The translations under genes were made by a program, and so were the position numbers. Source: Paenibacillus sp. FSL H7-0331 (GTDB taxonomy: Bacteria > Bacillota > Bacilli > Paenibacillales > NBRC-103111). Taken from it: a DNA stretch of 64,000 nt. Shown one piece after another: positions 1 to 64,000 of this stretch. Each line of letters opens with the position of its first letter. Within the stretch, counting starts at the first letter, position 1. The notes beneath the pieces were generated by a model, which did not search any database, was not told the origin of the DNA, and saw only the letters and a program-made list of their open reading frames with translations. The DNA lies in contig NZ_MRTH01000020.1 of assembly GCF_001956045.1 (NCBI RefSeq), positions 62,001 to 126,000 on the forward strand, written 5' to 3'.

Positions 1-292
1 GCTATTTGATGCATACCCAGATACTCTCGTACCTCTACGAGCTTGAAATTTCTGTGTACAATATAAGTTTAGTAAGCGAAAAAATAAAAAGATTGACTTT
101 TTGTTGTGATAATGCAGGTGCTTGACAGGCATATGATACGATAAAAAAGTTAAAAGTTCTCCTCTACATCTGCTTTCCTAGTTACATGTGACTGGAGCCT
201 AAATGATGGGCTTATATCTTTATCATCCTGAGTTAACCTTTCTAACAGGTTGTAGAGAGAACATTTGATAAACAAAAAGGAGGAGATGTCAT
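1..292. other. left-end stretch without a supported gene
   Basis: No convincing coding region is visible here. Short open frames at the extreme left (for example to about position 46) could be the tail of a gene outside the window but are too short to judge. A TTGACA hexamer lies at 122-127, but no good -10 hexamer sits at the expected distance. A good ribosome site (AAAAAGGAGGAG, 275-286) precedes the broken dehydrogenase remnant that begins at 293. Confidence 0.4.
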
Positions 293-562
293 ATGAGCAC
301 AAATTAAGTCGCTTTGGTTACTGGAGAGTCTCGGGGAATTGGAGAAGCTATTGTAAGACGTCTTGATTGCGAGGGCACATCCGTAGCATTTCCCTATGCA
401 GCTCACAGCAAAAAGGAGTCAACAATGCTGGGGTATCAAGCATGAAGCTTTATGATCAGCTTTCAATCGAAGAGTTCGATTATATGATTGCTGTGAGTTC
501 GCTCCATATTTTCAGCCGTACAAGTAATTGCACCTCAACACTTCGTTCTGTCAGTTTTTATG
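293..562 (+). pseudogene. decayed short-chain dehydrogenase (SDR) N-terminal remnant
   Basis: A well-spaced ribosome site is followed by ATG at 293, but the fifth codon (305-307) is TAA. Beyond the stop the same frame reads ALVTGESRGIGEAIVRRL, the Rossmann TGxxxGIG signature of classical SDRs. The second SDR hallmark, VNNAG, appears at 418-432 in another frame. A further frame change near 500 continues as SIFSAVQVIAPQ, which fits the helix that follows in SDRs. The spacing between TGxxxGIG and NNAG is much shorter than the usual 70 or so residues, so an internal deletion is implied as well. There is no catalytic Tyr-Lys region. This is inactivated debris whose frame opens into the Rieske gene by accident. 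Confidence 0.75.
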
Positions 563-612
563 CAATTCCAGTGAAAATTGAAAAAAGACTAAAATCATTA
601 GGAGGAAATTTC

Positions 613-1584
613 TTGAAGAAAGATTATTTGTTAAATGAGTGGCATTGCGTATACCTTGCATCTGAATTAAAAGAAGAACCACAGCAAGTTTTTGTTTTAG
701 GGGAAAGAGTGGTTATATATCGAACAAAAACTGAGGTTCATGCTTTTAAGGATCTATGCATCCATCGTGGCGCAGCTCTTTCGCTCGGTAAAGTTAAAAA
801 TGGAATGCTAGTCTGCCCATATCATGCTTGGGAATACAATACTGCAGGAGAATGCGAAAAAATACCGGCTTTACCCTCTGGAAAGGCGATTCCTAGTAAG
901 GCGAAAGCTACAGTCTATCGGTGCATTGAACACATTGGGTTTATATGGGTTAATATCGGTGAAGACCCAGCCCCATTAGTTGCATTTCCTGAATATGATC
1001 AAGATGAATACCGGACAGTCGCTATAGGACCTTATGATGTCAAAGCTAATGCACCACGTATTGTTGAGAACTTTTTAGATATTGCTCATTTAATGTTCGT
1101 ACATGAAGGGATGCTTGGTGATGCAGATCATGCAGAAATCCCTGTGTTTGATATTAATTTTACGGATGGTCGTTTTATAACAAGCGAAATACTGCTCTAC
1201 CAACCTAATCCGGATGGTCGATCCAGTGAAGGGTACTCAAATTATGTGTACGAAATTTTATCACCGATGACTGCTCGATTTAAAAAGAAAGCTCAGGATT
1301 CAAATAATGAATTTTCGTTTTTCATTACTGTTGTTCAAGAAAAAGAAGAACAAACAAAAGTTTTTATGCTACATTCAAGAAATTTCGAGCTAGATCAACC
1401 TGATGAACCGTATACAAAATTTACAGATATATTGCTAAAGCAAGATATTGAAATTATTGAGAGTCAAAAACCTGAATTATTACCTCTAGATTTGCAAGAA
1501 GAAATGCATCTGAAATCAGACGCTATCAGCATCGCTTATCGTAGGTGGCTTAAAAAGTTAGGTGTAGAAACTGGGATTATTTAA
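613..1584 (+). CDS. Rieske [2Fe-2S] ring-hydroxylating-type oxygenase, large subunit
   Basis: Non-haem iron oxygenase of about 323 residues. The Rieske cluster ligands are Cys49-x-His51 and Cys68-x2-His71. The catalytic mononuclear iron motif is in NFLDIAHLMFVH (Asn153, Asp156, His159, His164), so the enzyme looks intact. Family members hydroxylate or demethylate aromatic or polycyclic substrates using electrons from a separate reductase, and none is encoded nearby. I chose TTG at 613 because AGGAGG lies at 600-605 and homology begins right there; the open frame extends upstream to 367 only because it runs through the broken SDR. An MFS exporter follows 130 bp downstream. The substrate cannot be read from the sequence. 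Confidence 0.85.
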   Translation: MKKDYLLNEWHCVYLASELKEEPQQVFVLGERVVIYRTKTEVHAFKDLCIHRGAALSLGKVKNGMLVCPYHAWEYNTAGECEKIPALPSGKAIPSKAKATVYRCIEHIGFIWVNIGEDPAPLVAFPEYDQDEYRTVAIGPYDVKANAPRIVENFLDIAHLMFVHEGMLGDADHAEIPVFDINFTDGRFITSEILLYQPNPDGRSSEGYSNYVYEILSPMTARFKKKAQDSNNEFSFFITVVQEKEEQTKVFMLHSRNFELDQPDEPYTKFTDILLKQDIEIIESQKPELLPLDLQEEMHLKSDAISIAYRRWLKKLGVETGII

Positions 1585-1714
1585 CGAAATGATTGATATA
1601 GTCCTACAATAATTTTGACTTTCTATTATTGTATCTGGCCGGATGTCGGAATTTAGTACTAATTGGTTTTCATTAAAGAATGAAGTTTTTTACAGAAGCA
1701 GGAGCGTGATTTGT

Positions 1715-3160
1715 TTGCAAGCAAGTATAGAAGCGGAGCAACAAGCTGTTAAAAGTGTTAGAGTGTTTCCAATTATGGCATCATTGATGCTTGCTGGTTT
1801 TGTTGGTACGTTCAATGAAACAGCGCTAAATATTGCACTCAGTAATTTTATTCAAGTATTTTCTATTAGTACATCTATTGCTCAATGGTTGACAACTGGT
1901 TATTTGCTCACACTGGGTATTCTAATTCCGTTGTCCGGATTATTGATGCAATGGTTTACAACAAGACAGCTTTTCTTGACAGCGGCCATTGTCTCTCTCG
2001 GAGGTGCGGGTATCGGGGGGATGGCGGGAAGCTTCGAGGTTCTACTGACAGGCCGTATCTTACAAGCTACTGGGACTGGACTTCTTCTGCCACTCATGTT
2101 TAATATGGTATTTATTATATTTCCCGCCCACAAACGCGGTATGGCGATGGGGCTTGTTACTATGATATTTACTGCTGCCCCGGCTGTGGGCCCCACCGTT
2201 TCGGGATTGTTAATTGCAAATTTAAGCTGGCACTGGATATTTTGGCTCTCCTTCGTATTAATGCTCATCGCATTGCTCGTTGGAAGTTTATATATGCAAA
2301 ATGTATCTACGATTACAAAGCCACGTATTGACTTGTTCTCCTTAGCCGTGTCAACAGTTGGTTTTGGCGGCATTGTGTTCGGATTTAGTCACGCTGGTGA
2401 AGGAGATGCCGGATGGAATAGCGCGATGGTCGTTTGGCCGCTAATTGTTGGAGGGGTTGCGCTTATCTTATTTGTTTATCGTCAATTGACGATGGAAAGA
2501 CCATTAATGAATGTGAAAGCTTTTAAGCATCCGATGTTTCTTGTAGGTACCCTATTAATTTTTGTATGTATGTCGATTAACATCTCTTCCATGTTGTTAT
2601 TGCCGATGTTTTTAATCCGAGTGTTAGAAATGAGTACGTTATCGGCAGCGATTATCCTTCTTCCTGGTGGAATTGTAATGGGGCTATCATCCCCTTTGAT
2701 CGGCCGCCTGTTTGATAAATTCGGCCCAAGGTTTCTAGTTATTCCGGGTCTTGTCCTGGCGGCGGTTGCGCTTTGGTTCTTCTCGGATATTACCGCTATA
2801 TCAACAACTGCTTTCATTGTAACGTTGCATGTTTGTTTAATGATTGGCATTGCATTGGTATGGATGCCTGCGCAAACCAATGGGATGAATCAACTACCGC
2901 GCGAGATGCATCGGGACGGGACGGCAATTATGAACTCGCTGATTCAAGTTGCAGGTGCGATTGGTATGGCCGTAACGGTGAGTATAATGACTGCTGGTGG
3001 AAATAAGTACATGAAAGCAGCATCGATGGCAACCGAGTCACCGATTACGCCAGAAGCGCTTGCTGCCGGTATTCAGGATGCATTTTTGTTTGTGTTGTCA
3101 GTTGCAGTAGCAGGCGCAATCGTTGGACTAATGATTAAACGTGTAAAAGTCTCCCGTTAA
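1715..3160 (+). CDS. DHA2-family MFS drug exporter (EmrB/QacA/LmrB-like)
   Basis: Polytopic membrane protein of about 481 residues, hydrophobic throughout with some 14 predicted membrane segments, as expected of the 14-TM DHA2 family of proton-drug antiporters. The N-terminal part carries the family features LNIALSNF in TM1 and TTGYLLTLGILIPLSGLL in TM2, then GRILQATGTGLLLPL, matching EmrB/LmrB motifs. The start is set at TTG 1715, which has a CAGGAG ribosome site about 10 nt upstream. The open frame reaches back to 1643, but that region is polar and has no ribosome site. The likely role is efflux of a lipophilic antibiotic or toxic compound. The Rieske oxygenase upstream might modify the same molecule, but that is only inference from adjacency. 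Confidence 0.85.
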   Translation: MQASIEAEQQAVKSVRVFPIMASLMLAGFVGTFNETALNIALSNFIQVFSISTSIAQWLTTGYLLTLGILIPLSGLLMQWFTTRQLFLTAAIVSLGGAGIGGMAGSFEVLLTGRILQATGTGLLLPLMFNMVFIIFPAHKRGMAMGLVTMIFTAAPAVGPTVSGLLIANLSWHWIFWLSFVLMLIALLVGSLYMQNVSTITKPRIDLFSLAVSTVGFGGIVFGFSHAGEGDAGWNSAMVVWPLIVGGVALILFVYRQLTMERPLMNVKAFKHPMFLVGTLLIFVCMSINISSMLLLPMFLIRVLEMSTLSAAIILLPGGIVMGLSSPLIGRLFDKFGPRFLVIPGLVLAAVALWFFSDITAISTTAFIVTLHVCLMIGIALVWMPAQTNGMNQLPREMHRDGTAIMNSLIQVAGAIGMAVTVSIMTAGGNKYMKAASMATESPITPEALAAGIQDAFLFVLSVAVAGAIVGLMIKRVKVSR

Positions 3161-3317
3161 GCGGAGTTCCTTACCATATAACCGGAAGCTTTTCGTTAAA
3201 ACAGAAGGGGCCAGGCTATGGTGTGGACTTTAAGCTCTCCAAATTTTACTAAGTACTGGTCAGCATAGATAGCTTCCATTGATGGGTAAATTTTGAAAAT
3301 CACGTTAATGAGGTTAA

Positions 3318-3350
3318 TTGACAACAGGTATGATAATGATTATCATTATC
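3318..3350 (+). promoter_or_regulatory. Fur-controlled promoter (Fur box over the -10)
   Basis: TTGACA at 3318-3323 and TATCAT at 3341-3346 are separated by exactly 17 bp. The 19-bp sequence GATAATGATTATCATTATC at 3332-3350 is a perfect match to the classical Fur box and covers the -10 element. Binding of Fur-Fe(II) would occlude RNA polymerase, so the siderophore-binding lipoprotein downstream should be expressed only under iron starvation. The transcript leader would be about 95 nt. Confidence 0.92.
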
Positions 3351-3448
3351 TGATGTAAATGCTTCTGGTGTGGGGAGCCGTCCCCCGCATACGAGCTAGT
3401 CAGCATTCCTCTTTAACACAATCTATCATCATATGTGGAGGTAACACC

Positions 3449-4447
3449 ATGAATAAGAAACGAATTTACCCATTGTTAGGACTGCTGTTAGGTGCTGCAA
3501 TAGTAGGAATCGGATGCTCTAGCACAACTAATAATAGCGGAGAAGGCAGCAATTCACCGTCAGCCTCTTCAGGATCGTCTGCAACAGCGAAGCCCGCTGC
3601 TGAACGTGTGATGAAGGATGCGCTAGGTCACGAAGTGAGCATACCGGCAAAACCCGAGAGAATTATCGCCTCCTATCTTGAGGATCATCTAGTTGCTCTT
3701 GGAGTCAAACCGGCTGCCCAATGGTCGATCAACAATGGAAAGTCGGTGCAGAACTACCTTCAGAAGGAGCTGAAGGGGATTCCCACCATACCAAGCGATC
3801 TGCCATTCGAATCGGTCATGAGCTTCGCTCCGGACTTAATCCTCGTGGACAGTGCGGAGCAAGTAGCCGGGGACAAATATGCCCAATATGCTAAAATAGC
3901 ACCGACATTCACCGTAGGGAGCGGCGTCAACAATGACTGGCGGCAGGAGTTCATGACTGTAGCCGAAGTATTGAATAAAAGCGAAGAAGCTAAGAAGGTT
4001 TTGGTAAGCTACGATTTAAAGGTGAAAGAAGCCAAGGAGAAATTGAAGCAGGAGATCGGAACCAAATCCGTGGCTGTTCTCTGGGTAACTAACAAAAATG
4101 TATATGTGCCTAACGAGAAGCTGTCCTGCGGTGACGTTCTGTACCGGGACCTGGGTCTTACCGTACCGGAAGAGATTAAGCAAATATCCAAAACAGCTAC
4201 AGCAAACTGGAATCCTATTGCCATGGAGAAGCTTGCTCAAATGAATATTGACTATATGTTTATTGTGAACAGCAAGGGAGTTGCGAATGAGGAGATCCTA
4301 AAGGACCCGGTTTGGGCCGGCATTCCAGCTGTCAAAAACGGGCAGGTATTCCAATATGACGATACTGCAAGCTGGCTGTATACAGGTATCATTGCAAATA
4401 GCCAGATGGTAGACAATGTTCTGGAGCGAATCTTGAAGAAAATATAA
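3449..4447 (+). CDS. iron-siderophore ABC transporter substrate-binding lipoprotein (FeuA/FecB type)
   Basis: A 332-residue periplasmic-binding-type lipoprotein. The signal peptide ends in the lipobox VGIGC (Cys23), followed by a Ser/Thr/Asn/Gly-rich linker to about residue 55. The Peripla_BP_2 fold follows: DALGHEVSIPAKPERI, then two lobes joined by a long helix, ending with GQVFQYD..W. This class captures ferric siderophores, vitamin B12 or haem outside the membrane. Regulation by a perfect Fur box points to a ferric siderophore. ATG 3449 is preceded by GTGGAGGTAAC. No permease or ATPase gene is adjacent, so it must dock on a transporter encoded elsewhere. Confidence 0.9.
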   Translation: MNKKRIYPLLGLLLGAAIVGIGCSSTTNNSGEGSNSPSASSGSSATAKPAAERVMKDALGHEVSIPAKPERIIASYLEDHLVALGVKPAAQWSINNGKSVQNYLQKELKGIPTIPSDLPFESVMSFAPDLILVDSAEQVAGDKYAQYAKIAPTFTVGSGVNNDWRQEFMTVAEVLNKSEEAKKVLVSYDLKVKEAKEKLKQEIGTKSVAVLWVTNKNVYVPNEKLSCGDVLYRDLGLTVPEEIKQISKTATANWNPIAMEKLAQMNIDYMFIVNSKGVANEEILKDPVWAGIPAVKNGQVFQYDDTASWLYTGIIANSQMVDNVLERILKKI

Positions 4448-4505
4448 CTGGCAATCACAGCTTTGTCTGGTTTGCCGGCAGCAGCGGCAGCCCCAAAAAC
4501 TTAGA

Positions 4506-4619
4506 TCGCTCTCACCGCAAACAGTCCAGGCTTTTGAGCAGATGGATGATTGGTATCATATACATACGACCTGGACAGGTGACGCATGGTTATATCATCC
4601 TAACGCTTCCTCAACATGA
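4506..4619 (+). pseudogene. possible SH3-like domain fragment
   Basis: One frame of this otherwise empty gap reads QTVQAFEQMDDWYHIHTTWTGDAWLYHP before a stop at 4617. The aromatic spacing (W-x-H-I-H-T-x-W-x-G-x-x-W) resembles bacterial SH3-type repeats found at the C terminus of secreted Paenibacillus proteins. No start codon or ribosome site is present, so it would be the stranded 3' end of a lost gene. I am unsure of this. Confidence 0.3.
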
Positions 4620-4630
4620 TGGGTTATAAG

Positions 4631-4672
4631 ACAGGCAAGGACTTCGGAACTGAAGTCTTTGCCTGTTATTTT
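4631..4672 (+). terminator. hairpin terminator
   Basis: Arms ACAGGCAAGGACTTC (4631-4645) and GAAGTCTTTGCCTGT (4652-4666) form a 15-bp stem with one G-U pair and a 6-nt loop, followed by TATTTT. It probably ends the siderophore-binding gene transcript and isolates cluster A. Confidence 0.7.
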
Positions 4673-4922
4673 GCGTGCATTGCTGCACGACTCCGTTCGT
4701 AGTCTGATCCTTATTAGTCGTATGTAGGTCGAATTTTCCTAATAATGGATGATTAAATAGGATTACTTCACATGTATTTAGGATTGGTAGGGGCGTGAAG
4801 CTGAGGCAGGTCCACAGATGTTTACAGGCAAATAAGATTATTTTAAGTTGTCCGGCTGTGTACTAAGATGATAGAGGATACAAACTGGCCAGTGTCCGTA
4901 CACAAGTTTGGAGGAATGCCCA

Positions 4923-5882
4923 TTGAGCAAGGGAACTGCTGCTTCCGTTCAGGTGAGGAAGGAGGCTTACCTGAAAGTAAAGAAGCTATACGCTGCAATT
5001 AGCAAAGACAGATGGATGTATATGATGTTGATACCGGGGCTGTTTTACTTCCTTATATTTAAGTACCTGCCTATCGGGGGATTAGCCATCGCTTTTCAGA
5101 ATTACCAGCCTTTTCTAGGATTTGCGGAAAGCAAGTGGGTCGGCTTTCATCATTTTAACCGCTTTTTTAATGAATCCGATTTCTGGCTGTTATTGAAAAA
5201 TACGACGGTCATCGGAGTCAGCAATATTGTATTCTTTTTTCCGCTTCCGATTATATTGGCCCTGATGTTAAACGAGGTGAGGTTTGTTGTTTTCAAAAGG
5301 TTCGTCCAGACCGTGACCTATCTTCCTCATTTTATGTCATGGGTAGTGGTAGTCAGTATCAGCTATATTTTGTTTACTACAGAGGGTGGTGTCGTTAACG
5401 ATGTCATTGCTTTAATTTGGGGACAGAAGCTGAATATATTGGCGAGCCCGGATTGGTTTCTTCCGCTCTACATAGGACAGGTAATCTGGAAGGAATGCGG
5501 CTGGGGAACGATCATTTTTTTGGCTGCGCTCACGAGTATCGACCCTGAGCAATATGAAGCAGCCCGTATTGATGGTGCGAAGCGGCTGCAGCAGCTCTGG
5601 TACATTACACTGCCGATGCTGCGCAGTACGATTGTGATCCTGCTGATCCTGAGGCTGGGTTCGTTTTTTGAAACCGGGTTTGAGCACATCTATAACATGC
5701 AAAATGCGCTCAATCGGAACGTGTCCGAGGTATTTGACACTTATGTTTATATGGTCGGCATCACTCAGGGAAGCCTGAGCTACAGTACAGCCGTTGGGAT
5801 GTTCACATCCATAGTCGGTCTCGTTCTGGTGTATATATCCAACCGGATATCCAAAAAACTCGGCGAAGAAGGTATATTTTAA
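4923..5882 (+). CDS. LplB-family sugar ABC transporter permease
   Basis: Inner-membrane subunit of about 319 residues with six membrane segments. The cytoplasmic EAA loop reads EAARIDGAKRLQQLWYITLP, the docking site for the shared ATPase. The N-terminal portion (YLPIGGLAIAFQNYQPF, then WVGFHHFNRFF) is typical of LplB/YteP proteins that import pectin-, xylan- or uronate-derived oligosaccharides. TTG at 4923 is the probable start, because GGAGGA sits 8 nt upstream; a TTG at 4908 overlaps that ribosome site. The YtcP-type partner starts 2 bp after the stop, so the two are co-translated. No ATPase gene is in the cluster; such systems generally use a common MsmX-like ATPase encoded elsewhere. Confidence 0.9.
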   Translation: MSKGTAASVQVRKEAYLKVKKLYAAISKDRWMYMMLIPGLFYFLIFKYLPIGGLAIAFQNYQPFLGFAESKWVGFHHFNRFFNESDFWLLLKNTTVIGVSNIVFFFPLPIILALMLNEVRFVVFKRFVQTVTYLPHFMSWVVVVSISYILFTTEGGVVNDVIALIWGQKLNILASPDWFLPLYIGQVIWKECGWGTIIFLAALTSIDPEQYEAARIDGAKRLQQLWYITLPMLRSTIVILLILRLGSFFETGFEHIYNMQNALNRNVSEVFDTYVYMVGITQGSLSYSTAVGMFTSIVGLVLVYISNRISKKLGEEGIF

Positions 5883-5883
5883 T

Positions 5884-6756
5884 ATGATCCACGAGAAATC
5901 GATAGGAAGCCGGATGTTTGATATCATTAATTACTTGCTGTTATTCGGATGTGCGATAGCTACGATTGTACCCTTTATCCACATTGTTGCCGGCTCCTTG
6001 ACGACTGCCGAGGGACTGCTGCAGAACAGCTTTGTACTGATCCCTACGGATTTTACGCTGGATGCGTACCGTTACATTTTTACATCCGACAGTATTGCCA
6101 ATAGTCTGCTCATTACGATTTACATTACCGTACTGGGAACGTTATTTAATTTGCTGTTTACGGTTCTGACTGCCTATCCGTTGGCACGGAATCCCATTAT
6201 AGGCAAGCAGTTGATTCTTTTTCTGATCGTGCTTACGATTGTTTTTAGACCGGGCATGATTCCCAATTTCATCGTAGTGAAATCGGTAGGGCTGCTGGAT
6301 AGCATCTGGTCGCTTATTATACCGAGCCTGATCAGCCCATTTTACTTGATCATTACCAAAAATTTCTTCCAGCAGCTCCCCAAGGAGCTGGAAGAGTCGG
6401 CCAAGATCGACGGCTATAATGATCTGCAAATTTTATTTCGCATCTTTTTACCGTTATCCAAGCCTATGCTGGCAACCTTCTCGCTGTTTTATGCGGTAGC
6501 GAATTGGAATACTTTTATGCCAGCTTTGCTGTATATTAATGATGCCACGAAGTGGCCCATCCAGATTATTTTGCGCCAGATTGTGCTGTTGGCTGCCGGT
6601 GGGGCGGGTGCTGCGGATGCTGCTGGAGAGTTTGCTGTGCCACCGTCGGTCAAGATGGCTGTTATTGTGATTGCGACGCTGCCGATTATGCTGGTATACA
6701 TGATGCTGCAAAAATATTTTGTCAGTGGTTTAATGGTTGGCTCTGTGAAAGGCTAA
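5884..6756 (+). CDS. YtcP/LplC-family sugar ABC transporter permease
   Basis: Second membrane subunit, 290 residues and six membrane segments, ending in the typical FVSGLMVGSVKG tail. The EAA loop is EESAKIDGYNDLQILFRIFLP, and the periplasmic loop contains VPPSVKMA. It pairs with the LplB-type subunit upstream (1-bp gap) and with the binding lipoprotein downstream (25-bp gap) as one importer. The family moves di- and oligosaccharides, often acidic plant-cell-wall fragments. Confidence 0.9.
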   Translation: MIHEKSIGSRMFDIINYLLLFGCAIATIVPFIHIVAGSLTTAEGLLQNSFVLIPTDFTLDAYRYIFTSDSIANSLLITIYITVLGTLFNLLFTVLTAYPLARNPIIGKQLILFLIVLTIVFRPGMIPNFIVVKSVGLLDSIWSLIIPSLISPFYLIITKNFFQQLPKELEESAKIDGYNDLQILFRIFLPLSKPMLATFSLFYAVANWNTFMPALLYINDATKWPIQIILRQIVLLAAGGAGAADAAGEFAVPPSVKMAVIVIATLPIMLVYMMLQKYFVSGLMVGSVKG

Positions 6757-6781
6757 TACAAATTCGAGAGGGGCTTTAAGC

Positions 6782-8317
6782 ATGAAAAAGGCAACAAACA
6801 GAAAGAGGCTTACCCGGCATCTGGCCATCGTTAGTACACTGAGTCTATCCGTAGGTATCTTGGCGGCTTGCAGCAGTACGGGAGCTCCGACGAAACAAGC
6901 TGACAGTGCGCCAGATCCGGTAGTCGAGAAAAAGAAGGAGCCGCTGAAAATTACGATGCTGAACGTATTTTATGAGGCGGAGGCACCGAAGAAGGATAAT
7001 CCGATTCTGCAAAAGGTACAGGAGTACACGAATACCGAGCTTAATATTACATGGGTGCCGAGCTCCGCTTACAATGATAAGGTCGCCACAATGATGGTAG
7101 CCAATGACCTACCGAAGGTGCTCATGGTAACCAATGATAAGGATCCGTTGCTGCGCAACAGCATTCGTTCGGGAATGTTCTGGGAGCTTGGTCCTTACCT
7201 GAAGGCTTACCCTAACCTGAGCAGTAAATTATTGCCTGCACAGCTTAGCAATTCTTCAGTCGATGGCAAAACCTTCGGGCTGTATCGCACCAGGGATTTG
7301 GCGAGAAGAGCGCTTATTTTCCGTCAGGACTGGCTGGAAAATCTGGGGCTGAAGCAGCCGCAAACGCTGGATGAAATCTATGAGGTGCTGAAGGCATTCA
7401 CCTTTAATGACCCCGATAAGAACGGCAAGGATGATACGATCGGTCTGGTGGATTACAAGGGCCTCGACAAAGCTACAAGTGTTGCAGGCTGGTTTGGCGC
7501 TCCCAATACGTGGAGTAAAGAGGGCGATCCAGATTTTACCACTGCTGCTTACATGAATATGCTGAATTTCTATAAAAGGCTGTATACGGAGAAAATCTTG
7601 AATCAGGATTTTGGAATTATGGAGGAAAGCCAGAAGCACGATACCTTCATGAAAGGCAAAGCCGGCGCGAAGCTTCATATATTGGGAGACCTTCAGGATA
7701 TCGGCAAGTTTGACCCGATGTTCAAGCTGTTTCCAACTGCCAAAATCGATGCGATTTCCCTGCTTAGTGGTACTGATGGCAATCGAAGCATCGCCGAGAA
7801 TGGTTATACCGGTATTTTTCTGATTCCCAAAACAACGGTGAAAACCGAGGATGAGTTGAAGCAGATCCTCACGTATTTTGATAAATTGCTGGATAAAGAG
7901 ATGCAGAATCTGCTCGTTCATGGGATAGAGGGTGTGGAATATAAAACTGTGGATGGCAAGGTCCAGAGGCTGAAGCCGGAGGACCCGACGAACCGCCGTG
8001 TCGGCTGGGAGCTGGGCTTATATCGCGGAGATGCGATTCCGAAGGCTGAGATGAGGGCCGAGGAGGTTAAGGCGAATAAAATGCTGTTGGATAACGAAAA
8101 GGTAGCGATCGTCAATCCATTTGCCCCACTAGATTCTGCCACTTTCATGGAAAAGGGAGCCAAGCTTGCGAAGATGATCGATGATGCCAAAATCAAATAC
8201 ATCATGGGTGTTATTGATGAAGCAGGCTGGAAGGCAGTCATCGAGCAATGGCGCAAGGATGGCGGCGACAAAATGATTGCGGAATACAAGGCAGAATATG
8301 CCAAGCTGAAAAAGTAG
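6782..8317 (+). CDS. LplA-family sugar-binding lipoprotein
   Basis: A 511-residue extracellular binding protein. The signal peptide ends in the lipobox GILAAC (Cys30). The mature part is a two-lobe type-1 extracellular binding fold with the family landmarks FRQDWLENLGLKQPQTLDEIYEVL and a calcium-loop-like DPDKNGKDDT near residues 217-226. The size (500-550 aa) fits the LplA/YtcQ group rather than the 420-residue maltose-binding group. ATG 6782 has GAGAGGGGC upstream. It captures the saccharide for the two permeases upstream. The exact ligand is unknown; the beta-helix enzyme at the cluster's end suggests a plant polysaccharide fragment. Confidence 0.88.
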   Translation: MKKATNRKRLTRHLAIVSTLSLSVGILAACSSTGAPTKQADSAPDPVVEKKKEPLKITMLNVFYEAEAPKKDNPILQKVQEYTNTELNITWVPSSAYNDKVATMMVANDLPKVLMVTNDKDPLLRNSIRSGMFWELGPYLKAYPNLSSKLLPAQLSNSSVDGKTFGLYRTRDLARRALIFRQDWLENLGLKQPQTLDEIYEVLKAFTFNDPDKNGKDDTIGLVDYKGLDKATSVAGWFGAPNTWSKEGDPDFTTAAYMNMLNFYKRLYTEKILNQDFGIMEESQKHDTFMKGKAGAKLHILGDLQDIGKFDPMFKLFPTAKIDAISLLSGTDGNRSIAENGYTGIFLIPKTTVKTEDELKQILTYFDKLLDKEMQNLLVHGIEGVEYKTVDGKVQRLKPEDPTNRRVGWELGLYRGDAIPKAEMRAEEVKANKMLLDNEKVAIVNPFAPLDSATFMEKGAKLAKMIDDAKIKYIMGVIDEAGWKAVIEQWRKDGGDKMIAEYKAEYAKLKK

Positions 8318-8329
8318 GGAGAGAAAACG

Positions 8330-9625
8330 ATGTTGATGAGGGAACCCGAACGTTTTGTTCAAGAGCAAGGACGTGAAGTCGCAATTGTGGGTGATTATGA
8401 TGTAGTCGTATGCGGCGGAGGGCCGGCAGGAATCGCTGCCGCTCTGTCTGCAGCCGGGCAAGGCATGCGGGTCATGCTGCTGGATGCCGGAGGCTGCCTC
8501 GGTGGCATCTGGACGTCCGGTTGCTTATCGGTCATTCTTGATGTTGAAGGCAAGGGCGGTATTCTTGCCATGATCAAATCGCGGTTGGCCGCGTTAACCG
8601 CAGTGCTGCCCAGAGGGAACAATGCCAATTTTGTTTATGATGTCGAAGCCTTGAAGGCTCTGCTGGAGGAGCTGTGCACGGAAGCGGGCATTGAGATTTT
8701 GCTTCATACGCGGGTAGCAGCCGTTCTTAAGGAAGGCAGCCGCATTCAAGCCGTCATTACCGAGAGCAGCCAAGGGAGAATGGGCATCTCGGGCAAAGCA
8801 TTCATCGATTGCACAGGTAATGGAGATTTGGCTGCACAGGCAGGCTGTGCCTTTAAGGTCGGGCATCCAGACACAGGCTTGATCCAGCCTGCAAGCATGC
8901 TTGCGCTCGTATCGGGTGTCCCTGACGCCTTCAGGCAAATGCAAACCTATGAGAAGAAAAGAGAGTTCAATGACTTCCTGAGTACAATCGGAATTGTGCC
9001 AAGCAATAAGGCTCCGACGATTATCGAGCTCCCATGGTCCGGGCTTTGCATTCTGTCGGTCAATCACCAGTTTCATGTGCATAGCGACAATATTTTTGAT
9101 ATTACACAGGCTACGATTTCCGCCAGAAAGGAAATTAATGCGATTGTGCGGACTCTCAGGGAAAAGGCTGGCTGGGACGAGCTGCGACTTGTTACGACGC
9201 CAGACCAAATTGGTTTGAGGGAGGGACGGCGTATTGAGGGCGCTTATAATCTGAATCTGGCGGACATTATGTCCGGACAAACCTTCGAGGACGGAGTTTG
9301 CCTCGTTAAGTTCAAGGTAGACATCCATGCAATGGAGTCTGGTCAATCCCACGGTTATGGGAACGGGGGAATTGTAACCCAGCCCTATCAGATTCCATAC
9401 CGCAGCCTGGTCGCGGATGGCGTGGACAATCTTGGACTCGCCGGGCGCTGCATAAGTGGGGACTTCTACGCCCATGCCTCATATCGGGTTACGTCCAACG
9501 CTGTAGCTACCGGAGAGGCGATCGGCTTCGCCGCTTCAAAGGCGATTGCAGGCGGCAATTCGTTCAGGGCTGTCCCGGGAGCTGAGATTTCGCTGGAAAT
9601 GAGCAGGCGGGGCTACCAGCTATAA
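8330..9625 (+). CDS. FAD-dependent oxidoreductase (FAD_oxidored family)
   Basis: A 431-residue cytosolic flavoprotein. The N terminus has the dinucleotide-binding motif VVCGGGPAGIAAALSAA with the acidic strand end RVMLLDAG, followed by GCLGGIWTSG, typical of the FAD_oxidored family (PF12831). A second FAD contact, DNLGLAGRCISGDFYAHAS, lies near residues 365-385. It starts 12 bp after the binding lipoprotein, so it belongs to the transporter operon. Such proteins often sit in polysaccharide-use loci, where they are thought to oxidise or reduce a sugar or sugar acid; the substrate is unproven. ATG 8330 is preceded by GGGAGAG. Confidence 0.8.
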   Translation: MLMREPERFVQEQGREVAIVGDYDVVVCGGGPAGIAAALSAAGQGMRVMLLDAGGCLGGIWTSGCLSVILDVEGKGGILAMIKSRLAALTAVLPRGNNANFVYDVEALKALLEELCTEAGIEILLHTRVAAVLKEGSRIQAVITESSQGRMGISGKAFIDCTGNGDLAAQAGCAFKVGHPDTGLIQPASMLALVSGVPDAFRQMQTYEKKREFNDFLSTIGIVPSNKAPTIIELPWSGLCILSVNHQFHVHSDNIFDITQATISARKEINAIVRTLREKAGWDELRLVTTPDQIGLREGRRIEGAYNLNLADIMSGQTFEDGVCLVKFKVDIHAMESGQSHGYGNGGIVTQPYQIPYRSLVADGVDNLGLAGRCISGDFYAHASYRVTSNAVATGEAIGFAASKAIAGGNSFRAVPGAEISLEMSRRGYQL

Positions 9626-9651
9626 GGGATGTCCTTGGAGGCAGCAGTACA

Positions 9652-9660
9652 TGGTATAAT
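9652..9660 (+). promoter_or_regulatory. extended -10 promoter of the cluster A AraC regulator
   Basis: TGGTATAAT at 9652-9660 is a perfect extended -10 element. The -35 region about 17 bp upstream is poor, as is usual for extended -10 promoters. It lies 57 bp before the TTG start of the sensor gene and would allow expression independent of the transporter operon. Confidence 0.55.
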
Positions 9661-9716
9661 ACACGTATAAAAGGCAGGGGAGCAGGGGCTCCAACTGGAA
9701 CGCTGGGGGTCATAAC

Positions 9717-12056
9717 TTGAGTCGTAAACGCACAAAAATTCTGGGGAAGCTGCGCTTATTTATTTTTATACTTGTAACCTTACCTGTGCTTGTCGTTAGC
9801 ATTGCCTCCTATTACAGATCCTCCGATGAGATCGAAAAGAGAGTGGTCGAAGCGAATGTTAACGTGATGCAGCAAAAACAGATACGGATGGAGCAAACCT
9901 TAAGGCTGATTGATAATATGGTTGTTCCCTTTATCAAATCCTCGACTTACGGTACGGCTATGGAGCAGGAGCTGGCGTCATTCGATTTTCAGGTGTACGA
10001 CCAATTATTCGAGGGGATCCACAATTTGCAGCGATACCAGCTGCCGGTCGCGAATGTATATGTGATCAATCTGGACAAAAAGTGGGCTGTTGATAACCGT
10101 GGATCCTTCCGTCTGGACGATATCAGCAGCGATGAGCAAATTGCACAATATATCAAAACCCCACGTTCCTATTACTGGACCTATGAGGAGAAAAACCGTA
10201 AAATTCCGTCGCGTGAGAACGTCTATGAGGCGATTGACGGCATTAGCCTGGTTGCCAAGGTACCGATCAATTCACCGAATCCCAAAGGACTGCTCGTCGT
10301 GCAGGTCCCCCGTGATGCCCTCATCGAGATGATAGCATCAGGTGTAGGGACAGGCAATTCCGCCATCCTCGATGATAAGCGCAGGCCACTGCCTACAGAG
10401 GGGCTTGTCATTCTGGATGATCAATACCGGACGATCTACAGCACAGACAGCTCGATGATCGGCAAGGATGTATCCTTCCTTGGCTACGTAAGCACGATCA
10501 GCCAATCTCCTGATCCCAGCGGCTACTTTGAGACGAAGATTGATGGAGACGCGATGGGTATCAGCTATGGAAGGTCTAGCTACAACGGCTGGCATTATAT
10601 TACCATGGTACCCATCGATGATATCCGTAAGGATTCGCGGTCCATTGGATTATATACAATTGTGGTCAGCGTCATTATTTTGTTGGTGGCATGGGTTACG
10701 GCGCTTAAGCTGACCGGGAGGATTTACAATCCGATCCAAAAGCTTTTTGATGCGATAAGAAGCAGGGACGGAGCCGAGCTGAACGCAGAGGACCGGGATG
10801 AATTACAGGGCATTTATGAGCGGTTTGATACGATGTCCAGAAATAATCTACAAATGTCCAACGAGCTAAAGGATCAATTGCGATATATCCGCGAATATTA
10901 TGTGCTGCGCCTGCTGAAGGGACAGCTGTCCAAGAAGAAAATCGAAGACCATCTTGGGCTCTTTCCCCACAGCCAGTCGTGGAAATGGATGAGTGTGCTC
11001 AATATTGATGTAGATAGCTTTGCCGAGAACGTATACAAGAAAACAGACACCGATTTGATTACTTTTGCCATCTATAATGTCGTGAATGAGATCGTTCCCT
11101 CTGATAATCAATTGTGCATCGTCATTCTGGATGAAGCAGTGCTGGTAGTTATAGGCGGCGGCCAGGATTCGCAGTCTTTGTTCAAAGCCTTCAAGTTATC
11201 GATTGGCAGCCAAATCCAGGAAGCATTAAAGGATGTTCTGAAAATTAGCGTCAATATCGGGATCAGTGATACCTACCAAGGGCTGACTCATGCACAAAAG
11301 GCTTTTCAAGAAAGCATGGAGGCCTTGAAATACCGGATTCGTTATGAGGACGAGGCGGTCATTTGCATAGAAGAGGTTGGCTCAGAGAATTCATCCAGCA
11401 TGGCGCTGCCGATCCAATTGGAGAATGAACTGATTTATGCTGTGAAATTCGAGGGTACGGGAACGGTAAAAGAATGCTTGCACCAGCTTGTAGCAGAAAT
11501 CCGCAGTGCCGAGTTAACCTACAATGAATATCAATTTTGCGTATGCAAGCTGGTTGTCAACCTGATGAATTTGGTACCGGAGCCCGGTGTTTATTTTGCG
11601 GAAGTTTTCAAAGGAAACACCCCTCTTTTGGAGCAAATGATTCAGCTAAAGGCAAGCGACGAGCTGGAAAGATGGCTAATGGAGCAGATCATACAGCCGT
11701 TAACCGCGTATTTTGACGCAGGCAGAGGGACACCAAAGAAAAGAGTATCCATGAAGCTCATCCATATGATCGAAACCGAATACGACAGCGACCTGACCTT
11801 GGAGCTATGCGCCTCCAGACTGAGCTATTCACCCAATTATTTGCGCCGTTTGTTCCTGGAGGAAACCGGTATCAATTTCGGCGAGTATCTCGTTCGCTAC
11901 AGGATGGATAAAGCCAAGCAGCTTTTGGTGGAAACCGATATGCGGATAGCAGACATCGCGGAGAAGCTGAGATACAGCAATTCGCAAAATTTCACCCGCC
12001 AGTTCCGCAAGCAGGAAGGGATTTCCCCCGGCGAATACCGCGAAGCCAACAAATGA
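9717..12056 (+). CDS. membrane-bound AraC-family sensor regulator (cluster A)
   Basis: A 779-residue one-component regulator. TM1 (about residues 10-30) and TM2 (about 309-331) flank a roughly 280-residue extracellular sensing region resembling a dCache domain. A HAMP-like linker and a central cytosolic region follow. The C-terminal 100 residues form the AraC double helix-turn-helix: LTLELCASRLSYSPNYLRRL, then DIAEKLRYSNSQNFTRQF. This architecture is frequent in Paenibacillus, where the protein senses an extracellular saccharide and activates its uptake cluster. TTG at 9717 follows CTGGGGGTC. The stop codon overlaps an upstream in-frame ATG of the enzyme gene, so the two are coupled. Confidence 0.88.
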   Translation: MSRKRTKILGKLRLFIFILVTLPVLVVSIASYYRSSDEIEKRVVEANVNVMQQKQIRMEQTLRLIDNMVVPFIKSSTYGTAMEQELASFDFQVYDQLFEGIHNLQRYQLPVANVYVINLDKKWAVDNRGSFRLDDISSDEQIAQYIKTPRSYYWTYEEKNRKIPSRENVYEAIDGISLVAKVPINSPNPKGLLVVQVPRDALIEMIASGVGTGNSAILDDKRRPLPTEGLVILDDQYRTIYSTDSSMIGKDVSFLGYVSTISQSPDPSGYFETKIDGDAMGISYGRSSYNGWHYITMVPIDDIRKDSRSIGLYTIVVSVIILLVAWVTALKLTGRIYNPIQKLFDAIRSRDGAELNAEDRDELQGIYERFDTMSRNNLQMSNELKDQLRYIREYYVLRLLKGQLSKKKIEDHLGLFPHSQSWKWMSVLNIDVDSFAENVYKKTDTDLITFAIYNVVNEIVPSDNQLCIVILDEAVLVVIGGGQDSQSLFKAFKLSIGSQIQEALKDVLKISVNIGISDTYQGLTHAQKAFQESMEALKYRIRYEDEAVICIEEVGSENSSSMALPIQLENELIYAVKFEGTGTVKECLHQLVAEIRSAELTYNEYQFCVCKLVVNLMNLVPEPGVYFAEVFKGNTPLLEQMIQLKASDELERWLMEQIIQPLTAYFDAGRGTPKKRVSMKLIHMIETEYDSDLTLELCASRLSYSPNYLRRLFLEETGINFGEYLVRYRMDKAKQLLVETDMRIADIAEKLRYSNSQNFTRQFRKQEGISPGEYREANK

Positions 12057-12115
12057 GAGCAGACAGGGCAGGGAAAAGAACTCATATCAGAGTAAGACGA
12101 GGAGGAAGTGACGCA

Positions 12116-15100
12116 ATGAATAGTAAGCTTAAACAATTGTGGAGTGGATTACTCATAGTCTCGATGCTGTTTGGTATGTTCCATATCGCAATCAACGCCA
12201 GGGTATATGCCGATGGCGGTGGTGGAGGGGAGATTTATAGCGAAAATTTCAATGCCTTTGCAACGGGTACCTATCCAGGATCGATGGATGGACTGGTACC
12301 CAAAACCGGGTATATGGCTACCGTGGAGGAGTTGCCTGATGCGGGGGATAAGAGCCTGAAAATTGCCAGAAGCCTTGCGAATACAAGCGATTCCTTCTAT
12401 GTGAACAAAACGTTCCCTAATCAAACGGGAAAGAAAGTAATCGAACTAAAAGTAAACGCTTCCAGAACGGATATGATCCAATACATTCCTGTTTTGAGGG
12501 GACCATCCGGGGCAATCGCCCAGCTTGCTTTTTATAGCGACGGAAAAATCCGCGTCTATGCAGGGGGCTCATGGACCTCCTCGGCAGCTAATCTACAGAG
12601 CTATGCTGCAAATACCTGGTATGAAATCAAGCTTGTTATGGATACGGATACACAGAAGCTGGATATTTACATCAATCAGGTTCTCAAAGCACAGCAGTTG
12701 AGCTTCCAGACGTCGCAGACGTCGCTTACACAAATCCAGCTGGGTATGTATAAAGGCAGTACGCTGGGTGCTTTATACATCGACAATATTCATCTTTACG
12801 ATAAGCCGGTGGTGACCGGAGTTCCTGTTGGCGACCTGTTCAGCGAAAATTTCGACACGTATACGGATGGTACCTATCCGCTGACATTGGATACAGCAGC
12901 ACCAGTGACGGGATACGCAGCGGCTGTGAAAGAAATTCCGGACGCAGCGGACAAAAGCCTGAGGCTCGCAAGAACTGCTGCCAATGCAGAAGTATCCTTT
13001 TATGTCAAAAAAACATTGCCCAGTAATCTGTCAAGGGCGGCTATAACCTTCAAGGCGATGGCCTCGCAAACCGATGTGATCGGGTACATTCCCATGCTGA
13101 GGGGACCTGACAATGCTATTATTCAACTGGCCTTCTATAGCGATGGAAACATCAGGGTCTATCAGAACGGCTCATGGACAGCGACAGGGAATAGCTTGCT
13201 CGCCTATACGCCTGATACGTGGTACGACATTAAAGTGATCGTCGATGCCGTTGAACAGAAGCTTGATATCCATATCAATGGCAAGCTGGTAAAGCAGCAG
13301 GTGAGCTTTCAAAATGCCCAGTCTTCCATCTCGCAGCTTCAATTTGGCATCTACAAGGGCAGCAGTCTCGCCAGATTCGCAATTAATGATTTAAATATAT
13401 ATGCTTATAAACCTATGGTCAGCGCAGCGATTGAGCAGCAAGCACTGCATGTAGCAGTAGGAAGCAGTGAAACGATGCATGTAAGCCTGAATCCTGCGGA
13501 TGCGTTGTTTAACCGGATTCAATGGAGCAGCAACGATACACAGACAATTCGTGTTGATCAGAACGGAATGGTGCAGGCGTTACAGGCGGGAACCGCTGTT
13601 GTAACGGCAACGGTAACGGACTCGATCTACGCTTCCGTGTATAGCGCGCAGGCTACCGTAAGTGCCTACATCCAGCCAGCGACCAGTATTCAACTGGATA
13701 CGTCTGCTTTCGTACTACCTGCAGGCTCGGACAGGAAGCTAAGCGCGGAAGTATTTCCCACAAATGCGACCAATAAGCAGGTTATATGGGCATCCGATAA
13801 TACAGACGTTGCAGTTGTGGACCAGAGCGGTAAGGTGACTGCTCTTTCTGCAGGTACGACGATAATCCGGGCTACGACGGTTAGCGGAAATATTAGCGCA
13901 GCCAGCACTCTAGAGGTGGTCGACCGACAGGTTCAGGCAAGCTATTACATCTCCCCGGATGGGAGTGACAGTAATCCCGGTACCGAGCTTTTACCGTTCA
14001 AGACCTTGGAGAAAGCCCGCGATATGGTCAGGTCTCTCAATAGCTGGATGACGGGTGATATTAACCTGTATCTGCGGGCAGGAACCCATGAGCGGCTAAA
14101 TACATTTCTGCTGGATGAGAGGGATTCCGGCAGCCAGGGCTATCGTATTGTGTACAAGGCTTATCCCGATGAACAGCCCGTTCTTAGCGGAGGTAAGGTG
14201 ATCACGGGATGGGAGCTCTCTGACGTCGCGAACAATGTGTACCGTGCTCCGTCCTTAGGCATTACGACCCGGCAGTTGTATGTGGATGGTGTGAGAGCCG
14301 TGAGGGCAAGAAGCGAATCGGGTCTGGCCAATTCGGTCAAGACAGAAAGTGGTTTTACGACCACCGATACGTTTCTTGGGGGCTGGGGACGCATCAGCGA
14401 TTTGGAAATGGTGTTCCAGCAGGAATGGACTCAGCCGAGGGTAGGGGTTGACACCATCCAACTGACAGGTGGATTGGCTCAAATCCAGATGAAGGAGCCA
14501 GGCTGGTATGCAGCTACCCATAAAGGCGGCACTTCGATCAGCAAAGGGCCAGTCTATTATGAGAATGCTTACGAGCTGCTGGATCGTGAAGGGGAATGGT
14601 ATTTAGACCAAGCTGCCGGCTACTTCTATTACAAGCCGAGACCAATGGAGAATATGTCCTCCGTCCAGATTGTGGCACCTGTTCTGGAAGAGCTGGTCAA
14701 GATAGAGGGGAGTTCGCTTTCGGCACCGGTTCATGACCTTCATTGGGAGGGTGTTGGTTTTGCTTATACGACTTGGATGTGGCCTAGCAGTGCAAACGGA
14801 CTATCCGATGCACAGAACAATCATCTGAGATATCCGGGCTCGGATGATATTCTGCCTACAGCGGCTGTAACTGTACAGCGGGCCCATCATATCGTATTTG
14901 AGCGAAATGAATTTGCGAAGCTGGGTAGTACGGGTCTGAAGCTGATCGGTGGTGTCCAGGACAGCTTGGTTAAGGGAAATGCATTCTATGATATATCCGG
15001 GAGTGCGGTTAATGTGGGCGAGCCGACCAATAACAATGCGGCGATCTACAATCCCCAGGATGCAAGGCTGCTAATGCGCAATGTCGATGTGACCAACAAT

Positions 15101-16840
15101 TACATCCATGATATCGGAGTAGACTATGCTTCGGCTGCAGCTATATCTGCCGGATTTCCAGTGAACATGGAGATTAGCCATAACCAGATTTTCAACATCC
15201 CCTACAGCGCTATTCACGTTGGCTACGGGTGGTACAATTACAATACTTCAGTCCTGAAACAGGCCAGGATTCAAAACAATTATATCCATGACCTGATGGG
15301 AGCGGGGATTTTTGATGGGGGTGGTATATATACGCTTGGACATACCACAGGAACCATGGAGGAGCCGAATATCGTCTCAGGCAACTATATTCAGAACCAG
15401 ATGGATAAGTATGCTGTTCTCTACGCGGATAACGCGTCCGATTATTGGAGCTTTGCGAATAATGTGATTGATCTCAAGGAGACGCCTGTCTGGCAGGGTG
15501 TATATGCAAGCTGGGCAATGGGCAAGGAGTCCAACCTGCTGTTTGATAATAATTATACAACGACGGGAAAATATGCAGACCCTTTAGGTGTTCAATTTCC
15601 GGTCACCCATACACACGTAGTTCCAAATGCCAACTGGTCGTCAGCGGCAACAGCCATTATCGATGCTTCAGGCTTGCAAGAAGCGTACAGGAATTTGGCT
15701 GATGGCACCCTGGAGCGGGCATCCCTTCCTAAGGTAGTGGAATTGGGCAGCAATGAGACCTACAGCTTGAATGTGCTGGCGACAAGAAGCAAAGGGCTGC
15801 CAGCGGATCTTAGCAATGCCGTGATTTACTACCAAAGCAGCAATGAGAATATAGCCGCTGTTAGCCAGCAGGGTGTCATTACAGCGGGCCAAACCGGCAA
15901 AGCGCTCATAACGACCCATATTCGAATGGGGGATGTCATACGCAGCCTGAAAACCGAGGTCTATGTCAATGATGTCCTCAATATGATCAAATTCAAAAAT
16001 GTAACAGGCAACGGGAGGAACATCATTCTGGGCGAGCCTTTGGAATTGGAGACCTACGGGACGACATGGCTTGGGCATGATGTAGAGCTGGAGGCAGTAG
16101 TCTACGTCAGCAGTGATCCTGCTATTGCCGCAGTGAATCCGAATGGCATAATTACAGGTTTAACAGAGGGAACGGTTGCGTTGTCAGTATATGGGCATTA
16201 CAACGGAACAACCGTACAGCGAACATTGACGCTTGAGGTGATTCCATACAGCAGTGCAGAAGGGCTGGCACTCACGGCTTATCCAATCAATAGTGAGCTG
16301 CTGGATACAGACCATTGGAAGGTGTACGGTTCGGCCAGCACGCTGGATTTTGGCGATAACAGCGTAACGGTGGGTACTCCCAATGGACAGGCAACCTACG
16401 AAGGTACTGCATTCGGGAATGAGCTGCTGAGCTTTAATATGAACATTATGGCCAATGGTGGCTGGGAGGTCATTCAGTTCAGAAATCAGCAAAAGGAAAG
16501 CTCCTTGCAGGATACGTATGCTCTAGTCATCAAACCGGACGTTATTGAGCTTCAGCGGTTTAATAACGGGCAGCGGACTGTTATTTTTGGAAACGTCAAC
16601 GGATTTACCAGCATAGGAGGAGATGCCTATTCCAACGATGTGCTTCCATTCAATCAAATCAACTATGTACAGGTAGGTGCACTGACAGAGGAGAATGGGG
16701 TTCGAATCGTACTCAACATTAATGGCGAGAACATCTTTTATTTTCTCGATAAGGAAGCGGATCGTATTACCGAGCCCGGATACCTTTCGATTTACGCCAA
16801 ATATGGTCAAATAGTATTAATAGCCGAATTCGTAGGCTGA
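12116..16840 (+). CDS. secreted multidomain right-handed beta-helix glycosidase (GH141-like)
   Basis: A 1574-residue exported enzyme. The signal peptide ends near residue 32 (VYA-D). Two tandem ~190-residue repeats (about 35-235 and 235-430), each beginning SENF and containing FYSDG.IRVY..GSW, look like jelly-roll carbohydrate-binding modules. Two Ig-like Big_2 domains follow (438-600). A parallel beta-helix starts at YYISPDGSDSNPGT (about 610) and runs to about 1180, with LSGGKVITGW and many NNYIHD-type rungs, as in the GH141 fucosidase/xylanase family and related proteins. Two further Ig-like domains (about 1200-1380) and a C-terminal jelly-roll-like domain complete it. GGAGGAAG precedes ATG 12116. 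It probably releases the saccharide taken up by this cluster. The GH141 assignment is tentative. Confidence 0.75.
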   Translation: MNSKLKQLWSGLLIVSMLFGMFHIAINARVYADGGGGGEIYSENFNAFATGTYPGSMDGLVPKTGYMATVEELPDAGDKSLKIARSLANTSDSFYVNKTFPNQTGKKVIELKVNASRTDMIQYIPVLRGPSGAIAQLAFYSDGKIRVYAGGSWTSSAANLQSYAANTWYEIKLVMDTDTQKLDIYINQVLKAQQLSFQTSQTSLTQIQLGMYKGSTLGALYIDNIHLYDKPVVTGVPVGDLFSENFDTYTDGTYPLTLDTAAPVTGYAAAVKEIPDAADKSLRLARTAANAEVSFYVKKTLPSNLSRAAITFKAMASQTDVIGYIPMLRGPDNAIIQLAFYSDGNIRVYQNGSWTATGNSLLAYTPDTWYDIKVIVDAVEQKLDIHINGKLVKQQVSFQNAQSSISQLQFGIYKGSSLARFAINDLNIYAYKPMVSAAIEQQALHVAVGSSETMHVSLNPADALFNRIQWSSNDTQTIRVDQNGMVQALQAGTAVVTATVTDSIYASVYSAQATVSAYIQPATSIQLDTSAFVLPAGSDRKLSAEVFPTNATNKQVIWASDNTDVAVVDQSGKVTALSAGTTIIRATTVSGNISAASTLEVVDRQVQASYYISPDGSDSNPGTELLPFKTLEKARDMVRSLNSWMTGDINLYLRAGTHERLNTFLLDERDSGSQGYRIVYKAYPDEQPVLSGGKVITGWELSDVANNVYRAPSLGITTRQLYVDGVRAVRARSESGLANSVKTESGFTTTDTFLGGWGRISDLEMVFQQEWTQPRVGVDTIQLTGGLAQIQMKEPGWYAATHKGGTSISKGPVYYENAYELLDREGEWYLDQAAGYFYYKPRPMENMSSVQIVAPVLEELVKIEGSSLSAPVHDLHWEGVGFAYTTWMWPSSANGLSDAQNNHLRYPGSDDILPTAAVTVQRAHHIVFERNEFAKLGSTGLKLIGGVQDSLVKGNAFYDISGSAVNVGEPTNNNAAIYNPQDARLLMRNVDVTNNYIHDIGVDYASAAAISAGFPVNMEISHNQIFNIPYSAIHVGYGWYNYNTSVLKQARIQNNYIHDLMGAGIFDGGGIYTLGHTTGTMEEPNIVSGNYIQNQMDKYAVLYADNASDYWSFANNVIDLKETPVWQGVYASWAMGKESNLLFDNNYTTTGKYADPLGVQFPVTHTHVVPNANWSSAATAIIDASGLQEAYRNLADGTLERASLPKVVELGSNETYSLNVLATRSKGLPADLSNAVIYYQSSNENIAAVSQQGVITAGQTGKALITTHIRMGDVIRSLKTEVYVNDVLNMIKFKNVTGNGRNIILGEPLELETYGTTWLGHDVELEAVVYVSSDPAIAAVNPNGIITGLTEGTVALSVYGHYNGTTVQRTLTLEVIPYSSAEGLALTAYPINSELLDTDHWKVYGSASTLDFGDNSVTVGTPNGQATYEGTAFGNELLSFNMNIMANGGWEVIQFRNQQKESSLQDTYALVIKPDVIELQRFNNGQRTVIFGNVNGFTSIGGDAYSNDVLPFNQINYVQVGALTEENGVRIVLNINGENIFYFLDKEADRITEPGYLSIYAKYGQIVLIAEFVG

Positions 16841-17084
16841 GGTTCTCACGATTCGTTATTTATTGACGCAAGAGTTGACCTATATGAGATGAAGAAAGGA
16901 TATTCCGCTACGCTTTGTGTACGAGCTGGGGGCTTTCAAGTCGAACACGCTCAAAACAGTGTTAGTTGGAATGTCCTTATGATAAACAGATTTTAAAAAA
17001 AGGTTTACGTGTCCATTAAAACCACACATACCATTAAAATCAATGGATGCATTATTTTCACCTTGCAGTGATAGAGATCAAGTT

Positions 17085-17300
17085 TCAGAGGAAATAATTA
17101 TAGACCCAGTATCCTAAAAATGTAAAGATCCCTATTGAACAATTACACCATCCCAAAATTCGCGCTATCTTTTCCTCTTTAAAGAGCCGTTGTTTTTTGT
17201 ATGATCCTGCTTCAAAAAATAACAGTATCAAGCCAGTCGAAATGAACAGGAGTTCAATATAACCGATATAACCAATCGCGAGATAATACACAAGATTCAA
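17085..17300 (-). CDS. small two-TM membrane protein of the germination operon (CLC_0170-like)
   Basis: A 71-residue protein with two membrane helices (about residues 6-28 and 50-68) separated by a basic loop containing SYKKQRLF. It resembles the short CLC_0170-type proteins often found beside gerC genes. The TTG start at 17300 lies 9 bp after the gerC stop and is preceded by AAAGAAGGGGA. Placement as the last gene of the operon suggests a role in assembly or stability of the germinant receptor in the spore inner membrane, like the small GerD or subunit-D proteins. That role is inference. Confidence 0.65.
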   Translation of the reverse strand: MNLVYYLAIGYIGYIELLFISTGLILLFFEAGSYKKQRLFKEEKIARILGWCNCSIGIFTFLGYWVYNYFL

Positions 17301-17309
17301 TCCCCTTCT

Positions 17310-18530
17310 TTAAGTAGCTTTCATACCAACCCGCCGAATTCGAATTTCCATTTTAACGTCTACAGTCAGGTTTTTGAATTCCTCCTGCCACTTTTCCTCG
17401 GTTTTGATTTCACGATTCCAATATTCAGGTTCCTTAGCCCTGACGTATTCGCCGAAGCCAAAAATATCGGATCCAGCTCTCTGCATTTTTTCAATCAATT
17501 CTTTGATTCCTTTTTCCGAGCCTTTGCTGATGTCATCTTGAATTTGTAAAATGGTCTTGTGTTCCTTTATTTTGAATAATTCATTGGATTTTTCTTCAAT
17601 GTCTCCTTCTACCCGCAAATTCAAGTTGATGTGGGGACGGCCATTTTTGATGCTGACCTTGGTCCTGGATTTTCGGCTGGTGGCTTTAAACATGATCGTA
17701 TCAAAGGAATTGGGAAGATATTCATAGACATTGTATCCTCCTGTCTTGACTCCTGTTACTGCCATAAATAGGCCTATCTCCAGTGGCTTTGTTGCACCAA
17801 TCATTTTATCCCCTCGGAAATAAGCAAGTCCAGAAATCTCCAAATTCCCCTCCTTTTTAATTTCAATATAAGGAAGAAAGGGCTCCTTACCCCTGCTGGA
17901 ATCAGCACTCCAGAATATGCCCAGAAAATCATTAGGAAGCTTCCCCATCCGTATTGCATTATCCATCATAGCCAATAAATACAGAGAGGGGACGCGCTCC
18001 AATTGAGGAGCTGCCTTCATAAGATCAGCTGCTGCACCTTTGGAAACAACCATCCAAGCTAATCTTCTGACTTCCGGACTACGCCTAAGGTAATCATTTA
18101 AATTTTGTACGCCGCTTGTGGCAATTTTTTCTGAAATTACAATGATTCGCAAATGTCCGAAAAACATCCGTTCCCCGAGCTGCTGCTGGAGTACCATCAA
18201 TGCGTCGTCAATGGTATATCCTTTGGCGCTGAGCACCCATACAGGTTTGTTCTTCCCTGTGCCGCTGCTCTCACCTGGTCCCAAAGGTATCCGTCCTGGG
18301 ACTGCTATTTGTACAGTCACTTGTATCATGCTTCTGGGCGGCTTTGGGAAAGCAGATTTAATATGTGTAACCTCGCTTTCATCTTGTTTGTCCACAGCTT
18401 CATCAACGGAAATTCCAAGGACTACCGCACGTTCTTCGATTTCCATTCGATCCCAGCATCCAGTCAGTAGGGGGATGAATATTGAAAAGAGAATGAATAG
18501 TTTAATTTGGAACCAAGAGTTAGGAATCAA
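17310..18530 (-). CDS. Ger(x)C-family spore germination lipoprotein
   Basis: C subunit of a germinant receptor, about 406 residues. The signal peptide ends in LLTGC (Cys25) followed by WDRMEIEERAVVLGISVDE, the conserved GerAC/GerKC N terminus. The body matches the three-domain Ger(x)C fold, with FGHLRIIVISEKIA and YLRRSPEVRRLAWMVV. An in-frame GTG at 18539 overlaps the gerB stop, but AAAGGAG is 8 nt before TTG 18530, so I favour 18530. The lipoprotein sits on the outer face of the spore inner membrane beside the A and B subunits encoded upstream, and responds to nutrients during germination. Confidence 0.9.
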   Translation of the reverse strand: MIPNSWFQIKLFILFSIFIPLLTGCWDRMEIEERAVVLGISVDEAVDKQDESEVTHIKSAFPKPPRSMIQVTVQIAVPGRIPLGPGESSGTGKNKPVWVLSAKGYTIDDALMVLQQQLGERMFFGHLRIIVISEKIATSGVQNLNDYLRRSPEVRRLAWMVVSKGAAADLMKAAPQLERVPSLYLLAMMDNAIRMGKLPNDFLGIFWSADSSRGKEPFLPYIEIKKEGNLEISGLAYFRGDKMIGATKPLEIGLFMAVTGVKTGGYNVYEYLPNSFDTIMFKATSRKSRTKVSIKNGRPHINLNLRVEGDIEEKSNELFKIKEHKTILQIQDDISKGSEKGIKELIEKMQRAGSDIFGFGEYVRAKEPEYWNREIKTEEKWQEEFKNLTVDVKMEIRIRRVGMKAT

Positions 18531-18531
18531 T

Positions 18532-19620
18532 TCAATCACTCCTTTTATTCCAGATGATGGATATTAACAGCAGCAGACCCGGATAAACAATTGTAATACA
18601 TAATCCAATTTGACCAACAATATTAATGATTTCGTATAGTTGTATAACATTTTGCGGTAGCATCGCTATCGTAGTGATAAAGGGAAGAATGAAATAGCTA
18701 AATATCTTATGCGTATGTAAACGAAATATTTGAGTCATGGATTGAATGGTCAGATAAAAACCGGAGAAAAGTGTTGTGAATACAGCTGTAACCCAAACTG
18801 CCAGAAAGGCAGCATCCAATCGTTCCAAAATGTTAGCTGGCAATGAAGTGGTTTTTGCCAATTCCAGTGTAGGCCATAGCAGCTTATTGATTTCTTCCGC
18901 ACCAAATACTGCTACTGAAGCTACAACAATTGAGAGATTGAGGCCTGTTGCTATTCCCATTCCCCATATGCTTGCCTTCATCGCTTTTTGTGGTTGGCGC
19001 ATAAACGGTATGATTAATGTCAAAATAAAGGACCCCTGAAATAGTGCAGAAAGCGTCAATATACCTTTCAGTATTCCACTCGGATGGTTCCCCAAAATAG
19101 GCTGTAAATTGATCAGATCCGCATTTTTTAGAGACAAAGCAACGATTAACAAACCAGGGGCCAAAATAAATGGCAAATAAAACAGATGTATATAAGAAAA
19201 GGTACGTATATCATTGCGCGAAGCAATAGTCGCGAGCAGAAGCATGACGATAACAGTCACTTCTATCGGTGTTTTTTTCAATACGGATGTAATGACAACT
19301 TCTCCGAATTCACGAGAACCGAGCGCTGTCAATAAGGAGAAAAAAATGATAATTAATACATTCCCAACAGCTGCCGGCCATTTCCCAATGATTTCCTCAC
19401 TGTATTGAATGAACGTCTTACTTGGGAAGCGCATACCAAGTACGGCTATGAAGGTAAGTCCGATAAGGCCAAGTAATGCACCAAGCAAGGTGATCAAGGG
19501 AGCACCTGTATCAGCAACTTTCACGCCATAGAGTGGGAGCCGCAATACCCCGACACCAACAATTGTACTAGTGATTATGGCTACCACCTGGATGTTCGTA
19601 ACCTGCCGTGGATTGTTCAT
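18532..19620 (-). CDS. GerB-family endospore germination permease
   Basis: B subunit of the germinant receptor, 362 residues with about ten membrane segments, related to the amino-acid/polyamine/organocation transporters. The start MNNPRQVTNIQ, then TIVGVGVLRLP, is characteristic of GerAB/GerKB. ATG 19620 follows AGGAGGATAAGTAAG and begins 1 bp after the gerA stop, so translation is coupled. This subunit is thought to bind the small-molecule germinant. The germinant cannot be predicted from the sequence. Confidence 0.92.
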   Translation of the reverse strand: MNNPRQVTNIQVVAIITSTIVGVGVLRLPLYGVKVADTGAPLITLLGALLGLIGLTFIAVLGMRFPSKTFIQYSEEIIGKWPAAVGNVLIIIFFSLLTALGSREFGEVVITSVLKKTPIEVTVIVMLLLATIASRNDIRTFSYIHLFYLPFILAPGLLIVALSLKNADLINLQPILGNHPSGILKGILTLSALFQGSFILTLIIPFMRQPQKAMKASIWGMGIATGLNLSIVVASVAVFGAEEINKLLWPTLELAKTTSLPANILERLDAAFLAVWVTAVFTTLFSGFYLTIQSMTQIFRLHTHKIFSYFILPFITTIAMLPQNVIQLYEIINIVGQIGLCITIVYPGLLLLISIIWNKRSD

Positions 19621-19621
19621 C

Positions 19622-21307
19622 TTACTTATCCTCCTCTTGATTTCCCATTTTCGACGGATCCAGAGCATTATCAGATTTCTGTAAAACAATTTGCTTCATA
19701 TCCGGTCCTAATCGGTCAGTATCCAAGGGGAAAAGAGCGGGAGGTCTTTTCTTCATCCACCAAAACGGAGCTCTGATCACCAAATCCTTCAATCCTTGAA
19801 TATTCCAAGGAATTGCTGGTGTCATATAGGGAACTCCGAATGATCTTAAGGACAACAGGTGGTTACAAATCAGAATTAATCCAACAACTAAACCATAAAG
19901 CCCAAAAATCCCTGCGAGAAAAATGAGTGGAAATCTAAGCATCCTTAATGCAAACGCTGCATTATACGCAGGGGTTGCAAAGGAGCCTATCGTAGTAAGT
20001 GCAATCGCCACCACAGTGATTGGGCTCGCAAAGCCCGCCGCCACCGCTGCTTGACCGATAACGAGGACACCGACAATGGATAAGGCACCGCCAACCTGCT
20101 GTGGCAAACGAATTGTCGCTTCCCGTAAAACCTCCATCGAAACCTCCATAATTAATATTTCCACAACAGCTGGAAAGGGAACCCCGGCTCTGCCTCCAGC
20201 AACGGCAACGGCAAATTTGGTCGGAATTAATTCCGGATTAAAAGAAATGATGGCCACATATAGAGCCGAAAAAATCAAAGAAAAAACAAGAGCCACTACA
20301 CGAGCCATTCGGACAAAGCTTCCCTGAAGATACCGTGTCGTATAATCTTCAATGGATTGATAGAAAGAACTGAAAACGACAGGGGCTATTAACGCGAAGG
20401 GAGAACCGTCTACGAGAATAGCCACCCTCCCTTCCAGCATATTGGCTACTGTTTTGTCTGGACGTTCTGTATTCATAATCTGTGGAAAGGGTGAGAAATG
20501 ATTATCTTCGATAAACTGCTCCAGATAACCAGCGTCCAGGATTCCATCAATATCTATGGCAGATAGACGTTTATTCACTTCTTTAACTAACTCGGGATTT
20601 ACAACCCCTTCCAAATAGCATACAGCAACCATTGACTTGGTCTTAGTTCCGATTTTCGTAATATTGACTCGAAAATCGGCAGTCGGCAGTCGGTAGCGGA
20701 GCAGGCCCAGATTTGATATGAGGGGTTCGATGAAACCTTCTCGTGGGCCTTGTATCACTTGTTCAGTCTGAGGCTGATCGACAGCCCGTTTATCTACAGT
20801 TCGCGATCCAATTAATAAGGCTACATCCATACCTTCAACTGCAACCACAGTCTTTCCTTCTAAAATCGCTTCAGCAATATGACCCAAATATCTCTCAAAC
20901 TTGCTTTGGCTATAGAAAAGTGCTTGATCCGATATGATATTTTTTAACACGGAAATTTCGATTTTTTCGTTCTGCAGATGCTCCGGTACATACATAAGGG
21001 GCTTCATAATTTCTTGATTGATCATGACTTGATCAGTTAACGCGGAAAAATAAAATATTACGGCTGGAAACTCCGAGAAAACCTTGAAGTGACGAATGAT
21101 AAGGTCATCATTTTGTCCCAATAGATTATTTATAAAAGAGACCACATCCTCTATGGAACCATTCAAAGTGATGTCTTTGTATTGATTCATTATTTGCTCG
21201 GGTTCAGACTTTACTTGGTCATGCAAGGATTCCCTACGCGTAGGGGTGGATCGTGTTTGCTTTGGTCTTTCCTTTGATTTCCTAAGTAACCATTTCAAAA
21301 TAGACAT
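19622..21307 (-). CDS. GerA-family spore germination protein
   Basis: A subunit, 561 residues. The N-terminal soluble half holds the GerA landmarks GKTVVAVEGMDVALLIGSRTVDKRAVDQPQ (in part) and VIQGPREGFIEPLISNLGLLRYRL. The C-terminal half has five or six membrane segments, including AILVDGSPFALIAP and LIMEVSMEVLREATIRLP. A proline-rich cytosolic tail follows. It is the first gene of the gerA-gerB-gerC-small-protein operon. Such operons are normally transcribed by sigma-G in the forespore. The upstream minus-strand region has a GTATA element about 100 bp before the start, but no convincing -10, so I do not annotate a promoter. Confidence 0.92.
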   Translation of the reverse strand: MSILKWLLRKSKERPKQTRSTPTRRESLHDQVKSEPEQIMNQYKDITLNGSIEDVVSFINNLLGQNDDLIIRHFKVFSEFPAVIFYFSALTDQVMINQEIMKPLMYVPEHLQNEKIEISVLKNIISDQALFYSQSKFERYLGHIAEAILEGKTVVAVEGMDVALLIGSRTVDKRAVDQPQTEQVIQGPREGFIEPLISNLGLLRYRLPTADFRVNITKIGTKTKSMVAVCYLEGVVNPELVKEVNKRLSAIDIDGILDAGYLEQFIEDNHFSPFPQIMNTERPDKTVANMLEGRVAILVDGSPFALIAPVVFSSFYQSIEDYTTRYLQGSFVRMARVVALVFSLIFSALYVAIISFNPELIPTKFAVAVAGGRAGVPFPAVVEILIMEVSMEVLREATIRLPQQVGGALSIVGVLVIGQAAVAAGFASPITVVAIALTTIGSFATPAYNAAFALRMLRFPLIFLAGIFGLYGLVVGLILICNHLLSLRSFGVPYMTPAIPWNIQGLKDLVIRAPFWWMKKRPPALFPLDTDRLGPDMKQIVLQKSDNALDPSKMGNQEEDK

Positions 21308-21476
21308 TTTTTCACGCTCACTTTTGTCCCAAATATCATTGATTTCCGGGTTATTGAGAATAATTAATTTTCATCATAATTTATAATTTTCTATATCGTA
21401 TATTTTTATCCAATTATACAAATTTAAAGTTTGCTTCATGCTATCACAGATTACTATTCGTTCTTTGGAATTCGTC

Positions 21477-21682
21477 TTATTTTGACGTCCTTATGTCCGG
21501 GGCCACCTCTGCCGCAGTATTAGTTTCAAGAGCCACTGAAGAACAGGTTCCATCACCAAACAGTTTGATTTGTTCTTCCAGCCACTCGAGATTCAATTGC
21601 AGTTCCTTTTTTGTCGGACTTTCTTCTTCTTGTTTCTTTAATACACTTAATTTTCCATTCAGTAGATGAAAACGATATGTGT
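21477..21682 (-). pseudogene. unrecognised 3' gene remnant
   Basis: On the minus strand an open frame runs from about 21682 to a TAA at 21477-21479 and reads YRFHLLNGKLSVLKKQEEE, then SPTKKELQLNLEWLEEQ. It is helical and charged and looks like real protein, but has no start codon: a stop lies just upstream, overlapping the MerR promoter. It may be the tail of a membrane protein such as a DUF421/YetF member, but I am not confident of the family. Confidence 0.4.
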
Positions 21683-21712
21683 TGCGTTAAAGTGCACTTT
21701 AAGGTCTATAAT
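21682..21712 (+). promoter_or_regulatory. MerR-type promoter and operator of the merR gene
   Basis: TTGCGT (21682-21687) and TATAAT (21707-21712) are separated by 19 bp, the over-long spacer of MerR-activated promoters. Centred on the spacer is the perfect 16-bp palindrome TTAAAGTGCACTTTAA (21687-21702). This is the expected autoregulatory site for the MerR protein encoded from 21796. It resembles the operators of the AdhR group. Confidence 0.85.
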
Positions 21713-21795
21713 AAAACCTGATAGATTACAGTAATGTAATAGTTAGTAATAATAAGGAACAAAATAATAAAAAGATTTATGGAGGGTACAGTATA

Positions 21796-22176
21796 ATGGA
21801 AATTCATATAAAAGAAGCAGCAGAAAAGATAGGCTTGCCTACACATACACTCCGATATTATGAACAAGAGGGTCTTCTACCTTTTATAAAAAGAGATGAA
21901 AATGGAAATCGTATTTTTAACGAAGGGGATATATTATGGTTAGAGCTTATTGTATGTTTACGGAAAACTGACATACCTCTTTCAGAGTTACGTACGATAG
22001 TGGAATTAACAAAAGAAGGAGATAGCACAGCCTTGCTACGCAAACAGATATTTGAAAAACATAAAGAGAAAATGATGGAGAAACAAAGAGACTTGGATAA
22101 CGCTTTTATAAAAATTGAGTCGAAAATTGAATACTACGATGAACTAGAAAAGAAGTACCACAAAGAAAGAGCTTAA
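21796..22176 (+). CDS. MerR-family transcriptional regulator (AdhR-like)
   Basis: A 126-residue regulator. The N-terminal winged helix reads IKEAAEKIGLPTHTLRYYEQEGLL, the standard MerR signature, followed by an NRIFNEGDILWLELI second motif. A dimerisation coiled coil lies at about residues 75-125. The short C terminus has no cysteine cluster for metals, which fits the AdhR/NmlR class that responds to aldehydes or electrophiles. GGAGGG precedes ATG 21796. The zinc alcohol dehydrogenase gene begins 93 bp downstream, behind its own 19-bp-spacer promoter with a similar dyad, so it is the obvious target. Confidence 0.85.
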   Translation: MEIHIKEAAEKIGLPTHTLRYYEQEGLLPFIKRDENGNRIFNEGDILWLELIVCLRKTDIPLSELRTIVELTKEGDSTALLRKQIFEKHKEKMMEKQRDLDNAFIKIESKIEYYDELEKKYHKERA

Positions 22177-22190
22177 TTTTCAAAAAAGCC

Positions 22191-22221
22191 TTGCCTTAAA
22201 GTCAACATTAAGGATTAAGCT
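22191..22221 (+). promoter_or_regulatory. MerR-type promoter of the alcohol dehydrogenase gene
   Basis: TTGCCT (22191-22196) and TAAGCT (22216-22221) have a 19-bp spacer. The spacer holds the dyad CCTTAAAGTCAACATTAAGG (22194-22213), which shares the TTAAAGT/TTAA half-sites with the merR promoter palindrome. Activation by the upstream MerR protein is likely. Confidence 0.75.
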
Positions 22222-22268
22222 ATTCTTGTAGCTAATTTTTTCAAAAGAAAGGATGGTGTTATCTATTA

Positions 22269-23330
22269 ATGTGCAATAATCATAAAAACATGACTACGAC
22301 ACGTGTTCTAAGTGTCCCAAGTGCAAAAGCATCATTTGAAAAGACCACTATTGAGCGGAGAGAATTACAGCCACACGATATCTTAATAGATATTAAGTTT
22401 AGTGGCATTTGCCACTCTGATATTCACAGTGCCTTCGGTGAATGGGGGGGCGGAATCTTCCCAATGGTTCCTGGTCATGAAATTGCCGGAGTCGTAGAAG
22501 CAGTAGGTACAGAAGTGACCAAATATGTCGTTGGTGACCGCGTCGGCGTTGGCTGCTTTGTAGATTCCTGCGGTGAATGCGAATACTGCCTTAGTGGAGA
22601 GGAGCAATATTGTACGAAAGGTGTTGTCAACACATATAACGGCTTGGACTACGATGGTAATCCAACATACGGAGGATATAGCCAAAAAATCGTTGTAACA
22701 GAAGGATTCGTTGTCCGTATCCCAAACGGTCTGGATATGGATGTGGCAAGCCCACTATTATGCGCAGGCATTACCACATTCTCTCCTTTAAAACACTGGA
22801 ACACTGGTCCGGGTAAGAAGGTTGCCATTGTGGGAATGGGAGGTCTTGGCCACGTAGCGATCCAATTTGCTCATGCTATGGGTGCGGAAGTAACAGTATT
22901 GAGTCGCTCTAATAACAAGAGAGAGGAAGCATTGAAATTTGGCGCAGATCATTACTTTGCGACAAGTGATCCCGCTACATTTACCGAATTAGCAGGTCGT
23001 TTTGATCTGATCTTAAACACCGTGTCTGCCAATCTGGATGTGGATGCGTATTTATCCTTGCTTCGCATTGATGGGACACTTGTAAATGTTGGTGCACCAG
23101 CTGAACCAGATAAGTATCATGTATTTTCATTAATCATGGGTCGTCGTAGCATTGCAGGTTCACTCGTTGGTGGAATTCGTGAAACCCAGGAAATGCTCGA
23201 TTTCGCAGCTGAACACGGCATTGCCCCTATGATTGAGGTGATCAGTGCAGACCAAGTTGAAGAATCGTATGAGCGTGTCCTCAAAAGTGATGTTCGGTAT
23301 CGATTCGTTATTGACATCTCTACTTTGTAA
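22269..23330 (+). CDS. zinc-dependent alcohol dehydrogenase (AdhA/YahK type)
   Basis: Medium-chain dehydrogenase of 353 residues. Catalytic zinc ligands are in SGICHSD (Cys), GHE (His, Glu) and a cysteine in [12 protein letters not shown]. The structural zinc lobe is [20 protein letters not shown]. The Rossmann motif [18 protein letters not shown] lacks the usual acidic residue after the next strand (TVLSRSNNK), which suggests NADPH preference, as in YahK/AdhA. The likely role is reduction of toxic aldehydes such as methylglyoxal- or formaldehyde-derived species under control of the adjacent MerR protein. Two starts are possible, ATG 22269 or ATG 22290; AAAGGATGG lies 13 nt before the first. 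Confidence 0.88.
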
Positions 23331-23383
23331 CTCGCAAAGATGCATTCTACCATCTTGAACTGTATCTGATTAAAAAGAGAAAG

Positions 23384-23433
23384 AAAAAGCCAACGTTCTG
23401 AACAAAGTTTGATCAAAACGTTGGCTTTTTGCT
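23384..23433 (+). terminator. rho-independent terminator
   Basis: Arms AAAAAGCCAACGTT and AACGTTGGCTTTTT close on an 18-nt loop (23384-23432) with a T-rich end. It ends the alcohol dehydrogenase transcript. Confidence 0.85.
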
Positions 23434-23448
23434 ATTTGATTAACTTGC

Positions 23449-23679
23449 ATGCAGGTCATGAAAGATTCTATCCTGAAAATCGGTGATCTCAAAGATGTTT
23501 TTGATTCTGATATTTTGTTACATGTCATTTTATCCGGGGATACCGCTATTTTAGTTGATGGCTGTCCTCAGGGAATTGTAGTTAATACGGGAGATGGAAG
23601 GACAGGGGGGGCGAAGCAACGTCTCGCTTGGAACTATGTAGTGACAGAGTTTCGGCTCGAACCGTGGTTTTTGATGTAA
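23449..23679 (+). pseudogene. fragment of a GerA-type germination protein
   Basis: A 76-codon open frame whose first half, KIGDLKDVFDSDILLHVIL then SGDTAILVDGCPQGIVVNT, matches the region of GerA proteins just before the QxxxRGPREGF motif. The second half does not fit and the frame then stops, where the parent family has about 400 more residues. No ribosome site precedes ATG 23449. I read it as a stranded internal piece of a second gerA gene. It lies only about 2 kb from the intact operon but differs from it in sequence, so it is not a recent duplication. Confidence 0.55.
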
Positions 23680-23700
23680 ATAATGATAGCGGGAAATCAA

Positions 23701-23735
23701 AAAAGAACCTGGGTAGTTTTATCAGGTTCTTTTAT
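23701..23735 (+). terminator. rho-independent terminator
   Basis: Arms AAAAGAACCTG and CAGGTTCTTTT with a loop of about 10 nt and a T-rich flank. It lies downstream of the GerA fragment and may be left from the original gene. Confidence 0.75.
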
Positions 23736-23887
23736 ATTGCATATATACAGACACGATGATATAATCAGATTACGACTTTCAAGTGTTAAATGAACATAAT
23801 TGTTGCACCTTACACTTTAATTGTAACATGCCGGTAAACTCTTGTCAAAGGTTTTTTCTCAATTTAATTGGTTAGGAGAGATATTGA

Positions 23888-26503
<2,616 letters not shown>

Positions 26504-26561
26504 TGGTTGAATACGTCAAAAGAGCCTCTGTCATAATGGACGGCATTACATGCAACCTGTC

Positions 26562-26615
26562 ATGGATAAAAGGGCGGTTACTCTGTTCGTCCTTTTATCT
26601 ATCCATCTTTCCCCC
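26562..26615 (+). terminator. probable terminator of the phosphotransferase gene
   Basis: A long imperfect stem, ATGGATAAAAGG pairing with CCTTTTATCTATCCAT, closes on a loop of about 20 nt and is followed by CTTTCCCC. It is the only structured element in the 315-bp gap 26504-26818; the rest is AT-rich and shows no gene. Confidence 0.55.
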
Positions 26616-26818
26616 CAAATCAAAATCATAAGAAGAAAAGCAGTACGTTTTAAAATTTTGGATTTATTGTAGCATATTCGAAATAATTCGTTACATTGAT
26701 GATTTAAGTTCAATTATTATAGGCAAGTATTTAGTAGGATCGATGAGTTGGTTATTGTATTATGGATAATAGAATGAGCCTCAATAGGTATTTATAATAT
26801 AGAACGTAGGAGGATTAC

Positions 26819-27388
26819 ATGGCCTGGAGCAAATTGAAGCAACAGTTGGAGAGTTTTCTCTGTCCGGCGTTATATGGAAGGGTTGAATACCGTGCAACCG
26901 GCTATCGTTATTTACCTGATAAAGCAGGACTTTGTTATATTGCAGTAGATAAAAAGAACGTACTCAATATGGGTGATAAAACTACCTTAATCAGATGGTA
27001 TCAGACGGAGTTGGAAATTAAGAATGATTCAGATATCCAAATTCCTATCAACAATGAAGAAATTGAAACTGTCAGAAAAGATACCAAGGGAATAGTTCCG
27101 GAGGATCGTCTAAAAATAATTGCAAAAAGTAGAAAAATAGCAGAATATGCAAAGGAGCTTGTTGCAGCACAGTCAGCATTAAGTAAATCAAATTTTACCG
27201 TTGTAGCTAATAAGTTTTTATCCATTTCAATTGAGGAAAGTATAGAGAGCAATGATATCTTATTGAATATTTTAGCTTTGGTGGACAGAAGAGTTGGAAA
27301 AAAGCGAATATTAAATATAAGCGAGAAGATAAAGTTAAAGCATCCAATTGTGAAGTATTTTTATGAACTACGACTTAGTACGTTATGA
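26819..27388 (+). CDS. SF0329-family protein of unknown function
   Basis: A 189-residue soluble protein beginning MAWSKLKQQLESFLCPALYGRVEYRA (in part), which matches my memory of the conserved SF0329-type family in Firmicutes and enterics. The first half is mixed alpha/beta with paired aromatic residues (GYRYLPDKAGLCYI). The second half is helical, with YAKELVAAQSALSKS and NILALVDRRVGKKR. There is no signal peptide, membrane segment or known catalytic motif. GTAGGAGGA precedes ATG 26819, so it is well translated. It is a single-gene unit with its own downstream terminator. No function is assigned. Confidence 0.7.
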   Translation: MAWSKLKQQLESFLCPALYGRVEYRATGYRYLPDKAGLCYIAVDKKNVLNMGDKTTLIRWYQTELEIKNDSDIQIPINNEEIETVRKDTKGIVPEDRLKIIAKSRKIAEYAKELVAAQSALSKSNFTVVANKFLSISIEESIESNDILLNILALVDRRVGKKRILNISEKIKLKHPIVKYFYELRLSTL

Positions 27389-27462
27389 AAATAAATAACT
27401 CATTCACCTCACCATTCCGCTAATTTTTACTGACTCTAAATATCGAGGAGTTCTTTCTAATT

Positions 27463-27498
27463 CAACACAACTGTATCGGTACAGTTGTGTTGTTTTTG
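27463..27498 (+). terminator. rho-independent terminator
   Basis: A perfect 12-bp stem, CAACACAACTGT (27463-27474) and ACAGTTGTGTTG (27481-27492), with a 6-nt loop and a following TTTTT. It ends the SF0329-type gene. Confidence 0.9.
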
Positions 27499-27590
27499 CA
27501 TTGAGGAATGAAACATACATCTCTACAATGGGATTATGCAGCCGAAGCATAATCTTGGTGACGGCGATTACAAATCAGAGGTGATTCACA

Positions 27591-28469
27591 TTGTATACGA
27601 TGACGAAAGAAGAAATAAAAGCATACCTTCGCAGGATCGGTATTTCAGAGGTGCAACCGCCGACCAAGGAATATTTATTTTCTCTGCATCAAGCTCATGT
27701 ACGGACTCTTACGTGGCAAACCGTAGACATTTTTGCCCGCAAACCGGCTAGCATCGGGTTCGAACAATCGGTTCAACTTGTTCTCCATGGCAGGAGCGGC
27801 TACTGCTTTCATTTGAATGGGGCATTCAGTGCGTTGCTCCATTCATTGGGTTATCACGTAAATTTGCACCGGGCGGGCGTTCAGCCACTGGGAGCCGAAC
27901 CGCGCGTGAATTCGTTCCATCTGGGTTTGAGTGTTAACTTTAGGGATGATCTTTATGCTGAGGAACGATGGATTGTCGATGTGGGATTGGGAGATATGCC
28001 TTATGAGCCTATTCCGCTTCGTCATGGCCTATATGATCAGGGGCCTTTGAGCTATAAGGTGACGGCATCCAGCGTGGTGACCAATGGCTGGCGCTTGGAG
28101 CATGATCCAAACGCTTCCTTTGTCGGGGTCGATATCGATGCTGAGGTACTCGAAGGCTTGGAGGAGTTTATCCCGAAGCACGACTTCTACAGCCGTTCGC
28201 CGGAGTCGCTATGGTTTCATATTTTTCTCATTAGACAAAGAGACGCGGATGAAAGCAACGAGCTCCGGGGATGCGTATGGAGCAAGCACGATAAGAACGG
28301 CCTGACGAAGATTGAAGTGGAGAGCAAGTCACAATGGTTTGACATTCTGGGGGACGTATTCGGGGAACATCTCGTCAATTACAGCAGACTGGAACGCGAT
28401 GACCTGTGGAAAAGGGTAGAAGCCGCGCATCTCGAATGGAAGGCTGCCAAGCTTGCAACGGGAAAATAG
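27591..28469 (+). CDS. arylamine N-acetyltransferase
   Basis: A 292-residue NAT-family enzyme with a full catalytic triad: Cys72 in SGYCFHLNGAF, His110 in NSFHLGLSV and Asp130 in WIVDVGLGD. It transfers acetyl from acetyl-CoA to aromatic amines or hydrazines and is cytosolic. Detoxification or modification of an aromatic metabolite is plausible. TTG 27591 has AGAGGTGA about 6 nt upstream; ATG 27600 is the alternative start and would remove three residues. It is a single gene with no functional neighbours; the next 700 bp hold only debris. Confidence 0.9.
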   Translation: MYTMTKEEIKAYLRRIGISEVQPPTKEYLFSLHQAHVRTLTWQTVDIFARKPASIGFEQSVQLVLHGRSGYCFHLNGAFSALLHSLGYHVNLHRAGVQPLGAEPRVNSFHLGLSVNFRDDLYAEERWIVDVGLGDMPYEPIPLRHGLYDQGPLSYKVTASSVVTNGWRLEHDPNASFVGVDIDAEVLEGLEEFIPKHDFYSRSPESLWFHIFLIRQRDADESNELRGCVWSKHDKNGLTKIEVESKSQWFDILGDVFGEHLVNYSRLERDDLWKRVEAAHLEWKAAKLATGK

Positions 28470-28589
28470 TTGTCTGTTTTATCACGTTTTATCAGGCTTA
28501 CCCTATAACTAGTTGCTATAACATTAGTGTCATACTTTACAATTAACTAAGCGGATGGGTTTGTCAGGCAATGGGCCATCGGCAAGCCA

Positions 28590-28755
28590 GAGGCGTCTAT
28601 TTTGTACATCGGGTCGGAGAACGTATTGCATTTGCTGTTGAAGATATTGATGCCGTTGTTGCCAAATTGAAAAGAAAGGTACGGAAATCTTTAGTGAGAT
28701 GCAAAACTATGAAGATAGTTATAAGTTATGCTACTGTCGCGGGAAATTAATTTGA
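28590..28755 (+). pseudogene. VOC/glyoxalase-superfamily gene remnant
   Basis: One frame reads RIAFAVEDIDAVVAKLKRK up to about 28678. A +1 shift then gives GTEIFSEMQNYEDSYKLCYCRG before a stop at 28750. Together these match the C-terminal half of a VOC (glyoxalase/bleomycin-resistance) protein, including the helix EDIDAVVAKLK. The usual ending, a G-P-E-G-I-I-L-E-L metal-ligand strand, is lost. The N-terminal half is also missing. It is a frameshifted, truncated relic. Confidence 0.65.
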
Positions 28756-29207
28756 TTCCCCCAGTTAACTCAGTAACATCTGATAAAGGGAACGCATGTT
28801 CGATAAAATTCATTGCGTGAGGAGAGCGGTTTATTGAATGGGATGAGATGATGAATTTTGTGAAGGTCATTCCTGGATGGCATCATTACGTAAACATATG
28901 GTTGTGTAACAGCTACAAAATAACGAACCGTTCCCTGAAAAAAGGAACGGTTTTTCGTGATGTTCTCTCTTCGGGATTGGTCTTCAATAGTAAATTTGTC
29001 ATAATATTTTGCTAGAGGACTCCTATCAGTACCGTTTTAAGTAGAAAATTAAACTTAATGAATTAAACTTTTCTTGTAGATCTTGCACGATCTATTTATA
29101 ATTACGATGTGGTTTGTCTTTCCAATCAACATACACAAGCCCATCCATCCCGTAGGTAAATCTATCCCGCATTATGAATTTGACTACAACAAGGAGGAAT
29201 ATCTTTA
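28756..29207 (+). other. intergenic region with a terminator
   Basis: No intact gene. A hairpin with arms AACCGTTCC and GGAACGGTT (about 28926-28950) followed by TTTTT looks like a terminator left from the lost upstream gene. The remaining sequence to 29207 is AT-rich and should contain the promoter of the AraC sensor, but I found no strong -35/-10 pair. Confidence 0.5.
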
Positions 29208-31505
29208 ATGAATAAAGGACGGCATATTCGAATGGAGTCCTTGCTTATTGTTCGTTTTGTACTCCCGTTATTCATCATCCTCACTTTGTCACTGATTGTT
29301 GGGTTTTTAATATACCAACAAACTTCTTCTGTGCTGGAAGATGAGGTTAAGGCGTCCAACCGCCTATTGCTGGAACAGGGCATGAATGTGCTGGACAAAA
29401 GATGGGAAGACATCGATACGCAAATCAGGCGAATTACCAACGATTTGAAGGTGACCAGGCTGCAGCAAATCGATGATCCTTTTGGCGTTAATCTGTATCG
29501 AACCATCGAAGCAAGAGGACGGCTTCTTGAATATTATATTTCCAATGAATTGATTATGAATTATTTTATTGTATTTAAAAACAACCAGCTCGTACTGAAC
29601 AACGATTATACATCCAGATTAGACGATTTTTCTTCTGTACTCCAGTATCCGAATCAATCGGAGAATTTTTTGCAATCGTTAGTAGAGACCTATCATAATC
29701 GGGATGTTATCCCGGCAGGAAACGTCTCGCTTCAAGGTACTCAGTATGAGTTGCTGACCTACCTTCGTTCTTTTGGTTTCTCCAACTACTCCAATGGGAT
29801 TATCATCATGCTTATTAAAAACAACGAAATTACCAAGCTGTTTAAAAGATTCGACACAGACGGCAGCTGGGTGTATATAGCAGATGAGAAGGGTGAAATT
29901 ATTACGAGTGTCGAAGGGCCAAGTGCCAAGCTGCCGCAGGAACGGCTTGTTTTGCCTTATAGCAGCGGGGTAATGAGCAGCAGTATCAATGGGGATGATA
30001 TGATGGTCACGTATGTGACCTCCGCCTATAACGGCTGGACCTATGTAGCAGCCCAACCCTCCAAGGTTGTGCTGAAAAAAATTACCTATATTAAAAATAC
30101 GACGATTACCATCTTCCTTTTATTTTTATTCAGTGGCAGCCTTATTGGCATCTATATGACTTATAGGAGCAGCATGCCGATTCGCAAGATCATACATACT
30201 CTGGCTAACTACAGGATAACGCCTGACGATCCAAAGAGCGGTGCTTTCGGGATGATCAGCCAAAGCATATCTATGCTCATGACGAGCAACCAGGAGCTGC
30301 AATCAAAAATGGAGCGTCAGCTGCCATTTCTGCGAGCGGCGTTCTTCGAGAGGGTGCTTAGAGGGCAATTTCAATCGGATGCAGATATGGAAGCCGTTCG
30401 TACGCATGTTCGAGTGGATTGGATGGGGGAAGCTTATTTGGTTGCAATCCTGACCTTCCCTGACAGGGCGACGACAGCTGTTAATGCCGATGAAATCGAA
30501 TATCTGAATCAGAAAAAACTGATTGCCAGTGAGATCCTAATAGAGATGATCCCGGATGTTATTTTGCATGATGTGGATGTAGACAAAATTGCTTTGATCA
30601 TGCAGTTTACTGAGGACGAGCCTGCTAGCATATACGGGAAAGCAGCAGGGTACCTAGAGTCGGTACAGCTTCAAATCCAGCAGCAATGCGGTATTGCGTC
30701 CATTATATCGATAGGTAATTATTATCCACAAAGAATGGATATCACAAGATCTTTTTTTGAGGCCCAGCAAGCCCTTATCCGCAGCAAGGATAACCGCATC
30801 ATCTGGTTCAAAGAAATTTTGCCGAATCCAAGCAGCTATTATTACCCGGAAAATATGGAAACCCGGCTGATAAACCTGGTGCGTACGGGGAATGAGGAAA
30901 CGTTAACAAAGCTGCTTAGCGAGCTGCACTGGCATAATTTTGTGGACAGGAATTTGCCTGTTCTTGTGCTTAAAGTCTTTTTATTCGATTTTGCCGCAAG
31001 CGTATATAAGACTTCAGGTGAAATCGGCGAAGTGACAGGTGTGGAGAAAGCAGTAGCAGTGGCCAGTATCTTGGATAAAGTGGAAAGTATTGAGGCTCAC
31101 TATATCCAACTCAAAAATAAACTAGAAGAAATGAGCAGATCAGTACGACATAAGCAGAATGATCGGCAGCAGCAATGGTTTCAAGATGTTATAGCGTTTG
31201 TTGATAATCAGTATTCCGATCTGCAAATGTCTCTTGCCTTGTTGGCAGAACGCTTTAATGTGACAGAAACTTATTTGTCCAGATTGTTCAAAGAAAAAAC
31301 CGGGATCAATTTCTTCGACTACCTGGAAAGCCTGCGGATCGAACAATCCAAACAGCTGCTGATTACGACAGCGCTTACGGTTGGGGAAATCGCACTCCGT
31401 GTAGGCTACAGCTCCTCCAATACGTTCGGACGTGCCTTCAAGCGGACTGTGGGTATAAGCGCACTGGCTTTTAGAAACGGAAATAGTGGGGAAATGCAAG
31501 AATAG
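29208..31505 (+). CDS. membrane-bound AraC-family sensor regulator (cluster B)
   Basis: A 765-residue one-component regulator of the same architecture as the cluster A sensor. TM1 is at about residues 15-38 and TM2 at about 297-320, with a dCache-like extracellular region between them. A cytosolic helical region follows, and the C-terminal AraC DNA-binding domain spans about residues 655-760 (LALLAERFNVTETYLSRLFKEKTG, then EIALRVGYSSSNTFGRAFKR). AAGGAGGAA precedes ATG 29208. It lies directly upstream of the sulfatase/transporter operon and most likely activates it when its saccharide is present outside. Confidence 0.88.
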   Translation: MNKGRHIRMESLLIVRFVLPLFIILTLSLIVGFLIYQQTSSVLEDEVKASNRLLLEQGMNVLDKRWEDIDTQIRRITNDLKVTRLQQIDDPFGVNLYRTIEARGRLLEYYISNELIMNYFIVFKNNQLVLNNDYTSRLDDFSSVLQYPNQSENFLQSLVETYHNRDVIPAGNVSLQGTQYELLTYLRSFGFSNYSNGIIIMLIKNNEITKLFKRFDTDGSWVYIADEKGEIITSVEGPSAKLPQERLVLPYSSGVMSSSINGDDMMVTYVTSAYNGWTYVAAQPSKVVLKKITYIKNTTITIFLLFLFSGSLIGIYMTYRSSMPIRKIIHTLANYRITPDDPKSGAFGMISQSISMLMTSNQELQSKMERQLPFLRAAFFERVLRGQFQSDADMEAVRTHVRVDWMGEAYLVAILTFPDRATTAVNADEIEYLNQKKLIASEILIEMIPDVILHDVDVDKIALIMQFTEDEPASIYGKAAGYLESVQLQIQQQCGIASIISIGNYYPQRMDITRSFFEAQQALIRSKDNRIIWFKEILPNPSSYYYPENMETRLINLVRTGNEETLTKLLSELHWHNFVDRNLPVLVLKVFLFDFAASVYKTSGEIGEVTGVEKAVAVASILDKVESIEAHYIQLKNKLEEMSRSVRHKQNDRQQQWFQDVIAFVDNQYSDLQMSLALLAERFNVTETYLSRLFKEKTGINFFDYLESLRIEQSKQLLITTALTVGEIALRVGYSSSNTFGRAFKRTVGISALAFRNGNSGEMQE

Positions 31506-31569
31506 CAGGGTCTGCAGTAATTGCACATAAGCAAAAAGCAAGTATTGCAGAGTCTGCAAATCCTTCATG

Positions 31570-31637
31570 TTTACACTAGTTTCCAGGCTCTGTATATTAT
31601 AGATGTCCCGGGATGGATGAAAATGTTATCGCTTTCA
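31570..31637 (+). promoter_or_regulatory. promoter with CcpA cre site upstream of the sulfatase operon
   Basis: TTTACA (31570-31575) and TATATT (31593-31598) have a 17-bp spacer, so transcription should start near 31605. TGTTATCGCTTTCA at 31624-31637 fits the cre consensus TGWNANCGNTNNCA exactly. It lies about 20 bp downstream of the predicted start point, where CcpA with HPr-Ser-P would block elongation. The operon is therefore expected to be repressed by preferred sugars. Confidence 0.8.
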
Positions 31638-31668
31638 TTTCGAATTAAAACTAAACGGAGGGCTTAAG

Positions 31669-33117
31669 ATGAGCGAACCTAATATTTTATGGATTTGCAC
31701 AGATCAGCAGCGTTATGACACCTTGGGCTGTTACGGAAATTCATTTGTTAAGACGCCAAACATTGATCGCCTCGCACAAAACGGCGTATTATTCGAAAAT
31801 GCCTTCTGCCAGGCAACGGTGTGTACGCCTAGCCGAGCGAGTTTTTTGACCGGTCGTTATCCACGCACGACCCGTTGTCGGCAAAATGGACAAAACATTC
31901 CGGAGGACGAAATGCTTGTCACACGGCTGCTTGCAGACGCAGGTTATGTAGGCGGTCTGTCAGGCAAGCTCCACTTGTCCGCTTGTAATCCAAGCGTCAT
32001 GCATGGAACAGAGCGCAGAATAGCAGATGGCTACTCGCAATTTCACTGGTCCCATCATCCGGACAATCACTGGCCAACCAATGAATATATCCAATGGCTG
32101 CGCGTCAAAGGTAAGACCTACCAACCGCTGCAAACAGAAGGAAGCCGTTATGTCGAGATCGGTCCCGATGCAGAAGACCATCAAACGACCTGGTGCGCGG
32201 AGAAGGCGGTCCATTTTATCGAAGCGAATCAATCCTACGAGCAGCCTTGGTTTTTTTCTGTCAATATGTTTGACCCGCATCACCCGTTTAATCCTCCTCG
32301 GGCCTATCTTGAGCGATATATGCAAAAGCTGGATGAAATTCCGCTGCCTAATTATAAAGAAGGTGAGCTGGAGGAAAAGACATACTTCCAACAGTTTGAC
32401 CACAACGGGGCTTATGGGAATGAAAGATTGCTACCCTTCTCCCAGATGAATGAGCAGGACCACCGCATGCTAAAGGCTGCCTATTGGGCGATGATCGATT
32501 TGATCGATGAGCAGGTTGGCCGAATGCTGGAGGCGTTGGAACGCACTGGACAGCTAGAGAACACGATAGTCATCTTTATGTCGGACCATGGCGAGTTACT
32601 GGGAGACCATGGTATTTACTTGAAGGGGCCATTTTTCTATGAGCCGTCGATTCACGTTCCATTGATCGTATCTTGGCCCGGCCATTTTCAATCGGGAGTA
32701 CGCAGTCCTGAGCTTGTTGAGCTTGTCGATGTGGCTCCTACTCTTTTGGAAGCTGCAGGCTTGCACATTCATCCCGGTATGCAGGGGAAGTCACTTATGC
32801 AGCTGCTTACTGCAGAAGCAGTAGATTCCAAATTATCGCATCGCAGTGATATTTACTGTGAGCATTATAATGCTAGTGCGAAACAGAATGGTATCGGAGG
32901 CTTTGCTACTATGGTGCGAACCGACCGGTATAAGCTGGTATCTTATCACCGCCGTCATGAAGAGGAGCTGTATGACCTCCAGGAAGATCCGAATGAAAGG
33001 CGTAATTTATGGATGGATGAGAGCTACTCGGCAGTTAAGCTGGACATGATGAAACGATTATGTGACCGAATGGCTGAAACCGTGGATCCGCTACCGGAAC
33101 GATTGGCTGTATGGTAG
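31669..33117 (+). CDS. cytosolic type I sulfatase
   Basis: A 482-residue sulfatase of the alkaline-phosphatase superfamily. The active-site signature CTPSRASFLTGRYP places Cys52 for conversion to formylglycine. Metal-binding residues include Asp12 in ICTDQQRYD and Asp306/His307 in MSDHGELLGDHG. There is no signal peptide, so it acts inside the cell on an imported sulfated saccharide. The Cys-type site needs a maturase (anSME or FGE) that is not encoded in the window. GGAGGGC precedes ATG 31669. It is the first gene of an operon with an LplB/YtcP/LplA importer, which implies uptake of a sulfated mono- or oligosaccharide. Phosphonate hydrolases share this fold and are the main alternative. Confidence 0.88.
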   Translation: MSEPNILWICTDQQRYDTLGCYGNSFVKTPNIDRLAQNGVLFENAFCQATVCTPSRASFLTGRYPRTTRCRQNGQNIPEDEMLVTRLLADAGYVGGLSGKLHLSACNPSVMHGTERRIADGYSQFHWSHHPDNHWPTNEYIQWLRVKGKTYQPLQTEGSRYVEIGPDAEDHQTTWCAEKAVHFIEANQSYEQPWFFSVNMFDPHHPFNPPRAYLERYMQKLDEIPLPNYKEGELEEKTYFQQFDHNGAYGNERLLPFSQMNEQDHRMLKAAYWAMIDLIDEQVGRMLEALERTGQLENTIVIFMSDHGELLGDHGIYLKGPFFYEPSIHVPLIVSWPGHFQSGVRSPELVELVDVAPTLLEAAGLHIHPGMQGKSLMQLLTAEAVDSKLSHRSDIYCEHYNASAKQNGIGGFATMVRTDRYKLVSYHRRHEEELYDLQEDPNERRNLWMDESYSAVKLDMMKRLCDRMAETVDPLPERLAVW

Positions 33118-33157
33118 CAATGGCGCAAGAATTCAGGTCAGTATTAACAATAAACGG

Positions 33158-34102
33158 ATGACATCTGCTCAGGAGGTGGTCACTACGAATAAAAATCGAA
33201 TTTCACGCCAGCTACTGAAGGGATGGCAGTTATACTTATTACTGATACTTCCACTCCTTTATCTGGCTTTGTTTCGCTATGCACCGATGTATGGAGCTCA
33301 AATTGCTTTTAAGAACTATTCGATAACCAAGGGCATTATGGAAAGTCCATGGGTAGGCATTGCTAATTTTTCTCGTTTTTTTCACTCGTATGATTTTTGG
33401 CGGATTTTAACCAACACGCTGCTGCTAAGCTTGTATCATTTGCTGGCGACCTTTCCTTTTCCAATTTTACTAGCGCTGGGCCTCAATTATATCCATCATG
33501 TCCGGTTTCGCAAAACCTTACAACTCATCACGTATGCACCGCATTTTATTTCAGTTGTTGTCATGGTGGGACTCATTCTACAGTTTCTTTCTCCACGAAT
33601 CGGGCCGCTCGCTTCGTTAAGCGAGTGGTTAGGCTTCACAATGCCCAATGTAATGGGTGACCCGGACTGGTTCAAATCGGTCTACGTATGGTCGGATGTT
33701 TGGCAGCATACGGGCTTTTCCTGCATTATCTTCCTTGCCGCTTTGGCTGGCATCGACCCGGCTCTGCATGAGGCTGCGCTGATGGATGGGGCGTCCAAGG
33801 TAAGAAGGATGTGGCACATCGATCTCCCGGGCATTATGCCGATTGCGATTATTATGCTGATCCTGAATGTGGGCCATATATTTGATCTGGGGTTTGAAAA
33901 GGTTTTGCTTATGCAAAATCCGCTGAATACAAGAACCTCGGAAATTATCGACACCTATGTATATAACGTCGGGCTGAAGTCGGCGGTACCTAATTTTTCC
34001 TATGCTTCGGCCATCGGGTTATTTAAAAATGTGATCGCGTTTATTCTGGTCATGTCCGTTAACCAGCTATCCAAAAAATTTGGCCAGTCTAGCCTTTGGT
34101 AA
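33158..34102 (+). CDS. LplB-family sugar ABC transporter permease (cluster B)
   Basis: About 314 residues with six membrane segments and the EAA loop EAALMDGASKVRRMWHIDLP. The early motif YAPMYGAQIAFKNYSI and WVGIANFSRFF are typical of LplB. The start is uncertain. A strong AGGAGG (33171-33176) is followed 8 nt later by ACG (33185), not by a standard start codon. The nearest in-frame ATG is 33158, which has no good ribosome site. The open frame itself reaches back to 33062 inside the sulfatase gene. I list 33158 as the conservative start. Confidence 0.85.
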   Translation: MTSAQEVVTTNKNRISRQLLKGWQLYLLLILPLLYLALFRYAPMYGAQIAFKNYSITKGIMESPWVGIANFSRFFHSYDFWRILTNTLLLSLYHLLATFPFPILLALGLNYIHHVRFRKTLQLITYAPHFISVVVMVGLILQFLSPRIGPLASLSEWLGFTMPNVMGDPDWFKSVYVWSDVWQHTGFSCIIFLAALAGIDPALHEAALMDGASKVRRMWHIDLPGIMPIAIIMLILNVGHIFDLGFEKVLLMQNPLNTRTSEIIDTYVYNVGLKSAVPNFSYASAIGLFKNVIAFILVMSVNQLSKKFGQSSLW

Positions 34103-34117
34103 CAGGAGGAATGGAAC

Positions 34118-35014
34118 ATGGAATCGTCGTTTTTAAGAGAATCAAGGGGTGATCGTTGGTTTAATATCATTAACTATACGTTTATGGCCTTGCTCCTGAT
34201 TATCGTGTTATACCCTGTAATATTTGTGGTAAGCTCTTCATTCAGTAATAAAGATGCCGTCTCTGCAGGGCAGGTGCTGCTGTGGCCGGTTGGATTTAGT
34301 CTTGAAGGCTATCAAGCCGTATTTCGCGATCCAGCAGTGCTGAGATCCATAACGGTTTCAATCGGCTATACGGTTGCCGGTACGTTAATTAACGTGACTC
34401 TGACGATTATGGCAGCATATCCGTTATCACGTCGGGATTTATGGGGGCGAAATTGGCTGATGGGTGTGTTTGCCTTCACGATGTTTTTCAGCGGAGGGCT
34501 TATTCCAACGTACTTACTCGTCAAAAATCTGGATTTGCTCAATACACCTTGGGCGCTTCTGCTGCCGACTGCTCTGAGCATTTGGAATATGGTGATTACC
34601 CGGACTTATTTTATGGCGACCATTCCCGATGAGCATCTGGAAGCGGGACAAATCGATGGTTGTAACGATCTCATTTTCCTATGGAAGGTCGTGCTTCCAC
34701 TTTCCGGTCCGATTACCGCAGTGATTGCTTTATATTATGGGGTGGAGCATTGGAATCAATACTTCAATGCGTTGCTTTACTTAAAGGAGCCGAAGCTTTA
34801 TCCGCTCCAACTGGTGCTTCGGGAAATTCTTATCCGGAGCCAGATGAGCTCTGAAATGATGGGTGATTCGGCCCAAATGGCAGAACAGGCCGGTCTTGCA
34901 AATTTGCTTAAATATTCATTAATTGTAGTAGCTACTGCGCCCTTAATGCTGGTTTACCCTTATGTGCAGAGGTTTTTCGTGAGAGGTGTAATGATTGGGG
35001 CTTTAAAAGGATAA
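34118..35014 (+). CDS. YtcP/LplC-family sugar ABC transporter permease (cluster B)
   Basis: A 298-residue six-TM subunit with the EAA loop EAGQIDGCNDLIFLWKVVLP and the family tail FVRGVMIGALKG. AGGAGGAAT precedes ATG 34118, 15 bp after the LplB-type gene. It partners that subunit and the lipoprotein downstream. As in cluster A there is no dedicated ATPase. Confidence 0.9.
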   Translation: MESSFLRESRGDRWFNIINYTFMALLLIIVLYPVIFVVSSSFSNKDAVSAGQVLLWPVGFSLEGYQAVFRDPAVLRSITVSIGYTVAGTLINVTLTIMAAYPLSRRDLWGRNWLMGVFAFTMFFSGGLIPTYLLVKNLDLLNTPWALLLPTALSIWNMVITRTYFMATIPDEHLEAGQIDGCNDLIFLWKVVLPLSGPITAVIALYYGVEHWNQYFNALLYLKEPKLYPLQLVLREILIRSQMSSEMMGDSAQMAEQAGLANLLKYSLIVVATAPLMLVYPYVQRFFVRGVMIGALKG

Positions 35015-35039
35015 TGAACTTAACAAGGAGGGTCTTAAT

Positions 35040-36680
35040 ATGAATAAATGGACAACAATAACAATCGCAACGTTGTTGCTGGCAGCAGGCTGCAGTGATG
35101 GCAAAGAGCAAGGGGTCACGAAGAAGGATCTGCCAGCAGTAGCCGAGGGACCAAGCACAGAGGCAGGCACTTTTCCATTGGTCAAGGATAAAATAACGCT
35201 TAAAGTACTTGCTGTAAAAAATCCGAGTGTGCAGGATTATAGTACCAATGAGTTTACGAAATGGTATGAGGAGAAGACGAACGTCAAGATCGAATGGCAA
35301 TTTGCCACTCCACAGGATCGTCAGGAAAAGCTGAATCTGGTGCTGGCCACCAATGATTTGCCGGATATGATCATTGGCTTCGGCGTTTCTCCCGCCCAAC
35401 AAATGGTTTATGGGCAGCAAGGTTTGTTCATCGCACTGAACAATTTGATCGATAAGTACGGTGTGGAAACGAAAAAAACTCTGGAAAAATACCCGGAAAT
35501 CAAGCAAGCGACGACTGCTCCCAATGGCAATATATATTCACTCAGCAGTATCGACCGTAACCCACATACGATGCTTCAACAAAAAATGTGGATTAATACC
35601 GAGTGGTTAAAGAAGCTGAATCTGGACATGCCAACAACGACAGATGAGTTCGAAAAGGTGCTAAAAGCATTTAAGGAAAAAGATCCGAACGGTAATGGAA
35701 AAGCGGACGAAATTCCAATGATTGGGGGGATCCAGGAGAAGCTGACTGGATTGGACAGCTTTTTAATGAACTCGTTTATTTTGAATGATTTGAATGCAGA
35801 CCAGCTAATTTTCGATGATAAAGGCAGCATAGAAGTTAATTTCAATAAGCCGGGCTTTAAGAAAGGTTTGCAATATTTAAATAAGTTATACGCCCAAGGA
35901 TTGATAGCCCCGGAATCTTTTACGCAAAATAACGATCAAATGAAATCGCTCGTGGAAAATGGTGATGCGAGGGTCGGTGTCATATCTTCCTTCATCCCAC
36001 AGGTATTCTCTAATATTACCGGCAAGCGGTGGCTGGATTATAAAACCGTTCCCCCGCTTAAGGGCCCGGACGGCTTGCAGCAGACCCCTTATCGTTATTA
36101 TTCTGTCAATGGGGGTAATCTGTTAATTACAAATGCGTCAAAAAATCCCGAGGTTGCGTTTCGTTGGGCAGATGCGCTGTATAACTATGATATCAGTATG
36201 AGTGGAAATATCGGAACGGAGGGAATTGGCTGGCGGAAGCCAACAACGGATGAGCTCGGTCTGAATGGTAAACCGGCCAATTGGGTGCGGCTGCTGCCTT
36301 CCGGTACGCTGCAGAATAACAACTGGGCGCAAACGACATCTTACCATTTCTCGCGGGAAATGTTTGAAGGGCTTGCTGCTGGGCCGAATGAGGTGCCCCG
36401 TGTTTTGTACGAGGAGACACAAAAGAACTACGAGCCTTACAAAACGAAGCAGGAGCAGAGTGTACCTCCGGTGTTCTTCGATGACGCACAATCCTCAGAG
36501 CTCAGTGATTTGCAAAAAACGATCAAGGATTACGTGAAGGAAATGACTACCCGCTTCATCATTGGAGATGCATCCATTGATAAGGAGTGGGATAAGTATA
36601 TACAGACGTTGGATGGCATGAATTTGAAACGCTATCTTCAAATTTATAACGAGGGCTACAAAGCGCAGTATAAAAAGTAA
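35040..36680 (+). CDS. LplA-family sugar-binding lipoprotein (cluster B)
   Basis: A 546-residue binding protein with a short signal peptide and the lipobox LLAAGC (Cys18). It has the LplA-type body with WINTEWLKKLNLDMPTTTDEFEKVL and the calcium-loop-like DPNGNGKADE. Most of the protein should lie outside the membrane. AAGGAGG precedes ATG 35040. It shares its cluster with a cytosolic sulfatase, so a sulfated saccharide is the likely ligand. It is clearly paralogous to the cluster A lipoprotein but too divergent to be a recent copy. Confidence 0.88.
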   Translation: MNKWTTITIATLLLAAGCSDGKEQGVTKKDLPAVAEGPSTEAGTFPLVKDKITLKVLAVKNPSVQDYSTNEFTKWYEEKTNVKIEWQFATPQDRQEKLNLVLATNDLPDMIIGFGVSPAQQMVYGQQGLFIALNNLIDKYGVETKKTLEKYPEIKQATTAPNGNIYSLSSIDRNPHTMLQQKMWINTEWLKKLNLDMPTTTDEFEKVLKAFKEKDPNGNGKADEIPMIGGIQEKLTGLDSFLMNSFILNDLNADQLIFDDKGSIEVNFNKPGFKKGLQYLNKLYAQGLIAPESFTQNNDQMKSLVENGDARVGVISSFIPQVFSNITGKRWLDYKTVPPLKGPDGLQQTPYRYYSVNGGNLLITNASKNPEVAFRWADALYNYDISMSGNIGTEGIGWRKPTTDELGLNGKPANWVRLLPSGTLQNNNWAQTTSYHFSREMFEGLAAGPNEVPRVLYEETQKNYEPYKTKQEQSVPPVFFDDAQSSELSDLQKTIKDYVKEMTTRFIIGDASIDKEWDKYIQTLDGMNLKRYLQIYNEGYKAQYKK

Positions 36681-36712
36681 TGCATGAAGCTCGTAAAATC
36701 CGAAGAAAATCG

Positions 36713-36757
36713 CAAACGGCTCTTTCGCAAATAATGCGAACAGAGTCGTTTTTTTTC
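36713..36757 (+). terminator. rho-independent terminator of cluster B
   Basis: Arms AACGGCTCT and AGAGTCGTT (one G-U pair), with inner pairs CGCA and TGCG, followed by a run of eight T. It ends the sulfatase-transporter operon. Confidence 0.88.
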
Positions 36758-36824
36758 ACTGTTTCACGGAAGAGAGACTCCCCCAATCAACGAAATAAAA
36801 TGAAGAAGTCTAGTTTTATATACT

Positions 36825-36863
36825 AAATTTAATATATAAATTTGAAAATAACCTAAGTATAAT
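36825..36863 (+). promoter_or_regulatory. candidate operator and -10 of cluster C
   Basis: A consensus TATAAT at 36858-36863 lies 48 bp before the first permease gene, but its -35 region is weak. Just upstream is an inverted repeat AAATTTA-N5-TAAATTT (36825-36843). A regulator-binding site here would fit the GntR protein encoded in the operon. The sequence is very AT-rich, so chance symmetry is possible. Confidence 0.35.
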
Positions 36864-36910
36864 AAACACAAATATATAAGCATGGTATAAAGAAAAGGAG
36901 GCATTATACA

Positions 36911-37813
36911 ATGATTACCACCAAAAAAGTACGAAGTCTTTCTGCGGTAACAGCTCCCTACGTATTTATCGGCCCATCCATGTTGTTTATCATTGTTTTA
37001 TCTATATTCCCAATTCTTTACTCATTGTATTTAAGTTTTTTGAGCTACAACTTATCCATGCCGGCTACTACAATCAAATTTAATGGTCTTAACAACTACG
37101 TGTATATGTTGACCAATAAAACGTTCTTAGGGTCAATTGCATGGACATTAAGTTTTTCGATCATTGTTGTAGCTTTGAATGTCATCCTTGGAATGTCCTT
37201 GGCACTTCTATTGAACAGTTCGTTGATGGAACGCGCTGCGAACTTATTTAAAACCGCTTTCATTTTACCTATGATGTTGGCACACGTCGTCTCTGCAACG
37301 ATATGGAAGCTGATGTTCTCACCGGTTTATGGTATTCTAAATAACATATTAATGATGTTGGGTTATGACAAAGTAAATTGGACAGCGGATACAAATAATG
37401 CGAGATTCGCGATTATTCTTGTGGAGCTATGGGGCTCTACGCCATTTTGTATGCTTATCTTTTTAGCTGCTTTGAAAACGGTACCAAAAGAATTGTATGA
37501 ATCTGCACTCATTGACGGAGCAAACCGGATCAGGACTTTCTATGGCATAACACTCCCATTGATTAGAAACTTTCTGGCTTTGGTGGTTTCGATTCGGATA
37601 ATGGATTCCCTAAGAATGTTCGATATTGTCTACACCTTAACTAATGGGGGGCCAGGAGATGATACCGAAACCATAGGAACAACGATTTACAAAACGGCAT
37701 TCCGATATTCGGATATTGGGGTAGGTTCAGCAGGGGCTTTCTTATTTTTCATTTTGATCGTGATCGTGACGTTAGTCTTTCTCAAACTCATTCGCAGGGA
37801 TTCAAAGGATTAG
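36911..37813 (+). CDS. CUT1 sugar ABC transporter permease (MalF/UgpA type)
   Basis: A 300-residue protein with six membrane segments and the EAA loop ESALIDGANRIRTFYGITLP. LTNGGPGDDTETIGTTIY is the conserved MalF-group periplasmic segment. AAAGGAGGC precedes ATG 36911. Its partner permease is not next to it but lies beyond a GntR regulator gene at 38990, an unusual order. Together with the lipoprotein at 39908 it would import a small oligosaccharide. No ATPase gene is present in this cluster; the Ugp-like ATPase at 43880 or a global MsmX-type one could serve. Confidence 0.88.
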   Translation: MITTKKVRSLSAVTAPYVFIGPSMLFIIVLSIFPILYSLYLSFLSYNLSMPATTIKFNGLNNYVYMLTNKTFLGSIAWTLSFSIIVVALNVILGMSLALLLNSSLMERAANLFKTAFILPMMLAHVVSATIWKLMFSPVYGILNNILMMLGYDKVNWTADTNNARFAIILVELWGSTPFCMLIFLAALKTVPKELYESALIDGANRIRTFYGITLPLIRNFLALVVSIRIMDSLRMFDIVYTLTNGGPGDDTETIGTTIYKTAFRYSDIGVGSAGAFLFFILIVIVTLVFLKLIRRDSKD

Positions 37814-37866
37814 CGGCAAAGTTAAGTTATTCACAATTTTTATTTATACAACAGGAGAAATAATAT

Positions 37867-38940
37867 ATGGCAGGATATCCGCTGTACAAACATATCCAAG
37901 ATTTGATCGTTAATCAGATTCGCGAAGGAGCTTTGCGACCGGGTGATCGGGTCTCGTCTGAAAGTGAATTGATGAATCAGTATCATGTGAGCAGTATTAC
38001 GGCAAAGAATGCCTTGATCAGCTTAGCAGACCAGGGGATTGTGGTCAGAGTCCAGGGCAAGGGAACCTTTGTATCGGATAATGATATTACGAATCAAATC
38101 GTAGATAAAAACAACAAGTGTGCTGTTTCTAATGAAGATAATAAATTTGTCGGAATGATCATGCCGACCATGAAAACAAATGTAGAACAGAGATTGTTAT
38201 ATTATGTTGAAAAATATTTATATGAAAATGGCTATCAACTGATTTTACGCATAACGGATGAATTTCTTACGGCGGAGACAGGAGCGATTGAAAAATTCAA
38301 GGGAATGGGTGTCTATGGTATGATCATTTTTCCCACTCTCGATGAAAAGTATAATGAAGCGATTCTAAGACTTAAGCTCGATAACTTTCCATTTGTATTG
38401 ATTGACAGGTTTTTGAAAAGCATTGATACCTATAATGTCACTTCGGATAATGTACAAGGAACATATCAAGCAATTTTTATGCTCTTGAATAAAGGTCATC
38501 GTCATATCGCATTTATTTCCCCTACGATAACGAACTCGGCAACAGAAGAGCGGGCATATGGTTTTGAAAAAGTTTTCTCTGATTCAAATTTACCGATTAA
38601 TAAAAACCTGTGGTGTTTGCTTGACCTGGAAATAATTGCTTCTAATCGTGCTTATTCATATATTTTGAACTTTTTGAAGAAGCATCCCGAGATCACCGCA
38701 ATCTTTACTGTGAATGTTGAAATGGCTTCATTAACCTACAACGCTTTGAAAGAGTTATCTTTATTGAGCAAAATAGAAATGATAACCTTTGACGAAATTG
38801 GCCTGCCAGATGTTCATTTTATTAAACAAAATTACAAGGAAATGGGTAGACATGCCGTACATTCTTTAATTTCCCAAATCAATGGAAAAAGCTTTGTCAA
38901 ACATATTGTGGTTCCCACTCAATTTCATCTCAAACCTTGA
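37867..38940 (+). CDS. GntR-family regulator with LacI-type sugar-binding domain (AraR-like)
   Basis: A 357-residue repressor-type protein. The N-terminal GntR winged helix (about 1-75) reads LYKHIQDLIVNQIREG, then PSESELMNQYHVS-like SSESELMNQYHVSSITAKNA and RVQGKGTFV. The C-terminal 270 residues are a periplasmic-binding-fold effector domain (FVGMIMPTMK, then VTSDNVQGTYQAIFMLLNKGHRHIAFIS). The architecture equals that of AraR, which responds to L-arabinose. Linkage to a GH43 enzyme supports an arabinose- or xylose-related effector. It sits inside its presumed operon, between the two permease genes. ACAGGAGAAAT precedes ATG 37867. Confidence 0.88.
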   Translation: MAGYPLYKHIQDLIVNQIREGALRPGDRVSSESELMNQYHVSSITAKNALISLADQGIVVRVQGKGTFVSDNDITNQIVDKNNKCAVSNEDNKFVGMIMPTMKTNVEQRLLYYVEKYLYENGYQLILRITDEFLTAETGAIEKFKGMGVYGMIIFPTLDEKYNEAILRLKLDNFPFVLIDRFLKSIDTYNVTSDNVQGTYQAIFMLLNKGHRHIAFISPTITNSATEERAYGFEKVFSDSNLPINKNLWCLLDLEIIASNRAYSYILNFLKKHPEITAIFTVNVEMASLTYNALKELSLLSKIEMITFDEIGLPDVHFIKQNYKEMGRHAVHSLISQINGKSFVKHIVVPTQFHLKP

Positions 38941-38989
38941 TGAACAGGGTGGGAAGTAGGGCTATACTTTTTTTGGGGGTGTTGATCTA

Positions 38990-39820
38990 GTGAAGCATAT
39001 TTTCGAAAAATATATGATTTATTTGTTGATGATCATATTTACAATTTTCTTTTTATTCCCTATATATTGGGCCATTACCATGTCTTTTAAAACACCGGGA
39101 CAAATTTTCGTAACCCCTCCAGAGTTTTTTCCCTCAAGCTTTCATTTGGACAATTATGTGGATATATTTTCAAAAGGAGGGGCTGGCATCTATTTCTTGA
39201 ATAGTTTGATTGTCTCCATCATAACCACAGTCGTGGCGGTATTGTTTGCAACGATGGCGGGTTACGGGTTTTCAAGGTATAAGTTCAAAGGAAAGTATAC
39301 TGCATTATACACAGTCATCATTGTTCGAATGATTCCCGGTCTTGTATATACGATTCCTTTCTATATTATTTACCAGAATTTGGGTCTTCTAAATTCTTTG
39401 ACTGGTTTAGTAATCAGTTACATTACATTTTCGTTGCCGTTGGCAATTTGGTTGTTCATGGGATTTTATGACCAAATTCCAACTGAAGTATTTGAGTCTG
39501 CGATCATTGACGGGTGTAACGATTACGGTGTATTTAGGCATATTGCGATCAAACTCGTTTTACCAGGGATTGTGGTAGCCTCAATCTTGATTTTCCTTGG
39601 TGCTTGGAATGAATTCGGTCTTGCTCTGGTTTTATTGTTTACTGATGCTAAGAAAACATTGCCTATCGGAATCAATGGTCTCATCGTCTATCAAGAGGAT
39701 ACACCCTTTGGCTCACTTGCCGCAGCTGGAACGATTGCTATGCTTCCTGCTATCATTTTGTCATTAACGACTCAGAAATTTATCGTTCGCGGGTTAACGG
39801 ACGGTGCGGTTAAAGGTTGA
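38990..39820 (+). CDS. CUT1 sugar ABC transporter permease (MalG/UgpE type)
   Basis: A 276-residue six-TM subunit with the EAA loop ESAIIDGCNDYGVFRHIAIKLVLP and the ending FIVRGLTDGAVKG typical of MalG-group permeases. The start is GTG 38990, preceded by GGGGGTG. It pairs with the permease at 36911 and the lipoprotein at 39908. Confidence 0.88.
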   Translation: MKHIFEKYMIYLLMIIFTIFFLFPIYWAITMSFKTPGQIFVTPPEFFPSSFHLDNYVDIFSKGGAGIYFLNSLIVSIITTVVAVLFATMAGYGFSRYKFKGKYTALYTVIIVRMIPGLVYTIPFYIIYQNLGLLNSLTGLVISYITFSLPLAIWLFMGFYDQIPTEVFESAIIDGCNDYGVFRHIAIKLVLPGIVVASILIFLGAWNEFGLALVLLFTDAKKTLPIGINGLIVYQEDTPFGSLAAAGTIAMLPAIILSLTTQKFIVRGLTDGAVKG

Positions 39821-39907
39821 TGACCATTTGTACTTTTCCACAACCAACGTTTGTCAAGTTTCTGGAGCTCATTCACCAGAATTTACAAAATAAAGGGAGG
39901 AATTTAA

Positions 39908-41347
39908 ATGTCAAAAGGTATCAAATGCTCGTTAATTTTCATTTTGGCTATCGCTTTATTGATCTCCGGATGCAGCGGAAATACTCAACAGGTCATGGAC
40001 AGCAAAGCGAATCAAGGGGCTGCTCCTGCTGCTGCTTTGAAAGAGCTTCCCCAGCCGTACGGTATCCAGTTGAAGGATATGGATGGTGGCAGCACCTTGA
40101 AAGGACAGTATAAAGGCAGAAAAATTACTTTGGCGGTTTCAAGCGGAAGTTTTGAAAACGCAATCAAGGCTGTTGCCCCATATTTTGAACAGGTTTCCGG
40201 CGCAAAAGTAGAAGTGCAAAGTATTCCGGGAGATAACTTGATGGATAAAGTTCAATTGGATCTAAACTCCAGTCATATTTACGATGTTGTCATTACGCCG
40301 ATCGCCTTTATCCATGGCTTCGCCGAAGGGAATCAATTGAAAAACCTCCAGCCGTTCGTTGATAATCACAGTATCGCAAGTCCTAATTTGGATATGGCTG
40401 ATTTCATTCCAAGCCTATTGGATATCTATGGAAAGTATAAAGGGAAACTCGTCGCGTTTCCGTACAAACCGGATGTTCAATTATTCTTCTATCGAAAGGA
40501 TTTGTTTGAAGATCCCAAAATTAAGGCCGCCTACAAAGAAAAAACCGGGAACGAGCTAAAAGTTCCCGAAACTCCGGAAGAGTTTGTACAAACAGCAAAA
40601 TTTTTTACCAAAAGCCTGAATCCCGATTCTCCAGTGACCTATGGATACAGCACTATGGCATCCAAAGGAAGAAGTCGTTGGTTGTGGGTAAACCGTCTAG
40701 CCTATTACGGTGGCAATAATGTAGATGGGAACTTCAAACCTGCCTTTAACAATAAAGCCGGTTTGGAAGCTATGAACATTATGTTGGAGCTTCAGAAAAC
40801 TGCACCGAAAGAATTGCTGCAATTTGGATGGGATGAGGCCAATAACTTCTTTGCCACGGGTGAAGTTGCCATGATGGAACAGTGGCCTGGATTGTTTTCC
40901 GTTATCCAAGGCGATAAATCCAAAGTTAAGGATAAAGTTGGATTTGCCGTAACTCCCGGTCAAGCACCTACTCTTGGCGGTTGGGCGATATCGATGGCGG
41001 AAACATCAAAGGAGGCAGAATTAGCTTACAAATTTATCGAATATGTGACATCCAAAGATGCGGAACTGTTGAAAATGAAAGATACGATGGATCCGACACG
41101 AAAATCAAATTATGAAAGACAAGAAGTAAGGGACTCCCAACCATTCTACCCAGCATTATTGAATTCATTAAAAGCGGCAAAAATACTTGCCGATACGGAC
41201 GTTCCCTTTATTTCTGCCAAGTTAAATGATATTCAGGAAGTGGCAACTCAGAGTGTTTTGAACGGTCAAACGACGCGGGAAGAAGCATTACAATCCATGG
41301 CTAAAAGTTTCGAAACCGAAATCGGTAAATTGAAATTGGCAAAGTAA
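39908..41347 (+). CDS. extracellular sugar-binding lipoprotein (cluster C)
   Basis: A 479-residue type-1 extracellular binding protein with the lipobox LISGC (Cys22). The mature protein shows the SBP landmarks ITLAVSSGSFENAIKAVAPYFEQ (in part), VVITPIAFIHGFAEG, LVAFPYKPDVQLFFYRKDLF and a late GEVAMMEQWPG. AAAGGGAGG precedes ATG 39908. It should bind the saccharide imported by the split permease pair. A hairpin (41366-41406) separates it from the GH43 gene and could lower downstream expression. Confidence 0.88.
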   Translation: MSKGIKCSLIFILAIALLISGCSGNTQQVMDSKANQGAAPAAALKELPQPYGIQLKDMDGGSTLKGQYKGRKITLAVSSGSFENAIKAVAPYFEQVSGAKVEVQSIPGDNLMDKVQLDLNSSHIYDVVITPIAFIHGFAEGNQLKNLQPFVDNHSIASPNLDMADFIPSLLDIYGKYKGKLVAFPYKPDVQLFFYRKDLFEDPKIKAAYKEKTGNELKVPETPEEFVQTAKFFTKSLNPDSPVTYGYSTMASKGRSRWLWVNRLAYYGGNNVDGNFKPAFNNKAGLEAMNIMLELQKTAPKELLQFGWDEANNFFATGEVAMMEQWPGLFSVIQGDKSKVKDKVGFAVTPGQAPTLGGWAISMAETSKEAELAYKFIEYVTSKDAELLKMKDTMDPTRKSNYERQEVRDSQPFYPALLNSLKAAKILADTDVPFISAKLNDIQEVATQSVLNGQTTREEALQSMAKSFETEIGKLKLAK

Positions 41348-41365
41348 CAGCGGATTTATGGATCG

Positions 41366-41406
41366 ACAGGCAAAGACTTCTACAGCACGCAGTGATCTTT
41401 GCCTGT
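41366..41406 (+). terminator. intercistronic hairpin after the binding-protein gene
   Basis: A perfect 11-bp stem, ACAGGCAAAGA and TCTTTGCCTGT, with a 19-nt loop. No T run follows, so it may act as a partial terminator or an mRNA 3'-end stabiliser that keeps the binding protein in excess. Its stem is almost the same as that of the terminator at 4631. Confidence 0.5.
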
Positions 41407-41447
41407 AGACTAAATGAACTTCAAATATTATAGAGGAGTGGTAGGGT

Positions 41448-42395
41448 ATGGGCAAAACTTTTATGAATCCATTACTCGAGAACGGCGCGGACCCTTGGAT
41501 GTATAAACACGAAGACGGAACCTATTATTTGATGGTTACAAGACAAGGTCGACTGGATCTATGGAAATCTGACAATATGACGAATATCGCCAGCGGTAAC
41601 CAAAAGACAATCTGGACCCCGGAGGAAACAGGCAGCAATAGCAAGAATCTTTGGGCTCCTGAAATTCATTATATTAACAAAAAGTGGTATATTTACTATA
41701 CAGCGAATGATGGAGGAGGGGACAGTACTCGAAAAATATTCGTCCTTGAAAATGAAGAAGAAGACCCTTTTGAAGGAACATGGATGGATAAAGGCTCAAT
41801 TATTACAGAGTATGCAGGCTTGGATGGTACGGTATTTGAACATAGGGGAGAGCTTTATTTCCTGTATGCGGGCTACGGTCATTTCCCGGAATATGGGTCT
41901 GCGATTTATATTGCAAAAATGGCCAATCCTTGGACAATAGAAGGAGAAAACGTCCTGCTCAGTAAACCGACGGACCCATGGGAAATGCAGGGTGGTATGG
42001 CGATTAATGAAGGACCAGCAATTTTGAGAGGCTATGGGAAGATTTTTCTTGTGTTCTCGGCAAGCACTTGTTGGTCTGATGACTATTCACTAGGTATGCT
42101 GACGTGCTCCGAACAGGATGATGTGATGAATCCGAAATCCTGGATAAAGACTCCAAATCCAGTATTCCACAAGAGCTTGGAAAACCAGGTGTTCGGTCCC
42201 GGGCATAATAGTTTTGTTAAATCACCTGATGATAAGGAATATTGGATAGTCTACCACGCGATTCCAGTTTCGGGTGCAGGAAGTGCACATCGCAGTACTA
42301 GAGCACAAAAATTCGGATGGGATGATCAAGGTAATCCTGATTTCGGAATTCCGGTCCCGATCCATGTGCAAATTGATGTGCCTTCCGGCGAGTAA
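41448..42395 (+). CDS. GH43-family glycoside hydrolase
   Basis: A 315-residue five-bladed beta-propeller glycosidase without a signal peptide, so it is cytosolic. The three GH43 acidic residues are visible: base Asp15 in NGADPWMYKH, pKa modulator Asp126 in GLDGTVFEH and acid Glu188 in NEGPAILR. Blade repeats such as WAPEIHYINKKWYIYY are typical. The family contains arabinofuranosidases, xylosidases and arabinanases; the NPLLENGADPW start resembles the group of exo-acting arabinan-related enzymes. It follows the cluster C binding protein by 100 bp, with GAGGAGTGG before ATG 41448, and would split the imported oligosaccharide. Confidence 0.88.
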   Translation: MGKTFMNPLLENGADPWMYKHEDGTYYLMVTRQGRLDLWKSDNMTNIASGNQKTIWTPEETGSNSKNLWAPEIHYINKKWYIYYTANDGGGDSTRKIFVLENEEEDPFEGTWMDKGSIITEYAGLDGTVFEHRGELYFLYAGYGHFPEYGSAIYIAKMANPWTIEGENVLLSKPTDPWEMQGGMAINEGPAILRGYGKIFLVFSASTCWSDDYSLGMLTCSEQDDVMNPKSWIKTPNPVFHKSLENQVFGPGHNSFVKSPDDKEYWIVYHAIPVSGAGSAHRSTRAQKFGWDDQGNPDFGIPVPIHVQIDVPSGE

Positions 42396-42502
42396 CGTAA
42401 CAGGACCAACACCATTTTGGAGCAATTTGTCTGGGACCAAGCCTTGTTTTGGTTCCGATCAATCGACTAGAAATCGTTAAATTGAGATGGGAGAGAGATA
42501 AA

Positions 42503-43333
42503 ATGATGCGTTTGGCGATAATTGGTGATTTGCATTTTTTTGATAATAAATTTGTACAAGGAAATGAAGAACTGTTATTGGCTAAAGAAAGTTTCTATGA
42601 GAGATATTTGCAAAAGTTCTTCGAAATTGAAGCCGACTTGCACATCTCCCTTGGTGATTTGACCCACATGGGATGGGAGGAAGAATTTGAAAGCGTTTAT
42701 CAACATATTCGTAACTCCGGTATATCTTTTCGCCATATATTAGGAAACCACGATGCTTATGAATTACCTAAAACTAAAATTCAATCATTGATTGCTAATC
42801 CATTGAATGATGTATTTGAAACCGAAGAGGCCCTATTCGTGTTTGTTGATTCGACTAGAGAAATGGACCCGAAAGATTATAGCGGTCATCTTAATGCGGA
42901 CCAATTGGAATGGTTGGAGGCACAAATGCTCGTTTCTCCATCAAAGCCAATTTTAGTTTTTGCCCATCATCCCCTATATAACACGACAACCGGGTCAACG
43001 GATGAAAAAATGCATATTGATCCGACCATTGATATGCGTGCAATATTACGAAAAAGACAAGGAAACTGTTTTTACTTCAACGGCCACAATCACATACACT
43101 CCATTGTAAGAGAAGAACAATGGAACTTTATTCAAACTGCAGCAGGCATGTGTCATCCTTCCATACGCATCGTGGAAATCGATAAGTCTGAAGTTCGAAC
43201 CCGCATAGTAGCCATCGAGGATAAAGAATTATTAGAAGCTGCGCAGATTCTATATGATAAGTTACCTCAATATCATCGGCCATTACATGCATATGGGCAA
43301 AATGCGGATCGGGATCAAATCATATTGTTGTAA
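42503..43333 (+). CDS. calcineurin-like metallophosphoesterase
   Basis: A 276-residue cytosolic phosphoesterase with all five motif blocks: GDLHFF (Asp9, His11), SLGDLTHMG, LGNHDAYE, FAHHPLY and NGHNHIHS. These hold two metal ions and hydrolyse phosphomono- or diesters. It resembles the CpdA/GpdQ branch. It begins about 100 bp after the GH43 gene; GGGAGAG precedes ATG 42503, and an upstream in-frame ATG at 42449 has no ribosome site. Its place at the end of a sugar-import operon suggests it removes phosphate from, or opens a phosphodiester in, the imported compound. That substrate is inference. Confidence 0.82.
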   Translation: MMRLAIIGDLHFFDNKFVQGNEELLLAKESFYERYLQKFFEIEADLHISLGDLTHMGWEEEFESVYQHIRNSGISFRHILGNHDAYELPKTKIQSLIANPLNDVFETEEALFVFVDSTREMDPKDYSGHLNADQLEWLEAQMLVSPSKPILVFAHHPLYNTTTGSTDEKMHIDPTIDMRAILRKRQGNCFYFNGHNHIHSIVREEQWNFIQTAAGMCHPSIRIVEIDKSEVRTRIVAIEDKELLEAAQILYDKLPQYHRPLHAYGQNADRDQIILL

Positions 43334-43371
43334 AACCGTTAAGTCATCTTGATTTACCGTAGAGAGTGTTG

Positions 43372-43412
43372 CCACTCTTATTTCCTTACAGGGAAAAGGG
43401 GTGGTTTTTTTT
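43372..43412 (+). terminator. rho-independent terminator of cluster C
   Basis: CCACTCTTATTTCC pairs with GGGAAAAGGGGTGG (several G-U pairs), followed by eight T. It ends the metallophosphoesterase transcript. Confidence 0.85.
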
Positions 43413-43632
43413 CCTGCGGAAAGTTAACAGTTCATTTTGTTAATGATTAATGATTAATGATTTATTTTGTTGTTTGTTGGTTTTTATCAATTGTTAATAA
43501 AGTGAAAATATGCAGTGAATGATCGGATTTTGATTTCAGTACACGAAAAACTTATTTTAGAAAGATAAAAACCAAGTAACATCAATTTACAACAAATATC
43601 GAAGATATATGATCATAAACGACAAATAAACG

Positions 43633-43661
43633 TTGACAAACGAAAGTTATAGTGCGAAAAT
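43633..43661 (+). promoter_or_regulatory. cluster D importer promoter (twin of the one at 50129)
   Basis: TTGACA (43633-43638), a 17-bp spacer ending in TGC, and GAAAAT (43656-43661) form an extended -10 promoter. The promoter at 50129-50157 has the same hexamers, spacing, TGC extension and flanks (AAACG before, AATAA after). Co-regulation of the importer and catabolic operons is the natural reading. Confidence 0.75.
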
Positions 43662-43879
43662 AATAACTATAATCTTAGCTTTAACTAATGATTGCAGCAT
43701 GAGAAGGCATCCATAGTCTGGTTAGAGTCTTTATTGTATACGCATTCAATAATGCGGTTAGCCGGTATCTTAGTTTCGTGTATATCAGGAGGTGTGCTTG
43801 ATTATAAGAGTGTTGAAGCTTGGCGATTGAAAAAGGGAGCTGTTTTGAATTGTTGTAAAGAAAAGGAGAGGGATTTCTC

Positions 43880-44932
43880 TTGGCATCCATAGAGTTCGTG
43901 AAGGTAACCAAATCGTTTGATAAGCAGGATGTTATAAAAGATTTGGATTTAAAGATTGAAGACGGGAAGTTTACGGTTCTGGTTGGTCCGTCAGGCTGCG
44001 GGAAGACGACACTTCTTCGTATGATTGCCGGTATTGATCCTCAGACCTCTGGTTCGGTGCTTATAAACGGAAAGGATGTCACACGAATTGCACCCGGTCA
44101 AAGAGGAGTAGCTATGGTATTCCAAAACTATGCCATTTACCCCACGATGTCTGTAAGGGAGAATATTGAGTTTGGACTAAAAAACAATAAGGTGGGTAAA
44201 GAGGAAAGAACCCAACTCGTGGAGAGTATCAGTACTACAGTTGGTTTGAATAACTACCTTGACCGTAAACCGTCCACCTTATCCGGCGGACAACGCCAGC
44301 GCGTCGCATTGGCACGTGCCATGGTTAAGAAGCCTTCCGTGTTTCTGATGGATGAGCCGTTGTCCAATCTGGATGCCAAGCTCAGAGGGCAGATGCGTAT
44401 CGAATTGATCGAGCTGCACAAGAAATTAGGTACCACCTTCGTATATGTAACGCACGATCAAGTGGAAGCGATGTCTATGGCTGACACGATTGTTTTAATG
44501 AACCAGGGACTGATACAACAAGAGGCTCCACCGGATATTATTTATCGTCAGCCCAACAATTTGTTCGCAGCACAGTTTATCGGCGTCCCGCCAATGAATG
44601 TGGGTAACTTGAATGTGGACGGAGTGAAGTTTGGTTTCCGACCGGAGAGTACGGAAGTATCCAATGAGCCTCTCGACCATCATTATTCTCTCCGTGGAGT
44701 AATTGCTACAAGGGAGATGCTTGGATCCGAAACGCTGTATCAAATAAAAACCAAAGAGCATTCCTTCATGGTCAAGTGCGTCGAAGACCGCTTTAGCGTC
44801 GATCAAGAGGTATACTTGGGAGTTCAGGCATCCAAGTTGTTTTTTTTCGGAGCCGATGAAAACCGTATTCTTGAGAAGCATAGCCGTTTTCCTGACTACT
44901 TGGAGGCGCTGAAAGGGCAGCGGCATGGATAA
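43880..44932 (+). CDS. sugar ABC transporter ATPase (UgpC/MalK/MsmK family)
   Basis: A 350-residue ATPase of the CUT1 class. Walker A is GPSGCGKTT (36-44), the signature LSGGQRQRVALARA (134-147) and Walker B VFLMDEP (154-160); THDQVEAM is the H-loop. The C-terminal 110 residues form the shorter TOBE regulatory domain. The start is TTG 43880, preceded by AAGGAGAGG. It overlaps the permease gene by 8 bp. Unlike clusters A-C, this importer carries its own ATPase, so it may also energise them. Confidence 0.93.
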   Translation: MASIEFVKVTKSFDKQDVIKDLDLKIEDGKFTVLVGPSGCGKTTLLRMIAGIDPQTSGSVLINGKDVTRIAPGQRGVAMVFQNYAIYPTMSVRENIEFGLKNNKVGKEERTQLVESISTTVGLNNYLDRKPSTLSGGQRQRVALARAMVKKPSVFLMDEPLSNLDAKLRGQMRIELIELHKKLGTTFVYVTHDQVEAMSMADTIVLMNQGLIQQEAPPDIIYRQPNNLFAAQFIGVPPMNVGNLNVDGVKFGFRPESTEVSNEPLDHHYSLRGVIATREMLGSETLYQIKTKEHSFMVKCVEDRFSVDQEVYLGVQASKLFFFGADENRILEKHSRFPDYLEALKGQRHG

Positions 44933-45803
44933 TAGAACATTATGGGAAAGGCTTCGTCCGTATCTATTGGTTACTCCTGCTATGATAGGTATTTGTCTTT
45001 TTATTATGTATCCTGTTGTTTATTTAGTTTATTTAAGCTTTTATAAATACAACCTGTTGAACAAAGCGAAAAGTAAATACATCGGATTTGATAACTTTAA
45101 ACAAATTTTTACTCGGGAAGATTTTTACCAGGCGCTGATGAATACGGTATTTTACACAGTCGGTGTAGTCGTATTCACCTTGCTGTTATCCCTGCTCATT
45201 GCTTTATGGTTGAATAAAAAGAAACGGTTCAATGCTATTGTTCAAGCAGGTATATTCACACCGCACATCATTTCTATTGTATCCATTGCGCTGGTGTGGC
45301 TGTGGATTATGGAACCAAGTCAAGGTTTACTGAATTTTGTGTTCAAAGCGATAGGGCTGCCACCTTCCCAATGGCTGCAGAGCTCGAGTACAGCACTTAT
45401 TTCGGTCATTATCGTATCTGTGTGGCATGGCATAGGCTACTACACGTTGATCATTATTGCTGCGCTGCAAAGCATACCTCCAACTATCTATGAAGCGGCA
45501 GCGCTAGATAATGCCAGCCGGTTCAAAGTGTTCTACAAGATAACGATACCACTTATATCACCACAGCTGTTTTTCATCCTGCTCATTATGACAATCGGCT
45601 CCTTTAAAGTGTTTGATACCGTTCAAGTTATGACGGGCGGAGGTCCAAATAACGCAACAAGTACTCTCGTTTACTACATTTATGAATATCGAACAACGAA
45701 TATTGGTTACTCAGCTGCTACAGGTGTAGTTCTTATGGCTATCATCGGGATTTTAACCGTTATCTACTTCCGGGTGCTTTCCAAAAAGGTGCATTACCAA
45801 TAA
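44925..45803 (+). CDS. CUT1 sugar/polyol ABC transporter permease (UgpA/MalF type)
   Basis: A 292-residue protein with six membrane segments; the EAA loop is EAAALDNASRFKVFYKITIP, and VMTGGGPNNATSTLVYYIY is the conserved MalF-group segment. It overlaps the ATPase gene by 8 bp and is followed 36 bp later by its partner permease. Confidence 0.9.
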   Translation: MDNRTLWERLRPYLLVTPAMIGICLFIMYPVVYLVYLSFYKYNLLNKAKSKYIGFDNFKQIFTREDFYQALMNTVFYTVGVVVFTLLLSLLIALWLNKKKRFNAIVQAGIFTPHIISIVSIALVWLWIMEPSQGLLNFVFKAIGLPPSQWLQSSSTALISVIIVSVWHGIGYYTLIIIAALQSIPPTIYEAAALDNASRFKVFYKITIPLISPQLFFILLIMTIGSFKVFDTVQVMTGGGPNNATSTLVYYIYEYRTTNIGYSAATGVVLMAIIGILTVIYFRVLSKKVHYQ

Positions 45804-45839
45804 GCCGCTTACATAACCAAGAAAAAGGGGAATTCGTAC

Positions 45840-46670
45840 TTGAAGACATATGAATTCAAATATTGGACGATATTGGAAATTATATTGAAAGCGGCCGTGT
45901 TAATGGTGTTTATTGTCCCATTTCTATGGATGATTTCAACGTCGCTGCAAACGTTTGAGGAGACCATGACTTTCCCGCCTACGATTATTCCGGTGATGCC
46001 TCAATGGGTCAATTTTGTAGACGCCATGAAAGCAGGGCCATTTCTGACGTATGGAATCAATTCTGTCATCATTACGGTCTCGATTATTGTGATTCAATTA
46101 GCCGTAATGATCCCGGCAGCCTACTCATTTGCCAAATATAAATTTGCAGGGAAAAATATACTGTTCGGCATGGTTTTACTGGCTTTCATGGTTCCTGGAC
46201 AGGTTACTTTTATTCCTATCTATTTAATGATGGCGGATTGGGGAATCGGCAAGACGCTGCTGCCACAAATTATTCCTTTTATGTCCAGCGCCTTCGGAAT
46301 CTTCCTCATGCGTCAATATTTTATGCAAATACCGCAAGAAATTATCGAAGCAGCGAAGCTGGATAATGCAAGTGAGTTTAAGATTGTATGGAACATTATG
46401 ATTCCGATGTCAAAGTCGGCGTTGGCAACCATCGCGCTGTTCAGTTTTGTCAGTCATTGGAACGATTATTTCTGGCCGTTGATTATGACAGATTCGGCTT
46501 CAATCCGCCCTCTGACTATAGGTATTGCCATGCTCCGAATGACCGAAGGGATCAGTAACTGGAATATTATCATGGCTGGAAACGTTGTTTTGGTTGTTCC
46601 TATTCTTATTGTGTATCTGTTCTGCTACAAGCAAATTGTTAAAGCTTTTGTTTACTCTGGCATTAAGTAG
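45840..46670 (+). CDS. CUT1 sugar/polyol ABC transporter permease (UgpE/MalG type)
   Basis: A 276-residue six-TM subunit with the EAA loop EAAKLDNASEFKIVWNIMIP. The start is TTG 45840, with AAAAGGGGAA upstream. It lies between its partner permease and the binding lipoprotein, which begins 55 bp after its stop. The ending FVYSGIK matches UgpE-like proteins. Confidence 0.9.
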   Translation: MKTYEFKYWTILEIILKAAVLMVFIVPFLWMISTSLQTFEETMTFPPTIIPVMPQWVNFVDAMKAGPFLTYGINSVIITVSIIVIQLAVMIPAAYSFAKYKFAGKNILFGMVLLAFMVPGQVTFIPIYLMMADWGIGKTLLPQIIPFMSSAFGIFLMRQYFMQIPQEIIEAAKLDNASEFKIVWNIMIPMSKSALATIALFSFVSHWNDYFWPLIMTDSASIRPLTIGIAMLRMTEGISNWNIIMAGNVVLVVPILIVYLFCYKQIVKAFVYSGIK

Positions 46671-46725
46671 CAGGTTGGTTTCTATTAGATCAAATATGAG
46701 ACAAAGAAACTGGAGGAATTTCAAA

Positions 46726-48069
46726 ATGAGGAATAAGTTAAGTGTAATGATGACAGTACCGGTAGTACTGAGTCTGTTAGCAGGCTGCTCCGGAGGTACA
46801 CCGCAAGTGAATGAAACCAAGCCGGCTTCCACGCCAGCAGGTACTCAAAAACCAGCTGAAACCGCTAAGGTACCAGAGCCTGCCAAGACTGGAAAGACGA
46901 CCGTTCAGTTCTGGCACTCCCTAGGCGGGAAAAATTTGGAGTATATGGATGGCTTAATCAAACGCTTCAATGAGAGTCATAAAGATATTGAGGTTGTGGG
47001 TACATACCAAGGTAGTTATGATGAAACCGTAACCAAGCTTCAGCAAGCCATTGCTGCTAAGAAAGGACCGGATATTACCATGCTGGAGCGTGCATATGTA
47101 GAGTTTTTTGCAGATGCAGATGTGCTCGAAGACCTTAACCCGTATCTCAAGAGCTCCAATTTGAGCGAAGATATTTTTGTGCCTGGATTTATGGGACATT
47201 CGACCTTTAATAAAAAGCTGGTTTCACTTCCGTTAAATCGTTCGACTCCGATCATGCATATTAATAAAACATTGCTGGATGAGAAAGGGCTCGCCATTCC
47301 GACTACTTGGGATGAATTGCAGAAAGTATCCGAAGCATTGGTCGTCAAAGAAAATGGGCAGTACAAACGGTATGGTATGACGATGCCGTATGATACTTGG
47401 TATCCTATAGCCATGATTTCTCAAGCCGGAGGAAAGTTCTTCAGTGACGATAAGAAAACGGTTGGTTTTGTAGATAACGGGGTTGGACTGAGAATGTTCA
47501 AATTCTTGAAGGATCTTCAAAGCACAGGTGCGTTATACTATCCTCCTGCCAAAGATTCCGGTGAAATTACAAATCAAATGTTCATTGACGGTAAAGTGGG
47601 TGTTTTCTATCAATCAACAGGCAACATCGGCAGCTTCAGTGGTATCGTTAAGTTTAACTATGTAACCGCATTCTTGCCTAAGGACAAAGTATTCGCTAAC
47701 CCGACCGGCGGAGCAAACGTAGCTATGCTGTCATCTGCTGCCGATAAAAAAGCGGCTTGGGAGTTTATGCGCTGGATGGAAACGGATCCGCAGGGAGGCT
47801 TGCAGTTCATTTTGCAATCCGGGTACCTACCGTTTACAAAAGCTATGGTTGAGTCTAAAGAAATTAAAGAATTGTGGGCAAAGGAGCCCAATCGTAAAAC
47901 TGCTTACGACCAGCTTCAATATGCGGTTGATACGAACAAGAGTGTTGCTTGGCCTGAGGTAAATAAGGAATTCTTATCAGCAAGTGAAGCGATAATGTAT
48001 GACAGTAAAGATATACAAACAACATTGTCGTCCTTTAAGAAAGAAACCGATAGAATTCTGTCGAAATAA
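46726..48069 (+). CDS. extracellular solute-binding lipoprotein (UgpB-like)
   Basis: A 447-residue binding protein with the lipobox LLAGC (Cys21), then a Pro/Ala/Thr/Lys-rich linker to about residue 60. The fold begins TVQFWHSLGGKNLEYMDGLIKRFN (in part), close to UgpB proteins that bind glycerol 3-phosphate or glycerophosphodiesters. GGAGGAAT precedes ATG 46726; the open frame reaches back to 46585 inside the permease gene without a ribosome site. A phosphodiesterase gene follows 19 bp later, which supports a phosphodiester-type or polyol ligand. Confidence 0.88.
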   Translation: MRNKLSVMMTVPVVLSLLAGCSGGTPQVNETKPASTPAGTQKPAETAKVPEPAKTGKTTVQFWHSLGGKNLEYMDGLIKRFNESHKDIEVVGTYQGSYDETVTKLQQAIAAKKGPDITMLERAYVEFFADADVLEDLNPYLKSSNLSEDIFVPGFMGHSTFNKKLVSLPLNRSTPIMHINKTLLDEKGLAIPTTWDELQKVSEALVVKENGQYKRYGMTMPYDTWYPIAMISQAGGKFFSDDKKTVGFVDNGVGLRMFKFLKDLQSTGALYYPPAKDSGEITNQMFIDGKVGVFYQSTGNIGSFSGIVKFNYVTAFLPKDKVFANPTGGANVAMLSSAADKKAAWEFMRWMETDPQGGLQFILQSGYLPFTKAMVESKEIKELWAKEPNRKTAYDQLQYAVDTNKSVAWPEVNKEFLSASEAIMYDSKDIQTTLSSFKKETDRILSK

Positions 48070-48088
48070 ACGTGGGGAGCGGACTTTC

Positions 48089-48925
48089 ATGATGGTTACA
48101 GATCGTAAAGATGCAAATCAAAAGGTTCATTGGCAAGCCCATCAAAGCACGAATGCCGAGATGCCTGAGAACACATTGGCGGCCATGCGATATGCTTGGG
48201 AGCTTGGCGGCATTCCGGAACTCGATATTAGGCAAACTGCTGATGGTGTTATTATCGGTATGCATGATACAACGCCGAAGCGAACAACAAACGCACCTGA
48301 ATCGGATCAGGATCGACTGATTTCGGAATGCGCGTTTGCTGAGGTTCAAGAATGGGATGCAGGGATCAAATTCAGTGAACAGTATAGGGGAGAGAAGGTC
48401 CCCGCACTTGCTCAAATATTGTCCGTGTTAGCTCAGTACCCTGAGCGTGAGCTCTACCTGGATTTCAAAGAGGTCGACTTGAAAAAAATGGCTTTGCTCA
48501 TTAAGGAATATGGAGTTGGGCGACAAATTATTTTTTGCCACTCCAATCATGAGAACTGCAAGACGGTTAAACGGTTAGTGCCAGAGGTGCGTACTATGCA
48601 ATGGATTCCCGATAATGAGGTTGACTTCAGATTTCAAGAGACGCTTGAAACCGGATTCGACTCCCTTGACATCGTTCAAATTCATTTGGTCGATGCCAAG
48701 GCAAATGAAGGATGGAGATACAGGCTGCAGCGTGAGTTTTTGCAGGAGGCGCTTAAGCATTTGAACGAAGCCGGATTAGAACTGGAAGTATTGCCATTTC
48801 ACTTCGACCAGGATTCTATGTTCGAGCTTATGGATATGGGGATCCGACGGTTTGCCGTCGACGAACCGAAAGTGTTTGTACAAACGATTCACCGTTATTT
48901 CAATGATAGGCAGAATGGTGGCTAG
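48089..48925 (+). CDS. glycerophosphodiester phosphodiesterase-family protein (atypical)
   Basis: A 278-residue cytosolic TIM-barrel GDPD. Glu44 and Asp46 (ELDIRQ) and the second catalytic His59 (GMHD) are present, as is PENT. The first catalytic His18 lies in AHQSTN, where the family normally has HRG; the missing Arg is unusual and may mean an altered substrate. Family members cut glycerophosphodiesters into glycerol 3-phosphate and an alcohol. It is the last gene of the importer operon (19 bp after the binding protein), so it probably acts on the imported compound. Two starts are possible, ATG 48089 or 48092. Confidence 0.82.
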   Translation: MMVTDRKDANQKVHWQAHQSTNAEMPENTLAAMRYAWELGGIPELDIRQTADGVIIGMHDTTPKRTTNAPESDQDRLISECAFAEVQEWDAGIKFSEQYRGEKVPALAQILSVLAQYPERELYLDFKEVDLKKMALLIKEYGVGRQIIFCHSNHENCKTVKRLVPEVRTMQWIPDNEVDFRFQETLETGFDSLDIVQIHLVDAKANEGWRYRLQREFLQEALKHLNEAGLELEVLPFHFDQDSMFELMDMGIRRFAVDEPKVFVQTIHRYFNDRQNGG

Positions 48926-48955
48926 TCATTCCTATAAATGGATTGGGTAGATACA

Positions 48956-48986
48956 AGGGGCAAGAAAGCTGCCCCTGTTTGTTATT
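48956..48986 (+). terminator. rho-independent terminator of the importer operon
   Basis: Arms AGGGGCA (48956-48962) and TGCCCCT (48970-48976) with a 7-nt loop, followed by GTTTGTTATTT. Confidence 0.75.
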
Positions 48987-49102
48987 TCGGCAAAGCAAGC
49001 AGATCGTCCATATATGGTGGACAAAATGCTCCAGAAAATGGAAAATTTATTTAGTAGTATTGGAAAGCAGGAGGGGCCTGAATATAGGGGGGATTGCTTA
49101 GA

Positions 49103-49861
49103 TTAATCGGCAATGACGATCTCTATACCATCGAGGGTATTCAGGAAGTCCCTGTCGGCGCTTTGATCCGTAATTAGGGTACTTATTTGATTAACCTCTG
49201 CAAAGGTTGCGATGGATCTGCGGTTCAGCTTGGAATGATCCAGCAAGGCAACCACTTTATTTACATTGTTCACCATCAGTTTTTTCAGCTCGGCTTCATA
49301 GATGCTGAAATCGGCTAGACCGGAAGTGGTGGTAAAGCCATGCGCAGAGGTGAAGAACACGTCGGCATGAATTTGCGAGAGCAGTCCTTTGCCAAGCAAG
49401 CCTTCCAATGAGCTCGAGCCTGGTCTAAGCACGCCTCCGATAACGATGACGTTAATATGAGGATTGCGAGTTAATTCTTGCGCTGTGGCCAACCCGTTAG
49501 TCACAACGGTTAAATAATCGTAGTTAATCAAAAGCTTGGCAAGTTCAAGGGAGGTTGAACTGGCGTCGAGAATGATACATTGGCCATTTTGAACAAAGGG
49601 AAGAGCAGCTTTACCTATCATCTTCTTCTCCGCTTGATTAGCTAAGCTGCGTGAGTGAAAGGTATTCTCGGAGGTTGTTGGTTTTGGTAAAACAGCACCA
49701 CCATGTGTTCTTTCCAGTAAACCGTCCTCTTCCAGAATTTTGAGATCATTGCGAAGCGTTCCTTCGGAAACGTTTAATTCTATGGATATATCTTTAACTA
49801 ACAATTGTTTATTTTCGTTTAATATTTGCATAATCTGATTACGTCGTTCGGGTGCCAACAT
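49103..49861 (-). CDS. DeoR/GlpR-family transcriptional regulator
   Basis: A 252-residue regulator. The N-terminal DeoR winged helix reads APERRNQIMQILNENKQLLVKD, then SEGTLRNDLKILEEDGLLERTHGGAVL. The C-terminal DeoRC domain (about 75-250) is a sugar-phosphate sensor with DASSTSLELAK and VVTNGLATAQEL. ATG 49861 follows AGGAGA. It is transcribed divergently from the dehydrogenase operon and convergently towards the importer operon. A phosphorylated catabolic intermediate such as erythrulose phosphate would be the expected inducer. It is the obvious regulator of cluster D. Confidence 0.9.
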   Translation of the reverse strand: MLAPERRNQIMQILNENKQLLVKDISIELNVSEGTLRNDLKILEEDGLLERTHGGAVLPKPTTSENTFHSRSLANQAEKKMIGKAALPFVQNGQCIILDASSTSLELAKLLINYDYLTVVTNGLATAQELTRNPHINVIVIGGVLRPGSSSLEGLLGKGLLSQIHADVFFTSAHGFTTTSGLADFSIYEAELKKLMVNNVNKVVALLDHSKLNRRSIATFAEVNQISTLITDQSADRDFLNTLDGIEIVIAD

Positions 49862-50216
49862 GTTCGCATCTCCTAGAGTACATTTTTTTAGTATTATAAC
49901 AAAATAAAAATAATCATTCAATAATTGATGTCAAATACGTATGGAAATATAATTAAAATTAATAAAGCAACCACAAACACATAAATATGAAGCATAAGCG
50001 TTAGTATCGTCTTACAGCAATCAAATTCATTTGCGCTATCTTCACTATTATATCACAAATTTAAATTGTTGGATTTCGTTTAAATGAAAACAAATGATAA
50101 CAAACAACAGTATAAATCAAATTAAACGTTGACAAAGTTTGGCTTAGATGCGAAAATAAATATGTAAAATAGGAATTGTTATATTTATCTAATATATATA
50201 CTAGGGAGGTTATTTA
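49862..50216. promoter_or_regulatory. divergent control region of the DeoR regulator and dehydrogenase operon
   Basis: The gap holds an AT-rich block at about 50094-50115 (AACAAATGATAACAAACAAC) that resembles the complement of 43466-43497 upstream of the importer operon. The forward promoter is TTGACA (50129-50134), 17 bp, GAAAAT (50152-50157), with a TGC extension, the twin of 43633. These blocks are candidate DeoR operators. The rest is AT-rich without a gene. Confidence 0.65.
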
Positions 50217-51296
50217 GTGAATATCAGTATGATTCCTGGAAATATGAAAGCCATTGTAGCCTATGCCCCGGGCGATTATCGGCTGGAAACAGTTGATGTA
50301 CCGACAGCAGGTTTTGGCGAGATGGTCATTAAAGTTGAAGCTTGTGGTATTTGTGCAGGTGATATAAAAGCGTTCCAAGGAGCGCCAAGCTTCTGGGGGG
50401 ATGACAAACAAGCTTCTTACATTAAAGCCCCCATGATTCCCGGACATGAATTTATCGGCTTTGTGGTCCAGATCGGAGAAGGTGTTGAAGGGTATTCGAT
50501 TGGTGATCGGGTCATATCCGAACAGATTGTGCCTTGCTGGAATTGCCGGTTCTGCAAGCGTGGACAGTATTGGATGTGCGAAAAGCACGACCTGTACGGT
50601 TTTCAGAATAATGTAAACGGTGCCATGGCGGAATATATGAAGTTCACGAAGGAAGCCATTAATTTCAAAGTTCCGCTTGATCTCCCGATTGAGAAAGCTA
50701 TTCTGATTGAGCCTTATGCTTGCTCTCTCCATGCCGTCCAGCGTGCACAAATCGAGCTTGGTGATGTAGTCGTCATTTCGGGAGCAGGAACATTAGGTTT
50801 AGGAATGGTAGGCGCCGCGAAAAGATCCGGAGCCGGAAAGCTAATCGTGCTGGATTTGTTCGAAGAGAGATTGCAATTAGCCAGAGAATTTGGTGCGGAC
50901 CTGGTATTGAACCCGAAAGAGGTTGATGTGGTTGCTGAGATTAAAAAGCTGACGGAAGGTTACGGTTGCGATATTTATATCGAGGCTACCGGACACCCCA
51001 AATCCGTTGAGCAGGGACTTAACATGATCCGTAAACTGGGCAGGTTCGTTGAATTCAGTGTGTTCAAGGATCCCGTCACGGTAGATTGGAGCATTATAAG
51101 CGATAGAAAAGAATTGGATGTGCTTGGCTCCCATCTTGGACCTTATTGTTACCCGCTTGTTATAGAGGGCATTGCTAATGGAGATTTCCCGACAGAGGGG
51201 GTAGTCACTCATATGCTTCCATTGGAGCAATATTTGGAAGGCTTTGATTTGGTGAAAAAAGGTATTAACTCATTGAAGGTCGTTCTTATTCCCTAA
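50217..51296 (+). CDS. zinc-dependent polyol dehydrogenase, erythritol/L-threitol type
   Basis: A 359-residue medium-chain dehydrogenase. Catalytic zinc ligands are Cys46 (CGICAGD), His77 and Glu78 (PGHEF); structural zinc ligands are Cys107, 110, 113 and 121. The NAD site is GAGTLGLGMVGAA near residue 183. Segments ISEQIVPCWNCRFCKRGQY, KHDLYGFQ and VDWSIISDRKELDVLGSHLGPY (in part) agree with what I recall of the mycobacterial erythritol/L-threitol dehydrogenase. It would oxidise a C4 polyol to erythrulose. The start is GTG 50217, with AGGGAGGT upstream. RpiB- and DhaK-type genes downstream support the assignment. Other polyols, for example glycerol or sorbitol, remain possible. Confidence 0.78.
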   Translation: MNISMIPGNMKAIVAYAPGDYRLETVDVPTAGFGEMVIKVEACGICAGDIKAFQGAPSFWGDDKQASYIKAPMIPGHEFIGFVVQIGEGVEGYSIGDRVISEQIVPCWNCRFCKRGQYWMCEKHDLYGFQNNVNGAMAEYMKFTKEAINFKVPLDLPIEKAILIEPYACSLHAVQRAQIELGDVVVISGAGTLGLGMVGAAKRSGAGKLIVLDLFEERLQLAREFGADLVLNPKEVDVVAEIKKLTEGYGCDIYIEATGHPKSVEQGLNMIRKLGRFVEFSVFKDPVTVDWSIISDRKELDVLGSHLGPYCYPLVIEGIANGDFPTEGVVTHMLPLEQYLEGFDLVKKGINSLKVVLIP

Positions 51297-51313
51297 CTTG
51301 TCTTAAAGTACGA

Positions 51314-51481
51314 GTTCAAAAAGTTCGCACTTCAGCACCGAGAAGGTTGCAAGAACCTGAAGAAGGAGGAGCGGAGCTTAGGCAAAACCTAAGTGAGCAC
51401 CGGACTTCGAAGGTGAATGCAAGTTTCGATGTCGAATACGCTTCCTGTGTTACCTCGTGATCAAGTGGGGACTTTTTGAAC
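51314..51481 (+). repeat. 168-bp element with 19-bp terminal inverted repeats (candidate MITE or structured RNA)
   Basis: GTTCAAAAAGTTCGCACTT (51314-51332) and AAGTGGGGACTTTTTGAAC (51463-51481) are inverted copies matching at 17 of 19 positions. The interior holds a local hairpin CTTAGG-CAAAA-CCTAAG and is G/A-rich, unlike neighbouring DNA. It fills the gap between the dehydrogenase and rpiB genes and would be transcribed with them. No frame codes for protein. I think closely similar units recur in Paenibacillus genomes, but I cannot check that here. Confidence 0.6.
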
Positions 51482-51523
51482 AACCTCTCATACACGTATT
51501 TCTATAATAAAGGAGCCTTACAC

Positions 51524-52021
51524 ATGAGAATAGCCATTGGAGCCGATGAGGCGGGTTTCACCTTGAAGGAAATTATTAAAAGCTATCTCGGAGAACGAGG
51601 TGTTGAGCATGTTGATTTTGGTCCGGCAGACAGTACCCAGTCCATCGATTATCCTGATGTTGGCTTTGCTGTTGCAGAAGAAGTTGTTCGAGGCCATTAT
51701 GACCGTGCCATCCTGATCTGTGGTACTGGTATAGGAATGACGATTACGGCGGATAAGGTTCCGGGAATCCGTGCAGCACTTTGCCATGACACTTATTCGG
51801 CAGAACGTGCTATGAAGAGTAACAATGCCCAGGTGCTGACGATGGGAGCGAGAGTGATCGGTTCGGAATTGGCTAAACATATTGTCCGTGCATGGCTGGA
51901 ATCGGAATTTGACGGGGGCAACTCGGAGCGCAAGGTTCAGAAGATTATGGAAGGCGAGCAAAGGCTCGCAGGTACGGGTGTATATGCAAAAGAAATCAGT
52001 TCATGTTCTACACATGAATAA
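51524..52021 (+). CDS. RpiB/LacAB-family sugar-phosphate isomerase (EryI-like)
   Basis: A 165-residue isomerase. The N-terminal IAIGADEAGF, the active-site Cys66 in ICGTGIGM, and the anion-binding helix before QVLTMGARVIG are RpiB hallmarks. The segment ERAMKSNNAQ replaces the usual R-x-H-N-D-A-N. RpiB converts ribose 5-phosphate and ribulose 5-phosphate; its EryI relatives convert D-erythrulose 4-phosphate to D-erythrose 4-phosphate. Its location between a tetritol-type dehydrogenase and a DhaK-type kinase favours the tetrose role. AAAGGAGCC precedes ATG 51524. Confidence 0.85.
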   Translation: MRIAIGADEAGFTLKEIIKSYLGERGVEHVDFGPADSTQSIDYPDVGFAVAEEVVRGHYDRAILICGTGIGMTITADKVPGIRAALCHDTYSAERAMKSNNAQVLTMGARVIGSELAKHIVRAWLESEFDGGNSERKVQKIMEGEQRLAGTGVYAKEISSCSTHE

Positions 52022-52054
52022 AGCAAAGGGATAGAAGGAAGGAGCGGTTAGGTC

Positions 52055-53056
52055 TTGAAAAAACTGATTAATGTGCCCAATGCGGTAGTCGATGAAATGA
52101 TTGAAGGGTATGTGGCGGCGTATCCGAAATATGTGAAGGTGCTGCCTGAGAATAAACGGTCCGTAGTAAGTGTGGAAACGGCAAGAGCAGGTAAGGTGGG
52201 TGTAGTGATAGGCGGCGGCAGTGGTCATGAGCCAGCCTTCATGGGTTTGATAGGACGTGGATTTGCTGACGGCGTACCGGTAGGTAACGTGTTCGCTTCA
52301 CCACCGCCGGATCCGATCCTCGAAGTGACCCGAGCGGTCAACGGGGGTGCTGGTGTTGTATATATATACGGCAATTATGCAGGAGATTGCATGAACTTCG
52401 ATATGGCAGCCGAGCTTGCGGAGATGGAGGATATACAGGTTCAGACGGTGCTGGTAACCGATGATGCAGCTTCAGCTCCGCTATCGCAAGCAGATCGCCG
52501 TCGTGGGATTGCCGGGGGCTTTCTTGTTTTTAAAACGGCGGGAGCGGCAGCCGATCAAGGCTATACCCTGGATGAAGTAGTCCTCGCTGCCCGTAAAGCC
52601 AATGCTAATCTCCGGACAATGGGCGTGGCCCTGAGCCCGTGCGCCGTGCCTCAGACGGGTAAGCCAAGCTTTGTGCTGGGCGAGGATGAGATGGAGATTG
52701 GCTTGGGCATTCACGGAGAGCCGGGCATTGAGCGGGGAACACTCAAGACAGCGGACGAAGTGACGGATGCACTGCTGGAGCGAATCCTCGAGGATATGCC
52801 GATCACTGCAGGGGAACGGGTAGTGGTTTTGGTCAACGGGCTCGGATCGACACCGCATATGGAGTTGTTCGTTGTGTACCGTCGAGTGGCGAAGCGCCTG
52901 AAAGACTTGGGTGTGAGCATTCATCGTTCCTTTGTGGGGGAATATGTGACCTCGCTGGAAATGGGAGGCTGCTCTGTGTCGGTTATGAAGCTGGACGATG
53001 AGTTGATCCGGCTGATCGATCATCCGACAGATACACCGATGTATGTGCAGCAGTAA
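52055..53056 (+). CDS. DhaK-type ketose kinase subunit
   Basis: A 333-residue dihydroxyacetone-kinase K domain. GGGSGHEPAF (53-62) binds substrate, and His220 in LGIHGEPG is the residue that forms the covalent hemiaminal with the keto sugar, so the subunit looks active. On its own it cannot phosphorylate; the nucleotide comes from the DhaL subunit next door. In this context the substrate may be erythrulose rather than dihydroxyacetone. The start is TTG 52055 with GGAAGGAGCGG upstream. There is no DhaM phosphotransfer gene in the window, so an ATP-using pair is implied. Confidence 0.9.
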   Translation: MKKLINVPNAVVDEMIEGYVAAYPKYVKVLPENKRSVVSVETARAGKVGVVIGGGSGHEPAFMGLIGRGFADGVPVGNVFASPPPDPILEVTRAVNGGAGVVYIYGNYAGDCMNFDMAAELAEMEDIQVQTVLVTDDAASAPLSQADRRRGIAGGFLVFKTAGAAADQGYTLDEVVLAARKANANLRTMGVALSPCAVPQTGKPSFVLGEDEMEIGLGIHGEPGIERGTLKTADEVTDALLERILEDMPITAGERVVVLVNGLGSTPHMELFVVYRRVAKRLKDLGVSIHRSFVGEYVTSLEMGGCSVSVMKLDDELIRLIDHPTDTPMYVQQ

Positions 53057-53114
53057 GAGCTCATCTAATGCTACCGATGTCTTGCTAATGCAAAGCATTG
53101 AGGAGGGAAAGTTA

Positions 53115-53753
53115 ATGAAAGTAAACATGGAGCAATGGAAAAGTCTCTTCGGTCATATTGCCTTACGAATCGAGGAGGAGAAAGAAGGGTTGTCCGAGCT
53201 GGACAGGGCAGTGGGCGATGGTGATCATGGGGTCACGATGTCGCTAGGCTGGGAAGCTATCGTTGAAGCAACAGCTGCATTCGAAGGGGGAGATTGCGGA
53301 GCCTTGTGCAAAAAAATCGCAATGACCTTCCTGAATGCGGTCGGATCGTCGGTAGGACCGCTGTATGCCACGGCCTTTCTGCGTGGAGCAGCGGTGCTTC
53401 AAGGAAAAGAGGAGCTGGAGGAGGAGGATATCGTTCAGTTTTGGTTGGCTGCGGTAAAGGGGATTCAAGAACGTGGCAAAGCCCAGATCGGCGATAAAAC
53501 CATGATGGATGCCTGGCTTCCTGCGATGGACGCTCTCCAGCAAGCCAGAGCAGAGGGTCAAGGACTATTGGAGAGCTTGGAAGCGGCTGTGAAGGCTGCT
53601 GAGGAAGGCAAACGCTCAACCGCTTTATTAATATCCCGAATAGGACGATCCAGCCGGTTGGGGGAGCGTTCTTCCGGTCATATCGACCCGGGAGCGGCTT
53701 CTGCTCATATCATTCTCTCGGCATTTACCGAGGCACTGACCATTCGTAAATGA
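53115..53753 (+). CDS. DhaL-type nucleotide-binding kinase subunit
   Basis: A 212-residue DhaL/Dak2 domain. The two magnesium ions and the nucleotide are held by Asp30, Asp35 and Asp37 in DRAVGDGDHG, exactly at the positions known for DhaL. SSVGPLYATAFLRGA, IGDKTMMDAW and GRSSRLGERSSGHIDPGAAS complete the eight-helix barrel. It partners the DhaK subunit. A lone DhaL normally carries ADP rephosphorylated by DhaM, while ATP-type enzymes are fused; here K and L are separate with no M. GAGGAGGGAAAG precedes ATG 53115; an upstream ATG at 53043 lies within dhaK. Confidence 0.9.
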   Translation: MKVNMEQWKSLFGHIALRIEEEKEGLSELDRAVGDGDHGVTMSLGWEAIVEATAAFEGGDCGALCKKIAMTFLNAVGSSVGPLYATAFLRGAAVLQGKEELEEEDIVQFWLAAVKGIQERGKAQIGDKTMMDAWLPAMDALQQARAEGQGLLESLEAAVKAAEEGKRSTALLISRIGRSSRLGERSSGHIDPGAASAHIILSAFTEALTIRK

Positions 53754-53811
53754 AAGCTGGGATAGCTATGAAAAATATAGGTTCAGGCTTAAAAGAAAGG
53801 GTAGTTAATCT

Positions 53812-54633
53812 ATGAGTGGAATTCGCATGATAGTCAGTGATTTGGATGGAACGCTGCTGTCTGAGGACAACAGAGTAACTGACACGGTTAAAGATGCCAT
53901 CGATCGATTTCGATTAGCCGGTGGGCTGTTTACAATCGCTACTGGCCGTTTCGGTCCAAGTACCGAAAGTATAATTAAACAGCTGAATATTGATATTCCT
54001 TTTATTTTATGCAATGGAGGCGTGCTGGCGAATCAGGATCGTGTATTAGAGATGGAGATGATTACCCTGGAAGAGACTTCATCTTTTTTATTGGAATGTG
54101 ACCGGCTCGGGGTGACCGTCATGCTGTTTCGAGAGGATGGACTTCATGCGATCCGGCGTTCGCCGCAATTGGAGTTATTTGAACAAAAAGAGGGAATTCG
54201 CAGTTCTTTCATACATGCGCTTGCTGACGATTGGCTTACCACTCCTGTCCAGAAGGTCGTTATGGTCGGAGATGTGAAGCAGATAAAGGAAATCTGGCAA
54301 AAGCAACAAAGCAGCTTTCGCAAGCAATACGCTATTACACAGTCTGAGGATGACTTATTTGAAATTCTACCGCCCTTTCAAAGCAAGGGTACGACTCTGA
54401 AAAAACTGATGACCTTGATGAATTTAGAGTCGCGGGAAGTCATGAGCATCGGAAACCAAATGAATGATCTGGATATGCTAGAAAACTCCGGAATTGGCGT
54501 AGCCGTAGCCAACAGTCACCCCGAGCTTAAAAAGAAGGCTTCCTATGTGTGCAGCAAAAGCTATGGTGAAGGCGTAGTGGAAGCAATGGAACGATTTGTA
54601 TTCAATTCAACGATTGTACGGAGGGATGCATGA
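53812..54633 (+). CDS. Cof-type HAD-superfamily sugar phosphatase
   Basis: A 273-residue haloacid-dehalogenase-fold hydrolase. Motif I is VSDLDGTLL (nucleophile Asp10, acid Asp12); the Cof-type C2 cap is in the middle; motifs III/IV are FQSKGTTLKKLM and SIGNQMNDLDMLENSGIGVAV. Such enzymes dephosphorylate sugar phosphates. Here it could recycle a dead-end phosphorylated intermediate or remove phosphate from an imported one. It is 58 bp after dhaL and overlaps the GDPD gene by 4 bp. Confidence 0.87.
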   Translation: MSGIRMIVSDLDGTLLSEDNRVTDTVKDAIDRFRLAGGLFTIATGRFGPSTESIIKQLNIDIPFILCNGGVLANQDRVLEMEMITLEETSSFLLECDRLGVTVMLFREDGLHAIRRSPQLELFEQKEGIRSSFIHALADDWLTTPVQKVVMVGDVKQIKEIWQKQQSSFRKQYAITQSEDDLFEILPPFQSKGTTLKKLMTLMNLESREVMSIGNQMNDLDMLENSGIGVAVANSHPELKKKASYVCSKSYGEGVVEAMERFVFNSTIVRRDA

Positions 54634-55337
54634 TGAAAGTAAAAGGTATCGCGCACAGAGGCTGCCCTAGCCGTTATCCTGAAAATACGCTGATTTCATT
54701 TAAGGAGACAGTGAAGCTCTCTTATTCATATCTGGAACTGGATGTTCAGCTTAGTAAGGATGGCGTACCCGTGATTATCCACGATACATCAGTGGACCGC
54801 ATGACGAACGGACAAGGGCGGGTAAAGGATTTGACCTTGGCTGAGCTCAAGGAACTGCGGATAGGGGGAACCGAGCAAATTCCTACTCTGGAAGAGGCAT
54901 TGACTTTGTTGAGGGATCAACTAATCATTGACATTGAACTCAAGCAGATGGGGAATCTGTATCCTGGATTAGAAGAAAAGGCATTGACTATGGTACAAGA
55001 GATGGGGATGCTGGATCAAGTGTTTTTTTCCTCCTTCGATCATTATTCTATGGTAAAGCTAAGACAGTTGGAGCCTAAAGCTGAAATTGGGTTGATCAAT
55101 CATAGTGCCAGCCCGGCCTTATTCCCATTCCTAAAAGAGCTGAATGCCCGATATTTGTCGATTAGTTTGGACTATGTCACCCCGGAACTGATTCAACGTT
55201 GTGAACAGGAAAATATAATCTTTATCCCTTATACGGTGGACCGGGAGGAGGATATGCAGGATATGCTCCGCTATCCGTCCGTACTCATTTGCACGAATGA
55301 GCTGGAAAGATGGGCTTCTATATCGTCAATTGGATAA
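54630..55337 (+). CDS. glycerophosphodiester phosphodiesterase
   Basis: A 235-residue cytosolic GDPD with the full catalytic set: His9-Arg10-Gly11 (AHRG), PENT, Glu36 and Asp38 (ELDVQ), and His51 (IHD). It hydrolyses glycerophosphodiesters to glycerol 3-phosphate and an alcohol. ATG 54630 overlaps the HAD stop codon (ATGATG). It is the last gene of the dehydrogenase operon, so cluster D carries two GDPD proteins, one canonical and one atypical. An IS66 scar follows directly. Confidence 0.9.
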   Translation: MMKVKGIAHRGCPSRYPENTLISFKETVKLSYSYLELDVQLSKDGVPVIIHDTSVDRMTNGQGRVKDLTLAELKELRIGGTEQIPTLEEALTLLRDQLIIDIELKQMGNLYPGLEEKALTMVQEMGMLDQVFFSSFDHYSMVKLRQLEPKAEIGLINHSASPALFPFLKELNARYLSISLDYVTPELIQRCEQENIIFIPYTVDREEDMQDMLRYPSVLICTNELERWASISSIG

Positions 55338-55367
55338 TAGCAGTTATATGCTCGGTTCGGGGAATAA

Positions 55368-55568
55368 CACAGTTCTATAGCTCGTGGCGCAAAGGCCAGC
55401 GCTGCTATTTACAGCGTGATCGAGACGGAAAATGGTCTGCATCCTTTTTGGTACCTCGTGTACGTATTTGAACAGTTGCCCCAGCTTACCACTCACCAGG
55501 CTCCTAAGGCACTGGAACCCTTGATGCCGTGGTCACCGTTGCTGCCGGACTCTTGCCGCCTTACGTAA
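55368..55568 (+). mobile_element. IS66-family transposase C-terminal remnant
   Basis: The frame ending at 55566-55568 reads ARGAKASAAIYSVIE, then PFWYLVYVFEQLPQL and LEPLMPWSPLLPDSCRLT, the conserved C terminus of IS66 TnpC transposases. A stop just upstream and a short deletion (about two codons after SVIE) show it is dead. Nothing of the rest of the element remains, apart from possibly the following hairpin (55589-55615). Confidence 0.85.
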
Positions 55569-55588
55569 TCTTCATCCATCATATACGT

Positions 55589-55620
55589 GCTCCCATCTAA
55601 ATAATAGGTGGGGGCTATTT
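55589..55620 (+). terminator. hairpin, possible terminator after the GDPD operon
   Basis: GCTCCCATCTA pairs with TAGGTGGGGGC (G-U pairs included) around AATAA, followed by TATTTG. It could end the cluster D transcript or belong to the IS66 scar. Confidence 0.4.
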
Positions 55621-55701
55621 GACATTCTCCTTAAGCATAGTTCTCTGCACCTATATTTGGTATAATCAGAAAAGACAGATCTCGAGCAAATTCTTCAGCC
55701 G

Positions 55702-56520
55702 ATGAAGCAAATTTGGGGTTGCTTATTCATGTGGACTTTTATTAGTTTTATGAGCTTTATGGCATTTCTAGCTTGCTTAATAGGGGGTATCGTCTCAACT
55801 TTCCAAAAGAATGGTTTACATACAAAATACTTTATTCTTACGGGATCCTTGTTAGTATTGTTCATCCTATTAGTAATCGCATCTCCCAAAACCAGTACAG
55901 ACTCTAACATTGTTGCTTCTGTCGCCCCAGTTCCTGCTCCAGGCAAAGCTGAATTGGATGCCGCCACCAAGAGTGCTAGTGCCGAGAAATCCCAAGCTAA
56001 GCTGAAATCAGAAACTGAAGCCAAGAAAAAAGTGGAGCAAAAGAACAATAACCTACCAGTATCACTGGGAATGTATCCTGAACAATTTCAAGTCGTCTTT
56101 AATGATATCGCTGGTAAGTTTCAGCCCGTCTTTAATATTGACTCCATAAATGTTGAAGAAGGCAACGCCGTGAATGCATTCTCTTACATGCTTAAAGATG
56201 AACTGGGTATTATAGGCTTGGTAAACAAGCATGACGGCAACTTGCAAAGCCTGGCAATAGCAGGTAAGGAAGACGGAAGCATAGATACAACTAAAGCGTT
56301 GACAACAGCCATTCACGTACTCATCAAAGTTACGAATGTAACCATGTCTTCTAAAGAAATAAGTGCTTTAATGGATGATCTGGGCATATTTGATGGTAAT
56401 GCCAAGAACTTGAATAAATCAATAATCCTGAATGGAGTAAGATATTCTACAGGTTATACTGAGAAATTCGGCGTGTCTCTTATGATTAGTAATGCGAATG
56501 ATGCTAATTATGCAAGATGA
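55702..56520 (+). CDS. membrane-anchored protein of unknown function
   Basis: A 272-residue protein. Two membrane segments occupy about residues 9-32 and 43-60 (ILTGSLLVLFILLVIAS). A Pro/Ala/Lys-rich, partly coiled linker (about 70-115) leads to an extracellular-looking domain of about 150 residues beginning LGMYPEQFQVVFNDIAGKF. That domain has alternating hydrophobic strands and no cysteine or catalytic signature. Similar anchored proteins occur in Paenibacillus, but I do not recognise a named family. The ribosome site is weak; ATG 55729 (MWTFISF) is an alternative start. It has no operon partner. Confidence 0.6.
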   Translation: MKQIWGCLFMWTFISFMSFMAFLACLIGGIVSTFQKNGLHTKYFILTGSLLVLFILLVIASPKTSTDSNIVASVAPVPAPGKAELDAATKSASAEKSQAKLKSETEAKKKVEQKNNNLPVSLGMYPEQFQVVFNDIAGKFQPVFNIDSINVEEGNAVNAFSYMLKDELGIIGLVNKHDGNLQSLAIAGKEDGSIDTTKALTTAIHVLIKVTNVTMSSKEISALMDDLGIFDGNAKNLNKSIILNGVRYSTGYTEKFGVSLMISNANDANYAR

Positions 56521-56734
56521 AGCTTTTAAAGACCAAGATCCTCGAAGCGGCATTTGTCCATATTCGGACGATTAAGGTTATTCAATGTAACGGAAATGAG
56601 TAGCGTGTAACTGATACCTGACTGATGACCCTATGTTTAAAATGGCACTTCACTTATATTAATGAAGTTAAAATTATTGAATCGTACAGGAAAAATGTGG
56701 AATGACCGTAACGCATAGGTTTTCTCTGCATAAT

Positions 56735-56772
56735 AAGAGCTGGCCAGATCGATCTGGCCAGCTCTTTGCCTT
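56735..56772 (+). terminator. perfect-palindrome terminator
   Basis: Positions 56735-56766 form a perfect 32-bp palindrome (arm AAGAGCTGGCCAGATC) and are followed by TGCCTTTTCTT. It lies in the 463-bp gap 56521-56983, which otherwise shows no gene. Confidence 0.7.
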
Positions 56773-56928
56773 TTCTTACTTCAAGCCGTTGATCCGCTCC
56801 TGATCGTGCCAAGAGCTGCGTCAATTGTAAGAAAAGGCCGCCATGAGTTCTAAAATAGAAGTAAGCGTCAAGAAGTCCCACCTGCGCATGTCATGAGGAC
56901 TTTTTGACGTTTACTTTTTAGTTGAGTT

Positions 56929-56968
56929 AAAGAGATCCCTTGCTTTTTCGCGAGGGATCTCTTTATTT
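56929..56968. terminator. bidirectional terminator
   Basis: A perfect 12-bp stem, AAAGAGATCCCT (56929-56940) and AGGGATCTCTTT (56953-56964), with a 12-nt loop. T-rich flanks lie on the plus side and A-rich on the other. It would end the minus-strand regulator gene that stops at 56984. Confidence 0.75.
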
Positions 56969-56983
56969 ATATAAATTATGGGG

Positions 56984-57835
56984 CTAAGGAGCGGCAGGCG
57001 AATTAATTTCATTCGATGACAAATATTTTTCTAATTTTAACCTTGTTTCTGCACGAGCCGTGTATATCATCACCCTCATATCAGGATCATTGGGGATTTG
57101 GAGGGTAATATGATCAAACTCCAGGTGGCCCATGGCAGGATGCTCCACTTCTTTATATCCTTCAAGAGAACCAGGGGCTTGATGCAGCAGCCATAGCTGG
57201 TTAAACTCAGGGCTTACCCGTTTAAGATCTTCAATTAATCCGTTAAATGACGAATCTTCAACGTAACGGGCTGATGCAGTGTGGAATTCCGCAATGATTC
57301 CTCGGGCGGTTTGTTCCCAATTACTGAAGCGTTTCTTCCATCCCGGGTTAGTAAAAAGTCGCCAGATTAAGTTGAAATCATGAGGCGGTGACGCTTCGGA
57401 AATAGAAAAAATCTCATCTGCAGCATCATTCCAGGCCACAAAATCCCAGCGTCTGCCCAAAACATATGCAGGATTCGGATTAAGGTCATCCAGCATCCTT
57501 TGGTAGGCTAATCCGATACCTTCTACTTGAGGAGACAAGTTAGGTGGCAATGATTCGCCCGCAAGAAAAAAAAGATGACGGCGTTCATTGGGACTAAGCC
57601 TTAGAGCCGTAGCAAGACTTTCCAGTACTTGTACTGATGGGTGGACATCACGTCCCTGCTCCAGCCATATGTACCAGGATGTGCCGATATTCGCCAGTTG
57701 TGCGACCTCTTCCCGACGTAATCCGGCTGTTCGGCGGCGAGTGCCAACCGGTAATCCTACATCATCCGGAGAAAGGCTGGACCTCCGTTTACGCAAAAAA
57801 TCACCTAGAGCTGAGCGGCGCTCGCTATCGTTCAT
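56984..57835 (-). CDS. XRE-family regulator with MmyB-like ligand-binding domain
   Basis: A 283-residue regulator. The N-terminal helix-turn-helix (about 1-80) contains LRREEVAQLANIGTSWYIWLEQGRDVHPS, in part. The C-terminal 180 residues match the MmyB-type ligand-binding domain (PF17765), with YVLGRRWDFVAWNDAA and HPAMGHLEFDHITLQIP. Such regulators bind fatty acids or similar effectors and control a neighbouring oxidoreductase. It is divergent from the SDR gene (134 bp apart), a common pairing. GGAGGGG precedes ATG 57835. Confidence 0.9.
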   Translation of the reverse strand: MNDSERRSALGDFLRKRRSSLSPDDVGLPVGTRRRTAGLRREEVAQLANIGTSWYIWLEQGRDVHPSVQVLESLATALRLSPNERRHLFFLAGESLPPNLSPQVEGIGLAYQRMLDDLNPNPAYVLGRRWDFVAWNDAADEIFSISEASPPHDFNLIWRLFTNPGWKKRFSNWEQTARGIIAEFHTASARYVEDSSFNGLIEDLKRVSPEFNQLWLLHQAPGSLEGYKEVEHPAMGHLEFDHITLQIPNDPDMRVMIYTARAETRLKLEKYLSSNEINSPAAP

Positions 57836-57969
57836 TTCAACCCCTCCTTAATCCTAGTACTAATAAACCTATGATCAAGCAGCATCTCGTCACAAGTGTA
57901 TTATGAAATTATACTCAAGAATAGAAATTGCTTCAATCAATACCAATACCAATTTAAAGGAGATAGGTC

Positions 57970-58764
57970 ATGCAAACAACAACTCGTCAAAAAAACAATA
58001 ATTGTGAGGGAATGCTTAGCAATAAGGTAGCTCTGGTTACAGGTGCCAGCCGAGGCATCGGAGCAGCCGCAGCCAAACTCTTCGCCGAAGAAGGCGCGTT
58101 GATTACGCTCATCGCAAGAACTGAAGAAGCACTACGCTCTGTAGTAGAGGATATTACCGCGAAAGGAGGGAGAGCCGATTACATTGTCGCCGATCTGGCC
58201 AATTCCGCGAGCATCGAACGGGCGGTTCAAATGACAGTAGAACGTCACGGCCGCCTCGATATAGCGTTCAATAACGTCGGTATCTTGATCCCCGTATCGC
58301 CCCTAGCAGAGGTCAAAGAAGAAGATTTCGACCTTCTTAATGCTGTAAATTACAAAGGTATCTGGGTAGCAATGAAAGCTGAAATCAAAGCTATGCTCAG
58401 TACCGCTGGCGCCGGTGCCATTCTCAATAACAGCAGCGTGGGCAGCTTTATAGGAAATCCGGGGTTGTCTGCATACGCAGCCTCCAAACGGGCTGTTAAT
58501 AGTCTAACCGAAACGGCCGCCATTGAATACGGGCCTGCTGGCATTCGGGTGAACGCAATTGCACCTGGCACCACCATGACGGAGATGATCGAGCAATGGG
58601 TTGCTCAAGATCCGGCAATTATCGAAAAAAACAACTCATTGACGCCTCTTAGACGTGCTGCCGATCCTAATGAGATTGCGCAAGCGGCTGCCTGGCTTCT
58701 GAGCGATCATGCCTCTTATATAACCGGCGTCGTGCTCCCGGTGGACGGCGGCAGAAGAGCCTGA
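57970..58764 (+). CDS. short-chain dehydrogenase/reductase
   Basis: A 264-residue classical SDR. TGASRGIG (25-32) binds the cofactor; NNVG (101-104) is the usual NNAG with one change; the catalytic residues are Ser155/156, Tyr169 and Lys173 (YAASK). The C terminus ITGVVLPVDGG is standard. Arg at the end of strand 2 (IARTEE) suggests NADPH. AAAGGAGATAG precedes ATG 57970. It is divergent from the MmyB-type regulator, which probably controls it. The substrate is unknown. Confidence 0.9.
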   Translation: MQTTTRQKNNNCEGMLSNKVALVTGASRGIGAAAAKLFAEEGALITLIARTEEALRSVVEDITAKGGRADYIVADLANSASIERAVQMTVERHGRLDIAFNNVGILIPVSPLAEVKEEDFDLLNAVNYKGIWVAMKAEIKAMLSTAGAGAILNNSSVGSFIGNPGLSAYAASKRAVNSLTETAAIEYGPAGIRVNAIAPGTTMTEMIEQWVAQDPAIIEKNNSLTPLRRAADPNEIAQAAAWLLSDHASYITGVVLPVDGGRRA

Positions 58765-58776
58765 TCCCGGCAAAGC

Positions 58777-58816
58777 GGGTGCCCCAAAAGGTCCCTTGAC
58801 CTGGGGCACCCTTTTG
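58777..58816 (+). terminator. rho-independent terminator
   Basis: A perfect 10-bp stem, GGGTGCCCCA and TGGGGCACCC, with a 15-nt loop, followed by TTTTG. It ends the SDR gene. Confidence 0.88.
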
Positions 58817-59723
58817 TATGCTATGAGATACACGTGAACGAACCCTTCCTTCAAACGCTGCTACACCAATTACAAATCTGGCAAAAGATGCAGCTTCCAC
58901 TTCTCCTCAGAGCTGCAGGATAACCATGAGTTTGTACAGATGATGAATCATTTGTACGTTATCAGAATAAATGACGAACACGGGATACTTCATGATTCCA
59001 TGCGGGTTTAGGCGGGACAGTACCATGATAAAAATGTTGAAAACACGCATATCAAGATGCGAAGAATCTTTGCGTTAAAACGTTGCGTTACCAAGCTTTA
59101 AAGATGTTTGCAGGAGTTACAAGGAAATCAAAAAAAACGCAATTTCAAAGGGTTTTGGGTGTAGTGAATCCGAAAAGTTTAATAACATATCTTTACGAAA
59201 ATAGAACGAGTGGATAGCTAATCAAAAAGGCCGGAGTAATTGCCCCCGGCCTTTTTGTTATGCCTTGCCTTAATAATCGACCGAAAGGTGTTTGCCTAAC
59301 TTCACGACAAAGAAAAGAGCCTAACAGAATAAGCTTGAAAAGAGGCTATCCCAAAAGTCACGGGGACATCCCTATTTTCAAAAGTCAAACAAAAGAAATC
59401 AACATCGCCGGTGGCCGACAAACAACTTTGTCTTCTTTGTCATTCGGAGAATAGCAACAGCTGTTCTTGTCATACTCATATTAACAGAACCTAAACAGCA
59501 GGAGCAAAATTAAGCTGATGTTAATCTATTCGTTTAGGCTCCGTTTCGATGAGGCTGGTAGGATAGGAAATGAGCATCCTATTGGAACCGCGACGAATCT
59601 GTTGGCTTATCGTACAAGGTGTTCCGTGATATCGCCTGGGGCTTGCCCAGCAAGAGATCCCAAGAGCGAGATGAGCTAAGTGTTATTTTTTATGGGTAAT
59701 TACCAGAAGGAGCTTATACGCAG
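58817..59723. other. gene-poor degraded region
   Basis: About 900 bp without a supported gene. A terminator-type hairpin (AAAAAGGCCGG with CCGGCCTTTTT) lies at 59224-59257. Around 59340 the sequence GAGGCTATCCCAAAAGTCA resembles an insertion-sequence end, but no partner end or transposase was found. Short open frames (for example 59260-59454) have no ribosome site and no recognisable content. Confidence 0.5.
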
Positions 59724-60047
59724 ATGAAAAAAATTAGCGCTTTATTTATTTTCCTATTCTTGCTTACTTCTATATTCTCCTCCGTTCATGCAGCAGAGAA
59801 AGCCTTGTTCATGTGGCTAAATATCATTTCACTAGAAGGAGCTTATATGCAGATGAAAAAAATTAGCGCTTTATTTCTTTCCCTATTCTTGTTTACTTCT
59901 GTATTCTCTTCCATTCATGCAGCAGAGGAAACCTTGTCTATATGGCTAAATGGCGAGCAAATCCAGTTCAGCAAGTTCGAACCCATAATAGATAATGATG
60001 TGACACTCCAGATCCATTTGTGGGAAAAAATTGGTCCGCTTCTATGA
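59724..60047 (+). pseudogene. truncated secreted protein with tandemly duplicated signal peptide
   Basis: The frame begins MKKISALFIFLFLLTSIFSS, then VHAAEKALFMWLN, and 132 bp later repeats MKKISALFLSLFLFTSVFSS, then IHAAEETLSIWLNGEQIQF. The ribosome site AGAAGGAGC is duplicated with it, so a second start at 59856 is equally good. What follows (PIIDNDVTL) matches the start of the copper amine oxidase N-terminal-like domain common in Paenibacillus exported proteins, which normally continues VPLRALFE. Here it diverges at once and stops, so the domain is cut off. Confidence 0.6.
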
Positions 60048-60137
60048 AAGACGCGATTCTTTTGTCATGGGGGCGCCCAACAAACGACAGTGTTTACGAC
60101 TCCCATCTATTTTTTTGCAAGACGCTCCTAAACCTAT

Positions 60138-60247
60138 TTGGTCAATCCGAGGAGAGCGTGGAAATCGCGACCTTCCTTGCTTCAGACCGGGCGGTATACA
60201 TCACAAGCTCCAATTACGTGGTCGACGACGGCGCGTCCGCCTGGTAG
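60138..60247 (+). pseudogene. SDR C-terminal remnant
   Basis: The frame ending at 60245-60247 reads GQSEESVEIATFLASDRAVYITSSNYVVDDGASAW, shown here in two parts: EIATFLASDRAVYITSS and NYVVDDGASAW. That is the end of a classical short-chain dehydrogenase (usually ITG.NYVVDGG). No active-site region precedes it. It is joined directly to the truncated secreted-protein ORF, which indicates a deletion junction. Confidence 0.75.
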
Positions 60248-60303
60248 CACGCTGGGGGCTCGGGCAATTAAAATTTAAATAAAATAACGATTAAACTGCA
60301 CCT

Positions 60304-60337
60304 AAACATTGCCCATAAAGCAATGTTTTTTTATTTT
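60304..60337 (+). terminator. rho-independent terminator
   Basis: A perfect 9-bp stem, AAACATTGC and GCAATGTTT, with a 7-nt loop and a long T-rich tail. It probably served the lost SDR gene. Confidence 0.85.
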
Positions 60338-60987
60338 GAATCATTCGTGCGCGGGAATGGAATAAAGTTTTGCTCCTTTATGACATCAAGTTCTTGTCAA
60401 AGGGGATCTTCTGGAATAATGAGCCTTTCTTGGTACCCCAAGTGCCGGTTAGGGCTAGAAAGGATAGGTTTGTCTTGCATTTTGCCGGTTGTGTGAGGGG
60501 GCCATTCGATAGTTTTTATCTATAGTAATAATAGAAACAACGATATTGATTACTTTTCGGGACAAGGTTAAGATAAGGAAACCCTTTGAGGAGGGTGGAA
60601 GCATAGACATTTGGCATCTATCGTTTATGGAGCTATCCATACGTATAGTTTTACCCGCTACTAGCCGCAATATGCAGGAGATTAATTGGTTTTGAGCGGG
60701 AATGGAGCCATCAAGCTGACAAAGGATAATAAGGGTATTCCGCTTATACTCTTCAATTTCCGCTTCGTATGGGATTCATGTCCCACGGGTCTTTTGTATA
60801 ATCAGAAACCTTCGTTCTTCAATTGTGAGTATACCCAATGAATCATGTTTCTATTTATATAGAGGGTGATCGGCTAACTGGTTCATCGAAGGTATATTAT
60901 CACCAGTAGAGAGGACCTGCTTGCCAATAAGCATTTTAATTTGCTAGTTAATTGGATAATACAATACAAAGAAAGTGGTGACTTTTT
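60338..60987. other. intergenic region without a supported gene
   Basis: About 650 bp. The longest open frame (60455-60670, minus strand) has no ribosome site and no recognisable motif. The last 60 bp are AT-rich and should contain the promoter of the TehA-like gene, but no clear -35/-10 pair is visible. Confidence 0.5.
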
Positions 60988-61971
60988 ATGCAAACATTAG
61001 CTGCCGTACAGAAACAAAGAAGCATCGGATCCGTGCAATTCCTGCCAGTTAATTTATTCGGGGCAGTTATGGGTATTTCTGGTTTGTCTTTGGCATGGCG
61101 ACAAGCGAGCAAGCTATTTGGCACTTCCCCCGTCATCGCTGATATTATTGGAATTGTTGCGGTTCTTATGTTTATCGTGTTAAGCATAGGTTATATTTCT
61201 AAATGGGTTTTGTACCCTCAGAAAGTGGTAGGCGAATTTACGCATCCTATCTCAGGAAACTTTTTTGGTACGATCACGATTGCGATTCTATTGCTTTCTT
61301 CCGTGTTAGGTACCTACAGCCAATTATTAGGCCAAGCTTTTTGGATTTTCGGTACAGCGACCACTTTAGTGCTTAGTTTTGTCTTCGTTTCACGATTGTT
61401 AAAGGGGAATCAAGAACCAGGAAATGCGGTTCCTCCATGGCTTATTCCTGGGGTGGCTACAATCGACGTGTCCGTCGCTGGCGGAACGATGCCGTTTCCT
61501 TGGGCGCATGAAATTAATCTGTTGTCCTTAGCGATCGGCGGAATTGTTGCTTTAGTTTTCTTTACTTTGATCGTATCCAGATTGATCCATCAGGCTCCAC
61601 TGCCAGCTGGATTAACGCCTTCCTTGATCATTATGATTGCACCGTTTGAGGTTGGCTTTCTTGGCTATACGAATATCATGCAACGAATTGATCAGTTCGC
61701 ATCTATCTTGTTTTACTTTGGCTTGTTTTTATTCATGGTCCTGTTTTTTAAAGTCTTCAAAAAGTCTGTACCGTTCGGTGCTTCTTGGTGGGCTGTAAGC
61801 TTTCCGATGGCTGCGCTTAGCAATGCCGCTTTGAAGTATGCGATGTTCGTGCAGTCCTGGCTGTTAATCGCTATCGCCGCGGTCATTCTGGCATTGGTTA
61901 GTTTTGTTCTGATCGTTCTGTTTATTCGAACGCTTAACATTTTGTTCAATGGCAAATTGCTTAATGGATAA
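60988..61971 (+). CDS. TDT-family membrane protein (TehA/SLAC1-like)
   Basis: A 327-residue integral membrane protein with about ten membrane helices and short loops, as in the TehA/SLAC1 anion-channel and dicarboxylate-transporter family. It begins with a short cytosolic N terminus, then VNLFGAVMGISGLSLAWRQA, the conserved first-helix motif. PPWLIPGVATIDVSVAG and APFEVGFLGYTN also fit the family. Substrates may be small anions, tellurite or C4-dicarboxylates. AAAGTGGTGA precedes ATG 60988. It is a single gene with a terminator-type hairpin downstream. Confidence 0.85.
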   Translation: MQTLAAVQKQRSIGSVQFLPVNLFGAVMGISGLSLAWRQASKLFGTSPVIADIIGIVAVLMFIVLSIGYISKWVLYPQKVVGEFTHPISGNFFGTITIAILLLSSVLGTYSQLLGQAFWIFGTATTLVLSFVFVSRLLKGNQEPGNAVPPWLIPGVATIDVSVAGGTMPFPWAHEINLLSLAIGGIVALVFFTLIVSRLIHQAPLPAGLTPSLIIMIAPFEVGFLGYTNIMQRIDQFASILFYFGLFLFMVLFFKVFKKSVPFGASWWAVSFPMAALSNAALKYAMFVQSWLLIAIAAVILALVSFVLIVLFIRTLNILFNGKLLNG

Positions 61972-62030
61972 GATAAGTTCATGTTTCCAATAAAGGCGTA
62001 GGTAATCGTATACAGATTAGTTCGTCATGA

Positions 62031-62066
62031 GTCCCTTTTCGAAATCTCGGAAAGGGACATTTATAT
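62031..62066 (+). terminator. terminator after the TehA-like gene
   Basis: GTCCCTTT pairs with AAAGGGAC around a loop of about 12 nt (62031-62058), followed by ATTTATATTT. Confidence 0.7.
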
Positions 62067-62093
62067 TTGGTTTTACTAAGAATTGCTTCGGAT

Positions 62094-62417
62094 CGGCTAC
62101 AGTAAGTTGGACAGATAAATTGAGGGCTAGTAGAATAGGCCATTAGACAAGGAGCGAAACTACTATGCCCAAAGAAAGACGTAAATTCACAGACGAATTC
62201 AAAAGCCAGATGGTATAATTTGAGCGCATCAGCCTTAGATCGGTGGATTAAACAAAGTCAAAACTCAGGAACGTTCACGGAGAAGGCCAATCGTACTCCT
62301 GAGGAAAAAGAGCTCATCACCCTTCGTAAAGAAAATCAACGGCTGACGCTCTTGGAGGACCCGGATTATGCGGAATGTCTATTGATGAATCGAGAGCAAG
62401 TCAGTAACCGTGGATAA
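62094..62417 (+). mobile_element. IS3-family remnant: left end and broken orfA
   Basis: TGGACAGATAAATTG and its surroundings (about 62100-62120) resemble an IS3-family left inverted repeat. The orfA start MPKERRKFTDEFKSQMV (62165 onward) hits a stop at 62216-62218. The reading then resumes in another frame with SASALDRWIKQSQNSGTF, then RTPEEKELITLRKENQRL, with the intervening helix-turn-helix part deleted. The expected leucine-zipper tail and orfB are absent; the frame drifts into unrelated sequence and ends at 62417. Confidence 0.8.
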
Positions 62418-62750
62418 ATGATCAAGACAAAGGTAATGGAATTGATCTGAATAACAGAAGGGGGTATCCCAAACTACCATGGCCTGACAGCCACCACTAT
62501 GAATGAAAATGTCTATGCTTGTGAATCTATTTAATCCGTAATGGAACTGTCACAATAACATAGAGAAACATGAAATGGTTTCTGCAAGAGGTTCTTCAGA
62601 GTGTCACCGTTCGCCCCATGAGCTTGGCGTTCAGAAGAATAAGGGTTTGCTCGGCATCGTGATTTTGGTAATATTCCATTAGGCAGGAAAACGGACAGTC
62701 CTTCTTCCTGCCAAGATGGCCAAATGAACGGGACGAGGTGGACCGAACTT
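62418..62750 (+). other. intergenic region before the MmcQ-type gene
   Basis: No gene seen. A hairpin with arms GGCAGGAA (62682-62689) and TTCCTGCC (62705-62712) lies about 40 bp before the MmcQ start, without a T run. GGGGTATCCCAAACTAC at about 62462 again resembles an insertion-sequence edge. Confidence 0.4.
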
Positions 62751-63110
62751 ATGAATCATGAACAATTAATTGAGCTAGGGCTCAGCTACTACGGCACCAG
62801 CCTAAGGTATCCGTTCGACCCGCATATGCCGGTCCTGTATGTCCGCAATAAAATGTTCGCTTTGCTCGGCAATCAGCAGGGCGTGGAGAGCATCAATCTG
62901 AAAACATCACCAGACGAAGCTTGGCTGCAGCGCGAGAGCTATCCCGGGGTTGTCATTCCCGGGTACCACATGAACAAGACTCACTGGAATACCGTTATTC
63001 TTAACGGTACGGTGCCTGAAGACGTCATTGTAACGATGCTTTGGGAATCCTACCAGCTCGTCGTCGCCAAGCTCCCGAAATCGGAGCGGCAAGGACTTAT
63101 AGGATTGTAG
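62751..63110 (+). CDS. MmcQ/YjbR-family DNA-binding-like protein
   Basis: A 119-residue cytosolic protein with the CyaY-like MmcQ/YjbR fold: N-terminal helix, then YPFDPHMPVLYVRNKMFALL, then INLKTSPDEA and the late HMNKTHWNTVIL, SYQLVVAKLPK. These match the family's conserved K-T-HWNTV motif. The biochemical role is unknown; relatives are called DNA-binding on fold grounds only. GAGGTGG lies 9 nt before ATG 62751, so I prefer it to ATG 62724. A long hairpin follows. Confidence 0.85.
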   Translation: MNHEQLIELGLSYYGTSLRYPFDPHMPVLYVRNKMFALLGNQQGVESINLKTSPDEAWLQRESYPGVVIPGYHMNKTHWNTVILNGTVPEDVIVTMLWESYQLVVAKLPKSERQGLIGL

Positions 63111-63140
63111 GCGAGAGGTACGATCCGAAGTCCGACCCGA

Positions 63141-63190
63141 AAGAACAAGATGACGCGCGCTGGTAAAGCGTCTGCATCTTGTTCTTGTTA
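63141..63190 (+). terminator. hairpin after the MmcQ-type gene
   Basis: A 12-bp perfect outer stem, AAGAACAAGATG and CATCTTGTTCTT, with inner pairing GACGC/GCGTC. It probably ends the gene although only a short T-rich tract follows. Confidence 0.7.
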
Positions 63191-63254
63191 ACCGAGCCAA
63201 AATCTCCTTAGCGTTTATTTCTGTTAAATCGTTAGCTGAATGGGAAAAAACTTG

Positions 63255-63427
63255 TGTTATACTAAAAGATGGAAAATGACAAAAGTAGAACAGGCAAAAG
63301 GAGAAGTTCTGTCCAAGACACCTGGAAGAGACAGCGGGGAGTGGTGCATCGAAGCACACCCAGGCAAACGGAATGTTAAGCTTTTCATGAAGAACGAACG
63401 CTCCTGCCACCGGGGGGCGTTTTTTTG
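63255..63427 (+). ncRNA. candidate small RNA transcription unit
   Basis: A perfect extended -10 (TGTTATACT, 63255-63263) is followed after about 160 nt by a strong terminator: AACGCTCC pairs with GGGGCGTT, then seven T (63397-63427). The segment between can form local hairpins (CTGTC with GACAG near 63313-63339; GTGGTGC with GCACACC near 63341-63362). An 82-codon open frame crosses it but has no ribosome site and no recognisable content. It fits no riboswitch consensus I know. The -35 region is poor. Confidence 0.4.
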
Positions 63428-63457
63428 TGCGACTGGCCATGAGGCTGCTTTTCCCGA

Positions 63458-63486
63458 TTGTCAATGCCTGGCACGGGTGCTAGACT
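63458..63486 (+). promoter_or_regulatory. promoter of the eCIS-like gene
   Basis: TTGTCA (63458-63463), a 17-bp spacer ending TGC, and TAGACT (63481-63486) form a good vegetative promoter with an extended -10. Transcription would start near 63493, about 90 nt before the ATG. Confidence 0.7.
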
Positions 63487-63582
63487 GAATGGGACAACAA
63501 GGATAGATCGACAAGTAGAGATCGGGTGGGATCGCGCGGCAGGTAACCAAATTCAGACTTTTTTAATGAAAAGAGGGAACTT

Positions 63583-64000
63583 ATGGAACGGACACGCAAT
63601 CGGACGGAGGGACAAGGCAAGCGAAATAGCCCGGTCCGCCCCACGGAAACGAATCGGGATATCCCGGCTACGATGTGGTCGCATGTGCTGCAATTGCAGG
63701 AGACGGTGGGAAATCGAGCGGTCGGTCAATGGCTAACCCGTTCCCAAACCCCTTCGACGACGATTCAAATGATGAGAGACAGAGATACGTTTCTCACTCA
63801 ACGTACTCCTCGGGAAGGGCAAAACGAACTGCTAGAGCAGATTGCCGGGCAACTGGAGCAATACCGGTCGCTCAGCAGTGAAAACGACGCAAATGGTCAA
63901 ATGCGACTGCATGCCTTGAAGCAATTAGATACGCATATCCACAGTTGGATGAATACATTCGTTGAAAGGAAGATCAATGAAGTTCCGAACGGCACCTTGC
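63583..64000 (+). CDS. eCIS-core/DUF4157-type protein, N-terminal part (truncated by the window end)
   Basis: An open frame of 139 codons with no stop before the window ends. AAGAGGGA precedes ATG 63583. The N terminus is basic and disordered (MERTRNRTEGQGKRNS). Then comes LQLQETVGNRAVGQWLTRSQ, matching the L-Q-x-x-x-G-N-R-A-V motif that begins many proteins with DUF4157/eCIS-core domains. These proteins are linked to extracellular contractile injection systems and polymorphic toxins. A helical segment with LHALKQLDTHIHSWMNTFVE follows. The defining metallopeptidase-like core, if present, lies beyond the window. Confidence 0.6.
   Translation, partial: MERTRNRTEGQGKRNSPVRPTETNRDIPATMWSHVLQLQETVGNRAVGQWLTRSQTPSTTIQMMRDRDTFLTQRTPREGQNELLEQIAGQLEQYRSLSSENDANGQMRLHALKQLDTHIHSWMNTFVERKINEVPNGTL

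Follow-up and report, generated by a model that had tools for sequence, protein, structure and literature searches.

A putative tetritol pathway joined to a Ugp-like importer and two GDPD-family enzymes in Paenibacillus

What could feed a predicted tetritol pathway that is encoded next to an importer resembling Ugp and two GDPD-family enzymes? This is the question raised by the locus at 43880..55337 of the 64,000-nt stretch of Paenibacillus sp. FSL H7-0331 that was analysed (contig NZ_MRTH01000020.1; hereafter the window, in which all coordinates below are positions). An initial annotation had presented it as an undescribed tetritol system with a split kinase and two phosphodiesterases. The genes that it named are all present as open reading frames where it placed them, with family assignments that stand, and its reading holds in part: the tetritol core, the EryI/DerI-like isomerase and the Ugp-like importer survive, the novelty of the core does not. 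The unusual part of the locus is its front end (importer, GDPDs and HAD phosphatase), not its core. The features are as follows.

43633..43663, + strand: promoter signature TTGACA-N13-GTGCGAAAATAA 5' of the importer operon
43880..44932, + strand: UgpC-like ATPase of a CUT1 ABC transporter (best NCBIfam model UgpC, 385 bits, below the cut-off of 432)
44925..45803, + strand: UgpA-like permease (NCBIfam UgpA, 168 bits, cut-off 335)
45840..46670, + strand: UgpE-like permease (NCBIfam UgpE, 128 bits, cut-off 297)
46720 (best start)..48069, + strand: substrate-binding protein of lipoprotein type that keeps the four UgpB phosphate ligands
48089 (best start)..48925, + strand: GDPD1, a divergent GDPD-family enzyme (His-Gln replaces His-Arg)
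48956..48976, + strand: terminator-like hairpin 3' of GDPD1 (such sites are not in excess over shuffles)
49103..49864, - strand: DeoR-family regulator (a family assignment)
50129..50159, + strand: promoter signature TTGACA-N13-ATGCGAAAATAA 5' of the dehydrogenase operon
50217..51296, + strand: Zn-dependent medium-chain dehydrogenase of the erythritol/L-threitol dehydrogenase type
51297..51520, + strand: dispersed 224-base repeat within the dehydrogenase operon (81-83% copies in L020, L021 and L122)
51524 (ATG)..52021, + strand: RpiB-like isomerase of the DerI/EryI type, with Ser where the ring-opening His is expected
52055..53056, + strand: DhaK kinase subunit
53115 (ATG)..53753, + strand: DhaL kinase subunit, ATP side (179 bits, above the cut-off of 138)
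53812..54633, + strand: Cof-type HAD phosphatase (YidA is its nearest relative of known structure)
54630..55337, + strand: GDPD2, with a canonical GDPD motif

The core was compared across 80 related DhaK loci, 44 of which have the same dehydrogenase as the window and are called MDR loci here (L060 was unusable, its dehydrogenase frame crossing a gap). RpiB, DhaK and DhaL are present in 44/44 MDR loci, and their companions include GlpX (35 loci), transketolase (17) and a transaldolase-like gene (6), as expected if the product is erythrose 4-phosphate. Among 120 listed relatives of the dehydrogenase, at 77-84% identity, no fewer than 14 are annotated as erythritol/L-threitol dehydrogenase; many of the rest are named otherwise, for example threonine, iditol or D-arabitol-phosphate dehydrogenase. 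The view of the isomerase as EryI-like is borne out, the ring-opening His (His99 in E. coli RpiB) being a Ser in the window and in 58/58 isomerase rows from MDR loci; five canonical RpiB rows from three of those same genomes retain it. An isomerase without this residue would suit tetrose 4-phosphate as a substrate, and the window protein scores 182.4 bits, below the cut-off of 240, against NF051858, the NCBIfam model for D-erythrulose-4-phosphate isomerase, which, to judge by its name, was made from rhizobial proteins. Taken together, gene content and residues support a putative route from tetritol to erythrose 4-phosphate, of an already known kind. A reading restricted to dihydroxyacetone was dropped because the tetrose-type isomerase occurs in 44/44 MDR loci.

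The split kinase loses its standing as a special feature, since DhaK and DhaL are encoded separately in 44/44 MDR loci. The operon encodes no DhaM, and 13 of 19 related genomes, including all 9 Paenibacillaceae, lack it as well (the genome of the window is outside the 19), and a PTS-dependent DhaKLM kinase was ruled out on the basis of the operon and these 9 genomes. In a DhaK tree of 81 rows, the window groups with Paenibacillaceae, including all the GDPD2-bearing loci. MDR loci do not form one group in this tree (9 label changes versus 26.8 in shuffles), which means that the substrate cannot be read from DhaK alone.

Which tetritol is involved can be narrowed down using a second isomerase. 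An isomerase of the LerI/EryH type is found in 0/44 MDR loci, and TIM genes number exactly one per genome in 19/19 related genomes, which leaves only the D-erythrulose branch complete; this branch is favoured by the single TIM and by the missing ring-opening His of the isomerase and, of the erythritol/threitol substrates first suggested, erythritol or D-threitol would be preferred to L-threitol. The L-threitol/L-erythrulose branch was rejected for want of a second TIM in these 19 genomes. The lack of a TIM beside the genes is a weak argument alone, because 6/7 loci of another DhaKL group with an IolE-like gene (AP loci) also have none nearby.

Tetritol catabolism is known in other bacteria. 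In Mycobacterium smegmatis, the kinase is one DhaK-family chain, whereas that of the window is made of two separate chains, and the window has no LerI and adds an HAD, two GDPDs and a Ugp-type importer. As described in PMC10733421 and PMC12780249, catabolism in M. smegmatis (EltD, LerK, DerI; Huang 2015) takes erythritol through D-erythrulose 4-phosphate without LerI, and the likeness to the window by these descriptions extends to a dehydrogenase, an erythrulose kinase and a DerI leading to D-erythrose 4-phosphate. The core route is thus already known, and the pathway as such is not undescribed. The Ery system of Brucella (EryA, B, C, H, I; PMC12780249) also ends with an RpiB-like EryI yielding erythrose 4-phosphate, but phosphorylation comes first there and oxidation first in the window, which has no TIM-type EryH.

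The second module resembles Ugp. A GDPD gene closes each operon, as had been noticed, GDPD1 and GDPD2 being last in their respective strings. A UgpBAEC importer operon closed by the cytosolic GDPD UgpQ is the classical Ugp layout, so this arrangement is not new for the importer operon. The likeness consists in a CUT1 importer of the UgpB branch, a GDPD as final gene and UgpB phosphate ligands kept. There are also two differences: none of the four subunits (UgpA, UgpB, UgpC, UgpE) reaches its equivalog or subfamily cut-off in NCBIfam, and importer and tetritol core have a promoter signature in common.

When derived from other genomes, this signature has only two matches in the window with up to two mismatches, 5' of the importer and 5' of the dehydrogenase; when derived with both window sites in view, it has two matches in the 64 kb with at most one mismatch, and none in 100 shuffles. 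Elsewhere, it occurs with one or two mismatches 5' of an unrelated Ugp-type importer and 5' of HAD-GDPD2 in L119, and 5' of GDPD1 in L118. It was not found 5' of the importers in L002, L008, L012 and L013, even allowing three mismatches, nor anywhere in L013, nor in L004 at one mismatch. Together with RpiB, DhaK and DhaL in all MDR loci, its absence from shuffles argues for linkage beyond chance. The two operons seem to be one regulon, presumably controlled by DeoR; regulators 74-83% identical to that of the window are present in 6/7 GDPD2-bearing MDR loci.

The two GDPDs, which the initial annotation did not tell apart, differ in a key motif: GDPD2 has the full set (His-Arg, Glu-x-Asp, His-Asp), while GDPD1, of a divergent subfamily, keeps Glu-x-Asp and His-Asp and has His-Gln in place of His-Arg, as do 13/35 aligned rows. 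By eye, no signal peptide was evident in either. HAD and GDPD2 co-occur in the same 7/44 MDR loci, all in Paenibacillus, and a binding protein with the phosphate signature (Ugp-type, of two unrelated types) is found in 4/7 GDPD2-bearing MDR loci versus 0/37 others (p 0.00026, kinship between loci ignored). Their distribution supports the view that HAD and GDPD2 are probably tied to the core in these seven loci. In L117, where flanking DNA is 96% identical, the core is lost and the HAD and GDPD2 genes are frameshifted. HAD and GDPD2 sit beside a sugar-type importer without the phosphate signature in L004, it is likewise missing from binding proteins of other types that accompany a GDPD in L116 and L133, and L116 has GDPD2 (93% identity) behind a different importer with the core missing. 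Genomes carry 7 to 18 GDPD genes each (6 genomes).

The Ugp-like label of the importer finds backing, in its binding protein, in the four phosphate ligands of UgpB (Tyr64, Ser143, Ser266, Tyr342), all kept as Y100, S175, S299 and Y369 in spite of the subunit scores below NCBIfam cut-offs; they are present in 20/20 window-type rows and, in the alignment A3, Y100, S175 and Y369 are invariant and S299 is at least 90% conserved. On the glycerol side, judged by eye, Glu88, Gly303 and one of Trp188/Trp191 are kept, the other Trp is a Tyr and Arg393 is apparently replaced. A model of the binding protein built from 45 sequences (mean pLDDT 86.6; one from 5 sequences, at 52.3, was set aside) has UgpB-G1P 9lff as its top Foldseek match. 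Ranking by Z puts a trehalose/maltose protein first, 0.5 above M. tuberculosis UgpB, and GPC- and dinucleotide-binding proteins are as close in fold, so that these mixed matches do not tell phosphate from sugar binders. More copies of the binding protein are present, apparently within the same genome.

The importer also has a life away from the core. In five Paenibacillaceae loci (L101, L102, L103, L105, L125), the same importer and GDPD1 (62-84% identical) lie behind a glycerol-1-phosphate-dehydrogenase-like gene; unlike the window, these loci have no tetritol core, and their DeoR regulator is a different one, sharing 32-35% identity with the window's. The importer ligand therefore need not contain tetritol. 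The glycerol-1-phosphate-dehydrogenase-like gene, at 42-46% identity, is also found in MDR loci L028 and L080, and in L008 and L012 the same importer adjoins the core with GDPD1 missing. An MFS polyol carrier serves the core in 27/44 MDR loci, and a CUT1 binding protein without the phosphate signature is found in 8/37 MDR loci without GDPD2 (fetched DNA).

These observations lead us to favour, tentatively and at somewhat less than an even chance, a tetritol pathway supplied by an imported phosphodiester or phosphate ester and encoded by a single DeoR-controlled, two-operon regulon. The Ugp-type importer would bind and take up a phosphate-bearing polyol, a phosphodiester would be opened in the cell by GDPD2 (perhaps also by the divergent GDPD1) and the HAD phosphatase would then remove the phosphate, making free tetritol available to the dehydrogenase. 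The sequence itself shows gene content, conservation, the phosphate signature of the binding protein, the shared promoter signature and the missing ring-opening His; all substrates, DeoR control and the order of these front-end steps are inferred. A more specific version, in which Paenibacillus would grow on phosphodiester-bound tetritol (e.g. a glycerophospho-tetritol or a tetritol-phosphate polymer fragment) through Ugp-type import, cleavage by GDPD2 and GDPD1, release by HAD and the three-step D-erythrulose route to erythrose 4-phosphate, is rather doubtful. To our knowledge, no tetritol pathway supplied by a phosphodiester has been described. A limited literature search found, among the matches listed, no fitting natural tetritol phosphodiester or link between tetritol and GDPD; Glycomyces has an erythritol teichoic acid.

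The strongest competitor, unlikely but far from negligible, is import of free tetritol by a Ugp-type importer with a changed ligand, HAD and GDPD2 being side activities (sugar-phosphate relief, phosphorus scavenging) travelling with the operon. Service of the core elsewhere by MFS carriers (27/44) or by importers without the signature (8/37, plus L004) is in keeping with it, as are the altered Trp and Arg positions on the glycerol side and an HAD nearest to YidA, a sugar-phosphatase type that would fit relief of phosphorylated intermediates; it sits poorly with phosphate ligands retained in 20/20 rows and in A3, and with two unrelated Ugp-type importers adjoining GDPD2-bearing MDR loci only. 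An improbable option is a glycerophosphodiester/glycerol pathway, in which GDPD and HAD would yield glycerol, the dehydrogenase dihydroxyacetone and DhaKL DHAP: Ugp-type importer, GDPDs and DhaKL are all there, and a glycerol-1-phosphate-dehydrogenase-like gene accompanies importer and GDPD1 in five loci (and occurs in L028 and L080), but the tetrose-type isomerase in 44/44 MDR loci, GlpX, transketolase, transaldolase and the tetritol-dehydrogenase names of close relatives are left unexplained. Least probable of all is import of a phosphate monoester, of either glycerol or a tetritol, from which HAD alone would yield the alcohol, GDPDs serving other compounds; UgpB, the nearest characterised binding protein, does bind G1P and G3P, but proteins that bind GPC or dinucleotides match the fold just as well, and GDPD2 and HAD are confined to the same 7/44 MDR loci.

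The locus joins uptake of glycerophosphodiesters and breakdown of tetritols, each a known module, in an apparent single regulon. A tetritol phosphodiester as ligand would indicate that a natural pool has gone unnoticed, a class of soil compounds handled by no pathway known to us, whereas glycerol phosphate only would explain combined phosphorus and carbon scavenging in Paenibacillus. Either way, the proteins of the locus form a defined set that can be tested, and dozens of loci in which DhaK and DhaL are separate and accompany an RpiB-like isomerase would be assigned to tetrose rather than dihydroxyacetone chemistry.

Also in the window, a metallophosphoesterase at 42503-43333 has a weak likeness (35 bits) to one solved phosphohydrolase.

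The candidate system consists of the following parts:
43880-55337: whole system, two operons and a regulator
first part of 43880-55337: importer operon (ATPase, two permeases, binding protein), closed by the phosphodiesterase GDPD1 (48089-48925)
between the operons, on the strand opposite to both: DeoR regulator
second operon: Zn-dehydrogenase (MDR, 50217-51296), RpiB-like isomerase, DhaK, DhaL, Cof-type HAD phosphatase (HAD, 53812-54633) and the phosphodiesterase GDPD2 (54630-55337)

At least three further copies of the binding protein (64-68% identity) are apparently present in Paenibacillus sp. FSL H7-0331 itself. Between the dehydrogenase and isomerase genes lies a 224-base element (51297-51520) with a terminator-like hairpin (51453-51470), which has copies at 81-83% in three related loci (L020, L021, L122) and looks like a dispersed Paenibacillus repeat within the operon.

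The proposal that these genes give a complete route is borne out by the three-step set (dehydrogenase, DhaK/DhaL, RpiB-like isomerase) found in the window, tetritol routes being described as three- or four-step in the part of PMC12780249 used here. In M. smegmatis, EltD and LerK convert L-threitol to L-erythrulose 1-phosphate and erythritol to D-erythrulose 4-phosphate, and the product of DerI is erythrose 4-phosphate (the passages used of PMC10733421). A DhaK scan of species genomes yielded 440 relatives, the best 80 loci of which were retained, and 44 of these 80 carry the window's dehydrogenase at ≥60% identity (MDR loci). RpiB, DhaK and DhaL are found together in all 44, and separate DhaK and DhaL genes, which the initial annotation had pointed out, are the rule in these loci. 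Since some loci stop near the core, counts of other neighbours are lower bounds: GlpX is present in at least 35 of the 44, an MFS carrier in at least 27, an SDR (≥40% to a GolD/DthD-family member) in at least 18, transketolase in at least 17 and a transaldolase-like gene in at least six, while a TIM homologue at ≥40% was found in none within the fetched DNA. Of the 120 dehydrogenase relatives listed, at least 14, at 77-84% identity, bear the name erythritol/L-threitol dehydrogenase (among them those of P. senegalensis, Cohnella laeviribosi and Paenibacillus sp. J31TS4), and the names given to others include threonine, iditol and D-arabitol-phosphate dehydrogenase. The core is very probably a tetritol route, and as such an already known kind of pathway.

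Ring opening in RpiB involves a histidine (given as His99, the E. coli residue, and His102; PMC3755991, in part), and for another RpiB-like protein with Ser at the ring-opening position a shorter substrate was suspected (PMC3212906, in part). Alignment places Ser at this position in the window isomerase, in 58/58 MDR-locus rows (re-fetched copies included), 10/10 TIM-linked rows, 7/7 rows of the AP group (another DhaKL locus group, with an IolE-like gene) and 7/7 other rows; His is retained in five stand-alone RpiB copies that belong to three of these genomes. Tetrose 4-phosphates are unable to form a furanose ring, so the change fits a tetrose 4-phosphate substrate. Two observations count against this: at a second conserved position, a His beside Asp8, the window and 20 of the 58 MDR rows have Glu, and the window isomerase scores 182, under the cut-off of 240, with the NCBIfam D-erythrulose-4-phosphate isomerase model. 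In 19 genomes with such loci (that of L002 not among them), there is exactly one TIM gene per genome and no LerI/EryH-type enzyme in sight, so that only D-erythrulose would lead on. DhaM was not found in 13 of the 19, including all nine Paenibacillaceae, which makes ATP the likely phosphate donor of the kinase.

A Ugp-like importer had also been proposed, and indeed the closest solved relative of the binding protein is UgpB with glycerol 1-phosphate (9lff), also the top fold match of the confident predicted model, to which sugar-binding proteins are equally close by Z. PMC12718374 gives Tyr64, Ser143, Ser266 and Tyr342 as the phosphate ligands of UgpB, and states that two Tyr and two Ser are strictly conserved among UgpB and the proteins that bind GPC or dinucleotides, but not in those that bind glucose; the window protein retains all four ligands. 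With Thr accepted in place of Ser266, this phosphate signature is seen in 20/20 window-type rows (eight being re-fetched copies) and 8/8 L002-type rows; in MDR loci that lack GDPD2, the eight binding proteins (L007, L009, L046, L055, L057, L059, L067, L080) show none of its four residues, and the other-type GDPD-linked binding proteins of L004, L116 and L133 are without it. The front end probably takes a phosphate-bearing polyol.

A tie between front end and core may be seen in the distribution of HAD and GDPD2: among the 44 MDR loci both genes are confined to one set of seven, each from Paenibacillus (L002, L003, L004, L008, L012, L013, L023). A binding protein with the phosphate signature (two types, ~28% identical) is in the fetched flank of 4/7 GDPD2-bearing versus 0/37 GDPD2-less MDR loci (one-sided p 0.00026, kinship ignored), or 4/5 versus 0/8 when the comparison is limited to MDR loci that have a CUT1 binding protein (p 0.007, kinship ignored). 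The importer is directly 3' of GDPD2 in L012, and genome G116 groups regulator, Ugp-type importer and HAD-GDPD2, with the core on a separate contig; L004 is an exception, with a sugar-type importer despite HAD and GDPD2. In L117 (genome G022), core and importer are absent after a stretch 96% identical to window 30260-37690, leaving short inverted fragments of the genes for the ATPase and GH43, a GlpX remnant, and HAD and GDPD2 at 94%, each broken across two frames; G022 has no DhaK near the window's (nearest 73% and 44%). Core loss thus accompanies decay of HAD and GDPD2, which are intact in the window and elsewhere, in this one case.

The two operons also share a promoter motif, TTGACA-N13-ATGYRAAAATRR, drawn from promoters of other genomes. 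With ≤2 mismatches it occurs in the window only at 43633 (one mismatch, importer) and 50129 (none, dehydrogenase), three mismatches adding one site (23818); a first version, which allowed G at one place and was derived with knowledge of both window sites, gave two window matches versus none in 100 shuffles. Across 115 loci (1.99 Mb, ≤1 mismatch) there are 21 matches (14 distinct places excluding re-fetched copies), and the next matched gene is dehydrogenase, DhaK or RpiB in 20, the last (L005) being upstream of DhaK with a weak match intervening. Twenty further loci (≤2 mismatches) gave three matches, 5' of a Ugp-type binding protein and of HAD in L119 and of GDPD1 in L118. At ≤3 mismatches the motif precedes none of the importers of L002, L008, L012 and L013, and is nowhere in L013. 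Support for shared control is therefore good in the window and in G116, though not in all relatives.

Several findings count against a tetritol phosphodiester. Importer and GDPD1 form a module in its own right: among 104 genomes of the family, 27 have GDPD1 relatives (E 1e-60), and in one genus GDPD1 is present in 6/13 genomes, directly behind the binding protein every time; of 12 further GDPD1 loci, four (L125, L126, L128, L129) have a window-type binding protein and eight do not. The importer is preceded, in L101, L102, L103, L105 and L125, by a gene resembling glycerol-1-phosphate dehydrogenase (194 bits in L101, under the cut-off of 413), so the imported compound may contain glycerol 1-phosphate rather than a tetritol. 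In L116, GDPD2 is behind another importer, and six genomes have between 7 and 18 GDPDs each. That core and front end are one pathway fed by a phosphodiester or phosphate ester is a tentative reading, slightly short of even, and a tetritol phosphodiester as the feed is unlikely. Of the claim to an undescribed tetritol system, novelty does not extend to the core; the whole is new as a variant, known kinds underlying both core and front end.

Other observations concern these neighbourhoods. In the five loci with the dehydrogenase-like gene, a DeoR regulator also precedes importer and GDPD1, L101, L102 and L103 having in addition an argD-like aminotransferase; glycerol-1-phosphate or glycerophosphodiester scavenging is a possible role. 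L116 (8218-10623), without tetritol core, has GDPD2 (93% protein identity) directly 3' of a different importer's binding protein. The GDPD1 subfamily (with P0043-P0111) is well separate from ordinary GDPDs (bits fall from 171 to 78), and some relatives are named from Hydrogenedentes and Pirellulales; of 35 aligned rows, only the closest 13 carry His-Gln. L005 and L011 have GDPD2-like genes without HAD, and no MDR gene within fetched DNA; at ~2800-11000 their DhaK/DhaL are near another GDPD, a sugar kinase, a phosphatase-like gene and one resembling an endonuclease/exonuclease/phosphatase-family enzyme, perhaps another phosphodiester-linked pathway. DhaK/DhaL pairs 3' of an importer and two long genes (~520 and ~780 aa) in L014, L019, L020 and L021 are a further DhaKL operon of undefined kind. 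Upstream in the window, 36911-43333 holds two permeases flanking a GntR/LacI-type regulator (named by eye), a binding protein, a GH43-like protein and a metallophosphoesterase; as a GH43 65% identical to the window's directly precedes the dehydrogenase in L004, this GH43-like protein may be part of the wider system. Window 31669-36680, syntenic and 96% identical in L117, has a sulfatase-like gene (by eye) and a second importer, made up of two permeases and a large lipoprotein.
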